Source of the DNA: Marinobacter sp. AC-23
GTDB lineage: Bacteria; Pseudomonadota; Gammaproteobacteria; Pseudomonadales; Oleiphilaceae
Length of the DNA: 64,000 nt
Assembly: GCF_001858325.1 (NCBI RefSeq)
Contig: NZ_MBPP01000001.1
Location: forward strand, 62,001-126,000
Direction: 5' to 3'
The notes beneath the pieces were generated by a model. It saw only the letters and a program-made list of their open reading frames with translations. It did not search any database and was not told where the DNA came from. Positions 1 to 64,000 of this stretch are shown in pieces. Position 1 is the stretch's first letter. The number at the start of each line of letters is the position of its first letter. The position numbers and the translations under genes are program-made.

Positions 1-985
1 TCCGCGATCCTAACGGCATCCGCCCAGTATGTTACGGTGAACGGACCGATGAGTCTGGCCGTAAGGAATACATGATTGCGTCCGAGAGCGTTGCCTGAGT
101 GCTGCTGGTTACACGTTGGTGCGGGACATTGCCCCCGGGGAAGCCGTTTATATTGAAACCGACGGCACACTGTATACCCAGCAGTGTGCTCATAATCCTC
201 GCCTTTACCCTTGTATTTTCGAGCATGTCTATTTTGCGCGTCCAGACTCCATCATGGATGGAGTCTCCGTGTATAAGGCTCGTTTGCGCATGGGTGAAAC
301 CCTGGCAGATAAAGTGCTGCGTGAGCGCCCGGATCACGATATTGATGTTGTTATGCCTATTCCCGATACCAGCCGGACATCTGCCATGCAAATGGCCCAC
401 CGGTTAGGCCTGAAATTCCGCGAAGGCTTCATCAAAAACCGTTATATAGGCCGGACGTTCATCATGCCGGGCCAGACTATGCGCAAAAAGTCTGTGCGCC
501 AAAAACTGAACCCTATCGATCTTGAATTCCGGGGTAAAAACGTAATGCTGGTGGACGATTCCATTGTTCGCGGCACCACCTGCAAGGAAATTGTGCAGAT
601 GGCCCGTGATGCGGGTGCCAGGAGGGTTTACTTTGCGTCGGCAGCGCCACCGGTGCGCTATCCCAATGTTTATGGCATTGATATGCCATCGGCCAAAGAG
701 TTGATTGCCCACGATAAAACCGTTGATGAAATCCGCGACTTGATCGGGGCGGACTGGCTGCTGTATCAAGATCTTGAAGATCTTGTGACGTGTGTCAGCG
801 ATGTGAATGACAGCATTGATGGCTGGGAGTGTTCGGTGTTTACGGGGGAATATGTGACCGGTGATATTGACGCTGCGTACCTCAATCGCATCGATGAAGC
901 ACGTAATGATGTTACTCGCTCGGGAGGCGCCGATGCGACCTCGGGCGACAATGGCATCATTGACCTCCACAACGACGAAGACTGA
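1..985 (+). CDS. purF: Amidophosphoribosyltransferase, C-terminal part (frameshifted)
   Basis: Catalyses the first step of purine synthesis, making phosphoribosylamine from PRPP and glutamine. The gene enters from outside the window, so the catalytic N-terminal cysteine and most of the glutaminase domain are not seen. The first readable residues (frame starting at base 3, [13 protein letters not shown]) are the end of the glutaminase domain. The PRPP-binding loop [13 protein letters not shown] is intact near 541-580. Reading frame 3 stops at 96-98. Restoring one C near 94-95 gives [14 protein letters not shown] and joins it to the frame that runs to 985. This is a single-base homopolymer loss, probably a sequence error. 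metZ follows after 26 bases, the order expected in Pseudomonas-like genomes. Family assignment is certain; the intactness of the real gene is inferred. Confidence 0.93.
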
Positions 986-1011
986 TTACCGAGCCTTATC
1001 AGGAGACGCTC

Positions 1012-2246
1012 ATGACTTTTCACCGCGAAGAAACTGTACAGATCCCCGAATCGGATCTTGAGGGTATGTCTCTGGATACTCTGGCGGTGAGGGCAGGGCA
1101 GATCCGGACTGCTCAGCTGGAACATAGTGATGCGATTTTTCCCACGTCCAGTTTTGTCTATGGTAGTGCGGCTCAGGCGGCGGCGCGTTTCGGTGGCGAA
1201 GAGCCAGGCAATATTTATTCCCGTTTCACAAACCCCACGGTTCAGGCATTTGAGGCCCGAATAGCTGCTATGGAAGGAGGGGATCGCGCTGTTGCAACTT
1301 CATCTGGCATGGCTGCCATTCTGAGCACGTGTATGGCACTGCTGAAAAGCGGCGATCATGTCATCTGTTCCCGTGGTGTGTTTGGTACCACCAACGTGTT
1401 GTTCCAGAAGTACATGGCAAAGTTTGGTGTTGAAACCACGTTTGTAAGCCTTACAGACACCAAAGAATGGGCATCGGCACTGCGTCCGGAGACCCGCATG
1501 CTGTTCGTCGAGACGCCATCCAACCCACTGTGTGAGGTTGCCGATATGGAGGCGCTGGCAAGTCTGGCCCATGGCAATGACGCTCTGTTCGTAGTGGACA
1601 ACTGTTTTTGCACGCCCGTGTTACAGCGCCCTCTGGAGCATGGCGCGGATGTGGTGATTCATTCGGCTACCAAATACCTGGATGGCCAGGGCCGTTGTGT
1701 GGGCGGTGTTGTTGTTGGCCCTGATAAACTCATGGACGAAGTATATGGCTTCCTGAGATCCGCAGGGCCCACCATGAGCCGTTTAATGCTTGGGTCTTCC
1801 ATAAAGGCTTGGAAACCTTACCAATCCGTATGCGAGCTCACTGCGACAATGCGTTAGAGTTGGCAACGTGGCTGGAGCAGCAGCCGGAAGTGGAGCATGT
1901 GTATTACGCAGGGCTTGAAAGCCATCCACAACACGCCCTTGCAAAAAAACAGCAGAAAGGGTTTGGTGGGGTGCTATCGTTTTGTCTCAAGGGTGGCCGT
2001 GAAGAAGCCTGGAGCTTTATTGACGCAACCCGGATGATTTCAATTACGGCAAACCTTGGCGATGTAAAAACCACCATTACGCATCCGGCGACCACAACCC
2101 ACGGGCGGTTGACCCCGGAAGACAAGTCCAGAGCTGGCATAACCGAAAACCTGTTACGCCTCTCGGTGGGTATAGAAGCAGTCGAAGATCTGAAAACAGA
2201 TTTATACAGAGGTTTTCAGATGCTTCAGAACGCAAGTAACACTTAA
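1012..2246 (+). CDS. metZ: O-succinylhomoserine sulfhydrylase (frameshifted)
   Basis: PLP-dependent enzyme of the Cys/Met metabolism family that makes homocysteine from O-succinylhomoserine and sulfide. The PLP lysine lies in HSATKYLDGQGR at about residues 215-225. The start ATG at 1012 is preceded by an AGGAG sequence. The first frame ends at 1857 with an unrelated tail, while the true C-terminal domain (LPIRMRAHCDNALELATWL onward) is read one frame over to 2246. One missing T at 1809-1810 (GCTTTGGAA read as GCTTGGAA) restores a single protein of about 411 residues, the usual length. It sits next to purF, and metH lies elsewhere in the window. The MetZ rather than MetB or MetC assignment rests on sequence resemblance to the Pseudomonas enzyme and on context. 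Confidence 0.9.
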
Positions 2247-2259
2247 CGTTTGAGCATTC

Positions 2260-4824
2260 ATGGCCGAATCTGCAAAAGCGAAGAAATCATCACAAGAACT
2301 GTCTGAGAAGCAGCTGCGCTTTCGTCGCCTGGCCGCGCAGGGTGCGCGTGAAGGAGCGGTGATCGGGCTCATTGCCCTATGCATTTACCTGTCCATGGCT
2401 CTTGTAACGTTTAACCCTGCAGACCCCGGCTGGGCCAGCATAGGGCATGATACCAACGTGCTTAACTCGGCTGGCCGTTCTGGCGCCTGGCTGGCAAGCC
2501 TGCTAATGGATTTCTTCGGTCATGTGGCCTATCTGTTTCCAATGATGGTGGCGGGTTACGCCATTATGTTAATCCGCCTCCGAAACGAACCTCTGGATTT
2601 GCACTGGCCCTTGTTCATGATGCGGTTTGGCGGGTTTTTGCTGATTCTGCTTTCCGCCACCAGCCTTCTTTCGCTGTATTCAGTATTTGGCTTGGCTGCC
2701 TCGTCTGGCGGGGTGCTTGGGACCGCTGTTGCCGATGCCATGGTGCGCTTTTTTAACTTGCCCGCAACCACCTTGCTACTGATAGCGATATTCCTCTTTG
2801 CTTTAACGGTTACGGTCGGGCTGTCCTGGTTCTGGCTCATGGATCAGCTGGGTGGGTTAACGTTGCGCTTGGGGCAAGCCCTGAAAAAGCTCGTGAGCTC
2901 TGACAAAGCAGAGTCGACCCCAGAGAATACGCCTACCTCAGTGGCGAAAACCGAATCTTTTAAAAAACCGCCCGCGCCAGCTGAACACGATGAACCTCGG
3001 CCCCGTTGGTGGCACAAGATTCCAGGCTTTGGTCCGCGCAAGGCAGCCAGCCCACAAACATCTGTGGGTGAGCGGATGGAGCCCGGCCTTGAAGGTTTCT
3101 CCGCCGCTGAAGAGGCGGAACCCGCAAGGTTGGAAAGTTTCAGTTCCCGCGATGAAGCGCCGGTTAAAACCAGCAAGCCGTCGCCAGCCCCGGACAAGCC
3201 CAAACCTGCTTCGGTGGGCGGACGATCGTTGAAAATATCGCCGTTCAAGAAGGATGATCAAAGGCCCCAGGCGACTAACGGGAAAAGTACACAATCTTCT
3301 CTGCTTGAGGATATCGAAAGCCCGATTCCGCCTATTTCGCTCCTTGATCCTCCCGAAGAGCACAAAGAAAGCGGCTACTCAGAAGAAGCCCTTGAGCACA
3401 TGTCCCGCCTGCTTGAGGAAAAGCTGGGCGATTTTGGCGTGTCTGTTGAAGTGGTTGAGGTGAATCCGGGCCCGGTAATCACTCGTTTCGAGATCAAGCC
3501 CGCTGCCGGCGTGAAGGTCAGCAAGATTTCCAACCTCGCCAAAGATCTGGCTCGCTCACTTGCCGTGCTTAGCGTCAGGGTTGTGGAGGTTATCCCGGGC
3601 AAGTCTGTGGTAGGTATAGAAATTCCCAACGAAAAACGGGAAATCGTGCGCCTCAGCGAAGTACTCAGCGCAAGAGTATTCAGTGAATCCAGTTCGGCAC
3701 TTACCATGGCCCTGGGCAACGACATCGGCGGCAACCCCATGGTTGCTAATCTCTCGAAAATGCCTCACCTGCTGGTTGCCGGCACCACTGGCTCTGGTAA
3801 GTCGGTGGGTGTTAACGCCATGCTGATCAGCATGTTGTTGAAGGCAGGGCCAGACGAAGTTCGCTTCATTATGGTCGACCCCAAGATGCTGGAACTCAGT
3901 ATCTACGATGGCATTCCGCACTTGCTGGCACCGGTTGTTACCGATATGAAAGAGGCCGCAAATGCACTTCGCTGGTGCGTAGCGGAAATGGAACGCAGGT
4001 ACCGTTTGTTGGCGACCTTGGGTGTTCGAAACCTTGCTGGCTACAATCGCAAGGTTAAAGACGCGGCAGAGGCCGGCGAGCCGCTTCTCGATCCATTTTG
4101 GAAGCCAGACGAATATCTGGCCAACGACGAGCAAGAGCGCCCGGAACTCGAGCATTTACCGTTCATCGTGGTCGTTATTGATGAATTTGCCGACATGATG
4201 ATGATTGTCGGTAAAAAAGTGGAAGAACTGATCGCGCGAATTGCCCAGAAGGCGAGGGCGGCCGGTATTCACCTGATCCTGGCAACCCAGCGGCCTTCTG
4301 TGGATGTAATTACTGGCCTGATCAAAGCCAACATTCCCACCCGTATGTCGTTCCAGGTGTCATCCAAAATTGATTCGCGCACAGTGCTGGATCAGGGTGG
4401 CGCGGAACAGCTTCTGGGCCATGGCGACATGTTGTATCTGCCGCCTGGCTCTGGGCTCCCTGTACGGGTTCATGGTGCGTTTGTCGATGATGACGAGGTT
4501 CACCGCGTTGTCAGTGCCTGGAAGGCCAGGGGTGAGCCGGTTTATGTGGATGATGTGCTTAACGGTGCAGAAGGTGAGCATCTGCCAGGCGTGCCGACCT
4601 TAACTGAGGGCGGCGATAACGAGGGTGATGCGTTGTTTGATGAAGCCGTAGCCTTTGTAACAGAAGGGCGGCGGGTGTCGATATCCTCCGTACAACGAAA
4701 ATTCAAGATAGGTTATAACCGGGCGGCCAACATTGTTGAGGCCATGGAAGCATCGGGTGTTGTCAGTGCGGCTGGCCACAACGGTGGCCGTGAAGTTTTG
4801 GCGCCGCCCCCACCGAGAGATTAG
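2260..4824 (+). CDS. ftsK: DNA translocase FtsK
   Basis: Septum-anchored motor that pumps chromosomal DNA toward dif sites and supports XerCD resolution. The 854-residue protein begins with a basic cytoplasmic stretch and then four hydrophobic segments (about residues 30-190). A Pro/Lys/Glu-rich linker follows (about 210-350). The motor domain has a Walker [13 protein letters not shown] near residue 510 and Walker [13 protein letters not shown] near 640. The C-terminal winged-helix gamma domain (about 790-850, containing [20 protein letters not shown]) recognises KOPS. The linker is short compared with E. coli FtsK, so the total length is closer to the Pseudomonas protein. lolA and rarA follow immediately, the usual ftsK-lolA-rarA order. 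Confidence 0.97.
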
Positions 4825-4836
4825 GAGTTGTATTTT

Positions 4837-5484
4837 ATGCAGAAATTTTCCATAAAGCCCATGTTCGCAGTGGCTGTAGCGCTTTTATTTAGCAGCTCAT
4901 TAATGGCCGCCGACAAAGACGGTTCGGCGGATGAACTGGCCTCCGTACTGACAAGCTATGAAACCTACCAGGCCGACTTTATTCAAATTGTGGTAAATGA
5001 GAACGGCGGCAAAGTGCAGGAAACCCGTGGCTCCCTGAAAGCAAAAAGGCCGGGTCTGTTTTACTGGGAAACCCACGCGCCCATGTCGCAGTTTATTGTA
5101 AGCGATGGAGATAAAGTGGAAGTTTATGACCCTGACCTGGAACAGGTTACCGTACATAAACTGGACGATCGGGTTCAGTCCACGCCTGCATTGCTGCTAA
5201 GTGGTGAGGTAGGCAACCTGGAGGAGACTTACCGGGTGTCTAGTCGCCAAGTCAGCGACGATGTCCGGGAATTCACCCTTGAGCCCAAAAGCGAAGATTC
5301 GCTGTTTGTATCCTTGCAGTTAAAGTTTTTCAAGAATGAACTGCAGGAAATGCGTATGCAGGATTCCCTGTCGCAGCTCAGCGTGCTGAGCTTTGACCAC
5401 ATTCAGCTTAACGAAACCGTCGACAAGAGTGCGTTTACGCTTGAGTATCCGGGGGACGTTGACATAATCCGGGACGCGAGCTGA
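4837..5484 (+). CDS. lolA: Outer-membrane lipoprotein carrier protein LolA
   Basis: Periplasmic chaperone that takes lipoproteins from LolCDE to LolB at the outer membrane. I chose ATG 4837 because it follows an AGGAG ribosome site at 4823-4827 by a normal distance and starts a clean signal peptide (about 24 residues, hydrophobic core MFAVAVALLFSSSL, cleavage after LMA). The mature protein of about 190 residues shows the LolA pattern QADFIQ, GSLKAKRPGLFYWE and VYDPDLEQVT. It sits 12 bases after ftsK, and rarA begins 1 base after its stop codon, so all three are probably co-transcribed. Confidence 0.95.
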   Translation: MQKFSIKPMFAVAVALLFSSSLMAADKDGSADELASVLTSYETYQADFIQIVVNENGGKVQETRGSLKAKRPGLFYWETHAPMSQFIVSDGDKVEVYDPDLEQVTVHKLDDRVQSTPALLLSGEVGNLEETYRVSSRQVSDDVREFTLEPKSEDSLFVSLQLKFFKNELQEMRMQDSLSQLSVLSFDHIQLNETVDKSAFTLEYPGDVDIIRDAS

Positions 5485-5485
5485 A

Positions 5486-6823
5486 GTGCAAAACAGCCTG
5501 TTCACTGAGGAGGTCGGGTTCCGACCTCTAGCGGCACGCATGCGCCCGGAATCCCTGGATGACTACGTGGGGCAGATGCACCTTGTGGGGCCAGGGAAAC
5601 CACTGCGCAGAGCCGTGGAGCAGGGGCAGTTGCACTCCATGATTCTTTGGGGGCCGCCGGGGGTTGGCAAAACCACCTTCGCACGGCTGCTGGCGAGTGT
5701 TGGCGACCTTAGTTTTGAAACTGTGTCTGCAGTGCTTAGCGGCGTAAAAGATATCCGTGCGATTGTTGAGCGAGCTCGTAATCGCAAGCTGTCCCAAGGC
5801 CAGGATACGCTCTTGTTTGTGGACGAAGTCCACCGGTTCAACAAAAGCCAGCAAGACGCATTTCTTCCCCATATCGAAGACGGCACCTTCATCTTCGTCG
5901 GTGCCACCACAGAAAACCCCTCCTTCGAGCTTAACAGCGCTCTGCTTTCCCGCACTCGTGTTTATGTCCTGAAAAATCTCGAAGAGCCTGACATTCTGCG
6001 GTTGTTAGGGCGGGCTCTGGCCTCAGAAGAAGGCTTTAGTGGTCAGCTCGCGGTGTCAGACGAGGTGCTAAGCGTAATGGCATCGGCCTCCGGCGGTGAT
6101 GCCCGGCGTGCCCTGAATATTCTGGAGATTTCTGCTGATTTGGCGGAGCCGGATAGCGATGGCAAAAACCGGGTTACCGCAGAGCAACTTGAGCAGGTGA
6201 TGCAAACCAGTTTGCGCCGTTTTGATAAGGGCGGAGACGTTTTCTACGATCAGATTTCAGCACTGCACAAATCCGTAAGGGGCTCAGACCCAGATGGCGC
6301 GCTGTACTGGTTATGCCGAATGCTTGATGGGGGGTGCGATCCTTTGTATGTCGCCCGTCGCCTGGTGCGTATTGCGAGCGAAGATATAGGCAATGCCGAT
6401 CCCCGTGCCTTGCAGCTAAGTAAAGATGCCTGGGACGCCCAAGAGCGCCTGGGGAGCCCGGAAGGGGAGCTGGCGCTGGCACAGGCGGTGACTTACCTTG
6501 CCCTTTCGCCTAAAAGCGACGCTGTATACAAGGCATTCAACCAGTGTATGGCAGACATAAAACAGGATCCGGATTACGAGGTTCCTGTGCATCTTCGCAA
6601 TGCCCCCACCAAACTTTTGAAAAGCATGGGGCACGGCGAATCCTATCGCTATGCCCACCATGAGCCGGATGCGTTCGCCGCAGGCGAATCCTATCTGCCG
6701 GAGGCCATCCACACCCGTAGGTACTATGAGCCAGTCAACCGTGGCCTGGAAATCAAACTTTCCGAAAAACGCCAGAGGCTTGATGCCCTCAATGAACAAA
6801 GCCCCAGAAAACGCCATACCTGA
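5486..6823 (+). CDS. rarA: Replication-associated recombination protein RarA (MgsA family AAA ATPase)
   Basis: Clamp-loader-like AAA+ ATPase acting at stalled replication forks. The 445-residue protein has Walker A WGPPGVGKTTFARLL at about residues 55-70, Walker B LLFVDEVHRFNKSQQDAFLP near 110-125, sensor 1 GATTENPSFELNSALLSR, and the C-terminal tetramerisation region ending near YYEPVNRG. The start is a GTG one base after the lolA stop codon; an N-terminal FRPLAARMRPESLDDYVGQ is typical of the family. Length and motif order are normal. Confidence 0.95.
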   Translation: MQNSLFTEEVGFRPLAARMRPESLDDYVGQMHLVGPGKPLRRAVEQGQLHSMILWGPPGVGKTTFARLLASVGDLSFETVSAVLSGVKDIRAIVERARNRKLSQGQDTLLFVDEVHRFNKSQQDAFLPHIEDGTFIFVGATTENPSFELNSALLSRTRVYVLKNLEEPDILRLLGRALASEEGFSGQLAVSDEVLSVMASASGGDARRALNILEISADLAEPDSDGKNRVTAEQLEQVMQTSLRRFDKGGDVFYDQISALHKSVRGSDPDGALYWLCRMLDGGCDPLYVARRLVRIASEDIGNADPRALQLSKDAWDAQERLGSPEGELALAQAVTYLALSPKSDAVYKAFNQCMADIKQDPDYEVPVHLRNAPTKLLKSMGHGESYRYAHHEPDAFAAGESYLPEAIHTRRYYEPVNRGLEIKLSEKRQRLDALNEQSPRKRHT

Positions 6824-6866
6824 GCTTTTTAGCCGGCGGTAGCCACCAGCGCCGGCACAGGTATAA

Positions 6867-9028
<2,162 letters not shown>

Positions 9029-9049
9029 GAACACGCTAGAACATAACCA

Positions 9050-9083
9050 AAAACGGGGAGCTTTGAGAGCTCCCCGTTTTTTT
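9050..9083 (+). terminator. Rho-independent terminator after cobA
   Basis: A perfect 10-base stem (ACGGGGAGCT paired with AGCTCCCCGT, loop TTGAG region) is followed by seven T residues. It ends the rightward cobA transcript. The A-run on its left side could let it also act on the leftward aroG-type transcript that ends at 9126. Confidence 0.93.
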
Positions 9084-9125
9084 GTGTAGTGGCCTTGGGC
9101 TGACTACACGCATTCATCGTAAAGC

Positions 9126-10202
9126 TTAGACGGCGGTGCGCTTTGGCAGAACGTCTTTCAGCTTATTGCGCATGTCACGGATGGCTTTTTCTGTCGTGTC
9201 CCAGTCAATGCAGGCATCGGTCACTGACACGCCATACTTCAGATCTGCCAGATTTTCCGGAATAGACTGGTTGCCCCAGTTGATATTACTTTCAATCATC
9301 AGGCTCTGGATAGACGTGTTGCCTTCAAGAATCTGATGGCTAACGTCCTGCATCACCATTGGCTGAATGGCAGGGTCTTTGCTCGAATTGGCGTGGCTGC
9401 AGTCAACCATGATGGATTTGCGCAACCCGGCTTTATCGAGGGCTTGTTCGCAAAGCGTTACGTTGACTGAATCGTAATTGGGTTTGCCTCCGCCTCCGCG
9501 CAGAACCACATGACCGTATTGGTTGCCTTTGGTGCGGATGATCGCAACCTGACCTTGCTGGTCGATGCCCAGGAAGTTGTGCGAATAAGAAACAGATTTC
9601 ATGGCATTCACGGCAACATCAAGGCTGCCATCGGTACCATTTTTGAAGCCGATGGCCATTGAAAGGCCGCTGCTCATCTCACGGTGAGTCTGGGATTCTG
9701 TGGTGCGGGCACCAATTGCCGACCAGGCAATGGAATCCTGAAGATACTGGGGCGAAATCGGATCCAGAGCCTCGGTTGCAACCGGCAGCCCAAGTTCGTT
9801 GATGTCGAGCAGAAGGCGGCGACCTATATGCAGGCCTCGCTCAATATCAAAAGTGTCGTTCAAGTGCGGGTCGTTGATCAGGCCTTTCCAGCCAACCGTT
9901 GTTCGCGGCTTTTCAAAATACACACGCATAACAATGAGTAGCGTGTCGCTGACTTCGTCTGCCAGTTTTTTGAGGCGGGAGGCGTAATCCCGTGCTGCGT
10001 CAACATCGTGAATAGAGCAAGGGCCTACCACCAGGAACAAGCGGTGGTCTTTACCGTCAATAATGTCGTAAATCGCCTGGCGGCCATTCGTAACGGTTTG
10101 CGCAGCGTTGCCAACGAGCGGCATATCCTGTTTGAGCTTTTCAGGGGTAATCAGTGTTTCCTGGCTCGCCACGTTCAGATCTTCAAGTTTATTGCCGGAC
10201 AT
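9126..10202 (-). CDS. 3-deoxy-7-phosphoheptulonate synthase (class I DAHP synthase)
   Basis: First enzyme of the shikimate pathway, condensing phosphoenolpyruvate and erythrose 4-phosphate. Class I (AroF/G/H) signatures are visible: LFLVVGPCSIHD, MRVYFEKPRTTVGWKGLINDP, ARTTESQTHREMSSGLSM, GFKNGTDGSLDVAVNAM and IMVDCSHANSSKDP. I place the start at the ATG complementary to 10200-10202 (MSGNKLEDLN), preceded by a purine-rich GGGGAA; a longer upstream reading lacks family similarity. About 358 residues. The Phe-, Tyr- or Trp-sensitive class cannot be decided from the sequence by eye. Confidence 0.94.
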   Translation of the reverse strand: MSGNKLEDLNVASQETLITPEKLKQDMPLVGNAAQTVTNGRQAIYDIIDGKDHRLFLVVGPCSIHDVDAARDYASRLKKLADEVSDTLLIVMRVYFEKPRTTVGWKGLINDPHLNDTFDIERGLHIGRRLLLDINELGLPVATEALDPISPQYLQDSIAWSAIGARTTESQTHREMSSGLSMAIGFKNGTDGSLDVAVNAMKSVSYSHNFLGIDQQGQVAIIRTKGNQYGHVVLRGGGGKPNYDSVNVTLCEQALDKAGLRKSIMVDCSHANSSKDPAIQPMVMQDVSHQILEGNTSIQSLMIESNINWGNQSIPENLADLKYGVSVTDACIDWDTTEKAIRDMRNKLKDVLPKRTAV

Positions 10203-10376
10203 GTTTTGCTGTTTCCCCGATTCTTTTCGTTGCCGCCCGGCTGTACTGTGCAATATTCCAGCAGGACCGCAGATTAACGCGAATAGCGCCGGATCCGGTT
10301 GTGGTCAACCCCGGCGAGTTAGTTATACTGCTTTATTTACTGGGCCTTTTCAACGCTTCTTGAGCACGGGGAATGG

Positions 10377-12200
10377 ATGTCACAAAACAGGCCGAAGTCG
10401 CACCAGGTGGCCTCGCGGAAGGCGGTTGCCGAAAAAATTGATGATGTGCTTGCCGGTATCCGTGTCCCCGACCTTCCTTATCCTGCCGGAAAGCTGTCGC
10501 CAGAAACCACAAACGATTGGCAAGCTTTGCTGTTTTCATGCTGGACAGAACAGCGAAACGAGCGGGTAACCCATGTTCTTCGGTCTGTGCATCTTGACTG
10601 GTCTGTGCGTCAGATTAATGCGGCCTATGTGGCCGATCGTATTATGGATGTCTTCCTCAAAACCAGTGGCCTGCATACGGCGCTGGCCTTACGCATTGCC
10701 CGGTTGCGATTTTATCTGGCGTGGCGCATGAATCTTGAGGGCAACCTGGCCTTCAGCGATCTATTACTGAACTGGTTGGACAGCTTTCAGGAGTGGCGTG
10801 GCTGGAGTGATTCTGGCGGGCGTTCATCCAAAGCACTGCTCGATCAGCTGGATGCATTGGTTGTCGCGGTTTCTGCAAGTTTCAATTCTGGCGCCAGCTC
10901 TGCTGTAGATGCATTTTGTAGTCAATGGCAGGAAGACTCAGCCAGGCGAAATGCCCAAACCGGAAAGCTTCGCCAACGGCTGCAGGAAACCGAGCGGGGC
11001 GCAGCACGTCAACGGCGCTCCGACCAGACTTCAAGGGCGCTGATTGGGCGGGCGCTGCAGGGGCGAAAGTTGCCACAACCCGTATTGCACTTTATTTTTG
11101 ATCATTGGCAAAGGTTGCTCAAGCAGGCAGTTTGGGATTCTGGCATTAATGGTGAAACCTGCCGGCATGGCAGCAAGTTGCTGGAATGGCTGGTTTGGAT
11201 AGGCGATCCGGCCCTCTCAGACAACGACAGAGATCGTTTGTACCATGTGGGTGAGCAAATAGGTGACAGGCTTGTAGATGTGTGGAGCCGCGTTTTCGAA
11301 CATCCTCTTACACCTAATGCCCTAGCTGGCATTGGGGCCGTGATGATGTCCAGATTGCGTGGCGAAACCCCTGAATTGACCGATGCGCTGCCAGACGATC
11401 ACAGTTTCCCATGGAACCCGGCCTGGCTCAGTTTTGAGGCGCCCCCGCACAAAGAATTCAAGCCATACGAGGAACAGTGGTTTGTTGAAGGTGAGGGCGC
11501 AGCTGAGCAGCGTCGTTTCTTCTGTGCGTTTCTTGAAGACACGGCAGAAATCCTCTGGACAAACGGCACAGGTGTAAAACTTGGTCTACAGCCTTGGCAA
11601 GCATTCTGTCAGTCACGGGATGCGGGGAGCATTCGCCCGCTACCGGCCCTCACGCCCTTTGGTGAGGTGCTTGAAGAAACCGTTCACGTACTTGCAGTGG
11701 CCTGCGAGAAGCAGCGTAAACAGCGCGAGAAGGCCGCTGAAGCCGCCAAGGCCCGCGCTGATGCCCTGCGAAAAGAGAATCAGGCCGCCGAGCTCAAACG
11801 CAAGCAACAGGAAGCTGAGCGGTTGGCATTGCTGGAGCGCCAGCGCCAGGAGTTAGAAGATCAGCGATTAGCAGATGAACAAGCGGAGCAGGAACAGCTG
11901 TATACGCAAAAAACACTGCTGGCACAAAAGCAGGTAACCGCGATAAACCTGGGTGGCTGGATTTTGGTGAATGCCGAGCGGCCGGAAAGCGAAGCCACAC
12001 GGCTCAAGCTCGCCGTTCGAACCAATGCTTCGCGAAAGCTGATATTTGTGGATCGGTTGGGGCTCAACCGCCGGGAATTTCTGGAAGATGAGCTGGTGTT
12101 GGGTCTTGTGGAGGAGCGGATTCGGGTTCTGGGTGGCGCTGCTGAGTTCGATGACACGCTAAGTAGAGTGGTCGGCCGTATTCGTGTCGGACGACACTGA
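10377..12200 (+). CDS. DUF1631-family protein
   Basis: A 607-residue cytoplasmic protein without signal peptide or membrane segment, resembling the DUF1631 family. The first 430 residues are helix-rich with many Trp and Arg. A highly charged coiled coil of Lys/Glu/Ala/Arg/Gln repeats covers about 435-525. A compact C-terminal domain (about 530-605, ILVNAERPESEATRLKLAVR then LIFVDRLGLNRREFL) ends in VGRIRVGRH. A PilZ-domain gene begins 31 bases downstream on the same strand, so the two are probably co-transcribed. A cyclic-di-GMP-linked role is inferred from that pairing only. A weak promoter-like TTGTGG...TATACT pair lies at 10299-10329 with long (19-base) spacing. Confidence 0.7.
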   Translation: MSQNRPKSHQVASRKAVAEKIDDVLAGIRVPDLPYPAGKLSPETTNDWQALLFSCWTEQRNERVTHVLRSVHLDWSVRQINAAYVADRIMDVFLKTSGLHTALALRIARLRFYLAWRMNLEGNLAFSDLLLNWLDSFQEWRGWSDSGGRSSKALLDQLDALVVAVSASFNSGASSAVDAFCSQWQEDSARRNAQTGKLRQRLQETERGAARQRRSDQTSRALIGRALQGRKLPQPVLHFIFDHWQRLLKQAVWDSGINGETCRHGSKLLEWLVWIGDPALSDNDRDRLYHVGEQIGDRLVDVWSRVFEHPLTPNALAGIGAVMMSRLRGETPELTDALPDDHSFPWNPAWLSFEAPPHKEFKPYEEQWFVEGEGAAEQRRFFCAFLEDTAEILWTNGTGVKLGLQPWQAFCQSRDAGSIRPLPALTPFGEVLEETVHVLAVACEKQRKQREKAAEAAKARADALRKENQAAELKRKQQEAERLALLERQRQELEDQRLADEQAEQEQLYTQKTLLAQKQVTAINLGGWILVNAERPESEATRLKLAVRTNASRKLIFVDRLGLNRREFLEDELVLGLVEERIRVLGGAAEFDDTLSRVVGRIRVGRH

Positions 12201-12231
12201 GCCGGCTGTACACAAGAAGCCAGGAATAATA

Positions 12232-12645
12232 ATGAAAGACACTGACTACACGTTTGGAACAAAGGACGAACCGGCTGTTGGGCAAGACAGCCGCATGCAG
12301 TATCGCTTGACGGCCCGCGCACGAATCACGTTGCAACTGGAGGCAGAATACCCGGCATCTGAAGGCGTACCCAGCTCATCCGGGCGGGCACTGGTGTGTG
12401 GCATACGTGACATTTCTGTCTGTGGGCTTTGTCTGATTTCTGCGGAATACCTCGCAATCGGTGCTCTGTTTCCAGCATCTGTTACGTTGGGGCATCAGGC
12501 AGAAGTGTTTGTTCTGACCGTGGAGGTTGTCTGGTGTTCCCAAGATGAGGAGGACTACTTGGTAGGAGTCAGTATCGTCGAATCAGATCAGACGGCCTAT
12601 GTGGAATGGACGGACGCTGTCGCGAGCGCTATGGAAATCCCCTAA
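12232..12645 (+). CDS. PilZ-domain protein (c-di-GMP binding candidate)
   Basis: A 137-residue protein with the PilZ pattern: an arginine-rich switch (SRMQYRLTARARI, residues about 20-32) and, downstream, the DISVCGLCL loop matching the (D/N)xSxxG motif. These are the residues that bind cyclic di-GMP in the family. ATG 12232 follows CAGGAATAAT. An earlier in-frame codon at 12184 would overlap the DUF1631 gene and has no ribosome site. It sits downstream of DUF1631 and upstream of a shared terminator. Binding is inferred from the motifs. Confidence 0.85.
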   Translation: MKDTDYTFGTKDEPAVGQDSRMQYRLTARARITLQLEAEYPASEGVPSSSGRALVCGIRDISVCGLCLISAEYLAIGALFPASVTLGHQAEVFVLTVEVVWCSQDEEDYLVGVSIVESDQTAYVEWTDAVASAMEIP

Positions 12646-12662
12646 TTAGTTCGTTAGATAGC

Positions 12663-12690
12663 AAAAAGCCAGCGTTATGCTGGCTCTTTG
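12663..12690. terminator. Bidirectional terminator between the PilZ gene and fabI
   Basis: The hairpin AAAGCCAGC / GCTGGCTCTTT has a five-base loop and lies between two convergent genes (PilZ rightward, fabI leftward). The A-run on one side and T-rich run on the other would allow it to work in both directions. Confidence 0.75.
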
Positions 12691-12713
12691 CATGCTGCTT
12701 GAATATTCGAAAT

Positions 12714-13499
12714 TTAATCTTCCAGTTCGCCCATGCCGGTGATATTGAACCCGGCATCCACGTACATAATCTCACCCGTAATACCGCTGGCCATATCAGA
12801 CGCCAGGAAGGCGGCCGCGTTGCCCACTTCATCTGTGGTCACATTCCGGCGTAACGGAGCGCGCCTGGCGTTTTCGGCGAGCATTTTGCGGAAGCTCTTG
12901 ATGCCAGAAGCCGCTAAGGTCCTGATTGGCCCTGCAGAAATACCGTTAACCCGGATACCCTCACGGCCCAGGCTTGCAGCCATGTAGCGCACGTTGGATT
13001 CCAGCGAGGCTTTGGCAAGACCCATCACGTTGTAGTTCTGAAGCACTTTCTCGGCACCTAGATAGCTCAGCGTGAGCAGAGAGCTGCCCTCATGCATCAT
13101 AGACCGTGCGCCCTTGGCCAGGGCGACAAAACTGTAGGAGCTTATATCGTGGGCAATCCGGAAGCCTTCGCGGGTTGTCGCATCCACATAGTTGCCGTCT
13201 AGTTCATGCCCCGGCGCAAAGCCAACGGCGTGAACGATGATGTCGATGTTGTCCCAGTGCTTGCCCAGTTCTTTAAATACGTTTTCGATTTCTTCATCAC
13301 TGGCCACGTCGCAAGGGAAGGTCAGTTCGCTACCCCATCCTGCGGCGAATTTTTCTACCCTTGGCTGAAGCTTTTCATTCTGGTAAGTGAAGGCCAGTTC
13401 CGCGCCTTCGCGGGCAAAGGCGTCGGCAATGCCGTATGCAATAGACAGTTTGCTGGCTACGCCAACAATCAGCGCTTTCTTGCCGGTAAGTAATCCCAT
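12714..13499 (-). CDS. fabI: Enoyl-[acyl-carrier-protein] reductase FabI
   Basis: NADH-dependent last step of fatty-acid elongation. The 261-residue short-chain dehydrogenase has the divergent FabI nucleotide loop ([19 protein letters not shown]). The catalytic Tyr and Lys are in the spaced arrangement of FabI: Tyr in [14 protein letters not shown] and Lys in [35 protein letters not shown] follows. The C-terminal [15 protein letters not shown] is typical. Length and start ([13 protein letters not shown]) match the family. It is the usual target of triclosan-type inhibitors. Confidence 0.96.
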
Positions 13500-13565
13500 G
13501 GGTCGTTCTCCCTTTGTTCCTGATTTTGGTGCATTATCCCCGAAGTGTCCCGGAAGGCGTAACGC

Positions 13566-15182
13566 TCAAATAGTCGTAGTGAGGGTGGCATCTTTCTGAT
13601 GATAGAAAAACGCCGCGTTAAGTAATTCTTGTGTGTAGGGTTCAGCCGGCGCCTGGAAGATCTTGGCGGCCTCTCCATATTCCACAATTTCTCCCTGCTG
13701 GAGTACCAGTAATTGATGGCTGAGCGCCCGGACAACGGCCAGATCGTGGCTGATAAAGATATAGCTTAGACCATAGCGTGCCTGAATATCCCGAAGCAGC
13801 TCGATTACCTGTTTCTGTACCGTGCGATCCAATGCCGACGTGGGCTCATCCAGAATCATAAGATCTGGCTGTAGAACCAAGGCCCGGGCAATGGCGATGC
13901 GTTGGCGCTGCCCACCAGAAAACTCGTGCGGGTAGCGATGCTTTGCCTCAGGATCCAGGCCCACATCAAGTAGGGCCGTAATTACTTTTTGTTCATGTTG
14001 CTCATGGTTTTCAGAATCGTGAATTTCCAACCCTTCCCGAACAATTTCGGCAACGGACATGCGTGGGCTTAGGCTACCAAATGGATCTTGAAACACAATC
14101 TGAACCCGGCGTCGCCAAGGTCGAAACGCGTTTTGATCCAGCCCTGCCAGCTCCTGCCCATCTAACTCTATACTGCCAGTGCTGGCGGTTAGTTTGAGGA
14201 GCGCGTGGCCTATCGTGGTTTTGCCGCTACCACTTTCGCCCACAATGCCGAGGGTTTGGCCGCGATTGAGAGTGAAACTGACACGCTTCACCGCATGAAA
14301 ATACTCTTTTACCTTGCCGAACAGCCCTTTGCGGGTAGTAAACCGCACATCCAGGTTGCTTACGCTCAGCAATGGTTGGTCACTTTTGGCTTGAGTTAGA
14401 GGGGCTTCGGGCGGCTCTGCATTCAAAAGCTTGCGGGTGTATGGATGGCTGGGCGACGCAAATAAGGCAGCCGTTTCCTGCTCCTCAACCAGTTTGCCAC
14501 GTTCCATAACCGCAACCCGATTGGCGTAGCGGCGCACGATGGTGAGATCGTGAGTAATGAGCAAAATGGCCATGCCAAGTTTCTGCTGCAAATCTTGCAG
14601 CAGTTCCAATACCTGTTTCTGGACTGTGACGTCCAGGGCCGTGGTTGGCTCGTCAGCGATCAATAAATCTGGCTCGTTGGCCAGCGCCATGGCAATCATC
14701 ACCCGCTGTTTTTGGCCACCGGAAAGTTGGTGGGGGTACGCGCCAAGACGAGTTTCCGGGTTTTCGATGCCCACCAGTTGCAACAGTTCCAGGCAGCGCT
14801 TTCTGGCTTGAGGGCCACGCATGCCCTTGTGAAGCTCCAGAGTTTCGCTGATCTGCCTCTCCACGCTATGCAGCGGATTCAAGGAGGTCATGGGCTCTTG
14901 GAAAATCATGCTGATTTCCCGCCCGCGCACCTGACGCATCCGCTTTTCCGACGCCTGAAGTAGGTCTTCTCCACGGTAGCGGATCTCGCCACCCGGGTAG
15001 CTGGCATGCCGCTCATCTAACAGCCGCAATACAGAGAGCGCGGTAACAGATTTACCGGAACCACTTTCGCCAACCAGGGCTAGAGTTTCGCCCTGTTGCA
15101 AGGCAAGAGACAGAGAGTCCACGGCCTTCTGGCCTTGGTTGAAGCAGATCGAGAGATTGGTTATCTCTAACAACTCACTCAT
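13566..15182 (-). CDS. yejF: Peptide ABC transporter ATP-binding protein, YejF type
   Basis: Duplicated ATPase energising the YejABEF importer. Two ABC modules are joined: Walker A GESGSGKSVTALSVLRLL then LSGGQKQRVMIAMALANEPDL and DEPTTALD in the first half; GESGSGKTTIGHALLKL, FSGGQRQRIAIARALVLQPDL and DEPTSALD in the second. I place the start at ATG complementary to 15180-15182 (MSELLEITNLSI), because the longer reading overlaps yejE and has no family similarity at its start. 538 residues. It is last in the leftward yejA-B-E-F order. Confidence 0.93.
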   Translation of the reverse strand: MSELLEITNLSICFNQGQKAVDSLSLALQQGETLALVGESGSGKSVTALSVLRLLDERHASYPGGEIRYRGEDLLQASEKRMRQVRGREISMIFQEPMTSLNPLHSVERQISETLELHKGMRGPQARKRCLELLQLVGIENPETRLGAYPHQLSGGQKQRVMIAMALANEPDLLIADEPTTALDVTVQKQVLELLQDLQQKLGMAILLITHDLTIVRRYANRVAVMERGKLVEEQETAALFASPSHPYTRKLLNAEPPEAPLTQAKSDQPLLSVSNLDVRFTTRKGLFGKVKEYFHAVKRVSFTLNRGQTLGIVGESGSGKTTIGHALLKLTASTGSIELDGQELAGLDQNAFRPWRRRVQIVFQDPFGSLSPRMSVAEIVREGLEIHDSENHEQHEQKVITALLDVGLDPEAKHRYPHEFSGGQRQRIAIARALVLQPDLMILDEPTSALDRTVQKQVIELLRDIQARYGLSYIFISHDLAVVRALSHQLLVLQQGEIVEYGEAAKIFQAPAEPYTQELLNAAFFYHQKDATLTTTI

Positions 15183-15192
15183 ATCAGCTCTC

Positions 15193-16218
15193 TTATCCGG
15201 TTTTGCGTGGGTCGAAGGCATCACGCACAGCTTCGCCTACAAAAACCAGCAGGGTCAGCATCAGTGATAGGGAAGCGAATGCCGATATACCCAACCAGGG
15301 CGCATGTAGATTGGCCTTACCCTGGGCAATCAGTTCTCCGAGGGACGGCGAACCCGTGGGCAAGCCGAAGCCAAGGAAATCCAGGGAGGTGAGGGCGGTA
15401 ATGGCGCCAGTGAGAATAAATGGCAAAAAGGTCAGCGTTGCCACCATGGCGTTGGGTAGAATGTGGCGGAACATGATCTTCCGGTTATCCAGCCCCAGGG
15501 CCCGGGCCGCTTTCACGTATTCGAAGTTCCGGGCTCTCAAAAACTCCGCTCGAACCACATCCACTAATCCCATCCAGCTGAACATCAACATGATGCCCAG
15601 AAGCCACCAGAAGTTCGGCTGTACTATGCCCGAGAGGATAATCAAAAGGTATAGAACCGGCAGGCCCGACCAGATTTCGATAAAACGCTGGCCGATCAGA
15701 TCAATTTTGCCTCCGTAAAAGCCCTGTATGGCACCCACCATCACCCCAACGATGCAGCTGGCAATGGTAAGGGTTAGCCCGAACAAAACGGATATACGGA
15801 AGCCGTAAATTACACGCGCAGCCACGTCTCGGCCCTGATCGTCCGTGCCCAACCAGTTTTCCGCGCTGGGTGGTGCAGGCGAGGGCACATCAAGGTCGTA
15901 GTTAATAGTGTCATAGCTGAACCGGATGGGCGGCCATATCATCCAGCCATTGGCGAGTATTTCGTCCGCGATGAATGGGTCGCGGTAATCCGTATTGGTA
16001 GGCAAAAAGCCGCCAAAGGTCTCCTCCGGCACATTCTCTACTACGGGAAAATACAGCGTGTCTTGATAGGAAATCACAAGCGGCTTGTCGTTGGAGATCA
16101 ACTCGGCAACCAGGGTCAGCCCAAAAATGGCCAGGAACACCCACAACGACCAGAAGCCGCGGCGGTTATTGCGGAAGTTTCGTAGCCGGCGTTGTTGAAT
16201 GGGAGTAAGCGCTTTCAC
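15193..16218 (-). CDS. yejE: Peptide ABC transporter permease, YejE type
   Basis: Inner-membrane permease of the YejABEF importer. The protein shows one N-terminal hydrophobic helix (LWVFLAIFGLTLVAEL), a long periplasmic loop, and five further membrane helices. The EAA-loop is visible in RARNFEYVKAARALGLD. I chose GTG complementary to 16216-16218 (MKALTPIQQRRLRNFRNNRR), directly after the yejB stop; this matches the start of the E. coli protein. A TTG at 16242 would overlap yejB. About 341 residues. Confidence 0.92.
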   Translation of the reverse strand: MKALTPIQQRRLRNFRNNRRGFWSLWVFLAIFGLTLVAELISNDKPLVISYQDTLYFPVVENVPEETFGGFLPTNTDYRDPFIADEILANGWMIWPPIRFSYDTINYDLDVPSPAPPSAENWLGTDDQGRDVAARVIYGFRISVLFGLTLTIASCIVGVMVGAIQGFYGGKIDLIGQRFIEIWSGLPVLYLLIILSGIVQPNFWWLLGIMLMFSWMGLVDVVRAEFLRARNFEYVKAARALGLDNRKIMFRHILPNAMVATLTFLPFILTGAITALTSLDFLGFGLPTGSPSLGELIAQGKANLHAPWLGISAFASLSLMLTLLVFVGEAVRDAFDPRKTG

Positions 16219-16219
16219 G

Positions 16220-17305
16220 TTACGCGCCCTCCCGGCTTTCAAAGTCGATGCGTGGATCCACCAGCACGTAGGTGATGTCGCTGATCAGCTTGAGCGCCAA
16301 GCCCATCAGGGTAAATATGAAGAGAGTGCCGAAAATAACCGGGTAATCCCGATTCAAGGCGGCTTCAAAACCCAACAGGCCGAGGCCATCCAGGGAGAAA
16401 ATAACTTCAATCAACAATGAACCCGTAAAGAACAGCGAAACCAGTACTCCGGGTAAACTGGCAATCACGATCAGCATGGCGTTGCGAAATACGTGGCCGT
16501 ACAAAACCTGGTTCTCGTCTAGGCCTTTGGCTCTTGCTGTAACCACGTACTGCTTGCCGATTTCGTCCAGGAACGAGTTTTTGGTAAGCAGAGTAAGGGT
16601 GGCAAAGCCCCCGATCACGTTGGCGGTTACTGGCAAAGCAAGGTGCCAAAAATAGTCTCCGGCCTTCTGATACCAGTTGAGCTGATCAAAGTCGGAAGAT
16701 GTAAGCCCACGCAGTGGAAACCAATCGAAGTAGCTGCCGCCGGCAAACAGAACAATCAACAAAATAGCGAACAAAAAACCCGGAATGGCATAGCCGATTA
16801 CGATGGCTGAACTGCTCCATACATCGAAACGAGAGCCGTCTGAAACCGCCTTTCGGATACCCAGAGGTATGGAGATAAAGTAGATAACCAACGTGGACCA
16901 GAGGCCCAGAGAGATAGACACAGGCATTTTGTCGAGGATCAACTCGGTCACGCTTTTATCGCGAAAAAACGAGTCGCCAAAATTGAAGGTGGCGTAGTCT
17001 TTGAGCATTTTGAAGAAACGCTCGTGAGCAGGTTTGTCGAAGCCATACATCACTTCGATTTCTTTCAGCATGTCATCAGGAATGCCGCGGGAGCCACGGC
17101 GGTCACTGGAGGCACTGGACACTTCTGCGCCTGTGTCGCCACCAGAGGCGCGCGCCAGAGCGCTGCCGCCATGGCCTTCCATTTCTGCAATCAGTTGCTC
17201 AACCGGGCCGCCAGGCGCTGCCTGTACGATCACAAAGTTGAGCAGCAGAATGCCGATCAGAGTAGGGATTATCAGCGCTAAGCGCCGCAGTATATAAATG
17301 CCCAT
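16220..17305 (-). CDS. yejB: Peptide ABC transporter permease, YejB type
   Basis: Partner permease to YejE. The 361-residue protein starts [19 protein letters not shown], has a periplasmic insertion (about residues 45-95, Gly/Ser/Asp-rich) typical of YejB, and shows the EAA-loop [24 protein letters not shown]. It ends two bases from the yejE start, and yejA ends upstream by 15 bases, so the four genes form one operon. Confidence 0.93.
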
Positions 17306-17320
17306 TTAGCGGCAGCTTCC

Positions 17321-19168
17321 TCAGGGCTCAGCCCACCAGTTATCGAGGTCGGTACCGTTTTTGGGTGGTGTTTTCGGATGTTTCAGGTAGTTCCAGTAGG
17401 CCACACGATCTTTTGCCAGGTGCCAATGGGGAACCACGTAATAGCCATTGAGTAAAACTCTATCGAGGGCGCGGGTACGTTGCACGAGCTCTTCCCGGTC
17501 TGGGGCCTGTATCACCAATCTCACCAATTGATCAACCACCGGGTCACTCACCCCGGCGTAATTACGGGAGCCATTTACATCAACGGTAGACGAGTCCCAG
17601 TACTCCCTTTGCTCATTGCCTGGGGAGTCGGACTGGCCGATGACCTGAGCGATCATGTCGTAATCGAATTCGCGCACACGTTGGACATATTGGTTGCTGT
17701 CTACCAAGCGCACGGATACATCAATGCCAAGCCTGGCCAGGTTGTTTTTAAAGGGTAGCGCAACTCTTTCAAAGCTTTTCTGGAACAGCAGAATCTCGAA
17801 TTTTAGAGGTTTGCCGGTCTCGGTATGAATCATTTTGCCGTCGCGAACCTCGTACCCGGCTGAACGCAAAAGCCCCATGGCTGTTCGTAAGTTATGACGA
17901 AGGCCTTGCTTGCCGTCGGTGGTGGGTGCTTTGAAGGGTTTGGTGAAAATATCTTCGTCCAGCTGATCCCGGTACTTTTCAAGTATGCTCAGTTCCCGGC
18001 CAGAAGGCAGGCCAGTAGAAGCCAGTTCACTGTTCTCGAAGTAACTGTTGGTGCGGGAATACTGGCCATAAAACAGGTTTTTGTTCGTCCACTCGAAATC
18101 AAAACCGTAGGTCAGCGCTTCCCGAACTCGCGGGTCCTTGAAAACCTCTTTTCGGGTGTTGAATACGAACCCTTGCATGCCAGTGGGGCGGTGGTGCTCG
18201 ATGGCCTCTTTAATGATGGTGCCATCGTCGAACTTATCGCCGGTGTAGGCCGTGGCCCAGTTTTTGGCTGAGGTTTCTACTCTGAAATCAAAATTGCCGG
18301 CTTTGAATGCCTCCAGCGCAACTGTGTCGTCGGTATAGTAATCGTAGCGAATTAGGTCGAAGTTAAACCTGCCTTTTCGAACGGCAATGTCCTTCGCCCA
18401 ATAATCCCCTAGCCGTTCATACACAACAGAGCGGCCCGCTTCAAAGTCGCCTATGCGATAGGCTCCGCTGCCCACGGGAGGCGTAAGGCCATTTTCACCA
18501 AACTCCCGGTTTTCCCAGTAGTGAGCGGGCAGAATGGGTATTTGTCCGAGAATCAGAGGCAGTTCACGGTTGCTGGTTTCCTGAAAGTCAAAGCGAATAC
18601 GCAGGTCGTTTTCCACCGTCACCTTGCTCACGTCGGCATAATAATTCCGGTAAAACGGGTGGCCCTTGGTGGTGAGGATCTCGAAGGAAAACTTCACGTC
18701 TTCTGCGGTGATGGGTTCGCCATCCTGAAACCGGGCCGATTCCCTCAGGTTGAAAACCACATAACTGCGGTCCTCAGGCGTTTCCAACGACTCTGCAATG
18801 AGCCCATACATGGAAAATGGCTCATCTGCAGAGTATTCAAGGAGAGTATCGTAGAGATAGTTGCTGATGCCCGCTGCAGCTACACCGCGGATATCGAATG
18901 GATTGAACGAGTCAAAGCCGTTTGCAACGACCGCCATCTTCAGGGTGCCACCCTTGGGAGCCTTGGGGTTAACGTAATCGAAGTGACTGAACCCCTTCGG
19001 GTATTTTGGCTCCCCGTGCATGGCCATACCGTGAACAGCCTGAGCGCCCGGCGTTGGGGCCTGGGCGTCAGATGCTGAGCTGGCGGCGGACACAATACCG
19101 GAACCGGCCAGCAAGGCGAAGAGTGAAAAAACCGCTGTAAGGCTTGAGACTGTTCGTATTATTGTCAT
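17321..19168 (-). CDS. yejA: Periplasmic peptide-binding protein, YejA type
   Basis: Extracellular solute-binding protein of the dipeptide/oligopeptide family that feeds YejBEF. The 615-residue precursor has a signal peptide of about 28 residues (ending near SGIVSAASS). The family core follows: FDSFNPFDIRGVAAAG, LAESLETPEDRSYVVFNLR and DGEPITAEDVKFSFE. The C-terminal NYYVVPHWHL stretch is also typical. In E. coli the system imports peptides and microcin C; that substrate range is family knowledge, not visible here. It is the first gene of a leftward operon and mltD lies immediately upstream. Confidence 0.93.
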   Translation of the reverse strand: MTIIRTVSSLTAVFSLFALLAGSGIVSAASSASDAQAPTPGAQAVHGMAMHGEPKYPKGFSHFDYVNPKAPKGGTLKMAVVANGFDSFNPFDIRGVAAAGISNYLYDTLLEYSADEPFSMYGLIAESLETPEDRSYVVFNLRESARFQDGEPITAEDVKFSFEILTTKGHPFYRNYYADVSKVTVENDLRIRFDFQETSNRELPLILGQIPILPAHYWENREFGENGLTPPVGSGAYRIGDFEAGRSVVYERLGDYWAKDIAVRKGRFNFDLIRYDYYTDDTVALEAFKAGNFDFRVETSAKNWATAYTGDKFDDGTIIKEAIEHHRPTGMQGFVFNTRKEVFKDPRVREALTYGFDFEWTNKNLFYGQYSRTNSYFENSELASTGLPSGRELSILEKYRDQLDEDIFTKPFKAPTTDGKQGLRHNLRTAMGLLRSAGYEVRDGKMIHTETGKPLKFEILLFQKSFERVALPFKNNLARLGIDVSVRLVDSNQYVQRVREFDYDMIAQVIGQSDSPGNEQREYWDSSTVDVNGSRNYAGVSDPVVDQLVRLVIQAPDREELVQRTRALDRVLLNGYYVVPHWHLAKDRVAYWNYLKHPKTPPKNGTDLDNWWAEP

Positions 19169-19192
19169 GGGTCTCTCGTAAACCGATGATTC

Positions 19193-20902
19193 TTAGGGGC
19201 TGTTCCTGATGTCGACGTAGAGTACCAGACTTTGCCCGGGTTGCAGATAACGCGAGGTGTTCAGATCGTTCCAGCTTGCGATGTCTTGCACGTTTACCGA
19301 AAATCGATTCGCAATGAGCGCCAGGGAATCGCCCTTGCGAACGCGGTACCCCACCTTGCGCACCATGGCTTTACCGCGGGTGCTGTCGGCAGATGCAAGG
19401 GTTGGCTGTGCCGTGTTCGACCAGATTACCAATTTTTTACCGGGAATAAGAGGGTCTCCGGGTGCCATGCCGTTCCACGCGGCAACCTGGCGCACAGAAA
19501 CCCTATGTTCGCGGGCAATATCCCAGAACGTGTCCCCACGACGCACGGTATAGCGCAGTTTGTTGCCATCCCGCTTCTTGGCTTGCTTGCGCTCAAGTCG
19601 CTTGGATGCGCTAAGGGCATAGGCGTCGGAGTTCTTCGAAGCCGAAGGGATCATCAGCCGCTGGCCAATGCGAATAAGATCACTGTTGAGGTTATTCACC
19701 TGCAGAAGCACGGCCGGCGTGGTCGAGAATTTTCGGGAAATAGTGTTCAGGCTATCTCCTGACTTAACCACATAGTTGCGCCAGGAGACACGCTTTCCCG
19801 AAGGTATATCCTTCAAAGCTGTTCGGAAGGCTTCCGCGTTCTGGTGCGGAACCAGCAGGCGGTGGGGGCCTTTGGGTGATGTGGCCCAGCGGTTATAGGA
19901 CGGGTTAAGCAGGTATATTTCGTCAATATCGACGCCTGCAAGCTCTGCGGCCTGTGCCAGGTCCAGCTGCCCACCGGTATCGACCACTTCGAAATACGGC
20001 TCGTCCATCAGAACCGGAAGCTCAATGCCATAGGCTTCGGGATCATCGAATATTTTCGCCAGGGCAATGAGCTTGGGTACGTAATGCCGGGTTTCCTGGG
20101 GCAATTGCAACGACCAAAAGTCCTGTGGTTTATTGCTTTTCCGGTTACGGCGCATGGCGCTTGAAACCGTGCCACCACCACTGTTATATGCGGCAAGAGC
20201 GAGAGTGTAGTCGCCATCAAACCGCTTGGTCAGCCGGTCAAGATACGTTAGAGCGGCATCTGTAGCGGCAATTACGTCGCGACGGTCATCGTGCCACCAG
20301 CTCTGGGTGAGGCCAAAGTATTTACCGGTTGAGGGTATAAACTGCCAAAGGCCCGCGGCTCGACCGTGGGAATAAGCAAAGGGGTCGAAAGCACTCTCCA
20401 CGACCGGCAGTAGTGCAAATTCGGCGGGCAGACCACGTTTTTCAGTCTCGTTGACGATGTGGTGCAAATACCTGCTGCCGCGCTCGACGACTCGGTTGAT
20501 ATAACCTGGATGTCGCGCATACCAGTTCAACTGATCTCTCACGCGCTTGTTGTCGATATCGTGGTCAAGGACGAACCCGGCCCGCAAACGATTCCACAGG
20601 TCTGCCTGCTCCGAGGCCGCATCCGCAAGTTTCTGTTCTGGGTTATCGAGTTTTTCTCGAGCTTCTCTGGCGGCGGCTTTGAGTTCAGGAGCGATAGCGT
20701 CGTCCAGCGGCTCGTCGCGAACTGTATCGCTGCCCTTGCCAGTAGCCACCGCTTCCTTTAGTCCTTCATCGCCAGCTGCAAGAGTGACCTCATCTGAGTC
20801 AAGAGGGCTCTCGGGCGTTTTTTCCGCAGTTAAATAAAGTGAACTACAGCCGCCTGCCAAGGCACCAAGGAACATCAGCAGGGGTAATCGATTGACCGAC
20901 AT
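19193..20902 (-). CDS. mltD: Membrane-bound lytic murein transglycosylase D, three LysM repeats
   Basis: Cleaves peptidoglycan glycan strands to 1,6-anhydromuropeptides. ATG complementary to 20900-20902 starts a lipoprotein signal with lipobox LAGGC at about residues 16-20, so it is predicted to be lipid-anchored. The SLT domain contains the catalytic Glu in VESAFDPFAYSHGRAAGLWQ and FIPSTGKYFGL. Three LysM modules follow, beginning YVVKSGDSLNTIS, YTVRRGDTFWDIA and YRVRKGDSLALIA. 569 residues. The neighbouring gloB-methyltransferase-rnhA-dnaQ order is the same as in Pseudomonas. Confidence 0.94.
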   Translation of the reverse strand: MSVNRLPLLMFLGALAGGCSSLYLTAEKTPESPLDSDEVTLAAGDEGLKEAVATGKGSDTVRDEPLDDAIAPELKAAAREAREKLDNPEQKLADAASEQADLWNRLRAGFVLDHDIDNKRVRDQLNWYARHPGYINRVVERGSRYLHHIVNETEKRGLPAEFALLPVVESAFDPFAYSHGRAAGLWQFIPSTGKYFGLTQSWWHDDRRDVIAATDAALTYLDRLTKRFDGDYTLALAAYNSGGGTVSSAMRRNRKSNKPQDFWSLQLPQETRHYVPKLIALAKIFDDPEAYGIELPVLMDEPYFEVVDTGGQLDLAQAAELAGVDIDEIYLLNPSYNRWATSPKGPHRLLVPHQNAEAFRTALKDIPSGKRVSWRNYVVKSGDSLNTISRKFSTTPAVLLQVNNLNSDLIRIGQRLMIPSASKNSDAYALSASKRLERKQAKKRDGNKLRYTVRRGDTFWDIAREHRVSVRQVAAWNGMAPGDPLIPGKKLVIWSNTAQPTLASADSTRGKAMVRKVGYRVRKGDSLALIANRFSVNVQDIASWNDLNTSRYLQPGQSLVLYVDIRNSP

Positions 20903-21056
20903 AGGCAATTTCCGGCTCTGGTTTGATGTCGGGCTTGTGTCCAAAAACCCGGCATATTTAGTAAGTTACGAGCAAAAAGTTAAACGATTCTATGGGAGCG
21001 CCTTTCCAGCGGTCAACCGATCTCTCGTTACGGTGGTGAGAGAAAGTGTTACCGGC

Positions 21057-21851
21057 TTAAAAATTATCTTTGCCGTGCCGTATGGCAGCGAAGATTGCGC
21101 TGTCGGAATCTGCGGCCAGGCCTTGCTCTGTGCAGTACTGTTTTGCCACCGCTACGACGGCGGGGTCATCCCAACGCAAAAACGGGTTGAGCTGTTTTTC
21201 GTCCGCTAGTATTGAGGGCACGGTGGGCTCGCCGGCTTCCCGACGTTCCTTGCACCGGCGTTCAAAGGCTTCGAGCTTGCTGTCGTCTGGCAACCAGCTC
21301 CGGGCGAAACGTAGATTGGCCAAAGTATACTCATGGGCACAGTAGACGGCCGTATTGCCGGGAAGCTCCCTGAGGGCTTTAAGGGACTCCATCATTTGGC
21401 TGGGAGTGCCTTCAAACAATCGGCCACAGCCAATGACGAATAGTGTGTCGCCACAAAAAAGGGCGGGGTGGCCGGCAATTTCAACATCGGTAAAGAACGC
21501 AATGTGGTCCAGGGTATGCCCAGGCACACTCATTACCTGAAATGTAATACCCTCCCACAAAACTTCATCGCCCGGGTGAACGAAGTGGGTGCTACCCTTA
21601 AACGGCGAATCTGCAGGACCGACAACACGGCAATCCGGATAGACCTGCATCAGTGCTTTTATTCCGCCCACATGATCTGGGTGGTGATGGGTAGCCAGAA
21701 TGGTGTCCAGCTGCAACCCGTGTTTAACAAGGTGATCTTGCACCGGCCCGGCTTGGCCAGGATCCACAATCAACGCTTTGCCAGTGTCTGGGTCTGCAAG
21801 ACACCATATGTAGTTGTCACTGAATGCTGGAATGGCAGAGATGTTGAGCAT
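21057..21851 (-). CDS. gloB: Hydroxyacylglutathione hydrolase (glyoxalase II)
   Basis: Hydrolyses S-lactoylglutathione to lactate and glutathione in methylglyoxal detoxification. The 264-residue metallo-beta-lactamase-fold protein has the binuclear metal motif [10 protein letters not shown] near residues 55-64, the bridging Asp in [17 protein letters not shown], and the later His in [14 protein letters not shown]. The C-terminal substrate-binding domain is complete. Its start ([16 protein letters not shown]) is divergent from the methyltransferase at 21976. Confidence 0.95.
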
Positions 21852-21975
21852 CAGGTGTCCCCGTATGTGCTTGGCAAGTGTGGCTGATATGATAGAGCAT
21901 TAAACCCTTAGCCCCAACAACCCCTGAATTGGTGACGTTCTTGCAGGTTCTTTTTAACGCGGGAGTACAGGCAGT

Positions 21976-22778
21976 GTGAAGAAAGGCCAGGTCGTTGATT
22001 ATCCGTCCCGAAATGAAAGCTTTGAGAACTGGTTCCAGACGTCCCTTGGGCGGGCCTTGCTGGCAGATCAGCGAGGCTTTCTCGATCGCAAGCTAGCGCG
22101 CCTTACGGGGGCACGGCAACTTCAGGTGAGTGTGAGTCACCGGCTACCCCTTACCAGCGGCACTGACTTTTCACAAAAAATAATGACTACGCCCCGATGC
22201 TTTACGGGCATACCAGACGGTGTGGTGGTGTGCGATGCAGACGAATTGCCTTTCCCTGGGGATTCTATGGATTTGGTTGTACTTCATCATACTGCCGATT
22301 TTTCTGATTATCCTCATCAGGTTTTGCGAGAGGCCGCGAGGGTATTGAGGGGCGAGGGCACCATTGCTCTTATTGCTTTAACCCCATCAGCGTTTGGGGT
22401 TTTCGCCGGTTTATCTCTCGACAGCATGCCGGCCCTTGGGGCGGGCGCTTTCTTTTACGGCGGCGCATGGAAGACTGGCTGCATTTATTGGACTTTCAGG
22501 TTGAGGTGTCTGTGACACGCTTCTTTCGCCTGCCTGTTCAACGTAGTGGTCGGCACGGCAGCGGCAAGGTTTCGGGCCGGTTCAGCGAGCGAATGTCCAG
22601 GTACGGATTCCTGCCGGTTGGGGCGTATTACTGTATCCTTGCGAAAAAACGGGTCTGCGCCCGGATTCCACAGCGCCACGTATGGCGCCAGAACAAAGTC
22701 ATGGGTTTGACTGGAAATGGCACAGTAGGCGCATCCAGGGGCTGCCCGCCACAGAACCTGAGCCACCCTGAAGATTAA
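21976..22778 (+). CDS. Class I SAM-dependent methyltransferase (frameshifted)
   Basis: Methyltransferase-fold protein of unknown substrate found between gloB and rnhA in related genomes. The post-I Asp ([18 protein letters not shown]) and the motif II/III region ([25 protein letters not shown]) are visible. The first frame ends at 22515 with an unrelated tail. One missing base near 22460-22466 joins it to [13 protein letters not shown]... and gives about 267 residues, continuing to [14 protein letters not shown]. The start is a GTG at 21976. Probably intact in the organism. Its target cannot be named from sequence. Confidence 0.8.
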
Positions 22779-22824
22779 CTGGCCACGGTTAGGCCACCGT
22801 ACCGATAGAGTTGCAGGAGTCGTA

Positions 22825-23268
22825 ATGTCCGAAAAGGTGATTGTGTATACCGATGGAGCCTGCAAAGGCAACCCTGGGCCTGGTGGCTGGGGAGTAGTGC
22901 TCCGCTATGGCGGCGCCTGTAAAACCCTGCATGGCGGAGAGCGCCAGACCACGAATAATCGCATGGAGCTGCTGGCAGCGATTCAGGGATTGAAGGCTCT
23001 TAATCGTGGCTGTCAGGTCGAGTTGTATACGGATTCTCAGTATGTGCGGAAAGGTATTACCGAGTGGCTTTCAGGATGGAAGCGAAACGGCTGGAAAACG
23101 GCATCGAAAAAACCTGTGAAAAATGATGACCTTTGGCGCGAGCTTGATTTGGAAACCGCAAAACACGCGGTTAACTGGCACTGGGTTAAAGGGCACGCAG
23201 GCGTTCCGGACAACGAACTCGCAGACGAACTTGCAAATAAGGGTGTTGCCGAACTGATCGGTAGTTAA
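22825..23268 (+). CDS. rnhA: Ribonuclease HI
   Basis: Degrades the RNA strand of RNA-DNA hybrids. The 147-residue protein has the complete catalytic set: Asp in [18 protein letters not shown], Glu in [10 protein letters not shown], Asp in [12 protein letters not shown] and Asp in [15 protein letters not shown]. The basic handle ([17 protein letters not shown]) is present. It is 32 bases before dnaQ; this adjacency is common in gammaproteobacteria. Confidence 0.97.
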
Positions 23269-23300
23269 AGGGCACCCTGAACTAAACCTGTGTGGGAACT

Positions 23301-23951
23301 ATGAGACAAATTGTACTGGATACAGAAACAACGGGTATAGATCCGGCAGAAGGTCACCGGATTATCGAGATTGGTTGCGTTGAAATGGTGGAGCGCCAGC
23401 TAACAGGGCGTAACTATCATGTTTACATCAATCCCGAGCGTGAAGTTGAAGCAGAAGCCATCACTATCCACGGGATTACCAATGAATTTCTCGTGGATAA
23501 GCCAAAATTCGCAGCCGTCGCCGATGAGTTTTTTGAATTTATAAAAGGCGCTGAGTTGGTTATTCACAACGCAGCGTTTGATATTGGTTTCATGGACACA
23601 GAGTTTGCGCGGGTTAAACCGGTACGCAAAACCGCCGACCATTGCGCAGTGGTGGATTCTCTGGCCCTTGCACGGGCAAAGCACCCAGGCCAGAAGAATA
23701 ACCTGAACGCACTGTGCAAACGCTATGGCGTGGACAACAGCAACCGAGAGCTTCACGGAGCACTTTTGGATGCGGAAATCCTGGCCGAGGTGTACTTACT
23801 GCTCACGGGTGGACAAACCGCGCTGTCACTTGATGCCGGGTCTGAAAACGGGGGCAGTTCGGGCGGCATTCGCCGATTAAGCTCCGCTCGGCCTGAGCTG
23901 GCGATTGTGAAGGCAAGCGAGGCCGAACATGAAGCCATCAGGCGTTCATGA
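23301..23951 (+). CDS. dnaQ: DNA polymerase III epsilon subunit, proofreading exonuclease
   Basis: 3'-5' exonuclease of the replicative polymerase core. ATG 23301 (MRQIVLDTETTGID) is preferred to an upstream in-frame GTG at 23292. Exo motifs are intact: ExoI VLDTETTG, ExoII VIHNAAFDIGFMDTEF, and ExoIII with His-Gly-Ala and Asp in NRELHGALLDAEILAEVYL. The C-terminal tail (about residues 165-216) is the flexible segment that binds the polymerase alpha subunit. 216 residues, slightly shorter than in E. coli. Confidence 0.96.
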   Translation: MRQIVLDTETTGIDPAEGHRIIEIGCVEMVERQLTGRNYHVYINPEREVEAEAITIHGITNEFLVDKPKFAAVADEFFEFIKGAELVIHNAAFDIGFMDTEFARVKPVRKTADHCAVVDSLALARAKHPGQKNNLNALCKRYGVDNSNRELHGALLDAEILAEVYLLLTGGQTALSLDAGSENGGSSGGIRRLSSARPELAIVKASEAEHEAIRRS

Positions 23952-24154
23952 CAGCCCTTGAAAAGAAAGCTGGAGAAACCATTTGGAGCAAGCTTGAAGG
24001 TGCAGAATGAGAACTGCGTCTGCCTGTACCAATTGTTACATTCCAGCTTTGTTGAGGCCCTTGAGTTTTATGTTATAAGTAGTGATAAGTTCGCCAGTTT
24101 TTCGTTTGCGCACTTTGGTCGGAAGGAGTGACCCGACCCATAATAAAAAAGGTT

Positions 24155-24172
24155 TGACAGATATTGTTGTCA
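24155..24172. promoter_or_regulatory. Short palindrome upstream of fimL
   Basis: TGACA and TGTCA flank an eight-base spacer in the 276-base gap between dnaQ and fimL. The left half is part of a TTGACA hexamer that could serve as a -35, although I see no good -10 at the right distance. It could be a dimer binding site, but a five-base arm can arise by chance. Confidence 0.3.
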
Positions 24173-24227
24173 GATCAGAGCTCACTAAGACGGTGCGGTA
24201 GTCTCCGCAAATTAATAGGAAGCGTTT

Positions 24228-25933
24228 ATGGTTCAATCGTCTCTGGCGACGAAATCGCAGTCGTTTGATCTGGTCAAAAGTGAAATAGAACAGACCATCA
24301 AGCAGGCAGAATCCACCTTGAGCGCTTTCAGGAAAACCGGGAGAGTGGGGAGGATCTGCAGAACTGTCTGGATTTCCTGAATCAGCTTCGCGGCATCTTT
24401 ATCCTGGTGGAACTCCGTGGCGGTACGCTGCTCTGCCAAGAAGCTGTCGCCATGGCAAATGATGTTCCGGTTGGCGCAAACGACGACAAGAACATTCTGC
24501 TCACGACCCTGAACAGTGCGCTATTTATTCTGCGCCGGTACGTAGAGTACTACCATCACCAGCGTGCGGATCACCCTGAACTGCTGCTGCCGGTTATCAA
24601 CGAACTGCGAGAAGCTCGCCGCGAAAAACCCTACCCGGAATCCTGTTTCTTCGAAGTTGACGTGAAAGACCAGCCCGATTTTAGCGCTGGCATGTCGATT
24701 CAAGCTTTCGAAGGCACCGACACTGAATACGAGATTGTTGCCCGGCGCATGCGGCTTACCTTTCAGGTAGCTCTGCTGGGTGTGCTCAGAGATCGTAACC
24801 CCATCGTTAGCCAGAAGCTTATAGGCCGTGCCGCGCGAGGTTTTGTTCGCTTGTGCCAGGGAGCACCCATGGGGCAAATGTGGTGTCTGGTCGCCACTGT
24901 CGCGGACACCATGGTAGATCGCACCATGCCTTTCACAAAGGCCCGTAAGCGCATGTTCATACGCATAGAAAAGTATGCCCGTGAAGTGGTTTACGTCGGT
25001 AAGGTGGCTACGACCAAGGATGCGCCGGATTCACTCATTCGAGACTTGGTGTACCTGGTTTATCGCAGTGGTTCGGGCAACCCTGAAGCGACCCGTGTTC
25101 TGTCTGCTTTCAAGTTGACCCCCGCTGAGTTCCCGGATTCCATCCTTGAGGCTCATGCTAGGCGTTTGTATGGCCCCGGCACGGACGTGTTGGAATCGCT
25201 TTCTGAAGCTTTGCAGGATGAGCTCAATCAACTAAAAGATAAGCTCGATATTATAGAGCGAGGGATTGAGCCAGATTTGGCAGAACTTTCCTCCATTGCG
25301 GACACGTTGGAGCGACTGGGTAATACATTGGTTATGTTGGACCTCAATCGCCTGGCAACCATAGCCCGCGAAGAGGCAGCCAGGCTCCGTACATGGGAGG
25401 CGGAATCCCGACTTCCCGGTGAGGATGAGCTTTACCGCCTTGCGGACTCGGTACTGGGTATTGAAGATGCAGTTATGCAGATTGTCAGCCGTGGTATCAC
25501 AGCAGAAACAGACGCACTGGCAGGCAGTGAGCGAAGCCGTGAAGAATCTATCTATTTCAAGGAAGCGGTTTACGTAGTAGCCGACGAGGCCCGTGGTGCA
25601 CTGACGTTAGCCAAGCGTGCCATTACGGCCTTTGTGGAGTCGGATTACGACAAACTTCACCTTGCCAACTTGCCTGCTACTTTGCACAGCATTTGGGGTG
25701 GGCTGCAGATGGTAAACGACCCTGGCGCGGCTCATGTGCTTGAGCGCGTTGCTGCATCTATCCAGGACCGTTTTCTGGATGCCCGCGAAGCGCCTGAAGC
25801 CCAGGTGCTGGAAGCATTGGCAGATGCTCTCACCTCTCTTGAATATTATATTGAAAGCATCGGTAAGCGGGAGGAGAGCAATGCTGATCTGCTCAGGCTG
25901 GCGGAATCGTCTCTGGATGATGTTGGGCTGTAA
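24228..25933 (+). CDS. fimL: FimL-like protein, homologous to the ChpA/PilL N-terminus (frameshifted)
   Basis: In Pseudomonas, FimL promotes twitching motility and raises cAMP through CyaB. It resembles the N-terminal part of the chemosensory kinase ChpA but lacks the kinase core. Here the protein of about 568 residues starts MVQSSLATKSQSFDLVKSE at ATG 24228, after AGGAAGCG. It contains a helical Hpt-like domain, and stops at SSLDDVGL before a terminator, so no CheA-type kinase follows. A missing G near 24321-24325 (TTGGAGCGC read as TTGAGCGC) shifts the frame; the remaining reading from RFQENRESGEDLQN to the end is continuous. Its position downstream of mltD-gloB-rnhA-dnaQ supports the name. 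I have not aligned it. Confidence 0.8.
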
Positions 25934-25966
25934 TAACGACCTTCCAAGTTAACTTATAGCCAATAA

Positions 25967-25992
25967 AAACCCGCGCTAGGCGCGGGTTTTTT
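25967..25992 (+). terminator. Rho-independent terminator after fimL
   Basis: Stem AAACCCGCG / CGCGGGTTT with a five-base loop, followed by a run of T. It lies between the fimL end and the convergent SCP2-domain gene. The A-run on the left may give it activity in both directions. Confidence 0.92.
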
Positions 25993-26014
25993 GTGAGCTC
26001 AACTCAGGGCAATG

Positions 26015-26329
26015 TTAGCCCATGTTGAATAGCTCACCCAGCTTGGTAGCCAGCATCATGTCGCCTTCGGCGCGGAGCTGGCCTGCCATAAAGGCTTGCA
26101 TGCCGTCAGTCTCGCCAGACACGATGCCTTCCAGAGTTTCGGCATTCATGATTAGCGTTACAGAAGGGTCAGCGTGAGCACCTTCGTTCAGCTTACAAGT
26201 GCCGTCTTTGATAACCAGGTTGTAGGTCTTGTCATCTTCGATATCGAACTGGAATACCAGATCCAGGCCTTGAGCTGCGTCTGCGTTGAAATTCTTCTCG
26301 AGCTTTTCAAAGATTTGATCTACAGACAT
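26015..26329 (-). CDS. SCP2 sterol-binding domain protein
   Basis: A 104-residue stand-alone SCP2-fold protein. It shows the family sequence LVFQFDIEDDKTYNLVIKDG followed by VTLIMNAETLEGIVSGETDG and AFMAGQLRAEGDMMLATKLGELF at the end. SCP2 domains form a hydrophobic tunnel for lipids or fatty acyl groups; the bacterial ligand is unknown. There is no signal peptide, so it is cytoplasmic. It is convergent with fimL and divergent from sohB. Confidence 0.9.
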   Translation of the reverse strand: MSVDQIFEKLEKNFNADAAQGLDLVFQFDIEDDKTYNLVIKDGTCKLNEGAHADPSVTLIMNAETLEGIVSGETDGMQAFMAGQLRAEGDMMLATKLGELFNMG

Positions 26330-26545
26330 CTTTTTTACCCTTTTAAATGGTTGTCTTGTGATGATAACGGCTTTGTGTGCCTGGCTTTGAAACCGGGGAG
26401 AGCCGACTTCGCAAATCGACTTTATGGTGAGATGTTACCCCTGTCAAGCCCGATCGAACGCTTGTTTTAATATTTTTGATCTGCTTATCACCAGAGTTTC
26501 GGTAAGCTACACTCTCGTGCTTGCTTAACTGCCTGGAGAAGCGTT

Positions 26546-27610
26546 TTGGAGTTTTTGACTGAATACGGCTTGTTTTTAGCCAAAGTAATCACCTTTGTCG
26601 TTGCAGCAGTGGTTGTTGTGTCCATTATTGTCTCTGTTGCCCGCAAAGACCGGGGCGATCATGAAGATGATGGTGAGCTGCAAATCTTTAAGCTCAATGA
26701 AAAATACCGCAAACTTCGTGAGACCATTCAGGCACGACTCATGACTGAACATGAACGTAAAGCCTGGAGCAAAGCGAAAAAGAAAGAAGACAAAGCAGAA
26801 AAGAAAGCCGGAAAAGCAAAAAAAGCGGATACCGGTGCTGTTAAAGAGGCGCCAGGCCGAATCTACGTACTGGATTTTGATGGTGACATTAAAGCCAGTG
26901 ATACAGACCCGCTTCGTCGCGCAATCTCGGCAGTACTCAGCGTTGCAGAGCCAGGCAAAGATGAAGTGGTCATTCGCCTCGAAAGTGGCGGTGGCCTTGT
27001 GCATTCCTACGGCCTTGCAGCTGCACAATTAGACCGTATCCGCAGTAAAGGCATACATCTTACGGCCTGTGTCGATAAGGTTGCTGCCAGTGGCGGGTAC
27101 ATGATGGCCTGCGTAGCGGACAAGATCATTGCCTCGCCTTTTGCGGTTCTAGGCTCTATTGGTGTTGTCGCCCAACTTCCGAATTTTCACCGCTTGCTCA
27201 AAAAGAATAACGTGGATTTTGAAATACTGACCGCCGGTGAGCACAAGCGCACCATGACAGTATTTGGTGAGAACACCGACAAAGGTCGACAGAAGTTCCT
27301 TGACGATCTGGAAGATACCCACGGCCTGTTCAAAGACTACGTAAGTGAGCGCCGTCCGGAACTTGATATTGCAGCGGTGGCTACCGGCGACATTTGGTTC
27401 GGCAAGCGGGCACTTGAGGTAAAGCTCATCGACGAGATCAAAACCTCCGACGAATATCTTATTGAAGCATGCGACAGGGCAGACGTAGTCTCTGTGTCGT
27501 TCCAACGCAAACGCACTCTCCCGGAAAAACTCGGGTTGGCAACCAGCTCCGCACTAGAGCACACCGTGTGGAAGGTTCTGAGCGCGTTCCGTAACCAAAA
27601 AATTCAGTAG
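26546..27610 (+). CDS. sohB: Inner-membrane serine protease SohB (S49 family)
   Basis: Signal-peptide-peptidase-like protease of peptidase family S49. TTG 26546 follows a GGAG at 26534-26537, and the resulting MEFLTEYGLFLAKVITF matches SohB starts. A membrane helix covers about residues 10-30. A basic Lys-rich linker follows (about 68-98). The protease core has the catalytic Ser in DKVAASGGYMMACVADKIIA (about 180-200), then FAVLGSIGVVAQLPNFHRLL and a Lys in LTAGEHKRTMTVFGENTDKG. 354 residues. acuI follows after 22 bases, possibly co-transcribed. Confidence 0.93.
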   Translation: MEFLTEYGLFLAKVITFVVAAVVVVSIIVSVARKDRGDHEDDGELQIFKLNEKYRKLRETIQARLMTEHERKAWSKAKKKEDKAEKKAGKAKKADTGAVKEAPGRIYVLDFDGDIKASDTDPLRRAISAVLSVAEPGKDEVVIRLESGGGLVHSYGLAAAQLDRIRSKGIHLTACVDKVAASGGYMMACVADKIIASPFAVLGSIGVVAQLPNFHRLLKKNNVDFEILTAGEHKRTMTVFGENTDKGRQKFLDDLEDTHGLFKDYVSERRPELDIAAVATGDIWFGKRALEVKLIDEIKTSDEYLIEACDRADVVSVSFQRKRTLPEKLGLATSSALEHTVWKVLSAFRNQKIQ

Positions 27611-27632
27611 CTAACCGCAAGCGGAGAAGATC

Positions 27633-28624
27633 ATGACCAGCACTATCGAATTCAAAGCCTGGCGTGTTGAAGAACAGGACGGCAACTTTAAAGGTGCTGA
27701 ACAGACCCTTAGCACGGCTGATCTTCCAGCGGGCGAGGTGCTGATTAAAGTCAGCCACTCGTCATTGAATTACAAAGATGCGCTTTCTGCCTCCGGCAAC
27801 AAAGGCGTAAGCCGCTCTTTCCCTCACACCCCCGGCATTGATGCAGCCGGCGAAGTGGTCGAGTCTGCCACCGGTACCCCAGCCGTTGGCAGCCAGGTTA
27901 TCGTAACCGGCTACGACTTGGGCATGAACACAGACGGCGGTTTTGGCGAATACATCCGGGTACCTGCCACCTGGTGCGTACCCATGCCCGAAGGTTGGAA
28001 TGCCAGCACTGCCATGGTCTACGGCACAGCCGGCCTCACAGCAGGTTTGTGCGTCCAAAAGCTCCTCACCATGGGGCAAGGCCAGAGCAGGGCAAGGTAG
28101 CTGTATCAGGGGCATCAGGAGCCGTTGGCAGCGTTTCCGTAGAACTTCTCGCAAAGCTGGGCTTTGAAGTGGTCGCTATTAGCGGTAAGGCGGCTGACAG
28201 CCTGAAATCCCTGGGCGCAGCTGAAGTGGTTGGCCGTGATGCGCTGGCAGAAGACAAAAAGCCGATGCTGAAGCCGGCCTTCGCTAACGCTGTAGATACA
28301 GTTGGTGGCACACCTCTGGCCGAACTGCTAAAGCAGATTCTGCCCGGCGGTTCGGTTTCCTGCTGCGGCCTGGTCGCCGGCCCACAACTCCAAACCACGG
28401 TTTTGCCGTTTATCCTGCGTGGGGTGAATCTTCTGGGTGTGGATTCGGTGGAAATCCCGCTGGCGGAGAAAGAAACCGTGTGGGATAAATTTGCAGGTGA
28501 CTGGAAGTGCCCGAAGGCTGAAGCATCTGCCAAACGAATTGGTCGCGCTGATCTTGATAGTGCACTCAAAGCATTTCTGGAAGGTGAGTCGGCTGGAAAA
28601 ATCGTTTTAGATCACGCGATCTGA
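27633..28624 (+). CDS. acuI: Acrylyl-CoA reductase AcuI / YhdH-family oxidoreductase (frameshifted)
   Basis: NADPH-dependent medium-chain reductase that removes toxic acryloyl-CoA, relevant to DMSP users. The N-terminal GroES-like domain reads HSSLNYKDALSASGNKGVS. The nucleotide-binding GASGAVGSVSVELLAKLGF is in the second half, and the zinc-binding cysteines of alcohol dehydrogenases are absent, as in this family. The first frame stops at 28100. One missing G near 28079-28081 rejoins the two halves to about 330 residues, the family length. Probably intact in the organism. Whether the substrate is acryloyl-CoA cannot be decided here. Confidence 0.86.
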
Positions 28625-28639
28625 AATACCAAAATCTGA

Positions 28640-28750
28640 GTAGCAAGAAGCAGGCAGGCAATCAAAACCGTGCGGAGCCATGGATGGCGTAGCCGAGCGT
28701 ACACGGACGTATTCACAGCGTGTTTTGATTGCCTGCCTGCTTCTTGCTAC
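28640..28750. repeat. Perfect 29-bp inverted repeat with 53-base loop
   Basis: The arms 28640-28668 (GTAGCAAGAAGCAGGCAGGC...) and 28722-28750 are exact reverse complements. The 53-base loop (28669-28721) contains smaller self-complementary pieces and the phrase CATGGATGGCGTAGCCGAGC. It lies between two convergent genes (acuI and the DUF934 gene), so it may act as a two-way terminator. Such a long perfect stem is more like an interspersed intergenic repeat element than an ordinary terminator. I saw no second copy in this window. Confidence 0.9.
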
Positions 28751-28769
28751 GTACTCCCAAGTAGTTCTC

Positions 28770-29276
28770 TTAAGACGCCCGACGCCGAAACAAAGGCAAG
28801 TCAGTATCCGTAGCCGCCTGATACCCTTGGCTGAAGAAGTTCAATGACTTTACTGCTTTGCGGATATCCTTATCAGGACGCAGCTCATATGTATCAAAGC
28901 CACAGCGCTTCATAAACTGAAGCTGATCCAGCAGCACATCGCCAATTGCTCGCAGCTCGTTTTTATAGCCGAAACGCTCCCGCAGCAACCGGGCAATGCT
29001 GTAACCGCGGCCGTCACTAAATTTCGGAAAATTCACCGCAATTAATGGCAATTCATTTACATGATTGGCCAACGTCTCAGGCTCATCATGGCTATCGAGC
29101 CACACGCCGACATTCTCATTGCCAGCATACCGCTCACGATTCGCGACCCACAGATCAGCTGGAATCAGCACCTGCCGCTGCTCAGGTATATCCAGTGGTT
29201 CGCCACTCTCGGGGCGGAAAACAACAACCCACTGGTTCTGCCGGATGCTGCCATCCTGAAAAATAATATCAGGCAT
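28770..29276 (-). CDS. DUF934 protein, sulfite-reductase partner
   Basis: A 168-residue protein of the DUF934 family, which is regularly encoded directly after cysI in pseudomonads and relatives. I start it at ATG complementary to 29274-29276 (MPDIIFQDGSIRQNQW), overlapping the end of cysI by 8 bases, which implies translational coupling. Recognisable stretches are LPLIAVNFPKFSDGRGYSIA and RAIGDVLLDQLQFMKRCGFD. The role in assimilatory sulfate reduction is inferred from conserved linkage; its biochemical function is not known to me. Confidence 0.88.
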   Translation of the reverse strand: MPDIIFQDGSIRQNQWVVVFRPESGEPLDIPEQRQVLIPADLWVANRERYAGNENVGVWLDSHDEPETLANHVNELPLIAVNFPKFSDGRGYSIARLLRERFGYKNELRAIGDVLLDQLQFMKRCGFDTYELRPDKDIRKAVKSLNFFSQGYQAATDTDLPLFRRRAS

Positions 29277-30921
29277 AAACCCGCTCCTTGAAAGGGGTAA
29301 TTCCAACACGGCGATAGGTATCCAGAAAGGACTCTTCTTCCGTGCGCGTATCCACGTAAACATCAATAATCTTTGCGATCACATCAGGCATATCATCCTG
29401 GGCAAAAGAGGGCCCCAGTATTTTCCCGATTGATGCATCGTGTTGTGATGCGCCGCCAAGGCTTACCTGATAGAACTCCTGGCCCTTTTTGTCGACGCCT
29501 AAAACACCAATATTACCCACATGGTGGTGGCCGCAGGCGTTCATGCACCCAGATATATTGAGATCGATGTTGCCCAGGTCGTACAGAAAATCGAGATCGT
29601 CAAACCTGCGTTGAATAGCTTCAGCAACGGGAATGGACTTGGCGTTGGCCAAGGCGCAGAAATCCCCGCCCGGGCAGCAGATAATGTCTGTTAGCGTGTG
29701 TAGGTTAGCCGTGCCAAAGCCCATGGGGCCAAGCTGCTGCCAAAGCTCCAGCAAACGATCCTGGCGCACATCTGCCAACACCACATTTTGATGGTGTGTT
29801 ACCCGCGCTTCGCCAAAGCTGTATTCGTCTGCCAAGTCGGCAATTTGTTCAAACTGCTGATCGGTGACATCTCCCGGAGGCGTACCGGTCTCTTTCATGG
29901 TTAGCGACACAATGGCGTAGCCAGGCTTTTTGTGGGTGTCTATGTTGTGCTGCAGCCACTTATCAAATGCACGGTTTTCGAATCTTTGTTGAGCAAGCAA
30001 CTGAGTGGCATTGTCCAGCTCTGCATAATCCGGTTCTGTAAAGTAACTCCGGATGCGCTCGATAGCCTCTGGAGTGAGCCGGGTAGGGGAATCTTTAATG
30101 TGCGCCCACTCGGATTCTACTTTTTCTGCAAAGCCTTCCGGGGTAAGAGCCTTTACCAGGATCTTAATACGGGCCTTGAACTTGTTATCACGGCGCCCGT
30201 AACGGTTATACACCCTGAGAACAGCTTCGAGGTATGTGAGTAGATCCAGTTCCGGTAGGAATTCACGGATTACGGGTGCAACCATAGGTGTGCGCCCAAG
30301 CCCGCCGCCTACGTGCACACGAAAACCCAGCTCGCCAGCGTCATTGCGGACGATCTGAAGGCCTATGTCGTGCACCTGAATGGCTGCCCTGTCTGTTTTC
30401 TCAGAGGCATTTACAGCTACTTTAAATTTGCGAGGCAGGTATGCGAATTCCGGATGAAAAGTCGACCACTGGCGAATAATTTCGCAGTAAGGGCGGGGAT
30501 CCGCAATTTCGTCGGCTTGTACACCCGCAAATTGATCTGTGGTGGTGTTTCTTATGCAGTTGCCGCTGGTCTGGTTAGCGTGCATCTCGACTTCTGCAAG
30601 CTCAGCCAGGATATCGGGAACATTTTCCACCGCGGGCCAGTTCAGTTGCACGTTCTGGCGGGTGGTGAAGTGTGCGTAGTTTTTATCGTAATCACGTGTA
30701 ATACGTGCCAGGCGGCGCAGCTGAACAGAGCGGAGCATGCCGTAAGGTACGCAGATACGCAGCATGGGTGCGAGACGCTGAATATAGAGCCCGTTCTGAA
30801 GACGCAGAGGCAAAAACTCATCTTCCTCCAGTTCGCCCGCAAGGGCTCGCTGGGTCTGGTCCCGGAATTGTGCAACCCGTTCGGCGGCCATTTTCCGGTC
30901 GTGCTCGTCGTATACGTACAT
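29269..30921 (-). CDS. cysI: Nitrite/sulfite reductase hemoprotein, CysI type
   Basis: Siroheme-[4Fe-4S] enzyme reducing sulfite to sulfide, which MetZ and the cysteine pathway use. The 550-residue protein has duplicated ferredoxin-like halves and the cluster cysteines in DIICCPGGDFCALANAKS (near residue 410) and LNISGCMNACGHHHVGN (near 455-470). An N-terminal substrate-binding Arg is in NYAHFTTRQNVQLNW. I choose ATG complementary to 30919-30921 (MYVYDEHDRKMA); the longer reading upstream is not family-like. cobA at 8.2 kb supplies the siroheme precursor. Confidence 0.92.
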   Translation of the reverse strand: MYVYDEHDRKMAAERVAQFRDQTQRALAGELEEDEFLPLRLQNGLYIQRLAPMLRICVPYGMLRSVQLRRLARITRDYDKNYAHFTTRQNVQLNWPAVENVPDILAELAEVEMHANQTSGNCIRNTTTDQFAGVQADEIADPRPYCEIIRQWSTFHPEFAYLPRKFKVAVNASEKTDRAAIQVHDIGLQIVRNDAGELGFRVHVGGGLGRTPMVAPVIREFLPELDLLTYLEAVLRVYNRYGRRDNKFKARIKILVKALTPEGFAEKVESEWAHIKDSPTRLTPEAIERIRSYFTEPDYAELDNATQLLAQQRFENRAFDKWLQHNIDTHKKPGYAIVSLTMKETGTPPGDVTDQQFEQIADLADEYSFGEARVTHHQNVVLADVRQDRLLELWQQLGPMGFGTANLHTLTDIICCPGGDFCALANAKSIPVAEAIQRRFDDLDFLYDLGNIDLNISGCMNACGHHHVGNIGVLGVDKKGQEFYQVSLGGASQHDASIGKILGPSFAQDDMPDVIAKIIDVYVDTRTEEESFLDTYRRVGITPFKERVYA

Positions 30922-31205
30922 AAAGGAAAGTCCTGGATAATAACGTCGTAACGGCATGCACCCGAAAGATTCTGGTTTTGAACTTACGGGCGCGCCCGAA
31001 AACCGGGGCCTTATATCTGAAACGAAGGATAGCACCCAGCTCTTATTCTAGAAACGACTTTTTTAAGATAAGTTTATCGACTCAGGCGATAAGGCAGTGC
31101 ATCGCAGGTTGGACGAATGTCAATTTGCTGCTTTACTGGGAGGGGTGGATACCAGTGGGACCGTTTCCCGAAATTTGGTGATTTAAACTCTAAAAGGAAA
31201 AACTA

Positions 31206-31310
31206 ATGAAAAACCTAATGCAATCAGACAGCCAGGTCGATGCCATAGCTTCGGTACTGATTATCGCTCTTGTGGTCGGATTCGCTGTGTTTTGGGTTTC
31301 TGGCCAGTAG
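31206..31310 (+). CDS. 34-residue single-pass membrane peptide
   Basis: A small open reading frame with AAAAGGAAAAACTA before ATG 31206. It encodes a polar N-terminus (MKNLMQSDSQVDAIA) and one hydrophobic helix (SVLIIALVVGFAVFWV), ending SGQ. The helix and good ribosome site suggest a real small membrane protein. It is convergent with the DUF2970 gene; the two stop codons are only a few bases apart across a palindrome. Function unknown. Confidence 0.6.
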   Translation: MKNLMQSDSQVDAIASVLIIALVVGFAVFWVSGQ

Positions 31311-31323
31311 AGTTACTGGCCAG
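31300..31323. repeat. Palindrome shared by two convergent gene ends
   Basis: CTGGCCAGT and ACTGGCCAG flank the six-base AGAGTT. The left arm encodes the last residues SGQ and stop of the small peptide. The right arm, on the other strand, encodes SGQ and stop of the DUF2970 protein. It can form a nine-base-pair stem but has no T-run on either side. Confidence 0.85.
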
Positions 31324-31549
31324 AAAGAACCGCCTGCACTATCAAAACGAGGGTGCCAATGAAAATGGCGGTAAACAGCAAGCCGCCAATAATATAAGGC
31401 AGAGGGCTGTGGCCGGAGAAATCTTCCTCGCGGCGCTTGCTGGACTGTACCCCCAAGGCGCCGGCTGCCACACTCTGCATGACTTTAAGAACGCCAGGGC
31501 CCTGAGGTTTTTTGTCCTTGTTTTTCTCCGAATCAGGCACTTGTGTCAT
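31313..31549 (-). CDS. DUF2970 family small membrane protein
   Basis: A 78-residue protein with the DUF2970 pattern: LKVMQSVAAGALGVQSSKRR and EEDFSGHSPLPYIIGGLLFT, then one membrane helix (YIIGGLLFTAIFIGTLVLIV). The N-terminal 20 residues are charged and Lys-rich. It is encoded 33 bases downstream of metH on the same strand, so it may be on the metH transcript. Function unknown. Confidence 0.88.
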   Translation of the reverse strand: MTQVPDSEKNKDKKPQGPGVLKVMQSVAAGALGVQSSKRREEDFSGHSPLPYIIGGLLFTAIFIGTLVLIVQAVLSGQ

Positions 31550-31582
31550 AAAATCTATCCTAGATGCATGTGGACTTGGCCT

Positions 31583-34500
31583 TTACTCAGCAGGATCGTA
31601 GGCAAGGCTGGGAGCCAGCCACCGCTCTGCTTCCGCTTTGGAAAGACCTTTACGCTCAGCATAGTCTTCAACCTGATCTACGCCAATTTTACCCACCGCG
31701 AAAAATTTCGACTCAGGGTGCGAGAAGTACCAGCCCGAAACCGCTGCCGTTGGGAACATCGCAAAGCTCTCTGTAATCTCGATGCCCGTTTGTGCGGTGG
31801 CATCGAGCAGTTCGAACAGGGTCGCTTTCTCGGTGTGGTCGGGGCAGGCCGGGTAGCCGGGGGCGGGGCGAATACCGTGATAGCGCTCTTTAATCAGGTC
31901 TTCACTGCCTAGCTGTTCATCTCTGTTATAAGCCCAGAATTCCTTGCGAACTCGCTCATGCATTCGCTCTGCAAACGCCTCGGCTAAGCGGTCTGCCAGG
32001 GCCTTTACCATGATCGCGTTGTAGTCATCGTTGGCGTTTTTGTATTCCAGTGACATTTCTTCCGCGCCAATCCCCGTGGTTACCGCAAAGCCGCCAACAT
32101 AGTCACAGTGTTCTGTGCCTTCTTCAGCCACAAAGTCGGACAGTGTCATCATTGATTTGTTAGGAGCTTTGTCATCCTGCTGGCGCAAATGGTGCAGGAT
32201 AGTCAGCTCTTCGCTACGGCTTTCGTCTTTGTACACAACAATGTCGTCACCGCGACGGTGTGCGGGCCAGAATCCTATGACGCCAGAAGCGCTTACGCGC
32301 TTTTCATCAACCATTTTGCGAAGAATAATCTGAGCGTCGTCAAACAGGCTGCGGGCCGCTTCGCCACGTTTTGGGTCATCAAATACTTGAGGGTATTTTC
32401 CGGCAATGTCCCAAGAGATGAAGAAGGGTGTCCAGTCTATGTATGGCTCCAGCTCTTTTAAATCATACTCTTCAAATGATCGGATACCGGTAAAGGTCGG
32501 CTTGGGGGGTACATAGTTTTCAAAATTGATTTTTGGGGCCCGCGCACGCGCTTCTTTCAGGCTAACCAGCTTGGTGCGATCGCCTCGTTGTTTACGGCGC
32601 TCCCGGATCTTGTCGTATTCCTCGCGAGCGTCACTTACCAGTTTGGGCTTCGCGGTTTTGCTGAGCAACTGCGATGCAACGTTTACGCACCGTGAGGCGT
32701 CAGACACATACAGGGCAATGTCGTTCTTATAATGGGGTTCAATTTTTACGGCGGTATGGGCCTTCGATGTGGTTGCGCCACCAATCATTAGCGGAAGGTG
32801 GAAGTCGAGTCGCTGCATCTCGCGGGCCACATGCACCATTTCATCGAGCGAGGGCGTAATGAGCCGCTCAAGCCAATAATATCGACGTTATGCTCTATGG
32901 CCGCAGCCAGAATTTTATCGCTGGGCACCATAACGCCAAGGTCGATTACTTCGTAGTTGTTGCACTGCAGCACCACGCCTACGATGTTTTTGCCTATGTC
33001 GTGCACGTCGCCCTTTACGGTTGCCATCAGGATTTTACCTTTAGCCTGCTGGTCTTCAGATTTCTCCGCTTCAATAAAGGGGATCAGGTGCGCCACCGCC
33101 TGTTTCATAACGCGGGCACTTTTCACCACTTGTGGCAAAAACATCTTGCCGTCGCTGAACAGGTCGCCCACCACGTTCATGCCGTCCATGAGCGGACCTT
33201 CAATTACGTGAATCGGGCGCTCTGCTTGCTGGCGACACTCTTCCGTGTCTTCAATGATGAAGTTGGTAATACCTTTTACCAGGGAGTGCTCCAGGCGCTT
33301 GATCACCGGCCACTCACGCCACGCGAGATCTTCTTCCTGGGTTTTGCCACCTTTACCTTTGAAACGCTCTGCAATTTCCAGAAGGCGGTCGGTGGAATCT
33401 TCGCGGCGGTTGAGTACAACATCCTCAACCAGCTCTTTCAGTTCTGGCTCAATCTCATCGTAAATAATCAGCTGGCCGGGGTTGACGATACCCATGTTCA
33501 TGCCGGCCTTGATTGCATGATAGAGAAAGACTGAGTGGATGGCTTCGCGCACTATGTCGTTGCCACGAAAGGAGAACGAAACGTTGCTTACACCACCTGA
33601 AATAGATGCGTAGGGCAGGTTCTTCCGAATCCAGCGGCAGGCGTTTATATAGTCCACTGCGTAGTTGTTGTGCTCTTCGATACCTGTGGCGATGGCGAAC
33701 ACGTTTGGGTCGAAAATAATGTCGCCCGGATTGAAACCAATGCCGACCAGAACGTCATAGGACCGTTTGCAGATCTCGGTTTTGCGCTCATAAGTATCTG
33801 CCTGGCCCTGTTCGTCAAAGGCCATAACCACAACTGCAGCGCCGTATCGCATGCAATCACGTGCGCGCTTGATGAACTCTTCTTCGCCTTCTTTCAGGCT
33901 GATTGAGTTCACTACTGCCTTGCCCTGGATGCAGCGTAACCCGGCCTCAATCACTTCCCATTTGGATGAGTCGAGCATGATAGGCACGCGGGAAATATCC
34001 GGCTCCGAGGCAACCAGGTTCAGGAAGGTGACCATCACCTCCCTGGAATCCAACATGCCTTCATCCATGTTGATGTCGATAATCTGAGCGCCGTTTTCTA
34101 CCTGATCCCGGGCAACACTCAGGGCTTCCTCGTACTGCTCTTCCTTGATAAGGCGCAGGAACCGTTTGGAGCCAGTTACGTTGGTGCGCTCACCCACGTT
34201 AATAAACAGCGTGTTCTCATCGCCGGTGAACGGCTCAAGGCCAGAGAGGCGCAGTACTTCCGGGCGCTCCGGTATTTTTCTGGGCGGGTATTTGGCTACG
34301 GCCTTTGCGATGGCTTCTATATGATCTGGGCGGGAACCGCAGCAACCGCCGATAACGTTCACAAAACCATCGCGGGCAAAGCCTTCAATGATCTCGGCCA
34401 TTTCTTCAGGGGTTTGCTCGTATTCGCCGAATTCGTTAGGCAGGCCCGCATTGGGGTGTGCGCTAACGTAGGTTTTTGCTTTGGCTGACAGTTCTTCAAC

Positions 34501-35280
34501 ATAGGGCCGTAACGCATCAGCACCCAAGGCACAGTTAAGGCCCACTGAAATAGGGCGGCAATGGGCAATGGAGTTCCAGAAGGCCTCGGTGGTTTGGCCT
34601 GAAAGTGTGCGGCCAGATGCATCGGTAATGGTGCCGGAAATCATGATCGGCAACTCGACGCCACTGTCTTCAAAATATTGCTGAGTGGCGTAAATCGCCG
34701 CTTTTGCGTTAAGTGTATCGAAAATGGTCTCGATAAGAATGATGTCGCAACCGCCTTCAACAAGCCCCCCTACCGACTCGTAGTAGTTGTCTACCAGGCT
34801 TTGGAAGTCGGTGTTACGAAAACCGGGGTTGTTTACATCCGGGGACAAAGACGCCGTTCGGGAAGTGGGCCCCACTGCGCCCGCAACGAATCTCGGTTTG
34901 TCTGGGGTTTTTGCAGTAAACTCGTCCGCCACCTGTCGTGCCAGCTTTGCGGCAGCCACGTTCAGTTCTTTGGAAAACTCTTCCAAACCGTAGTCAGACT
35001 GTGACACACGGGTTGAATTGAAAGTGTTGGTTTCAATAATATCCGCGCCAGCATCCAGATAGTCGGCGTGTATGTTTCGCAGAAGGGCAGGCTGGGTGAG
35101 GTTAAGCAGGTCATTATTGCCTTGTACCTCACGATCGTAGTCGGCGAACCGATCGCCCCGGAACGCTTGCTCATCTAGCTTCAGGTTCTGGATCATGGTT
35201 CCCATGCCGCCGTCGAGAATCACAATGCGCTCCTGCAGGGCTTTGTGAAGTTGTTCCAGGCGAGTGCTACGATCGGTCAT
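31583..35280 (-). CDS. metH: Cobalamin-dependent methionine synthase (frameshifted)
   Basis: Transfers the methyl group of methyltetrahydrofolate to homocysteine through cobalamin. Modules in order: homocysteine domain ([12 protein letters not shown] at the start; zinc cysteines in GLNCALGAD and [13 protein letters not shown]); folate domain ([16 protein letters not shown]); cobalamin domain ([18 protein letters not shown], with the DxHxxG ligand His); and activation domain binding SAM ([15 protein letters not shown]). The leftward frame breaks near 32864 (sense strand GGGCTC read as GGCTC), losing one G. Restored length is about 1232 residues, as expected. No cobalamin riboswitch is evident upstream, and the break is probably a sequence error. 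Confidence 0.95.
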
Positions 35281-35440
35281 AATCAGTATTCCGGATGTCG
35301 GTATTTACGGCGTATTTGCATCTATGGCGCGGAATCATAGCAAAATGCGGGTGCGAGTCGTAGATCCCTCCGCAGTTATTCTTCACTTGCGTCAAGTTTG
35401 GTGTGCGGCGCAAGTGGTACGGGAAAGTCATAATGCGATT

Positions 35441-35467
35441 AAAGACCAACTAATTTACTTGGTCTTT
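35441..35467. promoter_or_regulatory. 27-base palindrome upstream of nfuA, candidate IscR-type operator
   Basis: AAAGACCAA and TTGGTCTTT flank a nine-base AT-rich centre, 55 bases before the nfuA start. The CC-N13-GG spacing equals that of type 2 IscR sites. The inner positions of that consensus do not all match, so another Fe-S or redox regulator is possible. Confidence 0.5.
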
Positions 35468-35522
35468 CAAGTTGCCGCGAACTGGCTTAAACTGAGGTTA
35501 AACTTACTAACGGGTTGCTAAT

Positions 35523-36107
35523 ATGGCATTGGTTACTGTGACAGATCCCGCACGGGATTATCTTGCACAACTTATCGAAAAGCAGGATGTGGAAGGCATG
35601 GGCGTGCGTATTTTCGTAACTCAGCCGGGTACCAAGAATGCTGAAACTTGCCTAGCCTATTGCCCGCCTAACGAAATTGTGCCCACCGATGAGCAGGTGG
35701 ATCTTCAAAGGTTCACGCTGTATCTGGATCATAACTCCGTACCTTTCCTTGAAGAAGCGTACGTGGATTATTCCCAAGATCAGATGGGTGGCCAGCTAAC
35801 AATCAAGGCACCGAACGCCAAAGTTCCAAGCGTTGATGAAAATGCGCCACTGCCAGACCGGGTAAATTACGTGCTGGCTTCCGAGATCAATCCTAACCTG
35901 GCCTCCCACGGCGGCGAAGTATCGCTGGTTGAGATTGTTGATGGATCGGTTGCGGTTTTACGTTTTGGTGGTGGCTGTCAGGGCTGTTCAGCGGTAAGCA
36001 TTACTTTGAAGCAGGGTGTTGAAACCACGCTTAAAGACAGAGTGCCGGAAATAACCGCGGTTCGTGATGTGACGGATCACACACAGACTGAGAACGCTTA
36101 CTACTAG
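35523..36107 (+). CDS. nfuA: Fe-S biogenesis protein NfuA
   Basis: Carrier that delivers [4Fe-4S] clusters to apo-enzymes under stress. The 194-residue protein has an N-terminal degenerate A-type domain ([20 protein letters not shown]) and a C-terminal Nfu domain. The CxxC cluster ligand is in [20 protein letters not shown] (about residues 145-160). ATG 35523 is preceded by a short purine stretch (CGGGTTGCTAAT, weak). It probably has its own promoter and the palindrome at 35441 as control site. Confidence 0.96.
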
Positions 36108-36130
36108 AAAATAACGTTTTACTTGATTCT

Positions 36131-36164
36131 GGAAGCACTTGCAGAGGATTTTTCAGGTGCTTCC
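36131..36164. repeat. Hairpin after nfuA
   Basis: GGAAGCAC and GTGCTTCC pair across an 18-base loop, 24 bases after the nfuA stop. There is no T-run, so it may be an RNA stability structure rather than an intrinsic terminator. The rest of the 286-base gap up to 36393 shows nothing I can name. Confidence 0.5.
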
Positions 36165-36393
36165 GGAACACCAATCCTCTTCATCGCCTCCATTGCCAGC
36201 ACTCTGCAAAACCCGCCTGAACTTTTCTGCTCCCCCTAAATGCTCTGGAAAAATGGCTGTTCGGCCAATGTTACAAAATTCTGGCTGTCGCATGATTTGG
36301 TCCACAAGCAGAGGCGGTAGCGCATGGCCCGTCCAACTATAATTGACATAACCTGCAGGTTCTGTACCTGCACCTGTACAACCGGGGTTCCAC

Positions 36394-37593
36394 TTGTTTG
36401 ACGTTGCGCTTCTGTCCGTACCCATTATGGCCGCCGTGGTAGGTTGGTTCACCAACTGGCTTGCCATACAGATGTCTTTCTATCCCGTGCAGTTCGTGGG
36501 TGTTGGCGCTATTGGCTGGCAAGGCGTCATTCCGCGCAAAGCGGAGAAAATGGCCCATATCTGTATCGATCGGACCCTTCGGCAGTTTGGCGACCTGAAC
36601 GCTGTTTATCAAAAACTGGAGCCCCAACGTATTGTTGAGCAGGTCATTTCACAAGTAACGCCCAGGCTTGACGAGTACATTGACGAAGCCATGTACGAAA
36701 TCCAGCCAGTGCTCTGGGATAACCTGCCCCTGTTTTTGCGTCGACGGATTTATCAATGGGCTCGGGAGCAATTGCCTGCTCGAATTGAAGGGTTGGTCGA
36801 TGATTTTGGAGACGATCTTGATGAACTGGTTGATCTCAAAGCACTGTTGAGCCGGGAGCTGAGGCAGCACCCGGATCTGATGAACCGAATATTCAAACAG
36901 GCGGGTTCGGTTGAGCTCAGATCTGTGATCAATCGTGGGGCTATTATTGGCGGTATTTTGGGCTGCGTTCTCGCCCCTGCCTGGTCGGTCTACCCGGCGC
37001 CATGGCTTCTGCCGATTGGCGGGTTTGTAATTGGCTTTGTTACCAACTGGCTTGCGATTACCCTTATTTTCTCGCCGCTGAAGCCCCGACGGTTTCTGTT
37101 CTGGAAGATTCAAGGGCTATTTTTACGCCGCCAGCCAGAAATTAGCGATATTTGGGCAAAGTTGGTGGCAGAAGAGTTAATTACCGTGGAGAAAGTGGCT
37201 GATGCCATGATTAACGGTAGCCGGGGCGATCGCACCCGGGCCATTATACAAAAGCACTTGAGGCCATTGCTGGATAACTCTCCGCTGATGAAGCTCGGTG
37301 CCCAAGTGACCGTTGGAATGAGCGGTTACACAGAGTTGAAAAAGGCAATGAACGAGCAGGCGATACTCGCGACCCACGATGTGTTCAGCGATCGGAGCTT
37401 TAATAAGGAGCGAGCGCCCGTTGTCGCGAGAGTTTTGGCCGGGCAAATGAGGGCCCTGCAGCCTGCTGAGTTTCAGGACATACTTCGCCCCGCATTTCGC
37501 GAGGAAGAGGTTCAGCTTATGTTTGTGGGTGGCATATTCGGCGCCCTGGCTGGAGCAGCTCAATTTTTTGCGCTGATGCATTTTCAGCTTTAA
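36394..37593 (+). CDS. DUF445 family membrane protein
   Basis: A 399-residue protein resembling the DUF445 (YheB/YtjP-like) family. A repeated signature, VVGWFTNWLAIQMSFYPVQF near the start and GFVTNWLAITLIFSPLKPRR near residue 215, marks two membrane hairpins of the family. A long helical region lies between them (about 60-180). The last 20 residues form a hydrophobic tail (LMFVGGIFGALAGAAQFFAL). The start is TTG 36394 giving MFDVALLSVPIMAA; no clear ribosome site. Function is unknown; an envelope role is only inferred from the membrane segments. Confidence 0.8.
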   Translation: MFDVALLSVPIMAAVVGWFTNWLAIQMSFYPVQFVGVGAIGWQGVIPRKAEKMAHICIDRTLRQFGDLNAVYQKLEPQRIVEQVISQVTPRLDEYIDEAMYEIQPVLWDNLPLFLRRRIYQWAREQLPARIEGLVDDFGDDLDELVDLKALLSRELRQHPDLMNRIFKQAGSVELRSVINRGAIIGGILGCVLAPAWSVYPAPWLLPIGGFVIGFVTNWLAITLIFSPLKPRRFLFWKIQGLFLRRQPEISDIWAKLVAEELITVEKVADAMINGSRGDRTRAIIQKHLRPLLDNSPLMKLGAQVTVGMSGYTELKKAMNEQAILATHDVFSDRSFNKERAPVVARVLAGQMRALQPAEFQDILRPAFREEEVQLMFVGGIFGALAGAAQFFALMHFQL

Positions 37594-37624
37594 CCCCAAT
37601 CATACCGACCAAGAGGAGCGCGCC

Positions 37625-37959
37625 ATGCCTGCCTGGGCACTACTTGTTATGCAGTTTGTCGTGACAGCCGCTGCTGTTTTCTTTGTTCTCTGGGGTTTCT
37701 GGGGGGTGGTGGTACGGCCTTATCTGGATCGAAAAGTGGCCGAGCTTGTTGCTGCAACAGAGGAGATTGAACCGCGAGTGGCGCTTGGGGTAAAGAAGGG
37801 TGTTGCAGAAACCTTCGAGAGTTACCTGAAAGTGCTTTGGATGGCCCCGTAAAAGAATCTACTCGCCAGTTCCTGAAGTTCGGTTCGGGGTTGTTTGAGA
37901 ATGGCCTCAGCAGCTTGCTAGGCAGTGCTGCTGACCTGGAGCGCCGAAGAAAACCCTAA
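37625..37959 (+). CDS. Small single-pass membrane protein (frameshifted)
   Basis: A protein with one N-terminal membrane helix (LLVMQFVVTAAAVFFVLWGF) followed by an acidic helical segment. AGAGGAGCGCGCC precedes ATG 37625. The first frame stops at 37852. One missing C at 37842-37845 continues it as VKESTRQFLKFGSGLFENGL to a stop at 37957-37959, giving about 111 residues and a four-base overlap with the convergent tusE end. Sits 31 bases after the DUF445 gene and probably shares its transcript. Function not recognised. Confidence 0.65.
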
Positions 37960-38282
37960 AGGCAGTTTGTTGGTCGAGGCAGGCCGGCGATCCGGCACGC
38001 TGTTTTTGCAGGTGTGCCCGGAAACAGCTGCATGAGATAGATACTGTTCCCTCGTTCTTCGCCCAGGGCCTCTCTTACTGATTTTACAAACAGCCGATTG
38101 GAAGGTGGGGAAATTTCATGTTCTTTATAAAAAGAGCGCAGAAACTCAATGATTTCCCAGTGTTTTTTGTTGAGGCTGATGCTGTCATCTTTAGCAATGA
38201 CCGTGGCCACTTCGGGTGACCAGTCGTTTGGGTTTTCGAGAAAACCCTCATTGTTTCTTGCCGGCATTATGGAGTCTGTCAT
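37956..38282 (-). CDS. tusE: Sulfur relay protein TusE (DsrC family)
   Basis: Accepts sulfur from TusBCD and passes it to MnmA for 2-thiouridine in tRNA. The 108-residue protein has the DsrC fold signature: WSPEVATVIAKDDSISLNKKHWEIIEFLRSFY, and the conserved C-terminal segment with the penultimate Cys in GLPRPTNCL. LFPGTPAKTACRIAG contains a second, earlier Cys. It is last in the leftward tusDCBE order, starting three bases after tusB stops. Confidence 0.94.
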   Translation of the reverse strand: MTDSIMPARNNEGFLENPNDWSPEVATVIAKDDSISLNKKHWEIIEFLRSFYKEHEISPPSNRLFVKSVREALGEERGNSIYLMQLFPGTPAKTACRIAGLPRPTNCL

Positions 38283-38285
38283 GGG

Positions 38286-38573
38286 TCACCAGCTGATTAC
38301 GTTTTGAGCCTGGGCCGTCAGATTAACCATGGCAGAGAAATCCACTAGAGTCGTCTCGGTGCCACTCCGACCTAGGCCGCGAGCGACTGCATCTGGCTCT
38401 AGGGCATAAACAGGAATGGCGGGGTCATCATGACCACCTGCTACCGAAAGTGCCAGCACCGCGTTCTCAGTAAGCAGTAGCGCGTCTCCAGGCCTGAGTG
38501 CATGCTTGCACTGTGCTGTGCGGGGGTGATCAGGTGCTTTGTTTAGGATGTGAAGGGTATTGATTGGCATCAT
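38286..38573 (-). CDS. tusB: Sulfur relay protein TusB
   Basis: Third subunit of the TusBCD hexamer. The 95-residue protein starts MMPINTLHILNKAPDHPR, with LRPGDALLLTENAVLAL and VYALEPDAVARGL, and ends AQAQNVISW, typical of the DsrH/TusB family. Two consecutive ATG codons (38571-38573 and 38568-38570) are possible starts. A longer reading upstream would overlap tusC in another frame and is not family-like. Confidence 0.88.
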   Translation of the reverse strand: MMPINTLHILNKAPDHPRTAQCKHALRPGDALLLTENAVLALSVAGGHDDPAIPVYALEPDAVARGLGRSGTETTLVDFSAMVNLTAQAQNVISW

Positions 38574-38607
38574 AACGGGCTCTGGCTCTGTTTTGGTGGC
38601 TATGGAA

Positions 38608-38958
38608 TCAACCGGCAAAGGCGGTGTGTGTGTGCTCGTGCAGCAATTCGGCGCTGTTTTCAGCCATAGCAACACCTGCCAGCATGTTGTCCAGCCCAAG
38701 ACCGTATTGGACGCAAGCCTTGGCATCTGCGTAGATAGCCTTCACCCCGAAAATGGGCGCTGCAGAAATATTTTTTTCCACCGATTTTTGTTCAATTTTG
38801 CTGGTTGTTTGGGCTTTCCGTAGCCAATTAACCCCGGCACCCGTAAATAGAAGGGATACGGACTGATCAAACGCGGCTAGCGAAAAGGTCATATCGAGGG
38901 CTTCACGCCCCTCCCAGGTTCCGTAAGGAGATTGGTCAATCACAATTAGCGTGCTCAT
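38608..38958 (-). CDS. tusC: Sulfur relay protein TusC
   Basis: Second subunit of TusBCD (DsrF family), 116 residues. It begins STLIVIDQSPYGTWEGREALDM and has the core FDQSVSLLFTGAGVNWL and PIFGVKAIYADAKACVQYGL. It starts two bases after the tusD stop. It carries no catalytic Cys of its own beyond that in KACVQYGL, as expected for a structural partner. Confidence 0.92.
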   Translation of the reverse strand: MSTLIVIDQSPYGTWEGREALDMTFSLAAFDQSVSLLFTGAGVNWLRKAQTTSKIEQKSVEKNISAAPIFGVKAIYADAKACVQYGLGLDNMLAGVAMAENSAELLHEHTHTAFAG

Positions 38959-38960
38959 GC

Positions 38961-39377
38961 TCAGCCCCCTGCGTGGAAATAGATAACGCGGCTTGATGCC
39001 ATAGTGCCTTCAACCCACTCCCCAAGCCCGGCAATGATAAAAGGCTCCAAAAGATTGCTGGCAGGCAGTTCATAGCGCTTTTTTTCCGACTCGTTTACCA
39101 GCCCACGCCTTAGCGCAGACGCAATGCAGGCAACGCCGGGGACCGCGTTATCTTTCAGAAACCTGGCCCATTCCTTTGCCCAATGGGTTTCGTCTGAGGG
39201 CGGTGCTGAGAGCGATGAAGCGAGATGAACCCCATCACCATAGAGAAAAACCCGGTCCAGAGTATGGCCTGCTGCAATCGCAGCCCGAGCGAACAGCAAC
39301 GCAGTTTGCGGAGCCTGGGAAGAGTAGGGAGCGCCGGTGATTACCAGCGTGTAGTTTTGCAAAGAGGTGGCAGCCAT
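38961..39377 (-). CDS. tusD: Sulfurtransferase TusD
   Basis: Catalytic subunit of TusBCD: it takes persulfide sulfur from TusA and hands it to TusE. I start it at ATG complementary to 39375-39377 (MAATSLQNYTLVITGAPYSS), rather than a TTG six codons earlier with no ribosome site. The catalytic Cys is in PGVACIASALRRGLVNE (about residue 80-96). 138 residues. It is the first gene of the leftward tusDCBE operon, with a terminator for the preceding gene just upstream. Confidence 0.93.
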   Translation of the reverse strand: MAATSLQNYTLVITGAPYSSQAPQTALLFARAAIAAGHTLDRVFLYGDGVHLASSLSAPPSDETHWAKEWARFLKDNAVPGVACIASALRRGLVNESEKKRYELPASNLLEPFIIAGLGEWVEGTMASSRVIYFHAGG

Positions 39378-39420
39378 GGTTGCAGTTCTCGCCAAAAGTG
39401 AAGCCAGTGTACCAATAGCA

Positions 39421-39446
39421 AAAACCCCGGCAAAGGCCGGGGTTTC
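39421..39446 (-). terminator. Rho-independent terminator after yccA
   Basis: AAACCCCGGC / GCCGGGGTTT with a short AAAG loop lies 35 bases beyond the leftward yccA stop and before the tusD start. The leftward RNA would end its stem with U residues. Confidence 0.85.
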
Positions 39447-39480
39447 TGTTAACTACGAATCGCTTGGGCCGTTCCGCATA

Positions 39481-40197
39481 TTAATCGCTGGAGAAGGCTC
39501 CAATCAGGTGTAGCAGGCTGACGAACAGGTTGTAGATGTTCAGGTACAAGCCTGTAGTAGCCATGATGTAGTTGGTTTCACCACCGTTCACAATACGGCT
39601 TGTGTCATACAGGATGAAGCCAGACATCAGGAACACGATCGCAGCGCTTATGGCCAGGCTGAATGCCGATATTTCAGCGCCGAACATTGCCGCAACCATG
39701 GAGCCCAAGGCTGCTACCAATACAACAACCAGACCGGCAACCAGCATGCCACGCATGAAGCTGAAGTCTTTCTTGGTGGTTAGAACATAGCCAGACAGGG
39801 CGAAAAATACCAAGCCTGTGCCGCCCAAGGCCTGCATGATGATCTGTCCGCCATTGGGGAACTGCAGGTAATGGTAAAGTATCGGGCCAAGAGAAAGGCC
39901 GAGCAGACCTGTGAAGGCAAACACTACGGCAATGCCGGCAGAACTATTTGCAGTGCGCGGCAGTACAAACCAGATCAGGGCAAGGGCGCCCAAGCTGCAT
40001 ACAAGGCTTGCGCCTTGGCTAAGGCCAATGGACATGGACACGCTTGCCATGACCGCACTGAATACCAGCGTCATTGCAAGCAGAGTGTAAGTGTTGCGCA
40101 AAACCTTGGTCGCAGAAGCACTGATAGGTGCGGTAGCGGATCCACGGGCAATCATGCCTTTGCGGTTCTGCTGAACATTGTACTGTCTGTTTTGCAT
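39481..40197 (-). CDS. yccA: BI-1 (Bax inhibitor 1) family membrane protein, YccA type
   Basis: A 238-residue protein with seven hydrophobic segments between residues about 35 and 235. The family pattern includes LRNTYTLLAMTLVFSAVMAS and the C-terminal FILYDTSRIVNGGETNYI, whose Asp/Gly residues are conserved. I choose ATG complementary to 40195-40197 (MQNRQYNVQQNRKG), which has GGAG on the leftward strand upstream. E. coli YccA modulates FtsH proteolysis; that role is transferred from the family. It lies beside tusDCBE, a common arrangement. Confidence 0.92.
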   Translation of the reverse strand: MQNRQYNVQQNRKGMIARGSATAPISASATKVLRNTYTLLAMTLVFSAVMASVSMSIGLSQGASLVCSLGALALIWFVLPRTANSSAGIAVVFAFTGLLGLSLGPILYHYLQFPNGGQIIMQALGGTGLVFFALSGYVLTTKKDFSFMRGMLVAGLVVVLVAALGSMVAAMFGAEISAFSLAISAAIVFLMSGFILYDTSRIVNGGETNYIMATTGLYLNIYNLFVSLLHLIGAFSSD

Positions 40198-40392
40198 TCT
40201 GATCTCCGATTTGATCCAGCTTATTTGGTTACGGGTGTCAGGCACAAAGCCTGAGAAACACCAATGACCTAGAATTACACTCCATCATAAGGTCGAATTC
40301 TGAACTTTCAATCAATTACGACATTAAAGTGCTCTCTAGATTCCATTAAATGCAGTTAATGTCCAAAAAGCCATCGAGTTTTGCGCAGGGCG

Positions 40393-40420
40393 TTGACAGC
40401 ACAGACAATTCCGGTATGAT
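40393..40420 (+). promoter_or_regulatory. Sigma-70 promoter for tRNA-Ser
   Basis: A perfect TTGACA at 40393-40398 and TATGAT at 40415-40420 are separated by 16 bases. The tRNA begins 35 bases after the -10. It is one of the best promoter matches in the window. Confidence 0.85.
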
Positions 40421-40454
40421 TCACACCGCTGTCGCAAGGCAGCAATGGAAAAAC

Positions 40455-40545
40455 GGTGGGCTGGCAGAGTGGCCGAATGCAGCGGTCTTGAAAACCGCCG
40501 AAGGTTTGTAGCCTTCCCGGGGTTCGAATCCCTGGCCCACCGCCA
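40455..40545 (+). tRNA. tRNA-Ser (anticodon UGA)
   Basis: A class II tRNA with a long variable arm. The acceptor GGTGGGC at 40455-40461 pairs with GCCCACC at 40535-40541. G is the discriminator at 40542 and CCA is encoded at 40543-40545. The anticodon stem GCGGT/ACCGC encloses CTTGAAA, with anticodon TGA at 40489-40491. The T loop GGTTCGAATCC is normal. Serine is consistent with the long variable arm. The defence island begins about 380 bases later; tRNA 3' ends are common integration sites. Confidence 0.97.
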
Positions 40546-40927
40546 TTTTTCCTTTGAGTACAGGCAGTTAAAAGCCCCCCCCTAAGCTGCGAACAAGTCT
40601 GTGAAATTCTCGTATACCCCCTATAATATACAGTTGTATATGATCTTTCCCATTTTTTTCGATTCCATGCCTTAATAGTCACGGCTTTCTTTGCCCTCAA
40701 ATAGCCATTCGTTGTGCGCTTGTCATCGCGCAAAAGGTTCGCGGGTGTTTTGAGTCTCCATTTGCCGTTCTTCCAGTGCACATAAGTCGGCATGTCATGA
40801 TCACGGCGTCGCCGCCTTCCGGTTAGCCTCACCAGAAAAGATGGTTAGGTGCTCTGAACGCCCCTAGCCCCCAAAACTCGTGTAGCATACAAACCATCGT
40901 GAATAGCTACGGAAAACCAGTTGCCAA
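40546..40927. other. Intergenic region between tRNA-Ser and brxA, no gene supported
   Basis: 382 bases that I expect to hold the island boundary and the BREX promoter. It starts with a C-run (40577-40584 region) and an AT-rich palindrome at 40622-40641. I see no integrase, no BrxR/WYL-type regulator gene and no repeat of the tRNA 3' end. A leftward open frame covers much of it but continues through the tRNA and is not credible. Confidence 0.6.
40622..40641. promoter_or_regulatory. AT-rich palindrome with TATAAT, candidate operator/promoter of the BREX operon
   Basis: TATAAT at 40622-40627 overlaps ATATAC-AGTT-GTATAT at 40626-40641, a six-base inverted repeat. It is about 290 bases before brxA. 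I see no clear -35, so assignment as promoter or binding site is tentative. Confidence 0.35.
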
Positions 40928-41532
40928 ATGCAAGAATTCCGTTACAACAGTGACTTAATCGGGGGATCTCTATTGGTTAGAGAGTCTCGAATAATCGCCG
41001 AATTGCTGCTTGATAACGCTAGCGAGGCTGAGTGGAAACAGGCTGTGATTTTGGATAACCGCCTGCAAAAGCGAAGCCCTGCAACCGCACTGCGCCAGGC
41101 CAGAGCATTGCGCCAGCGCTTGGAACTGTTGGATCAGCCTTTCTGGCGAGCATTGCGTGATGGCGACGACGAGCTCGCAACGCAAGTGGCATTCGTTGCC
41201 ACTCTGGAGCGCAACCTCTTGCTGGTGGAGTTTGTGGAAACCGTGGTGAGAGACGCCTTTTTGCTGCAGGCCGAATCGATAGCTCGTTATAGCTGGTTAG
41301 ATTTCCTGGAGGAACGCACCGATAGGGATTCGTCGATAACGGGCTGGGCGGAGTCTACAAAAAAGGAGATGGGGCTGGTTGTGTTCCGAAGCTGCGCGAA
41401 GTAGGTCTCGTACAGAAAGGCCGCACCCTAAAATTACAGCAGATATTGGTTAGACCAGAAGTGAACATTTTACTGCAAGCCAGCCGCCGTGACCGAATTG
41501 AAGCCTGCTTACATGTTGGAGCACGAGCATGA
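40928..41532 (+). CDS. brxA: BREX protein BrxA (frameshifted)
   Basis: First gene of the type 1 BREX operon, DUF1819 family. BrxA is a small DNA-binding protein in characterised systems. The N-terminal 154 residues (YNSDLIGGSLLVRESRIIAE, WKQAVILDNRLQKRSPATA, FLLQAESIARYSWLDFLEER) are family-like, but the frame ends at 41404. One missing A at 41389-41390 converts the tail to VVFRKLREVGLVQKGRTLKL, reaching a stop at 41530-41532. That stop overlaps the brxB start (ATGA) and restores the normal 201 residues. Either a sequencing error or a recent inactivating mutation; the first is more likely given similar breaks elsewhere. Confidence 0.88.
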
Positions 41533-42110
41533 GTCAGTCGTTACAAGACCGGCTAAACCAGATCCCAGGCAAAATTCTTTCCCAAGCGTTTCTGCAAAGC
41601 CAGGGTCTGGGCAATGAGATTGGTTTTTGGGTGTTCGACTACGCGCCCGAAGAAGAGCTGAAGGTTCGCGAATATCTAGCATTTCTAACCGGCTTTCTGT
41701 CCAAGAAACAGAGCCACCTTAAGGTGATCAGCATCAATCTTTTGGAAATGATGCGGGATTACCTAGAGGAGCGAAAATTCCTCGACAAGGCCGTGCAGAT
41801 GCAGGAAGGAAAGGGCGACCAAGCCCTGCTGAAGGCACTCGCTGGCCCCATGCACATGGACAAGTTTGCCCCTTACATGATGGAACAGACAAACGCGTCG
41901 GAACAGGACATCATTCTGATACATGGGCTAGGTTCTGTGTGGCCGGTACTTCGCGCCCACAGTCTGCTGAACAAGCTGCACGGGCTGCTAGGCCACAAAC
42001 CCGTTGTGCTGTTTTATCCGGGTGAATACGACGGCCAAAGCCTGACCCTGTTCAACCGTATACCCAGCAATAACTATTATAGGGCCTTCTCGCTAGTGCC
42101 CCACAACTGA
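41529..42110 (+). CDS. brxB: BREX protein BrxB
   Basis: DUF1788 protein of 193 residues, found in all type 1 BREX operons and of unclear biochemical role. It begins MSQSLQDRLNQIPGKILSQA and contains NEIGFWVFDYAPEEELKVRE, IILIHGLGSVWPVLRAHSLL and VVLFYPGEYDGQSLTLFNRI, the most conserved segments. The start overlaps the restored brxA stop by four bases, and brxC begins 38 bases later. Confidence 0.95.
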   Translation: MSQSLQDRLNQIPGKILSQAFLQSQGLGNEIGFWVFDYAPEEELKVREYLAFLTGFLSKKQSHLKVISINLLEMMRDYLEERKFLDKAVQMQEGKGDQALLKALAGPMHMDKFAPYMMEQTNASEQDIILIHGLGSVWPVLRAHSLLNKLHGLLGHKPVVLFYPGEYDGQSLTLFNRIPSNNYYRAFSLVPHN

Positions 42111-42148
42111 TTCGTAGCACCAGAAGCCGCAACCAAGGATGATCCGTA

Positions 42149-45100
42149 ATGACCATTAAAAACCTCTTCTTCAAGCCCCTGGATCGTTCAATCAACGGTG
42201 TGGTTAAAGCCGACCAGGCCGACGATGCAACCGTTTGGCAGGAGCTGGAAGAGTATGTGGTTACCAACGAGCTGGAAAAGCACTTTCGAGCCTTTTTTGA
42301 GAGCTACGGAACCAACCTGCAAGACCCCTCTATCTCCAATCGGGTTGGTATTTGGATCTCCGGCTTCTTCGGTTCGGGTAAGTCGCACTTCCTCAAAGCC
42401 CTTTCTTACTTGCTCGAAAACAAAGAGGCCTATGATGAGCAGGGCAATACCAAGCACGCGGTAGAGTTTTTCGACGAGCAAAAGCTACGCGATGCCATGA
42501 TCCGCGCCGATGTGCAGAAAGCGGCGAACACCCTAGCGGATGTCATCCTCTTTAACATCGATTCCAAGGCCAGCTCCAACGATGCCGGTAACCCGATTCT
42601 CAGTGTGTTTCTGCGGGTGTTTAACGAACACCAAGGGTTCAGTGGCGACCACCCCCATATTGCACACATGGAGCGCCACCTGGAGCAGAAGGGCGTCTAT
42701 CAGGCTTTCAAAGACGCGTTCGCAGAATCGACCAACTCCCAATGGGAAGACGAGCGGGATGGCTACCAGTTCTATCAGGACGATATCGAAGGAGCCATCG
42801 CCAAGGCGCTGAACCTCTCTGCCGACGCTGCACACAAATGGTTTGAAGAATCTGAAGAAACCTTCTCGGTCTCTGTGGAAAACTTCTGCCATTGGGTCAA
42901 AGAGTATCTGGATGCCCAAGGCCCCGAACATCGCATGGTATTCATGGTGGACGAAGTAGGGCAGTTTATTGGTTCCGACACTAAGCTCATGCTCACCCTG
43001 CAAACCATCACCGAAAACCTGGGTACCATTTGTAACGGTCGAGCCTGGATTGTTGTCACGTCGCAGGCAGACATGGAAGCTGTACTGGGTGACCTCACTT
43101 CATCCAAAGCCAACGACTTCTCCAAGATCGCCGGCCGGTTCAAAACTCGCTTGTCCCTGTCTAGCTCCAACACAGACGAAGTCATCCAGAAGCGTTTGCT
43201 GCGGAAAACTCCAGAAGCGGAAACCGAACTAAGGGCGGCCTGGGAGCAGAGCGGCGACATACTCCGCAACCAGATTACCTTTGACCGCTCCGGGCCAACA
43301 CTCAACAACTTCGATGGCCCGGAAAGCTTTGTGGCCAACTACCCATTCGCGCCATACCACTTCCAATTGGTGCAAAAGGTTTTTGAGGAAATTCGCAAAG
43401 TCGGCGCTACCGGTGCCCACCTGGCCTACGGTGAACGTTCCATGCTGGACGCCTTCCAGATGGCAGCCATGAGTGTGGCCAGTGAGCAAATCGGCGCACT
43501 GGTTCCCATGCACGCCTTTTACCGTTCCGTAGAAGGTTTTTTGGACACAGCCGTAAAGCGCACCATTGACCAGGCCAGTGAAAACCCCAGCCTGGATGCC
43601 TTCGATGTTCAAATTTTGCGTACCCTATTTATGATCCGCTACGTAGAGTTGATCAAGGGCACTTTGGACAACCTGGTAACCCTGTCTATAGCGAAAATCG
43701 ACGAAGATAAGCTTGGCCTGCGCCGACGCATCGAGGAAGCTCTGCAACGGCTTGAGAAAGAAAGCCTGATCACCCGCAATGGCGACGAGTTTGTCTTTCT
43801 TACCAACGAAGAGCGGGACATTACCCGCAAGATCAAAGCCACAGACATAGCAAGCACCGATGAAAACAAGGAACTGGCCAGCCTGATCTATAAAGACCTT
43901 CTGAAAGACAAAAACAAATACCGTTACCACGTAAACAAGACCGACTACAGCATTGGCCGTTATTTGGATGGCCACACTCTGGATGGTCGCTACGAATCGG
44001 ATTTACGAGTCGAAATCGTTTCGCCACTCGATCTGGATTACGTGCAATACAGCGAAGCGGGCTGCATCAACAAGTCCAGCGAAGGTGCCACCGGCCAGGG
44101 TGTGATCAAACTGCCCGATGACAAAGTTTTCTTTCAGGAGTTGCGTACCTGGCTCAAGACCAACAAGTTCATTCGCATGAACGACGACGGCAGCAACACT
44201 GATCTCACCCGCATTCTTGCCGACCGGGGCCGTGAAAACCAAGAGCGTCGCAAGCGCCTACGCCACACTCTGGAAGACATGCTTCTGCGCGCCGAGTGCT
44301 ATGCGTTAGGCCAGCACTTGCAGCTCTCCACCAGCAGCCTAACCGTGCGCTTCGATGAGATATGCGAGTACGTGTTAGAGAACACCTACACCAAGCTTGG
44401 CTTCCTGAAGGTACTGCAGCAAGAGCCATTGCGTGAACTGAGCGCAGTGCTTACCGTGGACGATATCGCCCAGATGGGCATGGCCCTGGATGGCGAAGAG
44501 GGCAACCCGCAGGCCGTCAGAGATGTAGAGCAATACGTTTCACTGCGCACAGGCGGTGACGACCGCTTGTTGGTGAGTGATATCATCGACCGATTCGCCG
44601 CACGCCCTTATGGCTGGCCGGATGGTGAAATACTGTTGATACTTGGCAGACTGGCTGCCTCCGGGCGCATCTCCTTCCACACGTCTGGCCCGTCTATGCC
44701 GCTGAATGAGGTATTTGATTACCTCAACAATAGCCGCAGGCGCAGAGAAATCTCGGTACAGAAGAAGCGCCAGGTAGACGATGCCATTCTTAAGCAGGCT
44801 CGTAACCTGTCCCGAGACTTGTTTAACGCTCTGGGCCCGGATACTGAAAAAGACCTGTTCGAGTTCTACCAGAGCCACTTGAACCAGTGGCTGACCAACC
44901 TGCGCAGTTATAAAAGCAAGATAGATGTGGGGCGATTCCCCGGTAAGCAAATCATCGAAGACGGCATCCTCACCTTAGAGCGCTTGCTGGTTAACCGCGA
45001 GAGCTTTGACTTTTTCAAAGTCGTTATCAACAACAAAAACGACTACCTGGATTTAGAAGAAGACTATCGCGATATTCACGAATTCTTCAGCAACCAGCTC

Positions 45101-45802
45101 CACAGCTGGCAACAACTGCAAACCGCGCTCTATCAGTTCGAGAAGAACCACCAGGCATTGAATAAAGATGAGACAGCGCACAAAGCCCTCACTGAACTGA
45201 AAAAAATCAATCAAGCCGACACGCCTTACAACCTGCTGCACAAAGTGGCAGGGCTGATAGAAACCGTAGAGGCCGTAAACACCCGAGTTGTCACAGAAAA
45301 ACGGGACCACGCGCTTGAAAGAGTAGAAGAGCGTATTCAGCAGTTACAAGCGGAAATGCTGAAAAGCGGCATTGCCAGCCCAGATCTCAGTAACCGCCTA
45401 TTACGGCCGTTGCAGCTTATAAAAGAAGATCTGGAAACCGAAACCAGCATTGCCCAAATTTTCATGCTGCAATCCCAGACCGCCCAGGAAAAACTCGAAG
45501 ACAGCCTGCTTGAACTGGAACGGGCCATGCGTGCTGAGGCTGAAAAACAAGCCAAGGCCCAAAGAGATGCTCAAGAAGATGCGGAAACTTACACTAACAA
45601 GCCCTCGCCAGACGCGCCCGCAATAACCGCACCGGTAGCCATGCCAAAACCTGTTGTGGATGTGAATGCGGCAAAGATATTCAGTAAGCTAGGCAGTGGC
45701 ATCTATTTAGAAAGCCAGAAAGACGTTGATAGCTTTATCGAAGCCCTGAAAAATGAATTGGATGCCGCTATTGCGATTGGAAAAAGGGCCCGCTTGAAGT
45801 AA
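42149..45802 (+). CDS. brxC: BREX ATPase BrxC
   Basis: Large P-loop ATPase (DUF499-like, relative of PglY/BrxC) required for BREX defence and host methylation. 1217 residues with Walker A GFFGSGKS at residues 72-79 and Walker B VFMVDEVGQF near 260-270. A long helical region and an Ala/Lys/Glu-rich coiled segment lie near 1110-1160. ATG 42149 follows AAGGATGATCCGTA. The C-terminal 60 residues are typical (SKLGSGIYLESQKDVDSFIE). It is intact despite its length. Confidence 0.95.
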   Translation: MTIKNLFFKPLDRSINGVVKADQADDATVWQELEEYVVTNELEKHFRAFFESYGTNLQDPSISNRVGIWISGFFGSGKSHFLKALSYLLENKEAYDEQGNTKHAVEFFDEQKLRDAMIRADVQKAANTLADVILFNIDSKASSNDAGNPILSVFLRVFNEHQGFSGDHPHIAHMERHLEQKGVYQAFKDAFAESTNSQWEDERDGYQFYQDDIEGAIAKALNLSADAAHKWFEESEETFSVSVENFCHWVKEYLDAQGPEHRMVFMVDEVGQFIGSDTKLMLTLQTITENLGTICNGRAWIVVTSQADMEAVLGDLTSSKANDFSKIAGRFKTRLSLSSSNTDEVIQKRLLRKTPEAETELRAAWEQSGDILRNQITFDRSGPTLNNFDGPESFVANYPFAPYHFQLVQKVFEEIRKVGATGAHLAYGERSMLDAFQMAAMSVASEQIGALVPMHAFYRSVEGFLDTAVKRTIDQASENPSLDAFDVQILRTLFMIRYVELIKGTLDNLVTLSIAKIDEDKLGLRRRIEEALQRLEKESLITRNGDEFVFLTNEERDITRKIKATDIASTDENKELASLIYKDLLKDKNKYRYHVNKTDYSIGRYLDGHTLDGRYESDLRVEIVSPLDLDYVQYSEAGCINKSSEGATGQGVIKLPDDKVFFQELRTWLKTNKFIRMNDDGSNTDLTRILADRGRENQERRKRLRHTLEDMLLRAECYALGQHLQLSTSSLTVRFDEICEYVLENTYTKLGFLKVLQQEPLRELSAVLTVDDIAQMGMALDGEEGNPQAVRDVEQYVSLRTGGDDRLLVSDIIDRFAARPYGWPDGEILLILGRLAASGRISFHTSGPSMPLNEVFDYLNNSRRRREISVQKKRQVDDAILKQARNLSRDLFNALGPDTEKDLFEFYQSHLNQWLTNLRSYKSKIDVGRFPGKQIIEDGILTLERLLVNRESFDFFKVVINNKNDYLDLEEDYRDIHEFFSNQLHSWQQLQTALYQFEKNHQALNKDETAHKALTELKKINQADTPYNLLHKVAGLIETVEAVNTRVVTEKRDHALERVEERIQQLQAEMLKSGIASPDLSNRLLRPLQLIKEDLETETSIAQIFMLQSQTAQEKLEDSLLELERAMRAEAEKQAKAQRDAQEDAETYTNKPSPDAPAITAPVAMPKPVVDVNAAKIFSKLGSGIYLESQKDVDSFIEALKNELDAAIAIGKRARLK

Positions 45803-45870
45803 AAGGCTTGCATTTTGAACATTATCAACACAGGCTTGTCCTTTGTCCAAAAACGCGGGACGCGCGGTAT

Positions 45871-46533
45871 ATGAAAGGATTGAGAAGTCAAGATCTGGGG
45901 TTGTTGCTAAAGCTTGTTTCACTTCAAAAGCAAGAATCGTTTAGCCCTGCCAGTAAAGCAACAGCTGCCTGGCCCCATGATTGGCAAGACTGGGAGAAGG
46001 AAGAGGCCTACCCGACGGAATTATTTAACGGCGGGTTAGCCACTCCTGAATTATTTCGCTCAACAGTTTATACCGTTCGAAATCTGGAAGCTGAAACCGG
46101 TATTGGTAAGTCGCAGATAAGTAATGCGCTGCACCGTTGTTTTGATGTTGGCCTGGCCAAAAAAGATCGAAAAACAAACGTGCCAAGAGCGAACACCAAA
46201 GCGCTGCTGGAATTTATTGTCTACGGGGTGAAGTATGTGTTTCCTGCCAGATCGGGGAAATTGGCGCGCGGGATAGGGACTGCATTTGCAGCGCCAGTGT
46301 TAGAGGATCAACTTTTCAGTGCTGGTGAGCTATCGCCAGTATGGCCAGATGCACGAGGGAACAAGAAGGGGCTTGAAGTGGAGCCTCTATTCAAAACCGT
46401 GGGCCATGCAGTTCGGCGAGATCCAGAGCTTTATGCACTGCTGGCCCTGGTTGACGCTATACGAATTGGAAACCCGCGAGAAGCAAATCTGGCGGCAGAG
46501 CTTTTGAAGAAACACCTGGAAGTGAAAGTATGA
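45871..46533 (+). CDS. Predicted helix-turn-helix protein paired with a nucleotidyltransferase
   Basis: About 220 residues if started at ATG 45871 (MKGLRSQDLGLLLKLVSLQK); an in-frame start further upstream gives an unrelated extension. A winged helix-turn-helix-like segment is visible at about residues 65-110 (LEAETGIGKSQISNALHRCF then DVGLAKKDRKT). The C-terminal part has hydrophobic helices with EPLFKTVGHAVRRDPELYAL. Its stop overlaps the next start (ATGA at 46530-46533). The arrangement resembles AbiEi-type antitoxin genes in front of AbiEii-type toxins, but I do not recognise the family with certainty. Located inside the BREX operon between brxC and pglX. Confidence 0.7.
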   Translation: MKGLRSQDLGLLLKLVSLQKQESFSPASKATAAWPHDWQDWEKEEAYPTELFNGGLATPELFRSTVYTVRNLEAETGIGKSQISNALHRCFDVGLAKKDRKTNVPRANTKALLEFIVYGVKYVFPARSGKLARGIGTAFAAPVLEDQLFSAGELSPVWPDARGNKKGLEVEPLFKTVGHAVRRDPELYALLALVDAIRIGNPREANLAAELLKKHLEVKV

Positions 46534-47239
46534 GCATGTCTGCATTACACAAAACAATGGTAACCAAAGTGGCCGAGGCGCTGGGCCCCGAGCTGTTGAA
46601 GCAAGTCGCATTTGTGGGTGGGTGCACAACAGGGTTCTTTTTAACCGATGAGTTTGTCATTGAGCAGGTGCGCCACACAGACGATGTCGATCTTATCGTT
46701 CATGTAATAGGACATACTGGCTTTTATACTCTTCAGAAGGCCTTGCGTAAAAAAGGCTTCAAAGATGTGTCACCTGATCCCGCCGACGATGCCCTGTATG
46801 TGCAATGAAACTGGGTGACCTGCGTGTGGATTTTATGCCAGACGATGCCGCGGTATTAGGGTTTGCAAACCAGTGGTACGCCAAAGCGCTTAATACTGCG
46901 ACGCCTTTTCAACTTTCTGATGACCTCTCGATAAGATTAGTCACCCCACCGTACTTTTTGGCGACAAAGCTGGAAGCCTATAAGGGACGGGGAAGGGGAG
47001 ACGCGCTCTCCAGTCATGATATTGAAGATGTGCTTACACTAATTGATGGGCGAGAGTCCTTGATTGGGGAAGTTAGTGAAATCTCCAGTGAACTCCGGTC
47101 TTACCTTGCGGATGAGTTTGGCAAGTTACTCAACGACCAGAATTTCGAGTATGCAGTGAACAGTCAGGCAGGTGGCGACCAGGAGCGAGAGGCTATTTTG
47201 TTTGAAAGGCTGGAAAACCTAGCGCAGGTGCCAGAGTAA
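46530..47239 (+). CDS. AbiEii-like nucleotidyltransferase (frameshifted)
   Basis: A protein of the nucleotidyltransferase superfamily of AbiEii-type toxins. Motifs: VAFVGGCTTGFFL (GG motif) and RHTDDVDLIVHV (DxD metal site), then FLATKLEAYKGRGRGDALSS and HDIEDVLTLIDGR (Lys and Asp-Ile motif of the family). The first frame stops at 46808 in the middle of the fold. A missing G at 46805-46806 (TGGAAA read as TGAAA) joins ALYVQWKLGDLRVDFMPDD and gives 236 residues. As it stands the ATGA overlap looks like two genes, but the fold spans both. Its stop shares a base with the next start. Toxic activity is inferred from family. Confidence 0.82.
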
Positions 47240-47949
47240 TGCAGATCAATTGGGTGAGCCAAACGGGCCGTGAGCGAGCGCACAATTGCGATTTGGCCTG
47301 CTGCTGTGTGGCTGAAAACCTAATTGTGATGGGCCTGGTAGATGCCGCTGAGAGCCAAAAGGCACAGGCATTTGCAAACCACTGGGCAAAAACTATCGTT
47401 GCTGCTGCATATAACACCGGGTTCAATCCAGATAGCACGGGCATAGTGGATATTCTTAGCAAGGCTCAAAAGATCCAGCGTCACTCCTATCTCAATGAAA
47501 TCGCAAGTTACTGTTTGGTGGTTGTTGACCGATGCAGTGGTGAAGGAATAGTGCTTTCAGCCGGTGACTGCCTCGTTGGGCTGGCGGGCGCAAGCGCACA
47601 TCAAGATTATGATGTGAAATGGATAAATAGCCCCCATACCGCAGATGTCCCGTTAAAAGCGTTGGGTGAACCAACGGCTGCTACTTCGGATTTTCAGCAC
47701 TTGCTAACTCGCAGTATCAATGCCAAGCGATTTACTGAACCAGAAACCAATATGTTTTGGATTAGTACGGGCAGCAAACTCATTTTAGCCAGTGATGGAT
47801 ACTGGCGAGAGCGCGAAAGTGATACCAATACCGAATTCACCAACACCACTGATGACGCAAGCTGTTTAACGCTAACCTGGCGCACGCAAGATCTGGCAAT
47901 TAATCAGAAAACAGATACAGCAAATCTGCTAATACTGCCAACAGAATGA
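47239..47949 (+). CDS. PP2C-like protein phosphatase in the BREX operon
   Basis: A 236-residue protein that I assign to the PP2C fold by its spaced motifs: RERAHNCDLA (Asn-x-Asp, residues about 16-18), IVMGLVDAAES (metal Asp, about 35), VLSAGDCLVGLAG (Gly-Asp, about 113-120), LILASDGYW (Ser-Asp-Gly, about 184), and TTDDASCLTLTW (last metal Asp, about 206). The Gly-Gly after the second Asp is missing, so it is divergent, but all metal-binding Asp positions are filled. The start overlaps the nucleotidyltransferase stop. No matching kinase is seen in the window. A role in regulating the adjacent proteins by dephosphorylation is inference. Confidence 0.72.
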   Translation: MQINWVSQTGRERAHNCDLACCCVAENLIVMGLVDAAESQKAQAFANHWAKTIVAAAYNTGFNPDSTGIVDILSKAQKIQRHSYLNEIASYCLVVVDRCSGEGIVLSAGDCLVGLAGASAHQDYDVKWINSPHTADVPLKALGEPTAATSDFQHLLTRSINAKRFTEPETNMFWISTGSKLILASDGYWRERESDTNTEFTNTTDDASCLTLTWRTQDLAINQKTDTANLLILPTE

Positions 47950-47975
47950 TGATGGGCAGCTGCTAGATGAGTTTT

Positions 47976-48038
47976 AGTGTAGAAAAAATAGCAAATTGCG
48001 GCATTAGTGTAAAAAAAGTGAGCGCAGTGTAAAAAAAG
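47976..48038 (+). repeat. Three phased direct repeats upstream of pglX
   Basis: AGTGTAGAAAAAA at 47976-47988, AGTGTAAAAAAAG at 48006-48018 and AGTGTAAAAAAAG at 48026-48038. The starts are 30 and 20 bases apart, whole turns of the helix, so the A-tracts face the same side. The array sits in the 127-base gap between the PP2C gene and pglX, ending 38 bases before the pglX start. It may be a regulator binding array or a bent-DNA element for a promoter internal to the island. Confidence 0.75.
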
Positions 48039-48076
48039 GCCACCCAAGGTAGGCAAGAAAACATGGAGCTGTACCA

Positions 48077-50029
48077 ATGAACACCGCCAACATCAAACGC
48101 TACGCCCCAAAAGCGCGTAATGCCTTTATCGCCGCCGTTACCAAACAAGCGGCCCGTTACGGCGTAACTGCCCAAGGCATAACGCCCATCGAACAGCGGG
48201 GCGATATAGCACTGATTGGCGAGCAGGCGTTTCCCAAGTCGGCTTTTCAGCCGCGCAAAGCACTGGAGCGCCGGGTAGAGCAGCTGGGTTTTGCTCAAGC
48301 GATGGAGCAGGCCGCCTACAGTTGGTTTAACCGCCTGTGCGCCATTCGCTATATGGAAGTACACGGCTACCTGGACCATGGCCGACGGGTGTTGAGCGGT
48401 GAAAAACACGACTCTGCCGATGGCGAGGCAGGCACACCGCAAATCCTCCACGACTGCCTGGACATAGACCTGCCAGGTTTGGACAAGCAAAAAGTCACCG
48501 ACCTGAAGCTAGACGGCACCAAAGACGAAGAGCTCTACCGCGAACTCCTGCTGGCCCAGTGCCATGCACTGCATGAAGCCATGCCCTTCCTGTTTGAGGC
48601 AGTAGACGACGCCACCGAATTGCTGCTGCCCGATAACCTCACCAAAACCGACTCTCTGATCCGTGAGCTGGTCAGCGCCATCCCCGAAGAGGACTGGCAG
48701 GATGTGGAAATCATCGGCTGGCTTTACCAGTTCTACATCAGTGAGAAGAAAGACCAGGTGATCGGCAAGGTGGTCAAAAGCGAAGACATCCCCGCCGCGA
48801 CTCAACTGTTCACCCCCAACTGGATTGTTCAGTACCTGGTGCAAAACTCCGTAGGTCGCCAGTGGCTGCAAACCTATCCGGACAGCCCGCTCAGAAACCA
48901 GATGCCGTACTACATCGAACCGGGCGAACAGCCACCGGAGGTGCAGGCGCAAATGACTGAGACCATTCCCGCGAGCATTGACCCAGAAAGCATCAAAGTA
49001 CTCGACCCCGCCTGTGGCTCCGGACACATCCTCACCGAAGTCTACAAAGTGCTCAAAGCCATCTACGAAGAGCGTGGCTACCGCAGCCGGGATATTCCGC
49101 AGCTAATCCTGAAGCACAACCTGTTTGGCCTGGATATCGACGACCGGGCAGGGCAGCTAGCCGGCTTCGCCTTGATGATGCTGGCCCGAGAAGACGACCG
49201 CCGGCTGTTCAGCCGTGTGGCGGATGGCGATGTAACGCTTAACGTGCTGTCGCTGAAAGAAACTGGCCATCTCGACCTGCCACAACTTTGGCGCGATCTG
49301 AACCTGAGTGGGGATTGGCAGCAGGGAAGTTCGCAGAGTTTGTTTGAAAATGACCAAGCTGATCTGAGTGCGGCTAGTGCGGATGAACGCTATCAGTTAC
49401 TGGAGCGCACCTTAGAGCGCTTCAACGAAGCCAAAACATTTGGTTCTTTGATTGAGGTTCCGAAAGAAGAAGCTGAGCTCCTCAAAGGATTGCGAGATGA
49501 GCTGGAGCGTTTGTTACTCAATGGCGACGTTATGCAAAAGTCGGCTGCCGGAATACTGTTACCTTATGTTCGTCAGGCTTGGGTGCTGTCTCAGCGCTAC
49601 GATGCGGTGATTGCCAACCCACCGTATATGGGCAGTAAGTACCAAGCACCGGCCGTAAAAAAATACCTGAAAGAGGCCTATAAAGGTTATGAAAAGGATT
49701 TGTTTTCAGCATTCATTATCCGGAACCTGGGCTTGTCAAAAGAGGGCGCTCAGCTTGGTTTTATGACGCCTTTCGTGTGGATGTTCATCTCTAGCTATGA
49801 GCAGTTACGCAAGCACCTGATTACCGAAAAGACAATCACATCGTTGATACAGCTGGAATATTCAGGGTTCGATGGTGCGACAGTTCCCATTTGTACTTTT
49901 ACGCTGGAGAACGCTTATAACCCTCATTTCAAAGGTGGATACGTGCGGTTATCCGATTTCCGGGGTGCGGCACAACAAGGGCCGCGAGCACTGGAAATCA
50001 TTCAGGCAGCGAATGAGGTAGGCAAATGA
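48077..50029 (+). CDS. pglX: BREX methyltransferase PglX, N-terminal part
   Basis: Site-specific adenine methyltransferase that marks host DNA for BREX. This 650-residue part starts MNTANIKRYAPKARNAFIAAV and contains the SAM motif DPACGSGHILTEVYKVL (about residue 315-330) and catalytic NPPY in YDAVIANPPYMGSKYQ (about 513-517). It continues through DFRGAAQQGPRALEIIQ, which in complete PglX proteins leads directly into the target-recognition half. Here it stops at 50027-50029, overlapping the start of a 60-residue frame. It must work with the C-terminal half if PglX is active. Whether this split is real is discussed in the findings. Confidence 0.9.
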   Translation: MNTANIKRYAPKARNAFIAAVTKQAARYGVTAQGITPIEQRGDIALIGEQAFPKSAFQPRKALERRVEQLGFAQAMEQAAYSWFNRLCAIRYMEVHGYLDHGRRVLSGEKHDSADGEAGTPQILHDCLDIDLPGLDKQKVTDLKLDGTKDEELYRELLLAQCHALHEAMPFLFEAVDDATELLLPDNLTKTDSLIRELVSAIPEEDWQDVEIIGWLYQFYISEKKDQVIGKVVKSEDIPAATQLFTPNWIVQYLVQNSVGRQWLQTYPDSPLRNQMPYYIEPGEQPPEVQAQMTETIPASIDPESIKVLDPACGSGHILTEVYKVLKAIYEERGYRSRDIPQLILKHNLFGLDIDDRAGQLAGFALMMLAREDDRRLFSRVADGDVTLNVLSLKETGHLDLPQLWRDLNLSGDWQQGSSQSLFENDQADLSAASADERYQLLERTLERFNEAKTFGSLIEVPKEEAELLKGLRDELERLLLNGDVMQKSAAGILLPYVRQAWVLSQRYDAVIANPPYMGSKYQAPAVKKYLKEAYKGYEKDLFSAFIIRNLGLSKEGAQLGFMTPFVWMFISSYEQLRKHLITEKTITSLIQLEYSGFDGATVPICTFTLENAYNPHFKGGYVRLSDFRGAAQQGPRALEIIQAANEVGK

Positions 50030-50208
50030 TTATTCAAGAGCCAAGCAAGAATGTACCGATGCACAGCGGCCAAACAAATGTCCACGCCCTGAACCAACAC
50101 CAGATCAGCCACAAACTGAAAGGCAAGGCCGCCAGCCCCACATTGAACCGACTGGCAAACCACAATGTCATCGACAGCACCGCATTGCCCAGAGGAGCAG
50201 AACAATGA
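50026..50208 (+). CDS. 60-residue frame between the two pglX halves
   Basis: Starts at ATG 50026 overlapping the pglX N-part stop (ATGA) with GAGGT seven bases upstream. It ends at 50206-50208 overlapping the C-part start (ATGA). The peptide is rich in Asn, His and Gln (QTNVHALNQHQISHKLKGK). Codon use (mostly C or G in third position) looks like host genes, suggesting real coding. It has no similarity I recognise. It may be a separate small protein, an insert, or a piece of a continuous pglX if one A was lost at each junction. Confidence 0.5.
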   Translation: MIIQEPSKNVPMHSGQTNVHALNQHQISHKLKGKAASPTLNRLANHNVIDSTALPRGAEQ

Positions 50209-50219
50209 GCCAGCAAGAA
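50038..50219 (+). repeat. Imperfect direct repeats flanking the pglX insert
   Basis: GAGCCAAGCAAGAA at 50038-50051 and GAGCCAGCAAGAA at 50207-50219 differ by a single extra A. They bracket nearly all of the segment that separates the two halves of pglX. Loss of the intervening DNA by recombination before the extra A would put the pglX N-part in frame with the C-part, apart from the TGA at 50027. Confidence 0.6.
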
Positions 50220-52004
50220 ACAAAGGACATGGCGAAGCATTTTTACCGGGCCTCTGCGGCGGATTTTATGAAGATTCCGGGGAGTCCGGTGGCGTATTGG
50301 GCTTTAACTGGAGAATTAACAGCTTTTGAAAGCGGCACGCAGTTAGAAGATCTAGCTCCTACACGCAAGGGAATGGTGACCGCTCGGAATTCACTTTATG
50401 TGCGTGACTGGCATGAGGTTTCTCTTTCAAAATCAGGACTTAATTATTATTGCTCAAGGGAAAAAGCAAAAAAAAGTGGGAAAAAATGGTTTTCATACCT
50501 GAAAGGAGGTGGTTTCCGCCGTTGGTATGGTAATAAATACGATGTCATTAACTGGGAGGACGATGGGTATCTTCTTCAGACAACAAGGCATCCCTCTGAA
50601 GATAGAGTTTGGGCAACTAACTTTAATTTGGAATACATATTCCAGCCAAACATTAATTGGGGAGCTGTAACGTCCAGTCGCTTTTCAGCTCGCGCAAGCT
50701 CCGGGGGCGAGCTTTTTGATGCGGGAGGGTCTGCTTGCTTTCCAGATGATAAGGACTATTTTCTAGTTCTAGCGTTCTTAAACTCAAAGGTAACTGGGGT
50801 TCTTCTTCAAACGCTAAATCCTACTCTTAACTTTCAAGCAGGAAATATATCTAGCCTTCCATTAATTCAGTTTAAAGAAAGAGTTGAGATTGAAGAAAAT
50901 GCAAAAAAGGCTATAGAAAACGCTAAAGAAGACTGGGATTCATTTGAGACCTCATGGCATTTCACGAAAAATCCATTGCTGAGCTCCAAAGAACATAGCA
51001 AGACCATTGAGTTGAGCTACGCCGAAAGTCAGCGGAGGTGTAAATATCTTATAAATTCTCTTCATCATATCGAAGAGGTAAATGATGGGCTGTTTATAGA
51101 AGCATATAACCTTCAGGATGTAGTGAATCAAAACACTCCAATGGATGAAATAACTCTAACTTGCAACCCCCATTATCGCTATGGCGGCAAGCGCAGCGAA
51201 GAAGAGCTTGAGACCTTGCTCCGGTGTGATACTTTCAAGGAACTGGTAAGCTATGCCATCGGTTGCATGATGGGTCGCTACTCGCTGGACAAGCCAGGCC
51301 TAATCCTCGCCAGCCAAGGCGAAACACTCCAAGATTATCTAGAGCAGATTCCATCCCCAAGCTTCGCGTCAGACGAAAATGCCATTGTGCCACTCACCGA
51401 TCAGGAGTGGTTCCCCGACGATGCCACTAACCGTTTCCGTGAATTTGTCCGGGTAGTGTGGGGCGACGAACACCTACAGGAAAACCTCGATTTCGTCGCC
51501 GAAAGCCTCTGCGTGCACGCCATAAAACCCAAGCGTGGCGAGTCGGCCCTCGACACCATCCGCCGCTACTTGAGCACCCAGTTCTATAAAGACCACCTGC
51601 GCACCTACAAAAAACGCCCCATCTACTGGCTGTTCAGCTCCGGCAAACAAAAGGCTTTCGAGTGCCTGGTGTACCTGCACCGCTATAACGAGAGCACGCT
51701 TGCCCGTATGCGTACCGAATACGTCATCCCCCTCAGCGCCAAGCTCAACGCCTACGCGGAGAAGCTAGAGCAAGACAAAGACGCCAGCACCTCCACCGCA
51801 GAAACCAAGCGCCTGGAAAAAGAAGTCGCCACCCTGCACAAACAACAAATCGAACTCGCCGAATTCGACGAAAAACTCCGCCACTACGCCGATCAACGCA
51901 TCAGCCTGGATCTGGATGATGGCGTGAAGGTGAACTATGGGAAGTTTGGGGATTTGCTGGCTGAGGTTAAGGCAGTGACGGGTGAGAAGCCGGGAGGGCA
52001 GTAA
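50205..52004 (+). CDS. pglX: BREX methyltransferase PglX, C-terminal part with target-recognition domain
   Basis: 599 residues beginning MSQQETKDMAKHFYRASAAD, from ATG 50205 with a good AGAGGAG eight bases upstream. FMKIPGSPVAYWALTGELTA is the point at which PglX target recognition begins. The segment coding for residues about 65-325 is AT-rich, while the remainder (GRYSLDKPGLILASQGETL to KKRPIYWLFSSGKQKAFECL, then a charged coiled region near 520-570) is GC-richer. The last base of the stop is also the first base of the DUF262 start (TAATG). Without the N-part it has no catalytic NPPY motif. Confidence 0.9.
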   Translation: MSQQETKDMAKHFYRASAADFMKIPGSPVAYWALTGELTAFESGTQLEDLAPTRKGMVTARNSLYVRDWHEVSLSKSGLNYYCSREKAKKSGKKWFSYLKGGGFRRWYGNKYDVINWEDDGYLLQTTRHPSEDRVWATNFNLEYIFQPNINWGAVTSSRFSARASSGGELFDAGGSACFPDDKDYFLVLAFLNSKVTGVLLQTLNPTLNFQAGNISSLPLIQFKERVEIEENAKKAIENAKEDWDSFETSWHFTKNPLLSSKEHSKTIELSYAESQRRCKYLINSLHHIEEVNDGLFIEAYNLQDVVNQNTPMDEITLTCNPHYRYGGKRSEEELETLLRCDTFKELVSYAIGCMMGRYSLDKPGLILASQGETLQDYLEQIPSPSFASDENAIVPLTDQEWFPDDATNRFREFVRVVWGDEHLQENLDFVAESLCVHAIKPKRGESALDTIRRYLSTQFYKDHLRTYKKRPIYWLFSSGKQKAFECLVYLHRYNESTLARMRTEYVIPLSAKLNAYAEKLEQDKDASTSTAETKRLEKEVATLHKQQIELAEFDEKLRHYADQRISLDLDDGVKVNYGKFGDLLAEVKAVTGEKPGGQ

Positions 52005-53981
52005 TGGAGCTTCAAAGTCTTAATAATATTTTCAAAGAAAGAATTTTACGCATTCCGGATTATCAGCGGGGGTACGCTTGGACAACACATCACCTAGAAG
52101 ACTTTTGGGAGGATCTGGTGCAACTGGAGGCGGATCGTGTTCACTATACTGGCGTAATTACCTAGAGCCTGTGTCAGAGCAGATTTGGTCGAAGTGGGAA
52201 AATGATCAATGGTTAATTGAGGACTTGGCGTATAAGCTTTCTACGTGGTAGATGGCCAACAGCGGATTACGACCTCAATGATTCTAATTCAGACCATTCT
52301 CGAAACAGTGCCAGAAAGTGAGTTGCTGGCTTCGCAGTCCATCGAAAATATTCGCAAAAAGTTCATACTCTTTAAAGCTGATGATGGTATTCGTGAGAGT
52401 TACATTTTTGGATACGAAAAAGATAATCCCAGCGATGAGTTTTTGCGAACTCGTATCTTTGGTATGCATTCATCATCCAATCAGAAAATGGAGACCCTTT
52501 ACACACGAAATCTTATAGAGGCAAAAAAATTCTTCACTGAAAAACTTTCTCAGCTTCCATTGCTTGAAATTTCAACTCTTTATAAAAAGGCGACCCAGAA
52601 ATTCAAGTTCAATCTTTATGAAATAAGCGATGAGATTGATGTATTTGTTACTTTCGAAACCATGAATAATCGAGGGAAAGTACTTACTAGTCTAGAGTTG
52701 TTGAAAAACCGTTTAATTTATCTCTCTACGCTTTTTAGGAATAACACAGGCAAAGATAAGCTCAGGTCAAATATCAACGATGCTTGGAAATCCATGTATG
52801 AATATCTAGGCAAGAATCCCGAAGTGTTGCTTAGTGATAGCCTGTTCCTTCGGAATCATTGGGTGATGTACTTTAAGTACTCCAGAAAAAAAGGTGATGA
52901 CTACATAAGATTTCTTCTAGATGAGAAGTTTACCGCTCGTAACATCACAAATCCCAAGGGTGAGGAATATGAACTTAAGATCGAAGAAATATCTGATTAT
53001 GTGAAGAGCCTTCAGCAGTCTATTGTATATTGGTTCTACATGCACAACCCTTTCTATGCTCAAACAGATCAGTTGATTGACTCCCAGAAACGTTGGCTCG
53101 ACAGACTGGGGCGGCTCAGTTTTAGGTCTTTTAGGCCACTGATCCTGTCTGCATTTGTCTCGCGGCAAGATCCTCGAAAGATTTCCCAATTACTTGAACA
53201 GGCTGAAAGATATAACTTCGCCATATTCAACCTTAGTCAGCGGAGATCGAATACGGGGGATACTGAGTTCTTTGGCATGTCCCGAGAGTTATTGACAGGG
53301 CAGAAAACAATTGATGAAGTGATCGATTCTATTGAGCGCTGGGTCGACTGGTATTACGATCCGGACAAGTTTCTGAATCATATCAAAGACAAATATGAGC
53401 TAGAAAGGGATGGGTTTTATCACTGGGATGGCGTGCGCTATTTTCTGTATGAGCACGAGCAGTGGTTGAGAGAGAAAGGTAAACAGGCAACTAGCAAGCT
53501 CTCATGGGAAGCGCTAAAAACTAACAGAAGAGATCATGTGACGCTGGAGCATATTTTCCCGCAGACACCTGTCGATCCTTACTGGACGGAACGTTTTGAT
53601 CACCTTAAAAGCGAGAAGCAGCGGTATCTGACACACTCACTAGGTAACCTGTTGCCGCTTTCGCGTTCCAAGAACTCATCACTACAAAATGACAGCTTCC
53701 CCAAGAAGGTTAACAACGGCAGCGGTGTCGGTTACTACAATGGTTCGGTATCAGAAAATGAGATTGCGCAATGCGAGGAGTGGACACCGACCAAAATCTA
53801 CGAGCGTGGTTTGGATCTCCTCGCATTTATGGAGGACCGCTGGAACGTAAAGCTTGGTGATAAAGATTTTAAGAAACAACTGCTTCACGTTGTTGACATC
53901 GATCTGAACGCAGTTGAAAGCTTTCAAGAATCTGAACCTGATTCAAAACGTTTGCCTCAGTCAATTAGCAACGAGCTTTAA
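52004..53981 (+). CDS. DUF262/DUF1524 nuclease, GmrSD/BrxU-like (two frameshifts)
   Basis: Resembles the fused GmrSD type IV restriction enzymes that cut modified phage DNA. A related enzyme (BrxU) sits between pglX and pglZ in other BREX islands. ATG 52004 gives MELQSLNNIFKERILRIPDY followed by QRGYAW, the DUF262 start. VDGQQRITTSMI (nucleotide site) and the C-terminal HNH motif HVTLEHIFPQTP (DUF1524) are present. Two single-C losses, near 52161 (ACCCTAGAG read as ACCTAGAG) and near 52237 (AAGCCTTTC read as AAGCTTTC), break the N-terminal 80 residues. Restored length is about 659 residues. Codon use is AT-richer than neighbours, suggesting separate acquisition. Confidence 0.85.
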
Positions 53982-53993
53982 GGAATTTAGCCG

Positions 53994-55274
53994 ATGAGCG
54001 AGTCTTTTTTCATTCAACTAAATTCGGAGGAGCTTGCGCTACTTATTGAGAATGCGCAAGGTCACGTTTGCTATGCCGCGCCCGGCATACAAATGAAACC
54101 TGCCCAAGCGTTGATTGACTTAGCCGGCCGTCTTGGGCCAGACCTGCTTTTGGTGTTTCTCGATGTGGATGAGAATGTAATTCGCATGGGTTATGGCGAG
54201 GTGGAGGCCATTGAGGCTATGCAAGAAGCTGGCATACGTGTTGAACATATTGCCGGCCTGCGAAGTGGTTTGATTGTTACCGATGGAAAGGGCTTCAGTT
54301 ACACACCGACGGCGTTATTTTTGGAGCGTGAGGCCAGAGGTAATGAAGCGCTCAATGCTATGCGGCTGACCTCGGATCAAGTTGCCGAGGCGATGGCAAG
54401 ACTTTCACCAGCTTCAAAGTCTATTGCTCTGGCGCAAGCGGACACCAGCGAGAAAAAGCAGACTATTCAAGATGCCACGAGCGAGACAAAGCCTGAGCCA
54501 GTAGATCAGAATGTTTTGAGCAATATTAGCGCCAAGCTAAAAGCGGCACCGCCTGCACAGTTTGATGTGGCGCGGCAAGTAAGGGTTTTCCAGCCTCATT
54601 TTCAATACATAGAGTTGACCCTGACAGGGGCTGCTATACAAAGGCATAAACTGGCCATTCCAAAATCCATTCAAAACATTGGTAGTGAAAAGGAGCTTGA
54701 GGGACGCCTAAAGACGACGTTCGATCTTATTGATAAGGATGCGAGCGTGTCTTCCACGGCATTGGACAGGGAGTTGCGGGAGATTCGCCATAATTTCACC
54801 CGATCCCTCGGCAAAAAGCATGGCCGTATTATTCGCAAGGCTACATTGCCAAAGCTGGAAGAGCGGCTTAATGAATTGCGAGTAAAAATTACAGAACATC
54901 AAAAGACAGTTAAGGAAAATCTCGAAGCAACATTGTCTAAATCCAAGTTTTTAATGGTCGCCTACTATCTGCCCATCGTCGTGCAGTACCCGCCTGACGA
55001 ACTTTATGGGTTGTTCGGTAATCCATCTGAATCTGACATTCGGGATTGGCTGGAGGGTATGTTATCAAAAGCATTTCCGAAGCTAGATGACCTGGTTAAT
55101 AACATGAAGCTGGAAGTGAATTATAAAGACGTAACGTTTGCCACTCTTAATAGAGATGATTTTTTAGAGAGCATTAAGTCCGCATACCCGGAGCTAAATT
55201 GGGAAAAGACGTACGAAGAGTTTCAGGCAGCCGGGGAATTCGTTGACGCAGAATCAAGTGAAGACAGAGCGTAG
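53994..55274 (+). CDS. Unrecognised 426-residue protein in the BREX island
   Basis: Starts MSESFFIQLNSEELALLIEN. The N-terminal 125 residues alternate hydrophobic strands and helices (HVCYAAPGIQMKPAQALIDL, DLLLVFLDVDENVIRMGYGE, AGLRSGLIVTDGKGFSYTPT), which looks like a phospholipase-D-like or Rossmann-type fold but lacks a clear HxK motif. A polar linker follows (about 140-175). The C-terminal region is helical with RQVRVFQPHFQYIELTLTGA and many charged residues. No membrane segment. I know of similar unnamed genes only as BREX-associated hypotheticals. It begins 13 bases after the DUF262 gene, so co-transcription is likely. Confidence 0.75.
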   Translation: MSESFFIQLNSEELALLIENAQGHVCYAAPGIQMKPAQALIDLAGRLGPDLLLVFLDVDENVIRMGYGEVEAIEAMQEAGIRVEHIAGLRSGLIVTDGKGFSYTPTALFLEREARGNEALNAMRLTSDQVAEAMARLSPASKSIALAQADTSEKKQTIQDATSETKPEPVDQNVLSNISAKLKAAPPAQFDVARQVRVFQPHFQYIELTLTGAAIQRHKLAIPKSIQNIGSEKELEGRLKTTFDLIDKDASVSSTALDRELREIRHNFTRSLGKKHGRIIRKATLPKLEERLNELRVKITEHQKTVKENLEATLSKSKFLMVAYYLPIVVQYPPDELYGLFGNPSESDIRDWLEGMLSKAFPKLDDLVNNMKLEVNYKDVTFATLNRDDFLESIKSAYPELNWEKTYEEFQAAGEFVDAESSEDRA

Positions 55275-55359
55275 CGTCGCTGAATACACCTCTGCGACAG
55301 ATATAAAATAGACGTTTGCTTGGGGATACGGCCTGGGCAAGGTAACGAGTGGAAATCTC

Positions 55360-56508
55360 ATGATTACGACGATTCACATAGATAACTTTAAATCCCTAGT
55401 CGATTTCAGGGTAAATCTTGCCAAATTTAGTTGTCTAGTCGGCTTGAATGGTGCCGGTAAGTCAACGGTACTCCAAGCAATGGATTTTCTCTCACAGCTC
55501 ATGCGTGGTGATTTGGACAGCTGGCTAAGCGAGCGGTCTTGGGAAAAAGCAGATTTGAACTCCAAGCTTTCCGCGCGTCTGAATATCGAATTTGAAGTTA
55601 CCCTGCAGTTGGACTCCTTGGTCGAGTTTGTTTGGAGCGGCAGTGTTAACAGGAACTCTCTGCACTGCACAACTGAAGCTGTTCTGCTCAATGGGGAGCC
55701 ACTGCTGAAGGTTCAGGAAGGCGAGTGTACCCTTCGCACAAATGGCGGTGGCAAGGCAGACAAGTTCAAAGTGGTTTTCGAGTATCAAGGATCCATTCTG
55801 TCTCAGCTTAAAGAAAGCCAAATCAAGGGCCCGTTGCTGGTATTGCGCAATGAACTGCTGAAAGTGCATTCGCTGGATCTGTTGTCTCCGGCGCAACTAC
55901 GCATGAAAACCCGAAGTGCAGATGGTCAATTAGGGCTTGGCGGCCAGCGCCTATCGGCCTACTTACATGAGCTGGGTAAGGACAAGCGAGAAGCTCTCAA
56001 AAGTCGGCTGGCTGGTGTTTATGGGCAGCTCGAGAGCATCGACACCAAATCTCTGCGTTCTGGCTGGAAGCAGCTTGGCATTAAGGAGCGTTTTGGAAAG
56101 CAATTGCTGTCAACACCGGCAGAACACATCAACGATGGCATGCTGCGTTTGATGGCGGTTCTTTCGCAACTGGACTCAGACGAGCACTTCCTGATTTTTG
56201 ATGAGATTGAAAACGGCATTAACCCAGAACTGGTCGAGTTTTTGGTGGATGCGCTGGTAGGCAGCAAACACCAAGTGTTGGTGACAACGCACAGCCCGCT
56301 GATCTTGAATTACCTGGAAGATGACATCGCCACAAAGGGTGTGATCTATCTCTACAAAACCCCTAAAGGCGCAACTCAGGCAATACCGTTGTTTTCGATC
56401 CCTTCCATGGCTGAAAAGCTTTCTGTGATGGGGCCGGGAGAAGTGTTTGTAGATACCCACCTATCTGAACTCGCTGTCGAGATCAGCGAAATGGAAGGTG
56501 CTAGGTAA
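55360..56508 (+). CDS. AAA (ABC-like) ATPase of an ATPase-TOPRIM pair
   Basis: A 382-residue RecF/SMC-like ATPase of the AAA_21 kind: IHIDNFKSLVDFRVNLAKFS, Walker A GLNGAGKST (residues 28-36), a helical insertion, Walker B HFLIFDEIENGINPE (about 275-290), and the His switch VLVTTHSPLILNYLEDD. The stop and the TOPRIM start share a base (56508). The pair has the same layout as RloA-RloB, AbiLi-AbiLii and PARIS AriA-AriB defence pairs, but I cannot assign it to one of these by eye. Confidence 0.88.
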   Translation: MITTIHIDNFKSLVDFRVNLAKFSCLVGLNGAGKSTVLQAMDFLSQLMRGDLDSWLSERSWEKADLNSKLSARLNIEFEVTLQLDSLVEFVWSGSVNRNSLHCTTEAVLLNGEPLLKVQEGECTLRTNGGGKADKFKVVFEYQGSILSQLKESQIKGPLLVLRNELLKVHSLDLLSPAQLRMKTRSADGQLGLGGQRLSAYLHELGKDKREALKSRLAGVYGQLESIDTKSLRSGWKQLGIKERFGKQLLSTPAEHINDGMLRLMAVLSQLDSDEHFLIFDEIENGINPELVEFLVDALVGSKHQVLVTTHSPLILNYLEDDIATKGVIYLYKTPKGATQAIPLFSIPSMAEKLSVMGPGEVFVDTHLSELAVEISEMEGAR

Positions 56509-57263
56509 TGGTTCATTTGCTACTCAGTGGTGAGGGGCTGTCTGATATAGTGCGCTGCACAGCGGATACTGGGGACATTTGTCATTCGCAAAACTTTCAG
56601 CCTGGGCCTATGGCGTGGTTTGTTGACCAGTGGGTTGAGAAGGTTCTGGGATTTGAGTTCTCTCATATCGATTTTGATCAAGTGGGATTTGTCAGCGAGA
56701 AATCGTTGGGTAAGCACTGCAAAAAAACCAGCGGTGGCCGCAATATTCCCCTGCCGGGAAAGAAGACAGATCGTGAAACAGGCTATTTTAGTCGGAACGC
56801 CCGAGGCTTGGGCGAGCTAGCACAAAAGTTGGCTAGCGAGCTGCAGGGGACCGTGGTTGCTGTCTTGTTCCGGGATAGCGATGGTACGGCATCTGCCGGA
56901 AGAGGCACTCGACGCAAAAAAGTTCAATCGATGGAAAACGGTTTTCAGGATGCTGGCTTTGATTATGGTGTTCCTATGATGCCTGCCCCAAAATCGGAGG
57001 CGTGGCTTTTGTGTGCTGTAAAATCACCGTCTCCCTATCAATACTGCGATGCCCTTGAAAAGAACTCCGGAAACGATAAGGCCCCAAACCCACTGAAAGA
57101 ACAATTAGAAACCGCGCTAGGAAAACACCCTTCAGCCGAAACGCTTTCAGAGATGGTTAAGGACAAACAGATTGATATCTCCCGAATTGATATGCCGTCT
57201 TTGCGCGAGTTTAAAGCTGCGCTTGAGGATGCGGTTGTGCGAGCGGCTGCAATCAGGCGCTGA
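56508..57263 (+). CDS. TOPRIM-like nuclease candidate (DUF4276-like), partner of the ATPase
   Basis: 251 residues with a TOPRIM pattern: Glu in LLLSGEGLSDIV (about residue 9) and a DxD in VAVLFRDSDGTASAG (about 120-126). PMMPAPKSEAWLLCAVK near 160-175 is typical of DUF4276-like proteins. Overlapping start with the ATPase strongly suggests a working complex in which the TOPRIM protein is the effector. It could equally be of the RloB type. Confidence 0.8.
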   Translation: MVHLLLSGEGLSDIVRCTADTGDICHSQNFQPGPMAWFVDQWVEKVLGFEFSHIDFDQVGFVSEKSLGKHCKKTSGGRNIPLPGKKTDRETGYFSRNARGLGELAQKLASELQGTVVAVLFRDSDGTASAGRGTRRKKVQSMENGFQDAGFDYGVPMMPAPKSEAWLLCAVKSPSPYQYCDALEKNSGNDKAPNPLKEQLETALGKHPSAETLSEMVKDKQIDISRIDMPSLREFKAALEDAVVRAAAIRR

Positions 57264-57365
57264 TTCGTCAGGACTAAGGGTTCACGCGCCATTGTGAAGT
57301 GAACTCAAAGCACAGTGTTGTCTCGCTCTTTACTGGAAAACTAAAACGATAAACAGGAAATAAAC

Positions 57366-58970
57366 ATGGAAGAAACAACCCCGGCGGTTGATGCCGTCGT
57401 CGTCGTCGTCACCCTTCTTATTTTCTTTACTCCGGTCGTGATCGCGTGGCTTTCCAGGCGTAGCCGAAACGCCATGAAGAAAAAGCTGGCTACGGCAATG
57501 GTGGCCTTGAAAGAGGCCAAAGAGAAGAGAAAAGAAGCCGAGCAATACAGCGCTGACCTCGATGCCAAGTACAAGCCAATTACCGACATGGAACAGCACG
57601 CGCGGCTGTTACTTGGTAAAGCAGAAATACAGGCACGGACGATCAAGAGTGACGCGGAGCGCGTGTACTCGGAAGCTGAGCAAAGGCTGGGGGCGGCAAA
57701 AGAGGAAGCCAGCCATATCAGTATTGAAGCAAAGGCAGCTCTCAAAGATGCAAAATTGAGAGCTGAACAGATTGAGGCCGACGGTCGAGGGGAGTCGGAC
57801 AGGATGCTCGATTTTGCGAGGCGTCAGGCTGAGGAAGTGGCTGGGGATGCACTGGCTGCCAAGGGTAAGGCCGATCTGTATGAAGCCACGGTGGTGGCCA
57901 TGCGCAATACCATTCAGGGGTATAAAGACGACTATATTATTCCAAACCATGCGGTTTTGGATGAGCTGGCGGACGAATACAGCCATAAGGAGGCGGGCGA
58001 GGAATTAAAACGGGCCCGAAAGCGCGTTCGGGATATGGTGAAAAACGGCTATGCCGGTGCTTGTGATTATGCGGAGGCGAACCGCCGGGCATTTGCGATC
58101 CACTTCGCGGTGGATGCCTTCAACGGTAAAGTTGATTCGGCCCTGGCCAAGGTAAAGCACGACAATTACGGCAAGATCAAACAGGAAGTTCTGGATGCCT
58201 TTGCTCTAGTTAATCATAACGGCATGCCCTTCCGAAATGCCCGGATTAATCAGGAATACCTTGAAGCCCGGTTGGACGAACTCCAATGGGCGGTTGCCAC
58301 TCACGAGCTAAGACAGATTGAGCGGGAGGAACAACGGGCTATTCGGGAGCAAATGCGCGAGGAGGAAAAAGCTCGCCGTGAAATGGAAAAGGCCATTAAA
58401 GAGGCTGAAAAAGAAGAGCGTATGCTACAAAAAGCCTTGGAAGCCGCCCGAAAAGAATTGGCTTCTGCCCACGGTGAGCAGCGTGCTGAGTATGAGGCGA
58501 AACTTGCGGAACTGGAGATCAAATTGGGTGAAGCGGAGAGCAGGGGGCAGCGGGCGCTTTCAATGGCGCAGCAAACAAAACGTGGCCATGTTTATGTTAT
58601 CAGCAACATCGGTAGTTTTGGTGAGAACGTTTTCAAAATTGGCATGACGCGCAGGCTGGAGCCCACAGACCGAGTGAAAGAGTTGGGCGACGCGTCCGTT
58701 CCATTTGATTTCGATGTCCACGCAATGATCTACAGTGACGACGCCCCAGCGTTGGAGAAAGCACTGCACCGTCGGTTTGATGATGCTTCTGTGAACAAGG
58801 TAAACCACCGCAAGGAATTCTTTAACCTGAATGTCGCAGAGATTCGACAAGCCGCGGAGCAGCAGGGCATGAATGAAATACACTGGACAATGAAAGCTGA
58901 GGCAGCGGAGTATCGGGAGTCTTTGAGCATTTCCAGAAAGCAGGTCACCGAAACTCCGGTTACAGCATGA
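57366..58970 (+). CDS. Membrane-anchored DUF4041 / T5orf172 GIY-YIG nuclease
   Basis: 534 residues: an N-terminal membrane helix (AVVVVVTLLIFFTPVVIAWL, residues about 9-29), a long coiled coil (about 35-170), a DUF4041-like domain (about 175-320, FAIHFAVDAFNGKVDSALAK), and a second charged coil (about 320-400). The C-terminal GIY-YIG domain of the T5orf172 kind is GHVYVISNIGSFGENVFKIG then MTRRLEPTDRVKELGDASVP, with Glu in ALEKALHRRF. The catalytic Tyr, Arg and Glu positions appear filled. It would place a nuclease at the inner face of the membrane, where phage DNA enters. It lies 102 bases after the TOPRIM gene and may have its own promoter. Confidence 0.85.
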   Translation: MEETTPAVDAVVVVVTLLIFFTPVVIAWLSRRSRNAMKKKLATAMVALKEAKEKRKEAEQYSADLDAKYKPITDMEQHARLLLGKAEIQARTIKSDAERVYSEAEQRLGAAKEEASHISIEAKAALKDAKLRAEQIEADGRGESDRMLDFARRQAEEVAGDALAAKGKADLYEATVVAMRNTIQGYKDDYIIPNHAVLDELADEYSHKEAGEELKRARKRVRDMVKNGYAGACDYAEANRRAFAIHFAVDAFNGKVDSALAKVKHDNYGKIKQEVLDAFALVNHNGMPFRNARINQEYLEARLDELQWAVATHELRQIEREEQRAIREQMREEEKARREMEKAIKEAEKEERMLQKALEAARKELASAHGEQRAEYEAKLAELEIKLGEAESRGQRALSMAQQTKRGHVYVISNIGSFGENVFKIGMTRRLEPTDRVKELGDASVPFDFDVHAMIYSDDAPALEKALHRRFDDASVNKVNHRKEFFNLNVAEIRQAAEQQGMNEIHWTMKAEAAEYRESLSISRKQVTETPVTA

Positions 58971-59101
58971 GTAAAAACACGTCGTTTTAGTTATTGATCC
59001 GCTGTAGGCCATTGAGGTTGCGCTCGCAGTCTGGCGCGCTCAGCAACCTGTGGTAAATGCTAAGCTTTTGATTTAACCGATGTTTGGATAAGGCGCAGTA
59101 A

Positions 59102-61723
59102 ATGGATTCAAAACAGCTCACCCAAGGGCTTCATCAGGCTTTTTTCTCCGAAAACCACCGCCTGGTGTTCTGGTACGACCCGGAGCAAAGCTTCACCGAT
59201 GAGCTTTCACAGCTGGATTTGCCCGATGTTCAGCTACTGAATATGGCCGGTGCGTCTGCCCTGGCTGTAAAGCTGAAGCTTGAGCTGGAGGATCCAAAAG
59301 GCAAATACCTGCTGTATTTCCCGCAAGCAGAGCCTGAACCTGAGAACGACTGGCTGCTGGATATAAAGCTCTATTCCCGCAGCTTCTACGCCGATCGTAT
59401 CTCCATCATCTTCAATGAACTGGGATTGCAGCAACAAAGCTTGCGAGCGCACCTTGCCAACCGTGAGAAGTTCTTGAGCAAGGGGCGGATCGCGGCACTC
59501 AAGCGGTTTATTCAACCGGACTTCAATGAGGAAGCGCTGGATCTGGCTATGATTGCGGTGGTTGTACGTGCTGAAAGCCCGGACATCGCCAATATTCTGT
59601 TTACCTTGGGTGATGAGCTGGCAAAAGCCGGTGAGGGCTTGGAGTGTACTTCTGCATCTCTTGTCGAGTTGCAGAAGTACGGTCTTGTGCCGCCTCTGGT
59701 GAGTGCTTTGCAGGGCGAAGTGGGTTATCCCGCCTCTACGGAAGAACTTAGCGGTGCGGCTGCGTTTAATTTCGGCAACTTCCTCATTCGCTTGCTGGCT
59801 ACGGGTTACTGCGAGAGCATTTCAGATGTCCCAGGCTGGGCCAGCTCCGTTGCCATTTCTTCTGCCAATGCCAGGGCTACGTCCCGGGCCTTGTTGTCTC
59901 GCTGGCGTGATAGCTCTCGCTATTATCAGGCCTATGATGAGGTAGCTGGGTGGGTGGCTAACACCCTGAACATCAAGTCCCGCATTGCCGATCTTCCGAT
60001 TGAAACTTTGACTAATGTGGCGACCTTTCAGGAAGCAGAAACTCAAATCATCGTGGATTTGGTTAAGGCAATTCCCGATGCCCGGCCAGCGGATTTCACT
60101 GTTTTCGCTCGTGTAATTTCAGAGCGCTTAGATGGTTATTGGGCCTCTCGTCATAAAGACGACGATACCCGTCGCAAGTACCGGCTGATCTATTCCGCGC
60201 TGTCTGCTGCCATCCAGTTATTTTCTCTGCGCCAGGCGCATAGCGCTGGCTTTCATTTCGCCAGTACCGAGGCGCTTTATAAAGCCTATGAAACCGATCT
60301 ATACCAGTTTGATACCCAATACCGGCACTATTGTGCAGCCTCCCAAAAGGCCCATATCGAGCTGCTAAAACAGCTGGATGACGCGGTAGAGCAATGCTAC
60401 GCCAACTGGTATCTGGATCAGCTGGCTCGCAACTGGGGCGACTTAGTTGAGTCTGAAAATCGTCTGGAGAATTGGTTTATTTCTGGCGTGCCCAATCAAC
60501 AGAACTTTTACGAACATTGGGTGAAGGCCAAACAGGATAGCGCCCGCAGTAAACGCCAGGTGGTGATCATCAGCGATGCGTTCCGCTATGAGGCGGCGGT
60601 GGAGCTTCGGGATCGTATTAACCTGAAGCGATACAGTGAGGCCAAGTTATCCAGCCAGTTAGGCGTGGTGCCCAGTTATACCACTCTGGGCATGGCGGCT
60701 TTGCTGCCGCATCAAACGCTGGAGTACCGCGAAGGCGTGAGTGATGACGTATTTGTAGATGGAAAGTCCAGTAAAGGCAGCGCCAACCGCAGCAAGATTC
60801 TGGCGGGCTACAAGGGTATTGCCGTACAGGCAGACACCGTTAAGGCATGGAGCCGGGACGAAGGGCGGGAAGCGCTCAAGGATCAGCAGTTGGTGTATGT
60901 GTACCACAACGTGGTCGATGCTCGCGGTGATAGTGCGTCTACCGAGTCTGAGACTTTTGATGCGGTGGAATACGCGATTGAAGAGCTTACGGAACTGACG
61001 CGCAAGATTATGATGCACTTCAACACCACCACCGTGTTAATCACGGCAGACCACGGGTTCCTGTTCCAGCACAGCAAGTTGGAAGCCGCGGACAGAACCG
61101 CACTGGTCGATAAACCAGGCAATGCGCTGAAGAGCAAAAAGCGCTACGTGATTGGCCACGATCTGGCGGATGCGAAAGATGCCTGGTGCGGCTCTATCAA
61201 GCAAACGGCGGGCACAACTTCTGACACGCGATTCTGGATTCCCAAAGGCGCAAACCGTTTCCACTTTGTGGGCGGGGCGCGTTTTGTTCACGGCGGGGCC
61301 ATGCCGCAGGAGATTGTGGTGCCGGTGCTGTCCGTTAAGCAGCTTCGGGGCGAAAAGGCCGAGAGCCGTTCCAAACGCAAGGCGGAGGTGATATCGCCAA
61401 AGCCGAGCCTGAAGATGGTGAACAATATCCAACGCTTTGATCTGATGCAGACAGAGGCGGTTAGCGATCAGGTGCTACCGGTTACCATTGCGGTGGGAAT
61501 CTACGAGGGTGCCGAGCTGGTGTCCAGCGAAGAGGTAATCACCTTCGACAGTGCCTCGGAATCCATGGGCGAGCGTGTTAAGCCGGTGCGGTTGTCGCTG
61601 GCGGGAACAGACTTTGATCGTAAGCGTGATTACTTTCTTGTGCTGAAAGATAAAGACTTGAACACCGAAATTGAACGCTATCGGGTAGTGATCGATCTGG
61701 CTTTTACCGACGACTTTTTCTGA
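59102..61723 (+). CDS. pglZ: BREX phosphatase-fold protein PglZ
   Basis: Alkaline-phosphatase-superfamily protein essential for BREX; metal-dependent nuclease activity is reported for members. 873 residues. Metal-binding Asp in VVIISDAFRYEAAVELRD (about residue 482-500) and Asp-His in TTTVLITADHGFLFQHSK (about 640-655) are intact, and HNVVDARGDS lies between. ATG 59102 follows GATAAGGCGCAGTAA. The preceding 131-base gap separates it from the accessory block. Confidence 0.95.
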   Translation: MDSKQLTQGLHQAFFSENHRLVFWYDPEQSFTDELSQLDLPDVQLLNMAGASALAVKLKLELEDPKGKYLLYFPQAEPEPENDWLLDIKLYSRSFYADRISIIFNELGLQQQSLRAHLANREKFLSKGRIAALKRFIQPDFNEEALDLAMIAVVVRAESPDIANILFTLGDELAKAGEGLECTSASLVELQKYGLVPPLVSALQGEVGYPASTEELSGAAAFNFGNFLIRLLATGYCESISDVPGWASSVAISSANARATSRALLSRWRDSSRYYQAYDEVAGWVANTLNIKSRIADLPIETLTNVATFQEAETQIIVDLVKAIPDARPADFTVFARVISERLDGYWASRHKDDDTRRKYRLIYSALSAAIQLFSLRQAHSAGFHFASTEALYKAYETDLYQFDTQYRHYCAASQKAHIELLKQLDDAVEQCYANWYLDQLARNWGDLVESENRLENWFISGVPNQQNFYEHWVKAKQDSARSKRQVVIISDAFRYEAAVELRDRINLKRYSEAKLSSQLGVVPSYTTLGMAALLPHQTLEYREGVSDDVFVDGKSSKGSANRSKILAGYKGIAVQADTVKAWSRDEGREALKDQQLVYVYHNVVDARGDSASTESETFDAVEYAIEELTELTRKIMMHFNTTTVLITADHGFLFQHSKLEAADRTALVDKPGNALKSKKRYVIGHDLADAKDAWCGSIKQTAGTTSDTRFWIPKGANRFHFVGGARFVHGGAMPQEIVVPVLSVKQLRGEKAESRSKRKAEVISPKPSLKMVNNIQRFDLMQTEAVSDQVLPVTIAVGIYEGAELVSSEEVITFDSASESMGERVKPVRLSLAGTDFDRKRDYFLVLKDKDLNTEIERYRVVIDLAFTDDFF

Positions 61724-61736
61724 AGAGTATGAACGA

Positions 61737-63785
61737 ATGAATGATTTAGCCGCGCAGGCCGACAAGGATCTCGATCAGTTACTCAATGACCATTTCGCGG
61801 GCCGTGTGGTGCGCAAGGATCTGACCAAGCAGATCAAGGAAGGCGCGAATGTGCCGGTGTACGTGCTGGAATATTTGCTGGGCATGTACTGCGCCTCGGA
61901 TGACTCGGAAATCATTGAGACTGGCCTGGATAACGTCAAAAAGGTGCTGTCTGAAAACTACGTGCGCCCGGATGAAGCCGAGAAGGTGAAGTCACTGGTT
62001 CGGGAGCGGGGCAGCTACAAAGTGATCGATCGGGTTACCGTGCGCCTGAATGAGAAAAAGGATTGCTACGAGGCGGCGTTTTCCAATCTCGGTATCAAGG
62101 ATGCGGAGATTGGTGCCGGTATTGTTAAGGAAAATGAGAAGCTGCTTGTTGGCGGTATCTGGGTAATCGCCACGCTTAGCTATTATTACGAAGAAGGACA
62201 AAAGGGCTCGCCGTTCGGTGTGAGCACCCTAAAGCCAATTCAAATGCCCAATATGAACATGGCTGAGTTGTTTGCGGGTCGTGCTGCCTTAACCGTAGAC
62301 CAGTGGCGAGAAACCTTGATTCGTTCTATTGGTATGGAACCGGCGTCGTTGGATGAAACCGTGCAGTGGCACCTGCTGGCGCGGATGATTCCGTTTGTTG
62401 AGAACAACTATAACGTGTGTGAGTTAGGGCCAAGGGGCACGGGTAAGAGCCATATCTACAAGGAGTGCTCGCCCAATAGTATTCTTGTTTCGGGCGGCCA
62501 GACCACGGTTGCCAATCTGTTCTACAACATGAGCACCCGAAAAATGGGGCTGGTGGGGCTTTGGGATCTGGTCGCTTTTGATGAGGTTGCAGGTATTAAC
62601 TTCGGCGACAAAGACGGCATCCAGATAATGAAGGATTACATGGCCTCGGGATCGTTTGCCCGTGGTCGAGAGCAGATGGAGGCGAATGCTTCCATGGTGT
62701 TTATTGGCAACATCAACCAGTCCGTTGAGTCGCTGGTGAAAACCAGCCATCTTCTGGCGCCGTTCCCTGCTGCGATGGTTGATTCTGCCTTCTTTGATCG
62801 TTTTCACGCCTATATCCCTGGTTGGGAAATTCCCAAAATGCGGCCGGAGTTCTTCACCAACCGCTATGGCTTGATCGTGGATTACCTGGCCGAGTTCTAT
62901 CGGGAGATGCGCAAGCGCAGCTTTGCGGATGCGATAGACAAACATTTCAAGCTTGGCAGTGATCTGAACCAGCGTGATGTGATTGCGGTACGCAAAACGG
63001 TTTCCGGCCTGCTGAAGCTGCTGTACCCACACGGCGAGCTTGATAAAGAGGCCGTACGCCAGTGTTTGGAATATGCCTTGGAAGTTCGTCGCCGCGTTAA
63101 AGAGCAGCTCAAAAAAATTGGCGGCATGGAGTTCTATGATGTGCATTTTAGCTACATAGACAATGAAAGCCTGGAAGAGCATTTCGTGACGGTGAAAGAG
63201 CAGGGCGGTGGCAAGCTGATTCCTGAGGGGCCAAGCAAGCCGGGTGTGGTGCACTTGGTTGGTGTTAGCGCCAAAGGTGTGCCGAGCCTCTACCGCATCG
63301 AGCTGCAGGTAACCAAAGGCACTGGCAAACTTGCCACTTCAGGCTTATGGAGCATGCCTCCCCTGCGAGAACAGGTAAAAATGGCGTTTGATTATTTCAA
63401 AGCCAACATAACCCGGATCTCAGGTGCTTCCCGTGTGTTGGAGCACGACTTTCACCTTCACCTTGTGGATCTGCAAAACGGTGGCCCCATCCAATCACTG
63501 GCGCTACCCAGCATGGTCGCCTTTGCCTCTGGCATCATGTCGCGGCCAACACAGGCACAATCTGTGGTGCTTGGTGATATGAGTCTAGGCGGCAGCGTAA
63601 ACCCTGTTCAAAGCCTTGCTGAGTGTCTGCAGGTGACTTTTGATGCAGGTGGCAAACGTGTGGCACTGCCTATTACTAGCGCCGCTGATATTCCTACTGT
63701 GCCAGGGGAGCTGTTTACTAAGTTTCAGACGAGTTTTTATGCCGACCCTGTGGATGCGGTGTTTAAGGCGTTGGGAGTTGATTGA
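61737..63785 (+). CDS. brxL: BREX protein BrxL, Lon-like ATPase
   Basis: AAA+ protein with a C-terminal Lon-like domain that closes the type 1 BREX operon. 682 residues starting MNDLAAQADKDLDQLLNDHF; Walker A GPRGTGKSHIYKE at about 231-243, Walker B LVAFDEVAGINFGDKDG at about 278-294. In the Lon-like region (about 570-680) the stretch GGSVNPVQSLAECLQVTFDA has Ala-Glu-Cys where Lon proteases carry the catalytic Lys (LKEK). The Ser-containing PSAG motif is also not evident, so proteolysis is unlikely. It starts 13 bases after pglZ. Confidence 0.95.
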   Translation: MNDLAAQADKDLDQLLNDHFAGRVVRKDLTKQIKEGANVPVYVLEYLLGMYCASDDSEIIETGLDNVKKVLSENYVRPDEAEKVKSLVRERGSYKVIDRVTVRLNEKKDCYEAAFSNLGIKDAEIGAGIVKENEKLLVGGIWVIATLSYYYEEGQKGSPFGVSTLKPIQMPNMNMAELFAGRAALTVDQWRETLIRSIGMEPASLDETVQWHLLARMIPFVENNYNVCELGPRGTGKSHIYKECSPNSILVSGGQTTVANLFYNMSTRKMGLVGLWDLVAFDEVAGINFGDKDGIQIMKDYMASGSFARGREQMEANASMVFIGNINQSVESLVKTSHLLAPFPAAMVDSAFFDRFHAYIPGWEIPKMRPEFFTNRYGLIVDYLAEFYREMRKRSFADAIDKHFKLGSDLNQRDVIAVRKTVSGLLKLLYPHGELDKEAVRQCLEYALEVRRRVKEQLKKIGGMEFYDVHFSYIDNESLEEHFVTVKEQGGGKLIPEGPSKPGVVHLVGVSAKGVPSLYRIELQVTKGTGKLATSGLWSMPPLREQVKMAFDYFKANITRISGASRVLEHDFHLHLVDLQNGGPIQSLALPSMVAFASGIMSRPTQAQSVVLGDMSLGGSVNPVQSLAECLQVTFDAGGKRVALPITSAADIPTVPGELFTKFQTSFYADPVDAVFKALGVD

Positions 63786-64000
63786 GAAGATTGACCCTCG
63801 ATCGAGTTTTTTGGAGTATCGCGCGTATTTATTAAGAATATTCGTAAATTATCGGCCGCGCTTATTCATTCATCTGGCTGCCGGTTAGTATCTCCGTATT
63901 TGTTTAATTGTCTTTGTATGGAATTTCTTACATAGAGTGCCGTGTTAGCGGGTGTCGGCTTACCCGGCGTAGGGGGAACCGTTGCCGGAACCCCGTTCTC
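63786..64000. other. Region downstream of brxL, no gene supported
   Basis: 215 bases, AT-rich for the first half. CTCGATCGAG at 63793-63802 is a short palindrome, and the last 50 bases are GC-rich. I see no terminator with a T-run, no open frame with a family-like product, and no repeat of the tRNA-Ser 3' end. The island probably continues or ends beyond the window. Confidence 0.5.

What the first reader, a model, noticed from the sequence alone, without database searches (positions are those of the whole stretch)
48077..52004. pglX in three pieces joined by two ATGA overlaps
The methyltransferase half (to 50029), a 60-residue frame (50026-50208) and the target-recognition half (from 50205) lie in three successive frames. 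Each junction is an ATGA with a Shine-Dalgarno-like sequence upstream (GAGGT and AGAGGAG), which would allow coupled translation of a split PglX. BREX pglX is known for frequent disruption and phase variation. The alternative is loss of one A at each junction, which would make one protein of about 1309 residues with an insert of unusual Asn/His/Gln-rich sequence. Either way the insert is not part of the usual PglX.
Basis: partly seen in the sequence, partly recalled or inferred. Interest (0 to 1): 0.75.

Follow-up and report, generated by a model that had tools for sequence, protein, structure and literature searches.

The report
Split BREX methyltransferase gene with reverse-transcriptase remnant
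A bacterial anti-phage gene that is normally one piece is here cut in two at a hinge between its chemistry half and its DNA-recognition half; relatives carry whole extra defence genes, such as a reverse transcriptase, in that gap, and this genome appears to keep only a short remnant of one.

Summary
Confirmed. pglX of a type 1 BREX locus is encoded as a 650-aa methyltransferase half, a 60-codon ORF and a 599-aa recognition half, joined by two ATGA overlaps with strong Shine-Dalgarno sequences. It is not a sequencing error: two genomes of the genus, two of the order, two enterobacteria and one E. coli chromosome are split at the same point, the hinge between methyltransferase and target-recognition domains. 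In six of these seven a complete ~1000-aa UG5 reverse-transcriptase/nitrilase (DRT) gene lies between the halves; in E. coli ET896 only its decayed 3' end remains. The 60 codons here align, in register with the stop, to the last residues of those reverse transcriptases, so they are most likely a remnant too. Elsewhere the cargo is a Schlafen-like gene, once followed by a PARIS-like pair. In three genome samples 7 of 26 pglX N-half hits (window included) end at this hinge; in one the contig ends before any C half. Both halves show purifying selection. Best reading: the hinge is a recurrent slot for guard or backup defence genes, and PglX works as two co-translated proteins, like HsdM and HsdS. 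Ten paper searches showed no report of it. Function is inferred, not shown.

The parts
40928..41404 (+). brxA (158 aa; covers positions 11-165 of a 209-position profile, so short at the end)
   Evidence: PADLOC BrxA E 1.5e-61
41529..42110 (+). brxB
   Evidence: PADLOC BrxB E 1.8e-69
42149..45802 (+). brxC
   Evidence: PADLOC BrxC E 0
48077..50029 (+). pglX N half: N-terminal and methyltransferase domains, DPACGSGH and NPPYMG motifs present, 650 aa
50015..50019 (+). Shine-Dalgarno-like GAGGT before the 60-codon ORF
   Evidence: duplex energy -8.5
50026..50029 (+). ATGA overlap: stop of the N half and start of the 60-codon ORF; cargo genes start on the same kind of overlap (ATGA or GTGA) in G119, G063, G155, G143 and G1052
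50026..50208 (+). 60-codon ORF; residues 14-57 align without gaps to the C-terminal end of UG5 RT-nitrilase proteins: probable relic of an embedded reverse-transcriptase gene
50184..50300 (+). 117 bases 92% identical in DNA to G119 (21 bases before the C half and its start); no synonymous difference in the first 32 codons: probable recent recombination with a reverse-transcriptase-bearing allele
50191..50197 (+). Shine-Dalgarno sequence AGAGGAG of the C half
   Evidence: duplex energy -8.3
50205..50208 (+). ATGA overlap: stop of the 60-codon ORF and start of the C half; the complete RT gene of G143 ends on the same overlap
50205..52004 (+). pglX C half: target-recognition and C-terminal domains (HsdS-like), 599 aa, with the leader MSQQETKDMAKHFYRAS typical of the reverse-transcriptase-split alleles
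59102..61723 (+). pglZ
   Evidence: PADLOC PglZ E 4.5e-304
61737..63785 (+). brxL
   Evidence: PADLOC BrxL E 0

Best explanation
The window holds a type 1 BREX locus whose pglX gene was cut, at the hinge between the methyltransferase and target-recognition domains, by an embedded defence gene. Relatives still carry that gene whole (UG5 reverse transcriptase fused to a nitrilase domain); here it has been deleted down to about 44 C-terminal codons in a 60-codon ORF. The halves stay separate genes. Ribosomes ending the N half would re-initiate on the ATGA, read the remnant, and re-initiate on the second ATGA to make the C half, so the two polypeptides are made together and join into a working PglX, much as HsdM and HsdS do. 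Shown by sequence: the split, its position, its recurrence with reverse transcriptase, Schlafen-like and Schlafen-plus-PARIS-like cargo, purifying selection on both halves, strong ribosome-binding sites in the window. Well supported: the remnant's origin. Inferred: coupled translation, assembly, BREX activity, and that the cargo acts as guard or back-up to the methyltransferase.
For: In G143 the RT ends on the same ATGA overlap as the 60-codon ORF. E. coli ET896 keeps both halves and a decayed RT 3' end. Other cargo: Schlafen AlbA_2 + AriA/AriB in G1052; Schlafen in G1088 (contig ends inside it); a Schlafen-type relic in G253. The split falls between residues 630 and 642 of solved PglX 8c45, at the hinge described in PMC11341690 and PMC11842806 (passages). 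Remnant: Smith-Waterman against whole RTs, shuffles reaching the score 0 of 5000 for G063, L028, L045, 5 for G119, 1 each for G143 and G155; in G143 the alignment ends three residues before the stop, as in the window. dN/dS 0.11 (N half, window/G119), 0.049 (last 200 codons of the C half), 0.13 (N halves L028/L029). Enteric split alleles form one clade (0.998, 1.0), so their divergence is probably post-split.
Against: A profile HMM of 18 RTs gives the 60 residues only 2.9 bits, and 4 of 2000 shuffles do better; three of the 18 RTs (L036, L040, L041) give no significant pairwise score. Identity is only 12-14 of 44. Codon-position matches are 23/23/21 for G119 but 22/24/19 for L028 and 23/20/15 for L030, so neutral decay is a soft inference; the ORF has no demonstrable protein function and may be open by luck. 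Shine-Dalgarno pairing is weak at several junctions of relatives (cargo starts: G063 -4.2, G155 -5.1, G143 -4.1, G1088 -1.7; C halves: G1052 -4.0, ET896, G253 and G143 -5.6). In ET896 the relic is not open and the overlap is lost, so coupling is not essential there. dS between window and G119 is above 1.3, near saturation. PMC11341690 reports that the isolated C-terminal domain of Salmonella PglX could not be expressed, and that the embedded Salmonella PARIS did not respond to Ocr (passages), which weakens the guard idea. Neighbouring accessory genes of the window are broken and brxA is short, so a locus decaying as a whole is not excluded.
Confidence: 0.78

Rival explanations
1. Dead locus: pglX was inactivated by the insertion and deletion; the halves are translated incidentally and BREX no longer methylates or defends.
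For: GmrSD (52004-53981) lies in three frames and PDC-M21B in two; brxA is short; G253's split pglX carries further frameshifts; NCBI calls the ET896 N half a frameshifted pseudogene.
Against: Both halves of the window are full length without stops and keep the MTase motifs; dN/dS of window against G119 or G063 is 0.05-0.22, and up to 0.26 among all split pairs with finite dS. The same split persists with unbroken halves in G119, G063, G155, G143, G1052 and the enteric MAG. brxB, brxC, pglZ and brxL of the window cover their profiles almost end to end.
Confidence: 0.18
2. Sequencing or assembly errors: one intact ~1309-residue PglX.
For: Draft genome of 105 contigs; two other genes nearby look frameshifted.
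Against: The same split with a 3-kb gene in the gap in independent genomes; the profile has no room for the insert; the C half has its own SD-ATG and the leader shared by RT-split alleles.
Confidence: 0.02
3. The 60-codon ORF makes a functional small protein, for example a bridge between the halves or an inhibitor.
For: It is open, starts and stops exactly on the neighbouring genes, and has a strong SD.
Against: No homologue in plasmids, viral contigs or family libraries; low identity to any RT tail; the counterpart in ET896 is not open.
Confidence: 0.06
4. Programmed frameshifting at the two ATGA sites joins the three frames into one long PglX.
For: Short A runs at the junctions.
Against: No slippery heptamer seen by eye (no search run); strong SD plus ATG at each junction; relatives have a complete separate gene in the gap.
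Confidence: 0.02

Closest known systems
Type 1 BREX, single-chain PglX (BrxX), e.g. E. coli HS, Salmonella D23580
   Same: Gene set and order brxA-B-C-pglX-pglZ-brxL; both halves cover the PglX model end to end
   Different: PglX is encoded as two proteins; [quoted passage not shown]
Type I R-M: HsdM and HsdS as separate subunits, with embedded prrC
   Same: MTase and specificity parts on separate, neighbouring genes, and a defence gene embedded in the locus (PrrC passage in PMC12707154)
   Different: No hsdR among the neighbouring genes scanned; the halves are PglX, not HsdM/HsdS, by sequence
UG5-nitrilase RT (DRT group; relative of DRT1)
   Same: The embedded genes of G119, G063, G155, G143, L028 and L029 match PADLOC RT_UG5-nitrilase at E 1e-303 or better; YVDD and nitrilase-like motifs kept in the five looked at (all but G143; motif roles recalled)
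   Different: Sits inside pglX; in the window only a short relic remains
Backup effectors in BREX loci: PARIS, Schlafen, GmrSD (PMC12839542, passages)
   Same: Same classes of cargo, in the same operons; PARIS is also embedded in the Salmonella BREX locus (PMC11341690, passages)
   Different: [quoted passage not shown] 'reverse transcriptase', 'nitrilase', 'split', 'interrupt', 'frameshift' and 'disrupt' have 0 occurrences in the main text; figures and supplements not seen

Membership tests
Type 1 BREX | brxA, brxB, brxC, pglX, pglZ, brxL present in order | tested here: met
   PADLOC hits for all six; brxA short (158 aa)
Type 1 BREX | PglX above the NCBIfam BREX_1_MTaseX cut-off, full profile covered | tested here: met
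   Both halves above 500 bits, positions 1-648 and 649-1210
Type 1 BREX | PglX as one polypeptide | tested here: not met
   Two genes plus a 60-codon ORF. I file it as a variant of BREX-1, not as a standard member
Type 1 BREX | Host N6-adenine methylation and phage exclusion | not testable with these tools
   No methylome or phage data
UG5-nitrilase RT (as origin of the 60-codon ORF) | RT and nitrilase domains with catalytic motifs | tested here: not met
   The window has only ~44 C-terminal codons. No match to P0004 at E<=10 in the own genome (without a positive control in that call) and one RVT_1 hit below the cut-off. Filed as a relic, not as a DRT
UG5-nitrilase RT (as origin of the 60-codon ORF) | Sequence homology of the remaining part | tested here: met
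   Shuffles reaching the score: 0, 0, 0, 5, 1, 1 of 5000 for six RTs; HMM test weak, rank 5 of 2001
Type I R-M (HsdM/HsdS) | HsdM and HsdS families plus HsdR | tested here: not met
   The halves hit PglX models; the N half hits NCBIfam hsdM only at 14.8 bits against a cut-off of 242.75; no hsdR among the neighbours scanned. Works like, not a member
PARIS (cargo of G1052) | AriA ATPase followed by AriB | tested here: met
   PADLOC AriAB 5e-26, AriA 2.9e-20, AriB 1.1e-18; DUF4435 below the Pfam cut-off

The most novel reading that the evidence does not exclude
The PglX hinge is a dedicated docking slot. Guard modules (UG5 reverse transcriptase, Schlafen, PARIS) are inserted so that methyltransferase half, guard and recognition half are translated as one chain of coupled genes; the guard is made in step with, and watches over, the MTase-specificity complex, and the split lets the TRD gene with its leader move between alleles as a unit. 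UG5 reverse transcriptases would be general guards of modification complexes, since they also sit near hsdS in many type I R-M operons.
Probability: 0.4. Interest if true: 0.87.

Novelty: new variant of a known kind. Interest (0 to 1): 0.74.

Why it matters
It would show that the single-chain BREX methyltransferase can work as separate methyltransferase and specificity proteins, linking BREX to type I systems, and that defence genes can be stored inside a core defence gene rather than beside it. Split pglX genes can be annotated as pseudogenes (as in E. coli ET896), so the arrangement may have been overlooked. It gives a concrete hypothesis for UG5 reverse transcriptases: that they guard or back up DNA-modification complexes. 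It can be tested with published BREX plasmids by cutting pglX at the hinge.

Tried and rejected
Searches for the 60-aa protein in plasmids, viral contigs and the own genome (one second hit at E 0.19, taken as chance) found no relative. DNA of the insert in 195 related genomes: 182 have a match at E<=1; apart from the own genome the listed matches span at most about 61 query bases (the list is cut). Viral-contig scans with the RT and the C half found nothing; with the N half two pglX loci (L072 intact, L073 fragmentary). E. coli near search with the L028 junction: none. Plasmid tblastn with both halves: 266 and 264 records; 60 rows of each were listed, the halves abut in the records that I compared across the two lists, and about 200 records per search were not seen. 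Two plasmid loci suspected of a split (L047, L048) proved intact. Schlafen of G1052 in plasmids: 2 records, the better one just upstream of an intact pglX in Azotobacter. Rfam finds no RNA family at the gathering score in L023, L024, L028, L084 or window 46000-54000, which, with the overlaps, speaks against a group II intron. Intein: rejected because the gap holds genes with their own starts and stops. Inversion or phase variation: no support, not tested further. No structure prediction was run: homology to solved PglX was already clear.
Full report
The observation. The outer frames are the two parts of one BREX-1 PglX: the NCBIfam model is covered at 1-648 by the first and 649-1210 by the second, with no room for the 60 residues. 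PADLOC finds brxC, pglZ and brxL and brxA and brxB around them, so this is a type 1 BREX locus. Pairing with the 16S tail is strong at both inner starts (-8.5 and -8.3 kcal/mol; 2.0% and 2.25% of 2000 random 20-mers of the window are as strong) and stronger than at the N half, brxB, brxC, pglZ and brxL.

Not an error. In the genus, 12 of 124 genomes have an N-half match at E<=1e-50. PADLOC names it RT_UG5-nitrilase, E 1e-303 and 0; Pfam RVT_1 is above the cut-off for G063 and just below it for G119. A scan of genome contigs with this protein gave 18 loci; three hold it between pglX halves: D2M19, an Enterobacteriaceae MAG (L028) and Buttiauxella izardii (L029, whose C half is frameshifted). 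In L028 and L029 an additional small gene precedes the RT (no Pfam match for that of L028). G143, of the same order, is a further complete case: N half 652 aa, UG5 RT 1017 aa, C half 599 aa, joined by two ATGA overlaps as in the window.

More split genes and other cargo. A class sample (5 of 369 genomes matched at E<=1e-60) and a phylum sample (11 of 398 at E<=1e-40), each including the window's own genome, add 4 and 10 genomes to the 12 of the genus (E<=1e-50): 26 with an N-half match. Seven have a short N frame: window, G119, G063, G253, G155, G1052, G1088; I read all seven and none of the other 19 beyond the open-frame length given by the search, except G053 and G093. In six both halves are seen, parted at the hinge; G1088 shows the N half ending at the hinge and a Schlafen gene that runs off the contig, so its C half is not seen. 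G155 has UG5 RT. G1052 has a Schlafen AlbA_2/HATPase/Fic-like_C gene, then AriA- and AriB-like genes. G253 has a decayed Schlafen-type relic (an AlbA-like start judged by eye; Fic-like_C E 2.5e-6; the two other fragments gave no Pfam match) and frameshifts in both halves; its short frame comes from the first of these, and the stop and new start at the hinge are separate. The query is a split allele and 12 of the 26 hits are from the window's genus, so 7 of 26 is not an unbiased frequency. In E. coli 407 of 5426 genomes match the ET896 pglX region by distant blastn; only ET896 itself covers 80% (30 of 410 records listed).

A second RT-deleted allele. E. coli ET896 has N half 12020-13996, a decayed RT 3' end (75% DNA identity with L028 over 363 bases that include the start of the C half), and C half 14267-16042 in L053. 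Its annotation calls the first part frameshifted. Here the relic is not open.

What the 60 codons are. Residues 14-57 align without gaps with the end of UG5 RTs; in G143 the alignment stops three residues before the stop codon, as in the window, and the stop lies in the same ATGA. Against whole RTs, shuffles reach the score in 0, 0, 0 and 5 of 5000 trials (G063, L028, L045, G119) and in 1 and 1 of 5000 (G143, G155). Without the last 13 residues it is 46, 11, 1 and 0 of 2000 for G119, G063, L028 and L045. Of 18 RTs tested with 300 shuffles each, three (L036, L040, L041) show nothing. A profile HMM is weak: 2.9 bits, four of 2000 shuffles better. Identity is 12-14 of 44, whereas intact RT tails share 22-38 of 44 with each other. 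Codon-position matches are 23/23/21 for G119, 23/24/19 for G063, 22/24/19 for L028, 23/20/15 for L030, 18/20/18 for L045. I read this as a decaying relic, kept open by chance or by the need to relay ribosomes. No RT like it is found elsewhere in the genome.

Where the cut lies. P0001 aligns to residues 1-630 and P0003 to 642-1222 of Salmonella PglX 8c45; for E. coli BrxX 9ewz the gap is 625-644. Papers place the flexible hinge at 654-659 (PMC11341690, passage) and hinge loops at 638-675 (PMC11842806, passage); the latter authors cut their model at 660/661 into two rigid halves for fitting (passage). PMC11341690 also notes that structure searches with the C-terminal domain return type I specificity subunits, and that the C-terminal domain alone could not be expressed; coupled synthesis with the N half might solve that, which is my inference.

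Selection and history. dN/dS (NG86) is 0.11 for the N halves of window and G119, 0.22 for the C halves with the variable TRD, 0.049 for their last 200 codons, 0.088 for the RTs of G119 and G063, and 0.13 for N halves of L028 and L029; dS is above 1 in the Marinobacter pairs over whole halves, so these are rough. The three enteric split alleles form one clade in both trees, while intact G053 is the sister of split G119 in the N-half tree (0.993). The six embedded RTs and one free RT (L030, sister of G143's with 0.949) form a clade with support 1.0; G155's RT groups with the enteric RTs (0.942, 0.956) although its N half is 75% identical to the window's. The first 32 codons of the window's C half show no synonymous difference from G119. 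Among the 11 intact and 5 split proteins of that alignment the leader beginning MSQ is found only in the split ones; G1052 and G253 have other leaders. This points to one origin of the RT-split cassette and spread by recombination between pglX backbones, with L030 as an exception to explain.

A wider association of UG5 RT. Of the 18 loci, three are inside pglX, one directly follows an intact pglX (Parahaliea, L041), six follow hsdS directly or after one gene (L031, L034, L035, L037, L038, L039; hsdS by Pfam PF01420), and eight are elsewhere, broken or partial (L030, L032, L033, L036, L040, L042, L043, L044). In the order of G448 (unnamed; chosen because its LptG is nearest to E. coli's in the class sample) 3 of 394 genomes have a UG5 RT (PADLOC), all in type I operons, overlapping hsdS or one or two genes after it. 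Two E. coli chromosomes carry the same type I locus with a UG5 RT one gene after the specificity subunit. Of 11 plasmid records with a hit I read two, neither in an R-M locus.

Mechanism. Most likely the two halves are separate subunits made by coupled re-initiation, and the cargo genes are guards or back-up effectors of the methyltransferase. PARIS responds to Ocr, the PglX inhibitor (PMC12839542, passage), and PrrC is embedded in a type I locus and answers its inhibition (PMC12707154, passage); against this, the PARIS embedded in the Salmonella BREX locus did not respond to Ocr in the authors' tests (PMC11341690, passages). DRT1, which shares the end of the nitrilase part with the UG5 RT (phmmer E 5.8e-10 over residues 864-969), makes template-free protein-primed DNA that controls a nitrilase effector (PMC13275509, abstract and passages); whether UG5 works alike is unknown. 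None of the functional steps was tested.

What is in print. None of the titles and abstract starts listed (lists capped) concerned pglX or brxX split by another gene. Of six papers I saw passages: PMC8934634, PMC11341690, PMC11842806, PMC12839542, PMC12707154, PMC13275509. The January 2026 BREX survey PMC12839542 describes backup effectors within BREX loci but its main text has no 'reverse transcriptase', 'nitrilase', 'split', 'interrupt', 'frameshift' or 'disrupt'. 'Split' in PMC11341690, PMC11842806 and PMC12707154 is used for other things. The library is open-access only; a UG/Abi RT paper that I recalled was not held, and supplements and figures were not seen.

Noticed in passing
window 52004-53981: The GmrSD-type gene after pglX is broken: it matches the intact G093 gene in three frames (residues 1-53, 54-78, 74-640).
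   Followed up: partly
window 46530-47239: A PDC-M21B gene is in two pieces with another ATGA-size overlap (46805-46808), covering profile positions 6-84 and 90-230; in G155 (L084 12456-13163) it is one 235-aa gene.
   Followed up: partly
L031, L034, L035, L037, L038, L039, L054, L068, L069, L070: UG5-nitrilase reverse transcriptases sit directly or one to two genes after hsdS.
   Followed up: partly
L085 10289-12180: A PARIS-like AriA/AriB pair lies, after a Schlafen gene, inside pglX of G1052.
   Followed up: partly
L024 11655-11830, L053 13800-13996, L084 9776-9960, L087 10426-10610: The last ~60 residues of the N half come in at least three unrelated-looking forms; G063, G155, G143 and ET896 share one (PPLNERNL), suggesting that exchange includes the end of the methyltransferase domain.
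   Followed up: no
L029 10991-12743: The C half of the Buttiauxella split pglX is frameshifted early (129-aa frame, then a new frame from 11460); error or switch not tested.
   Followed up: no
L041 853-4356: In Parahaliea the brxC-pglX gap holds a PsyrT/DpdF-like helicase and a DprA-family gene, another accessory slot of the same operon.
   Followed up: no
L056 3041-4504: In Azotobacter a 64% identical relative of the G1052 Schlafen gene lies just upstream of an intact pglX with a 4-nt overlap.
   Followed up: no
window 55360-58970: Between pglX and pglZ lie an AAA/PDC-M25A gene, PDC-M25B and a PD-Lambda-1-like gene.
   Followed up: no
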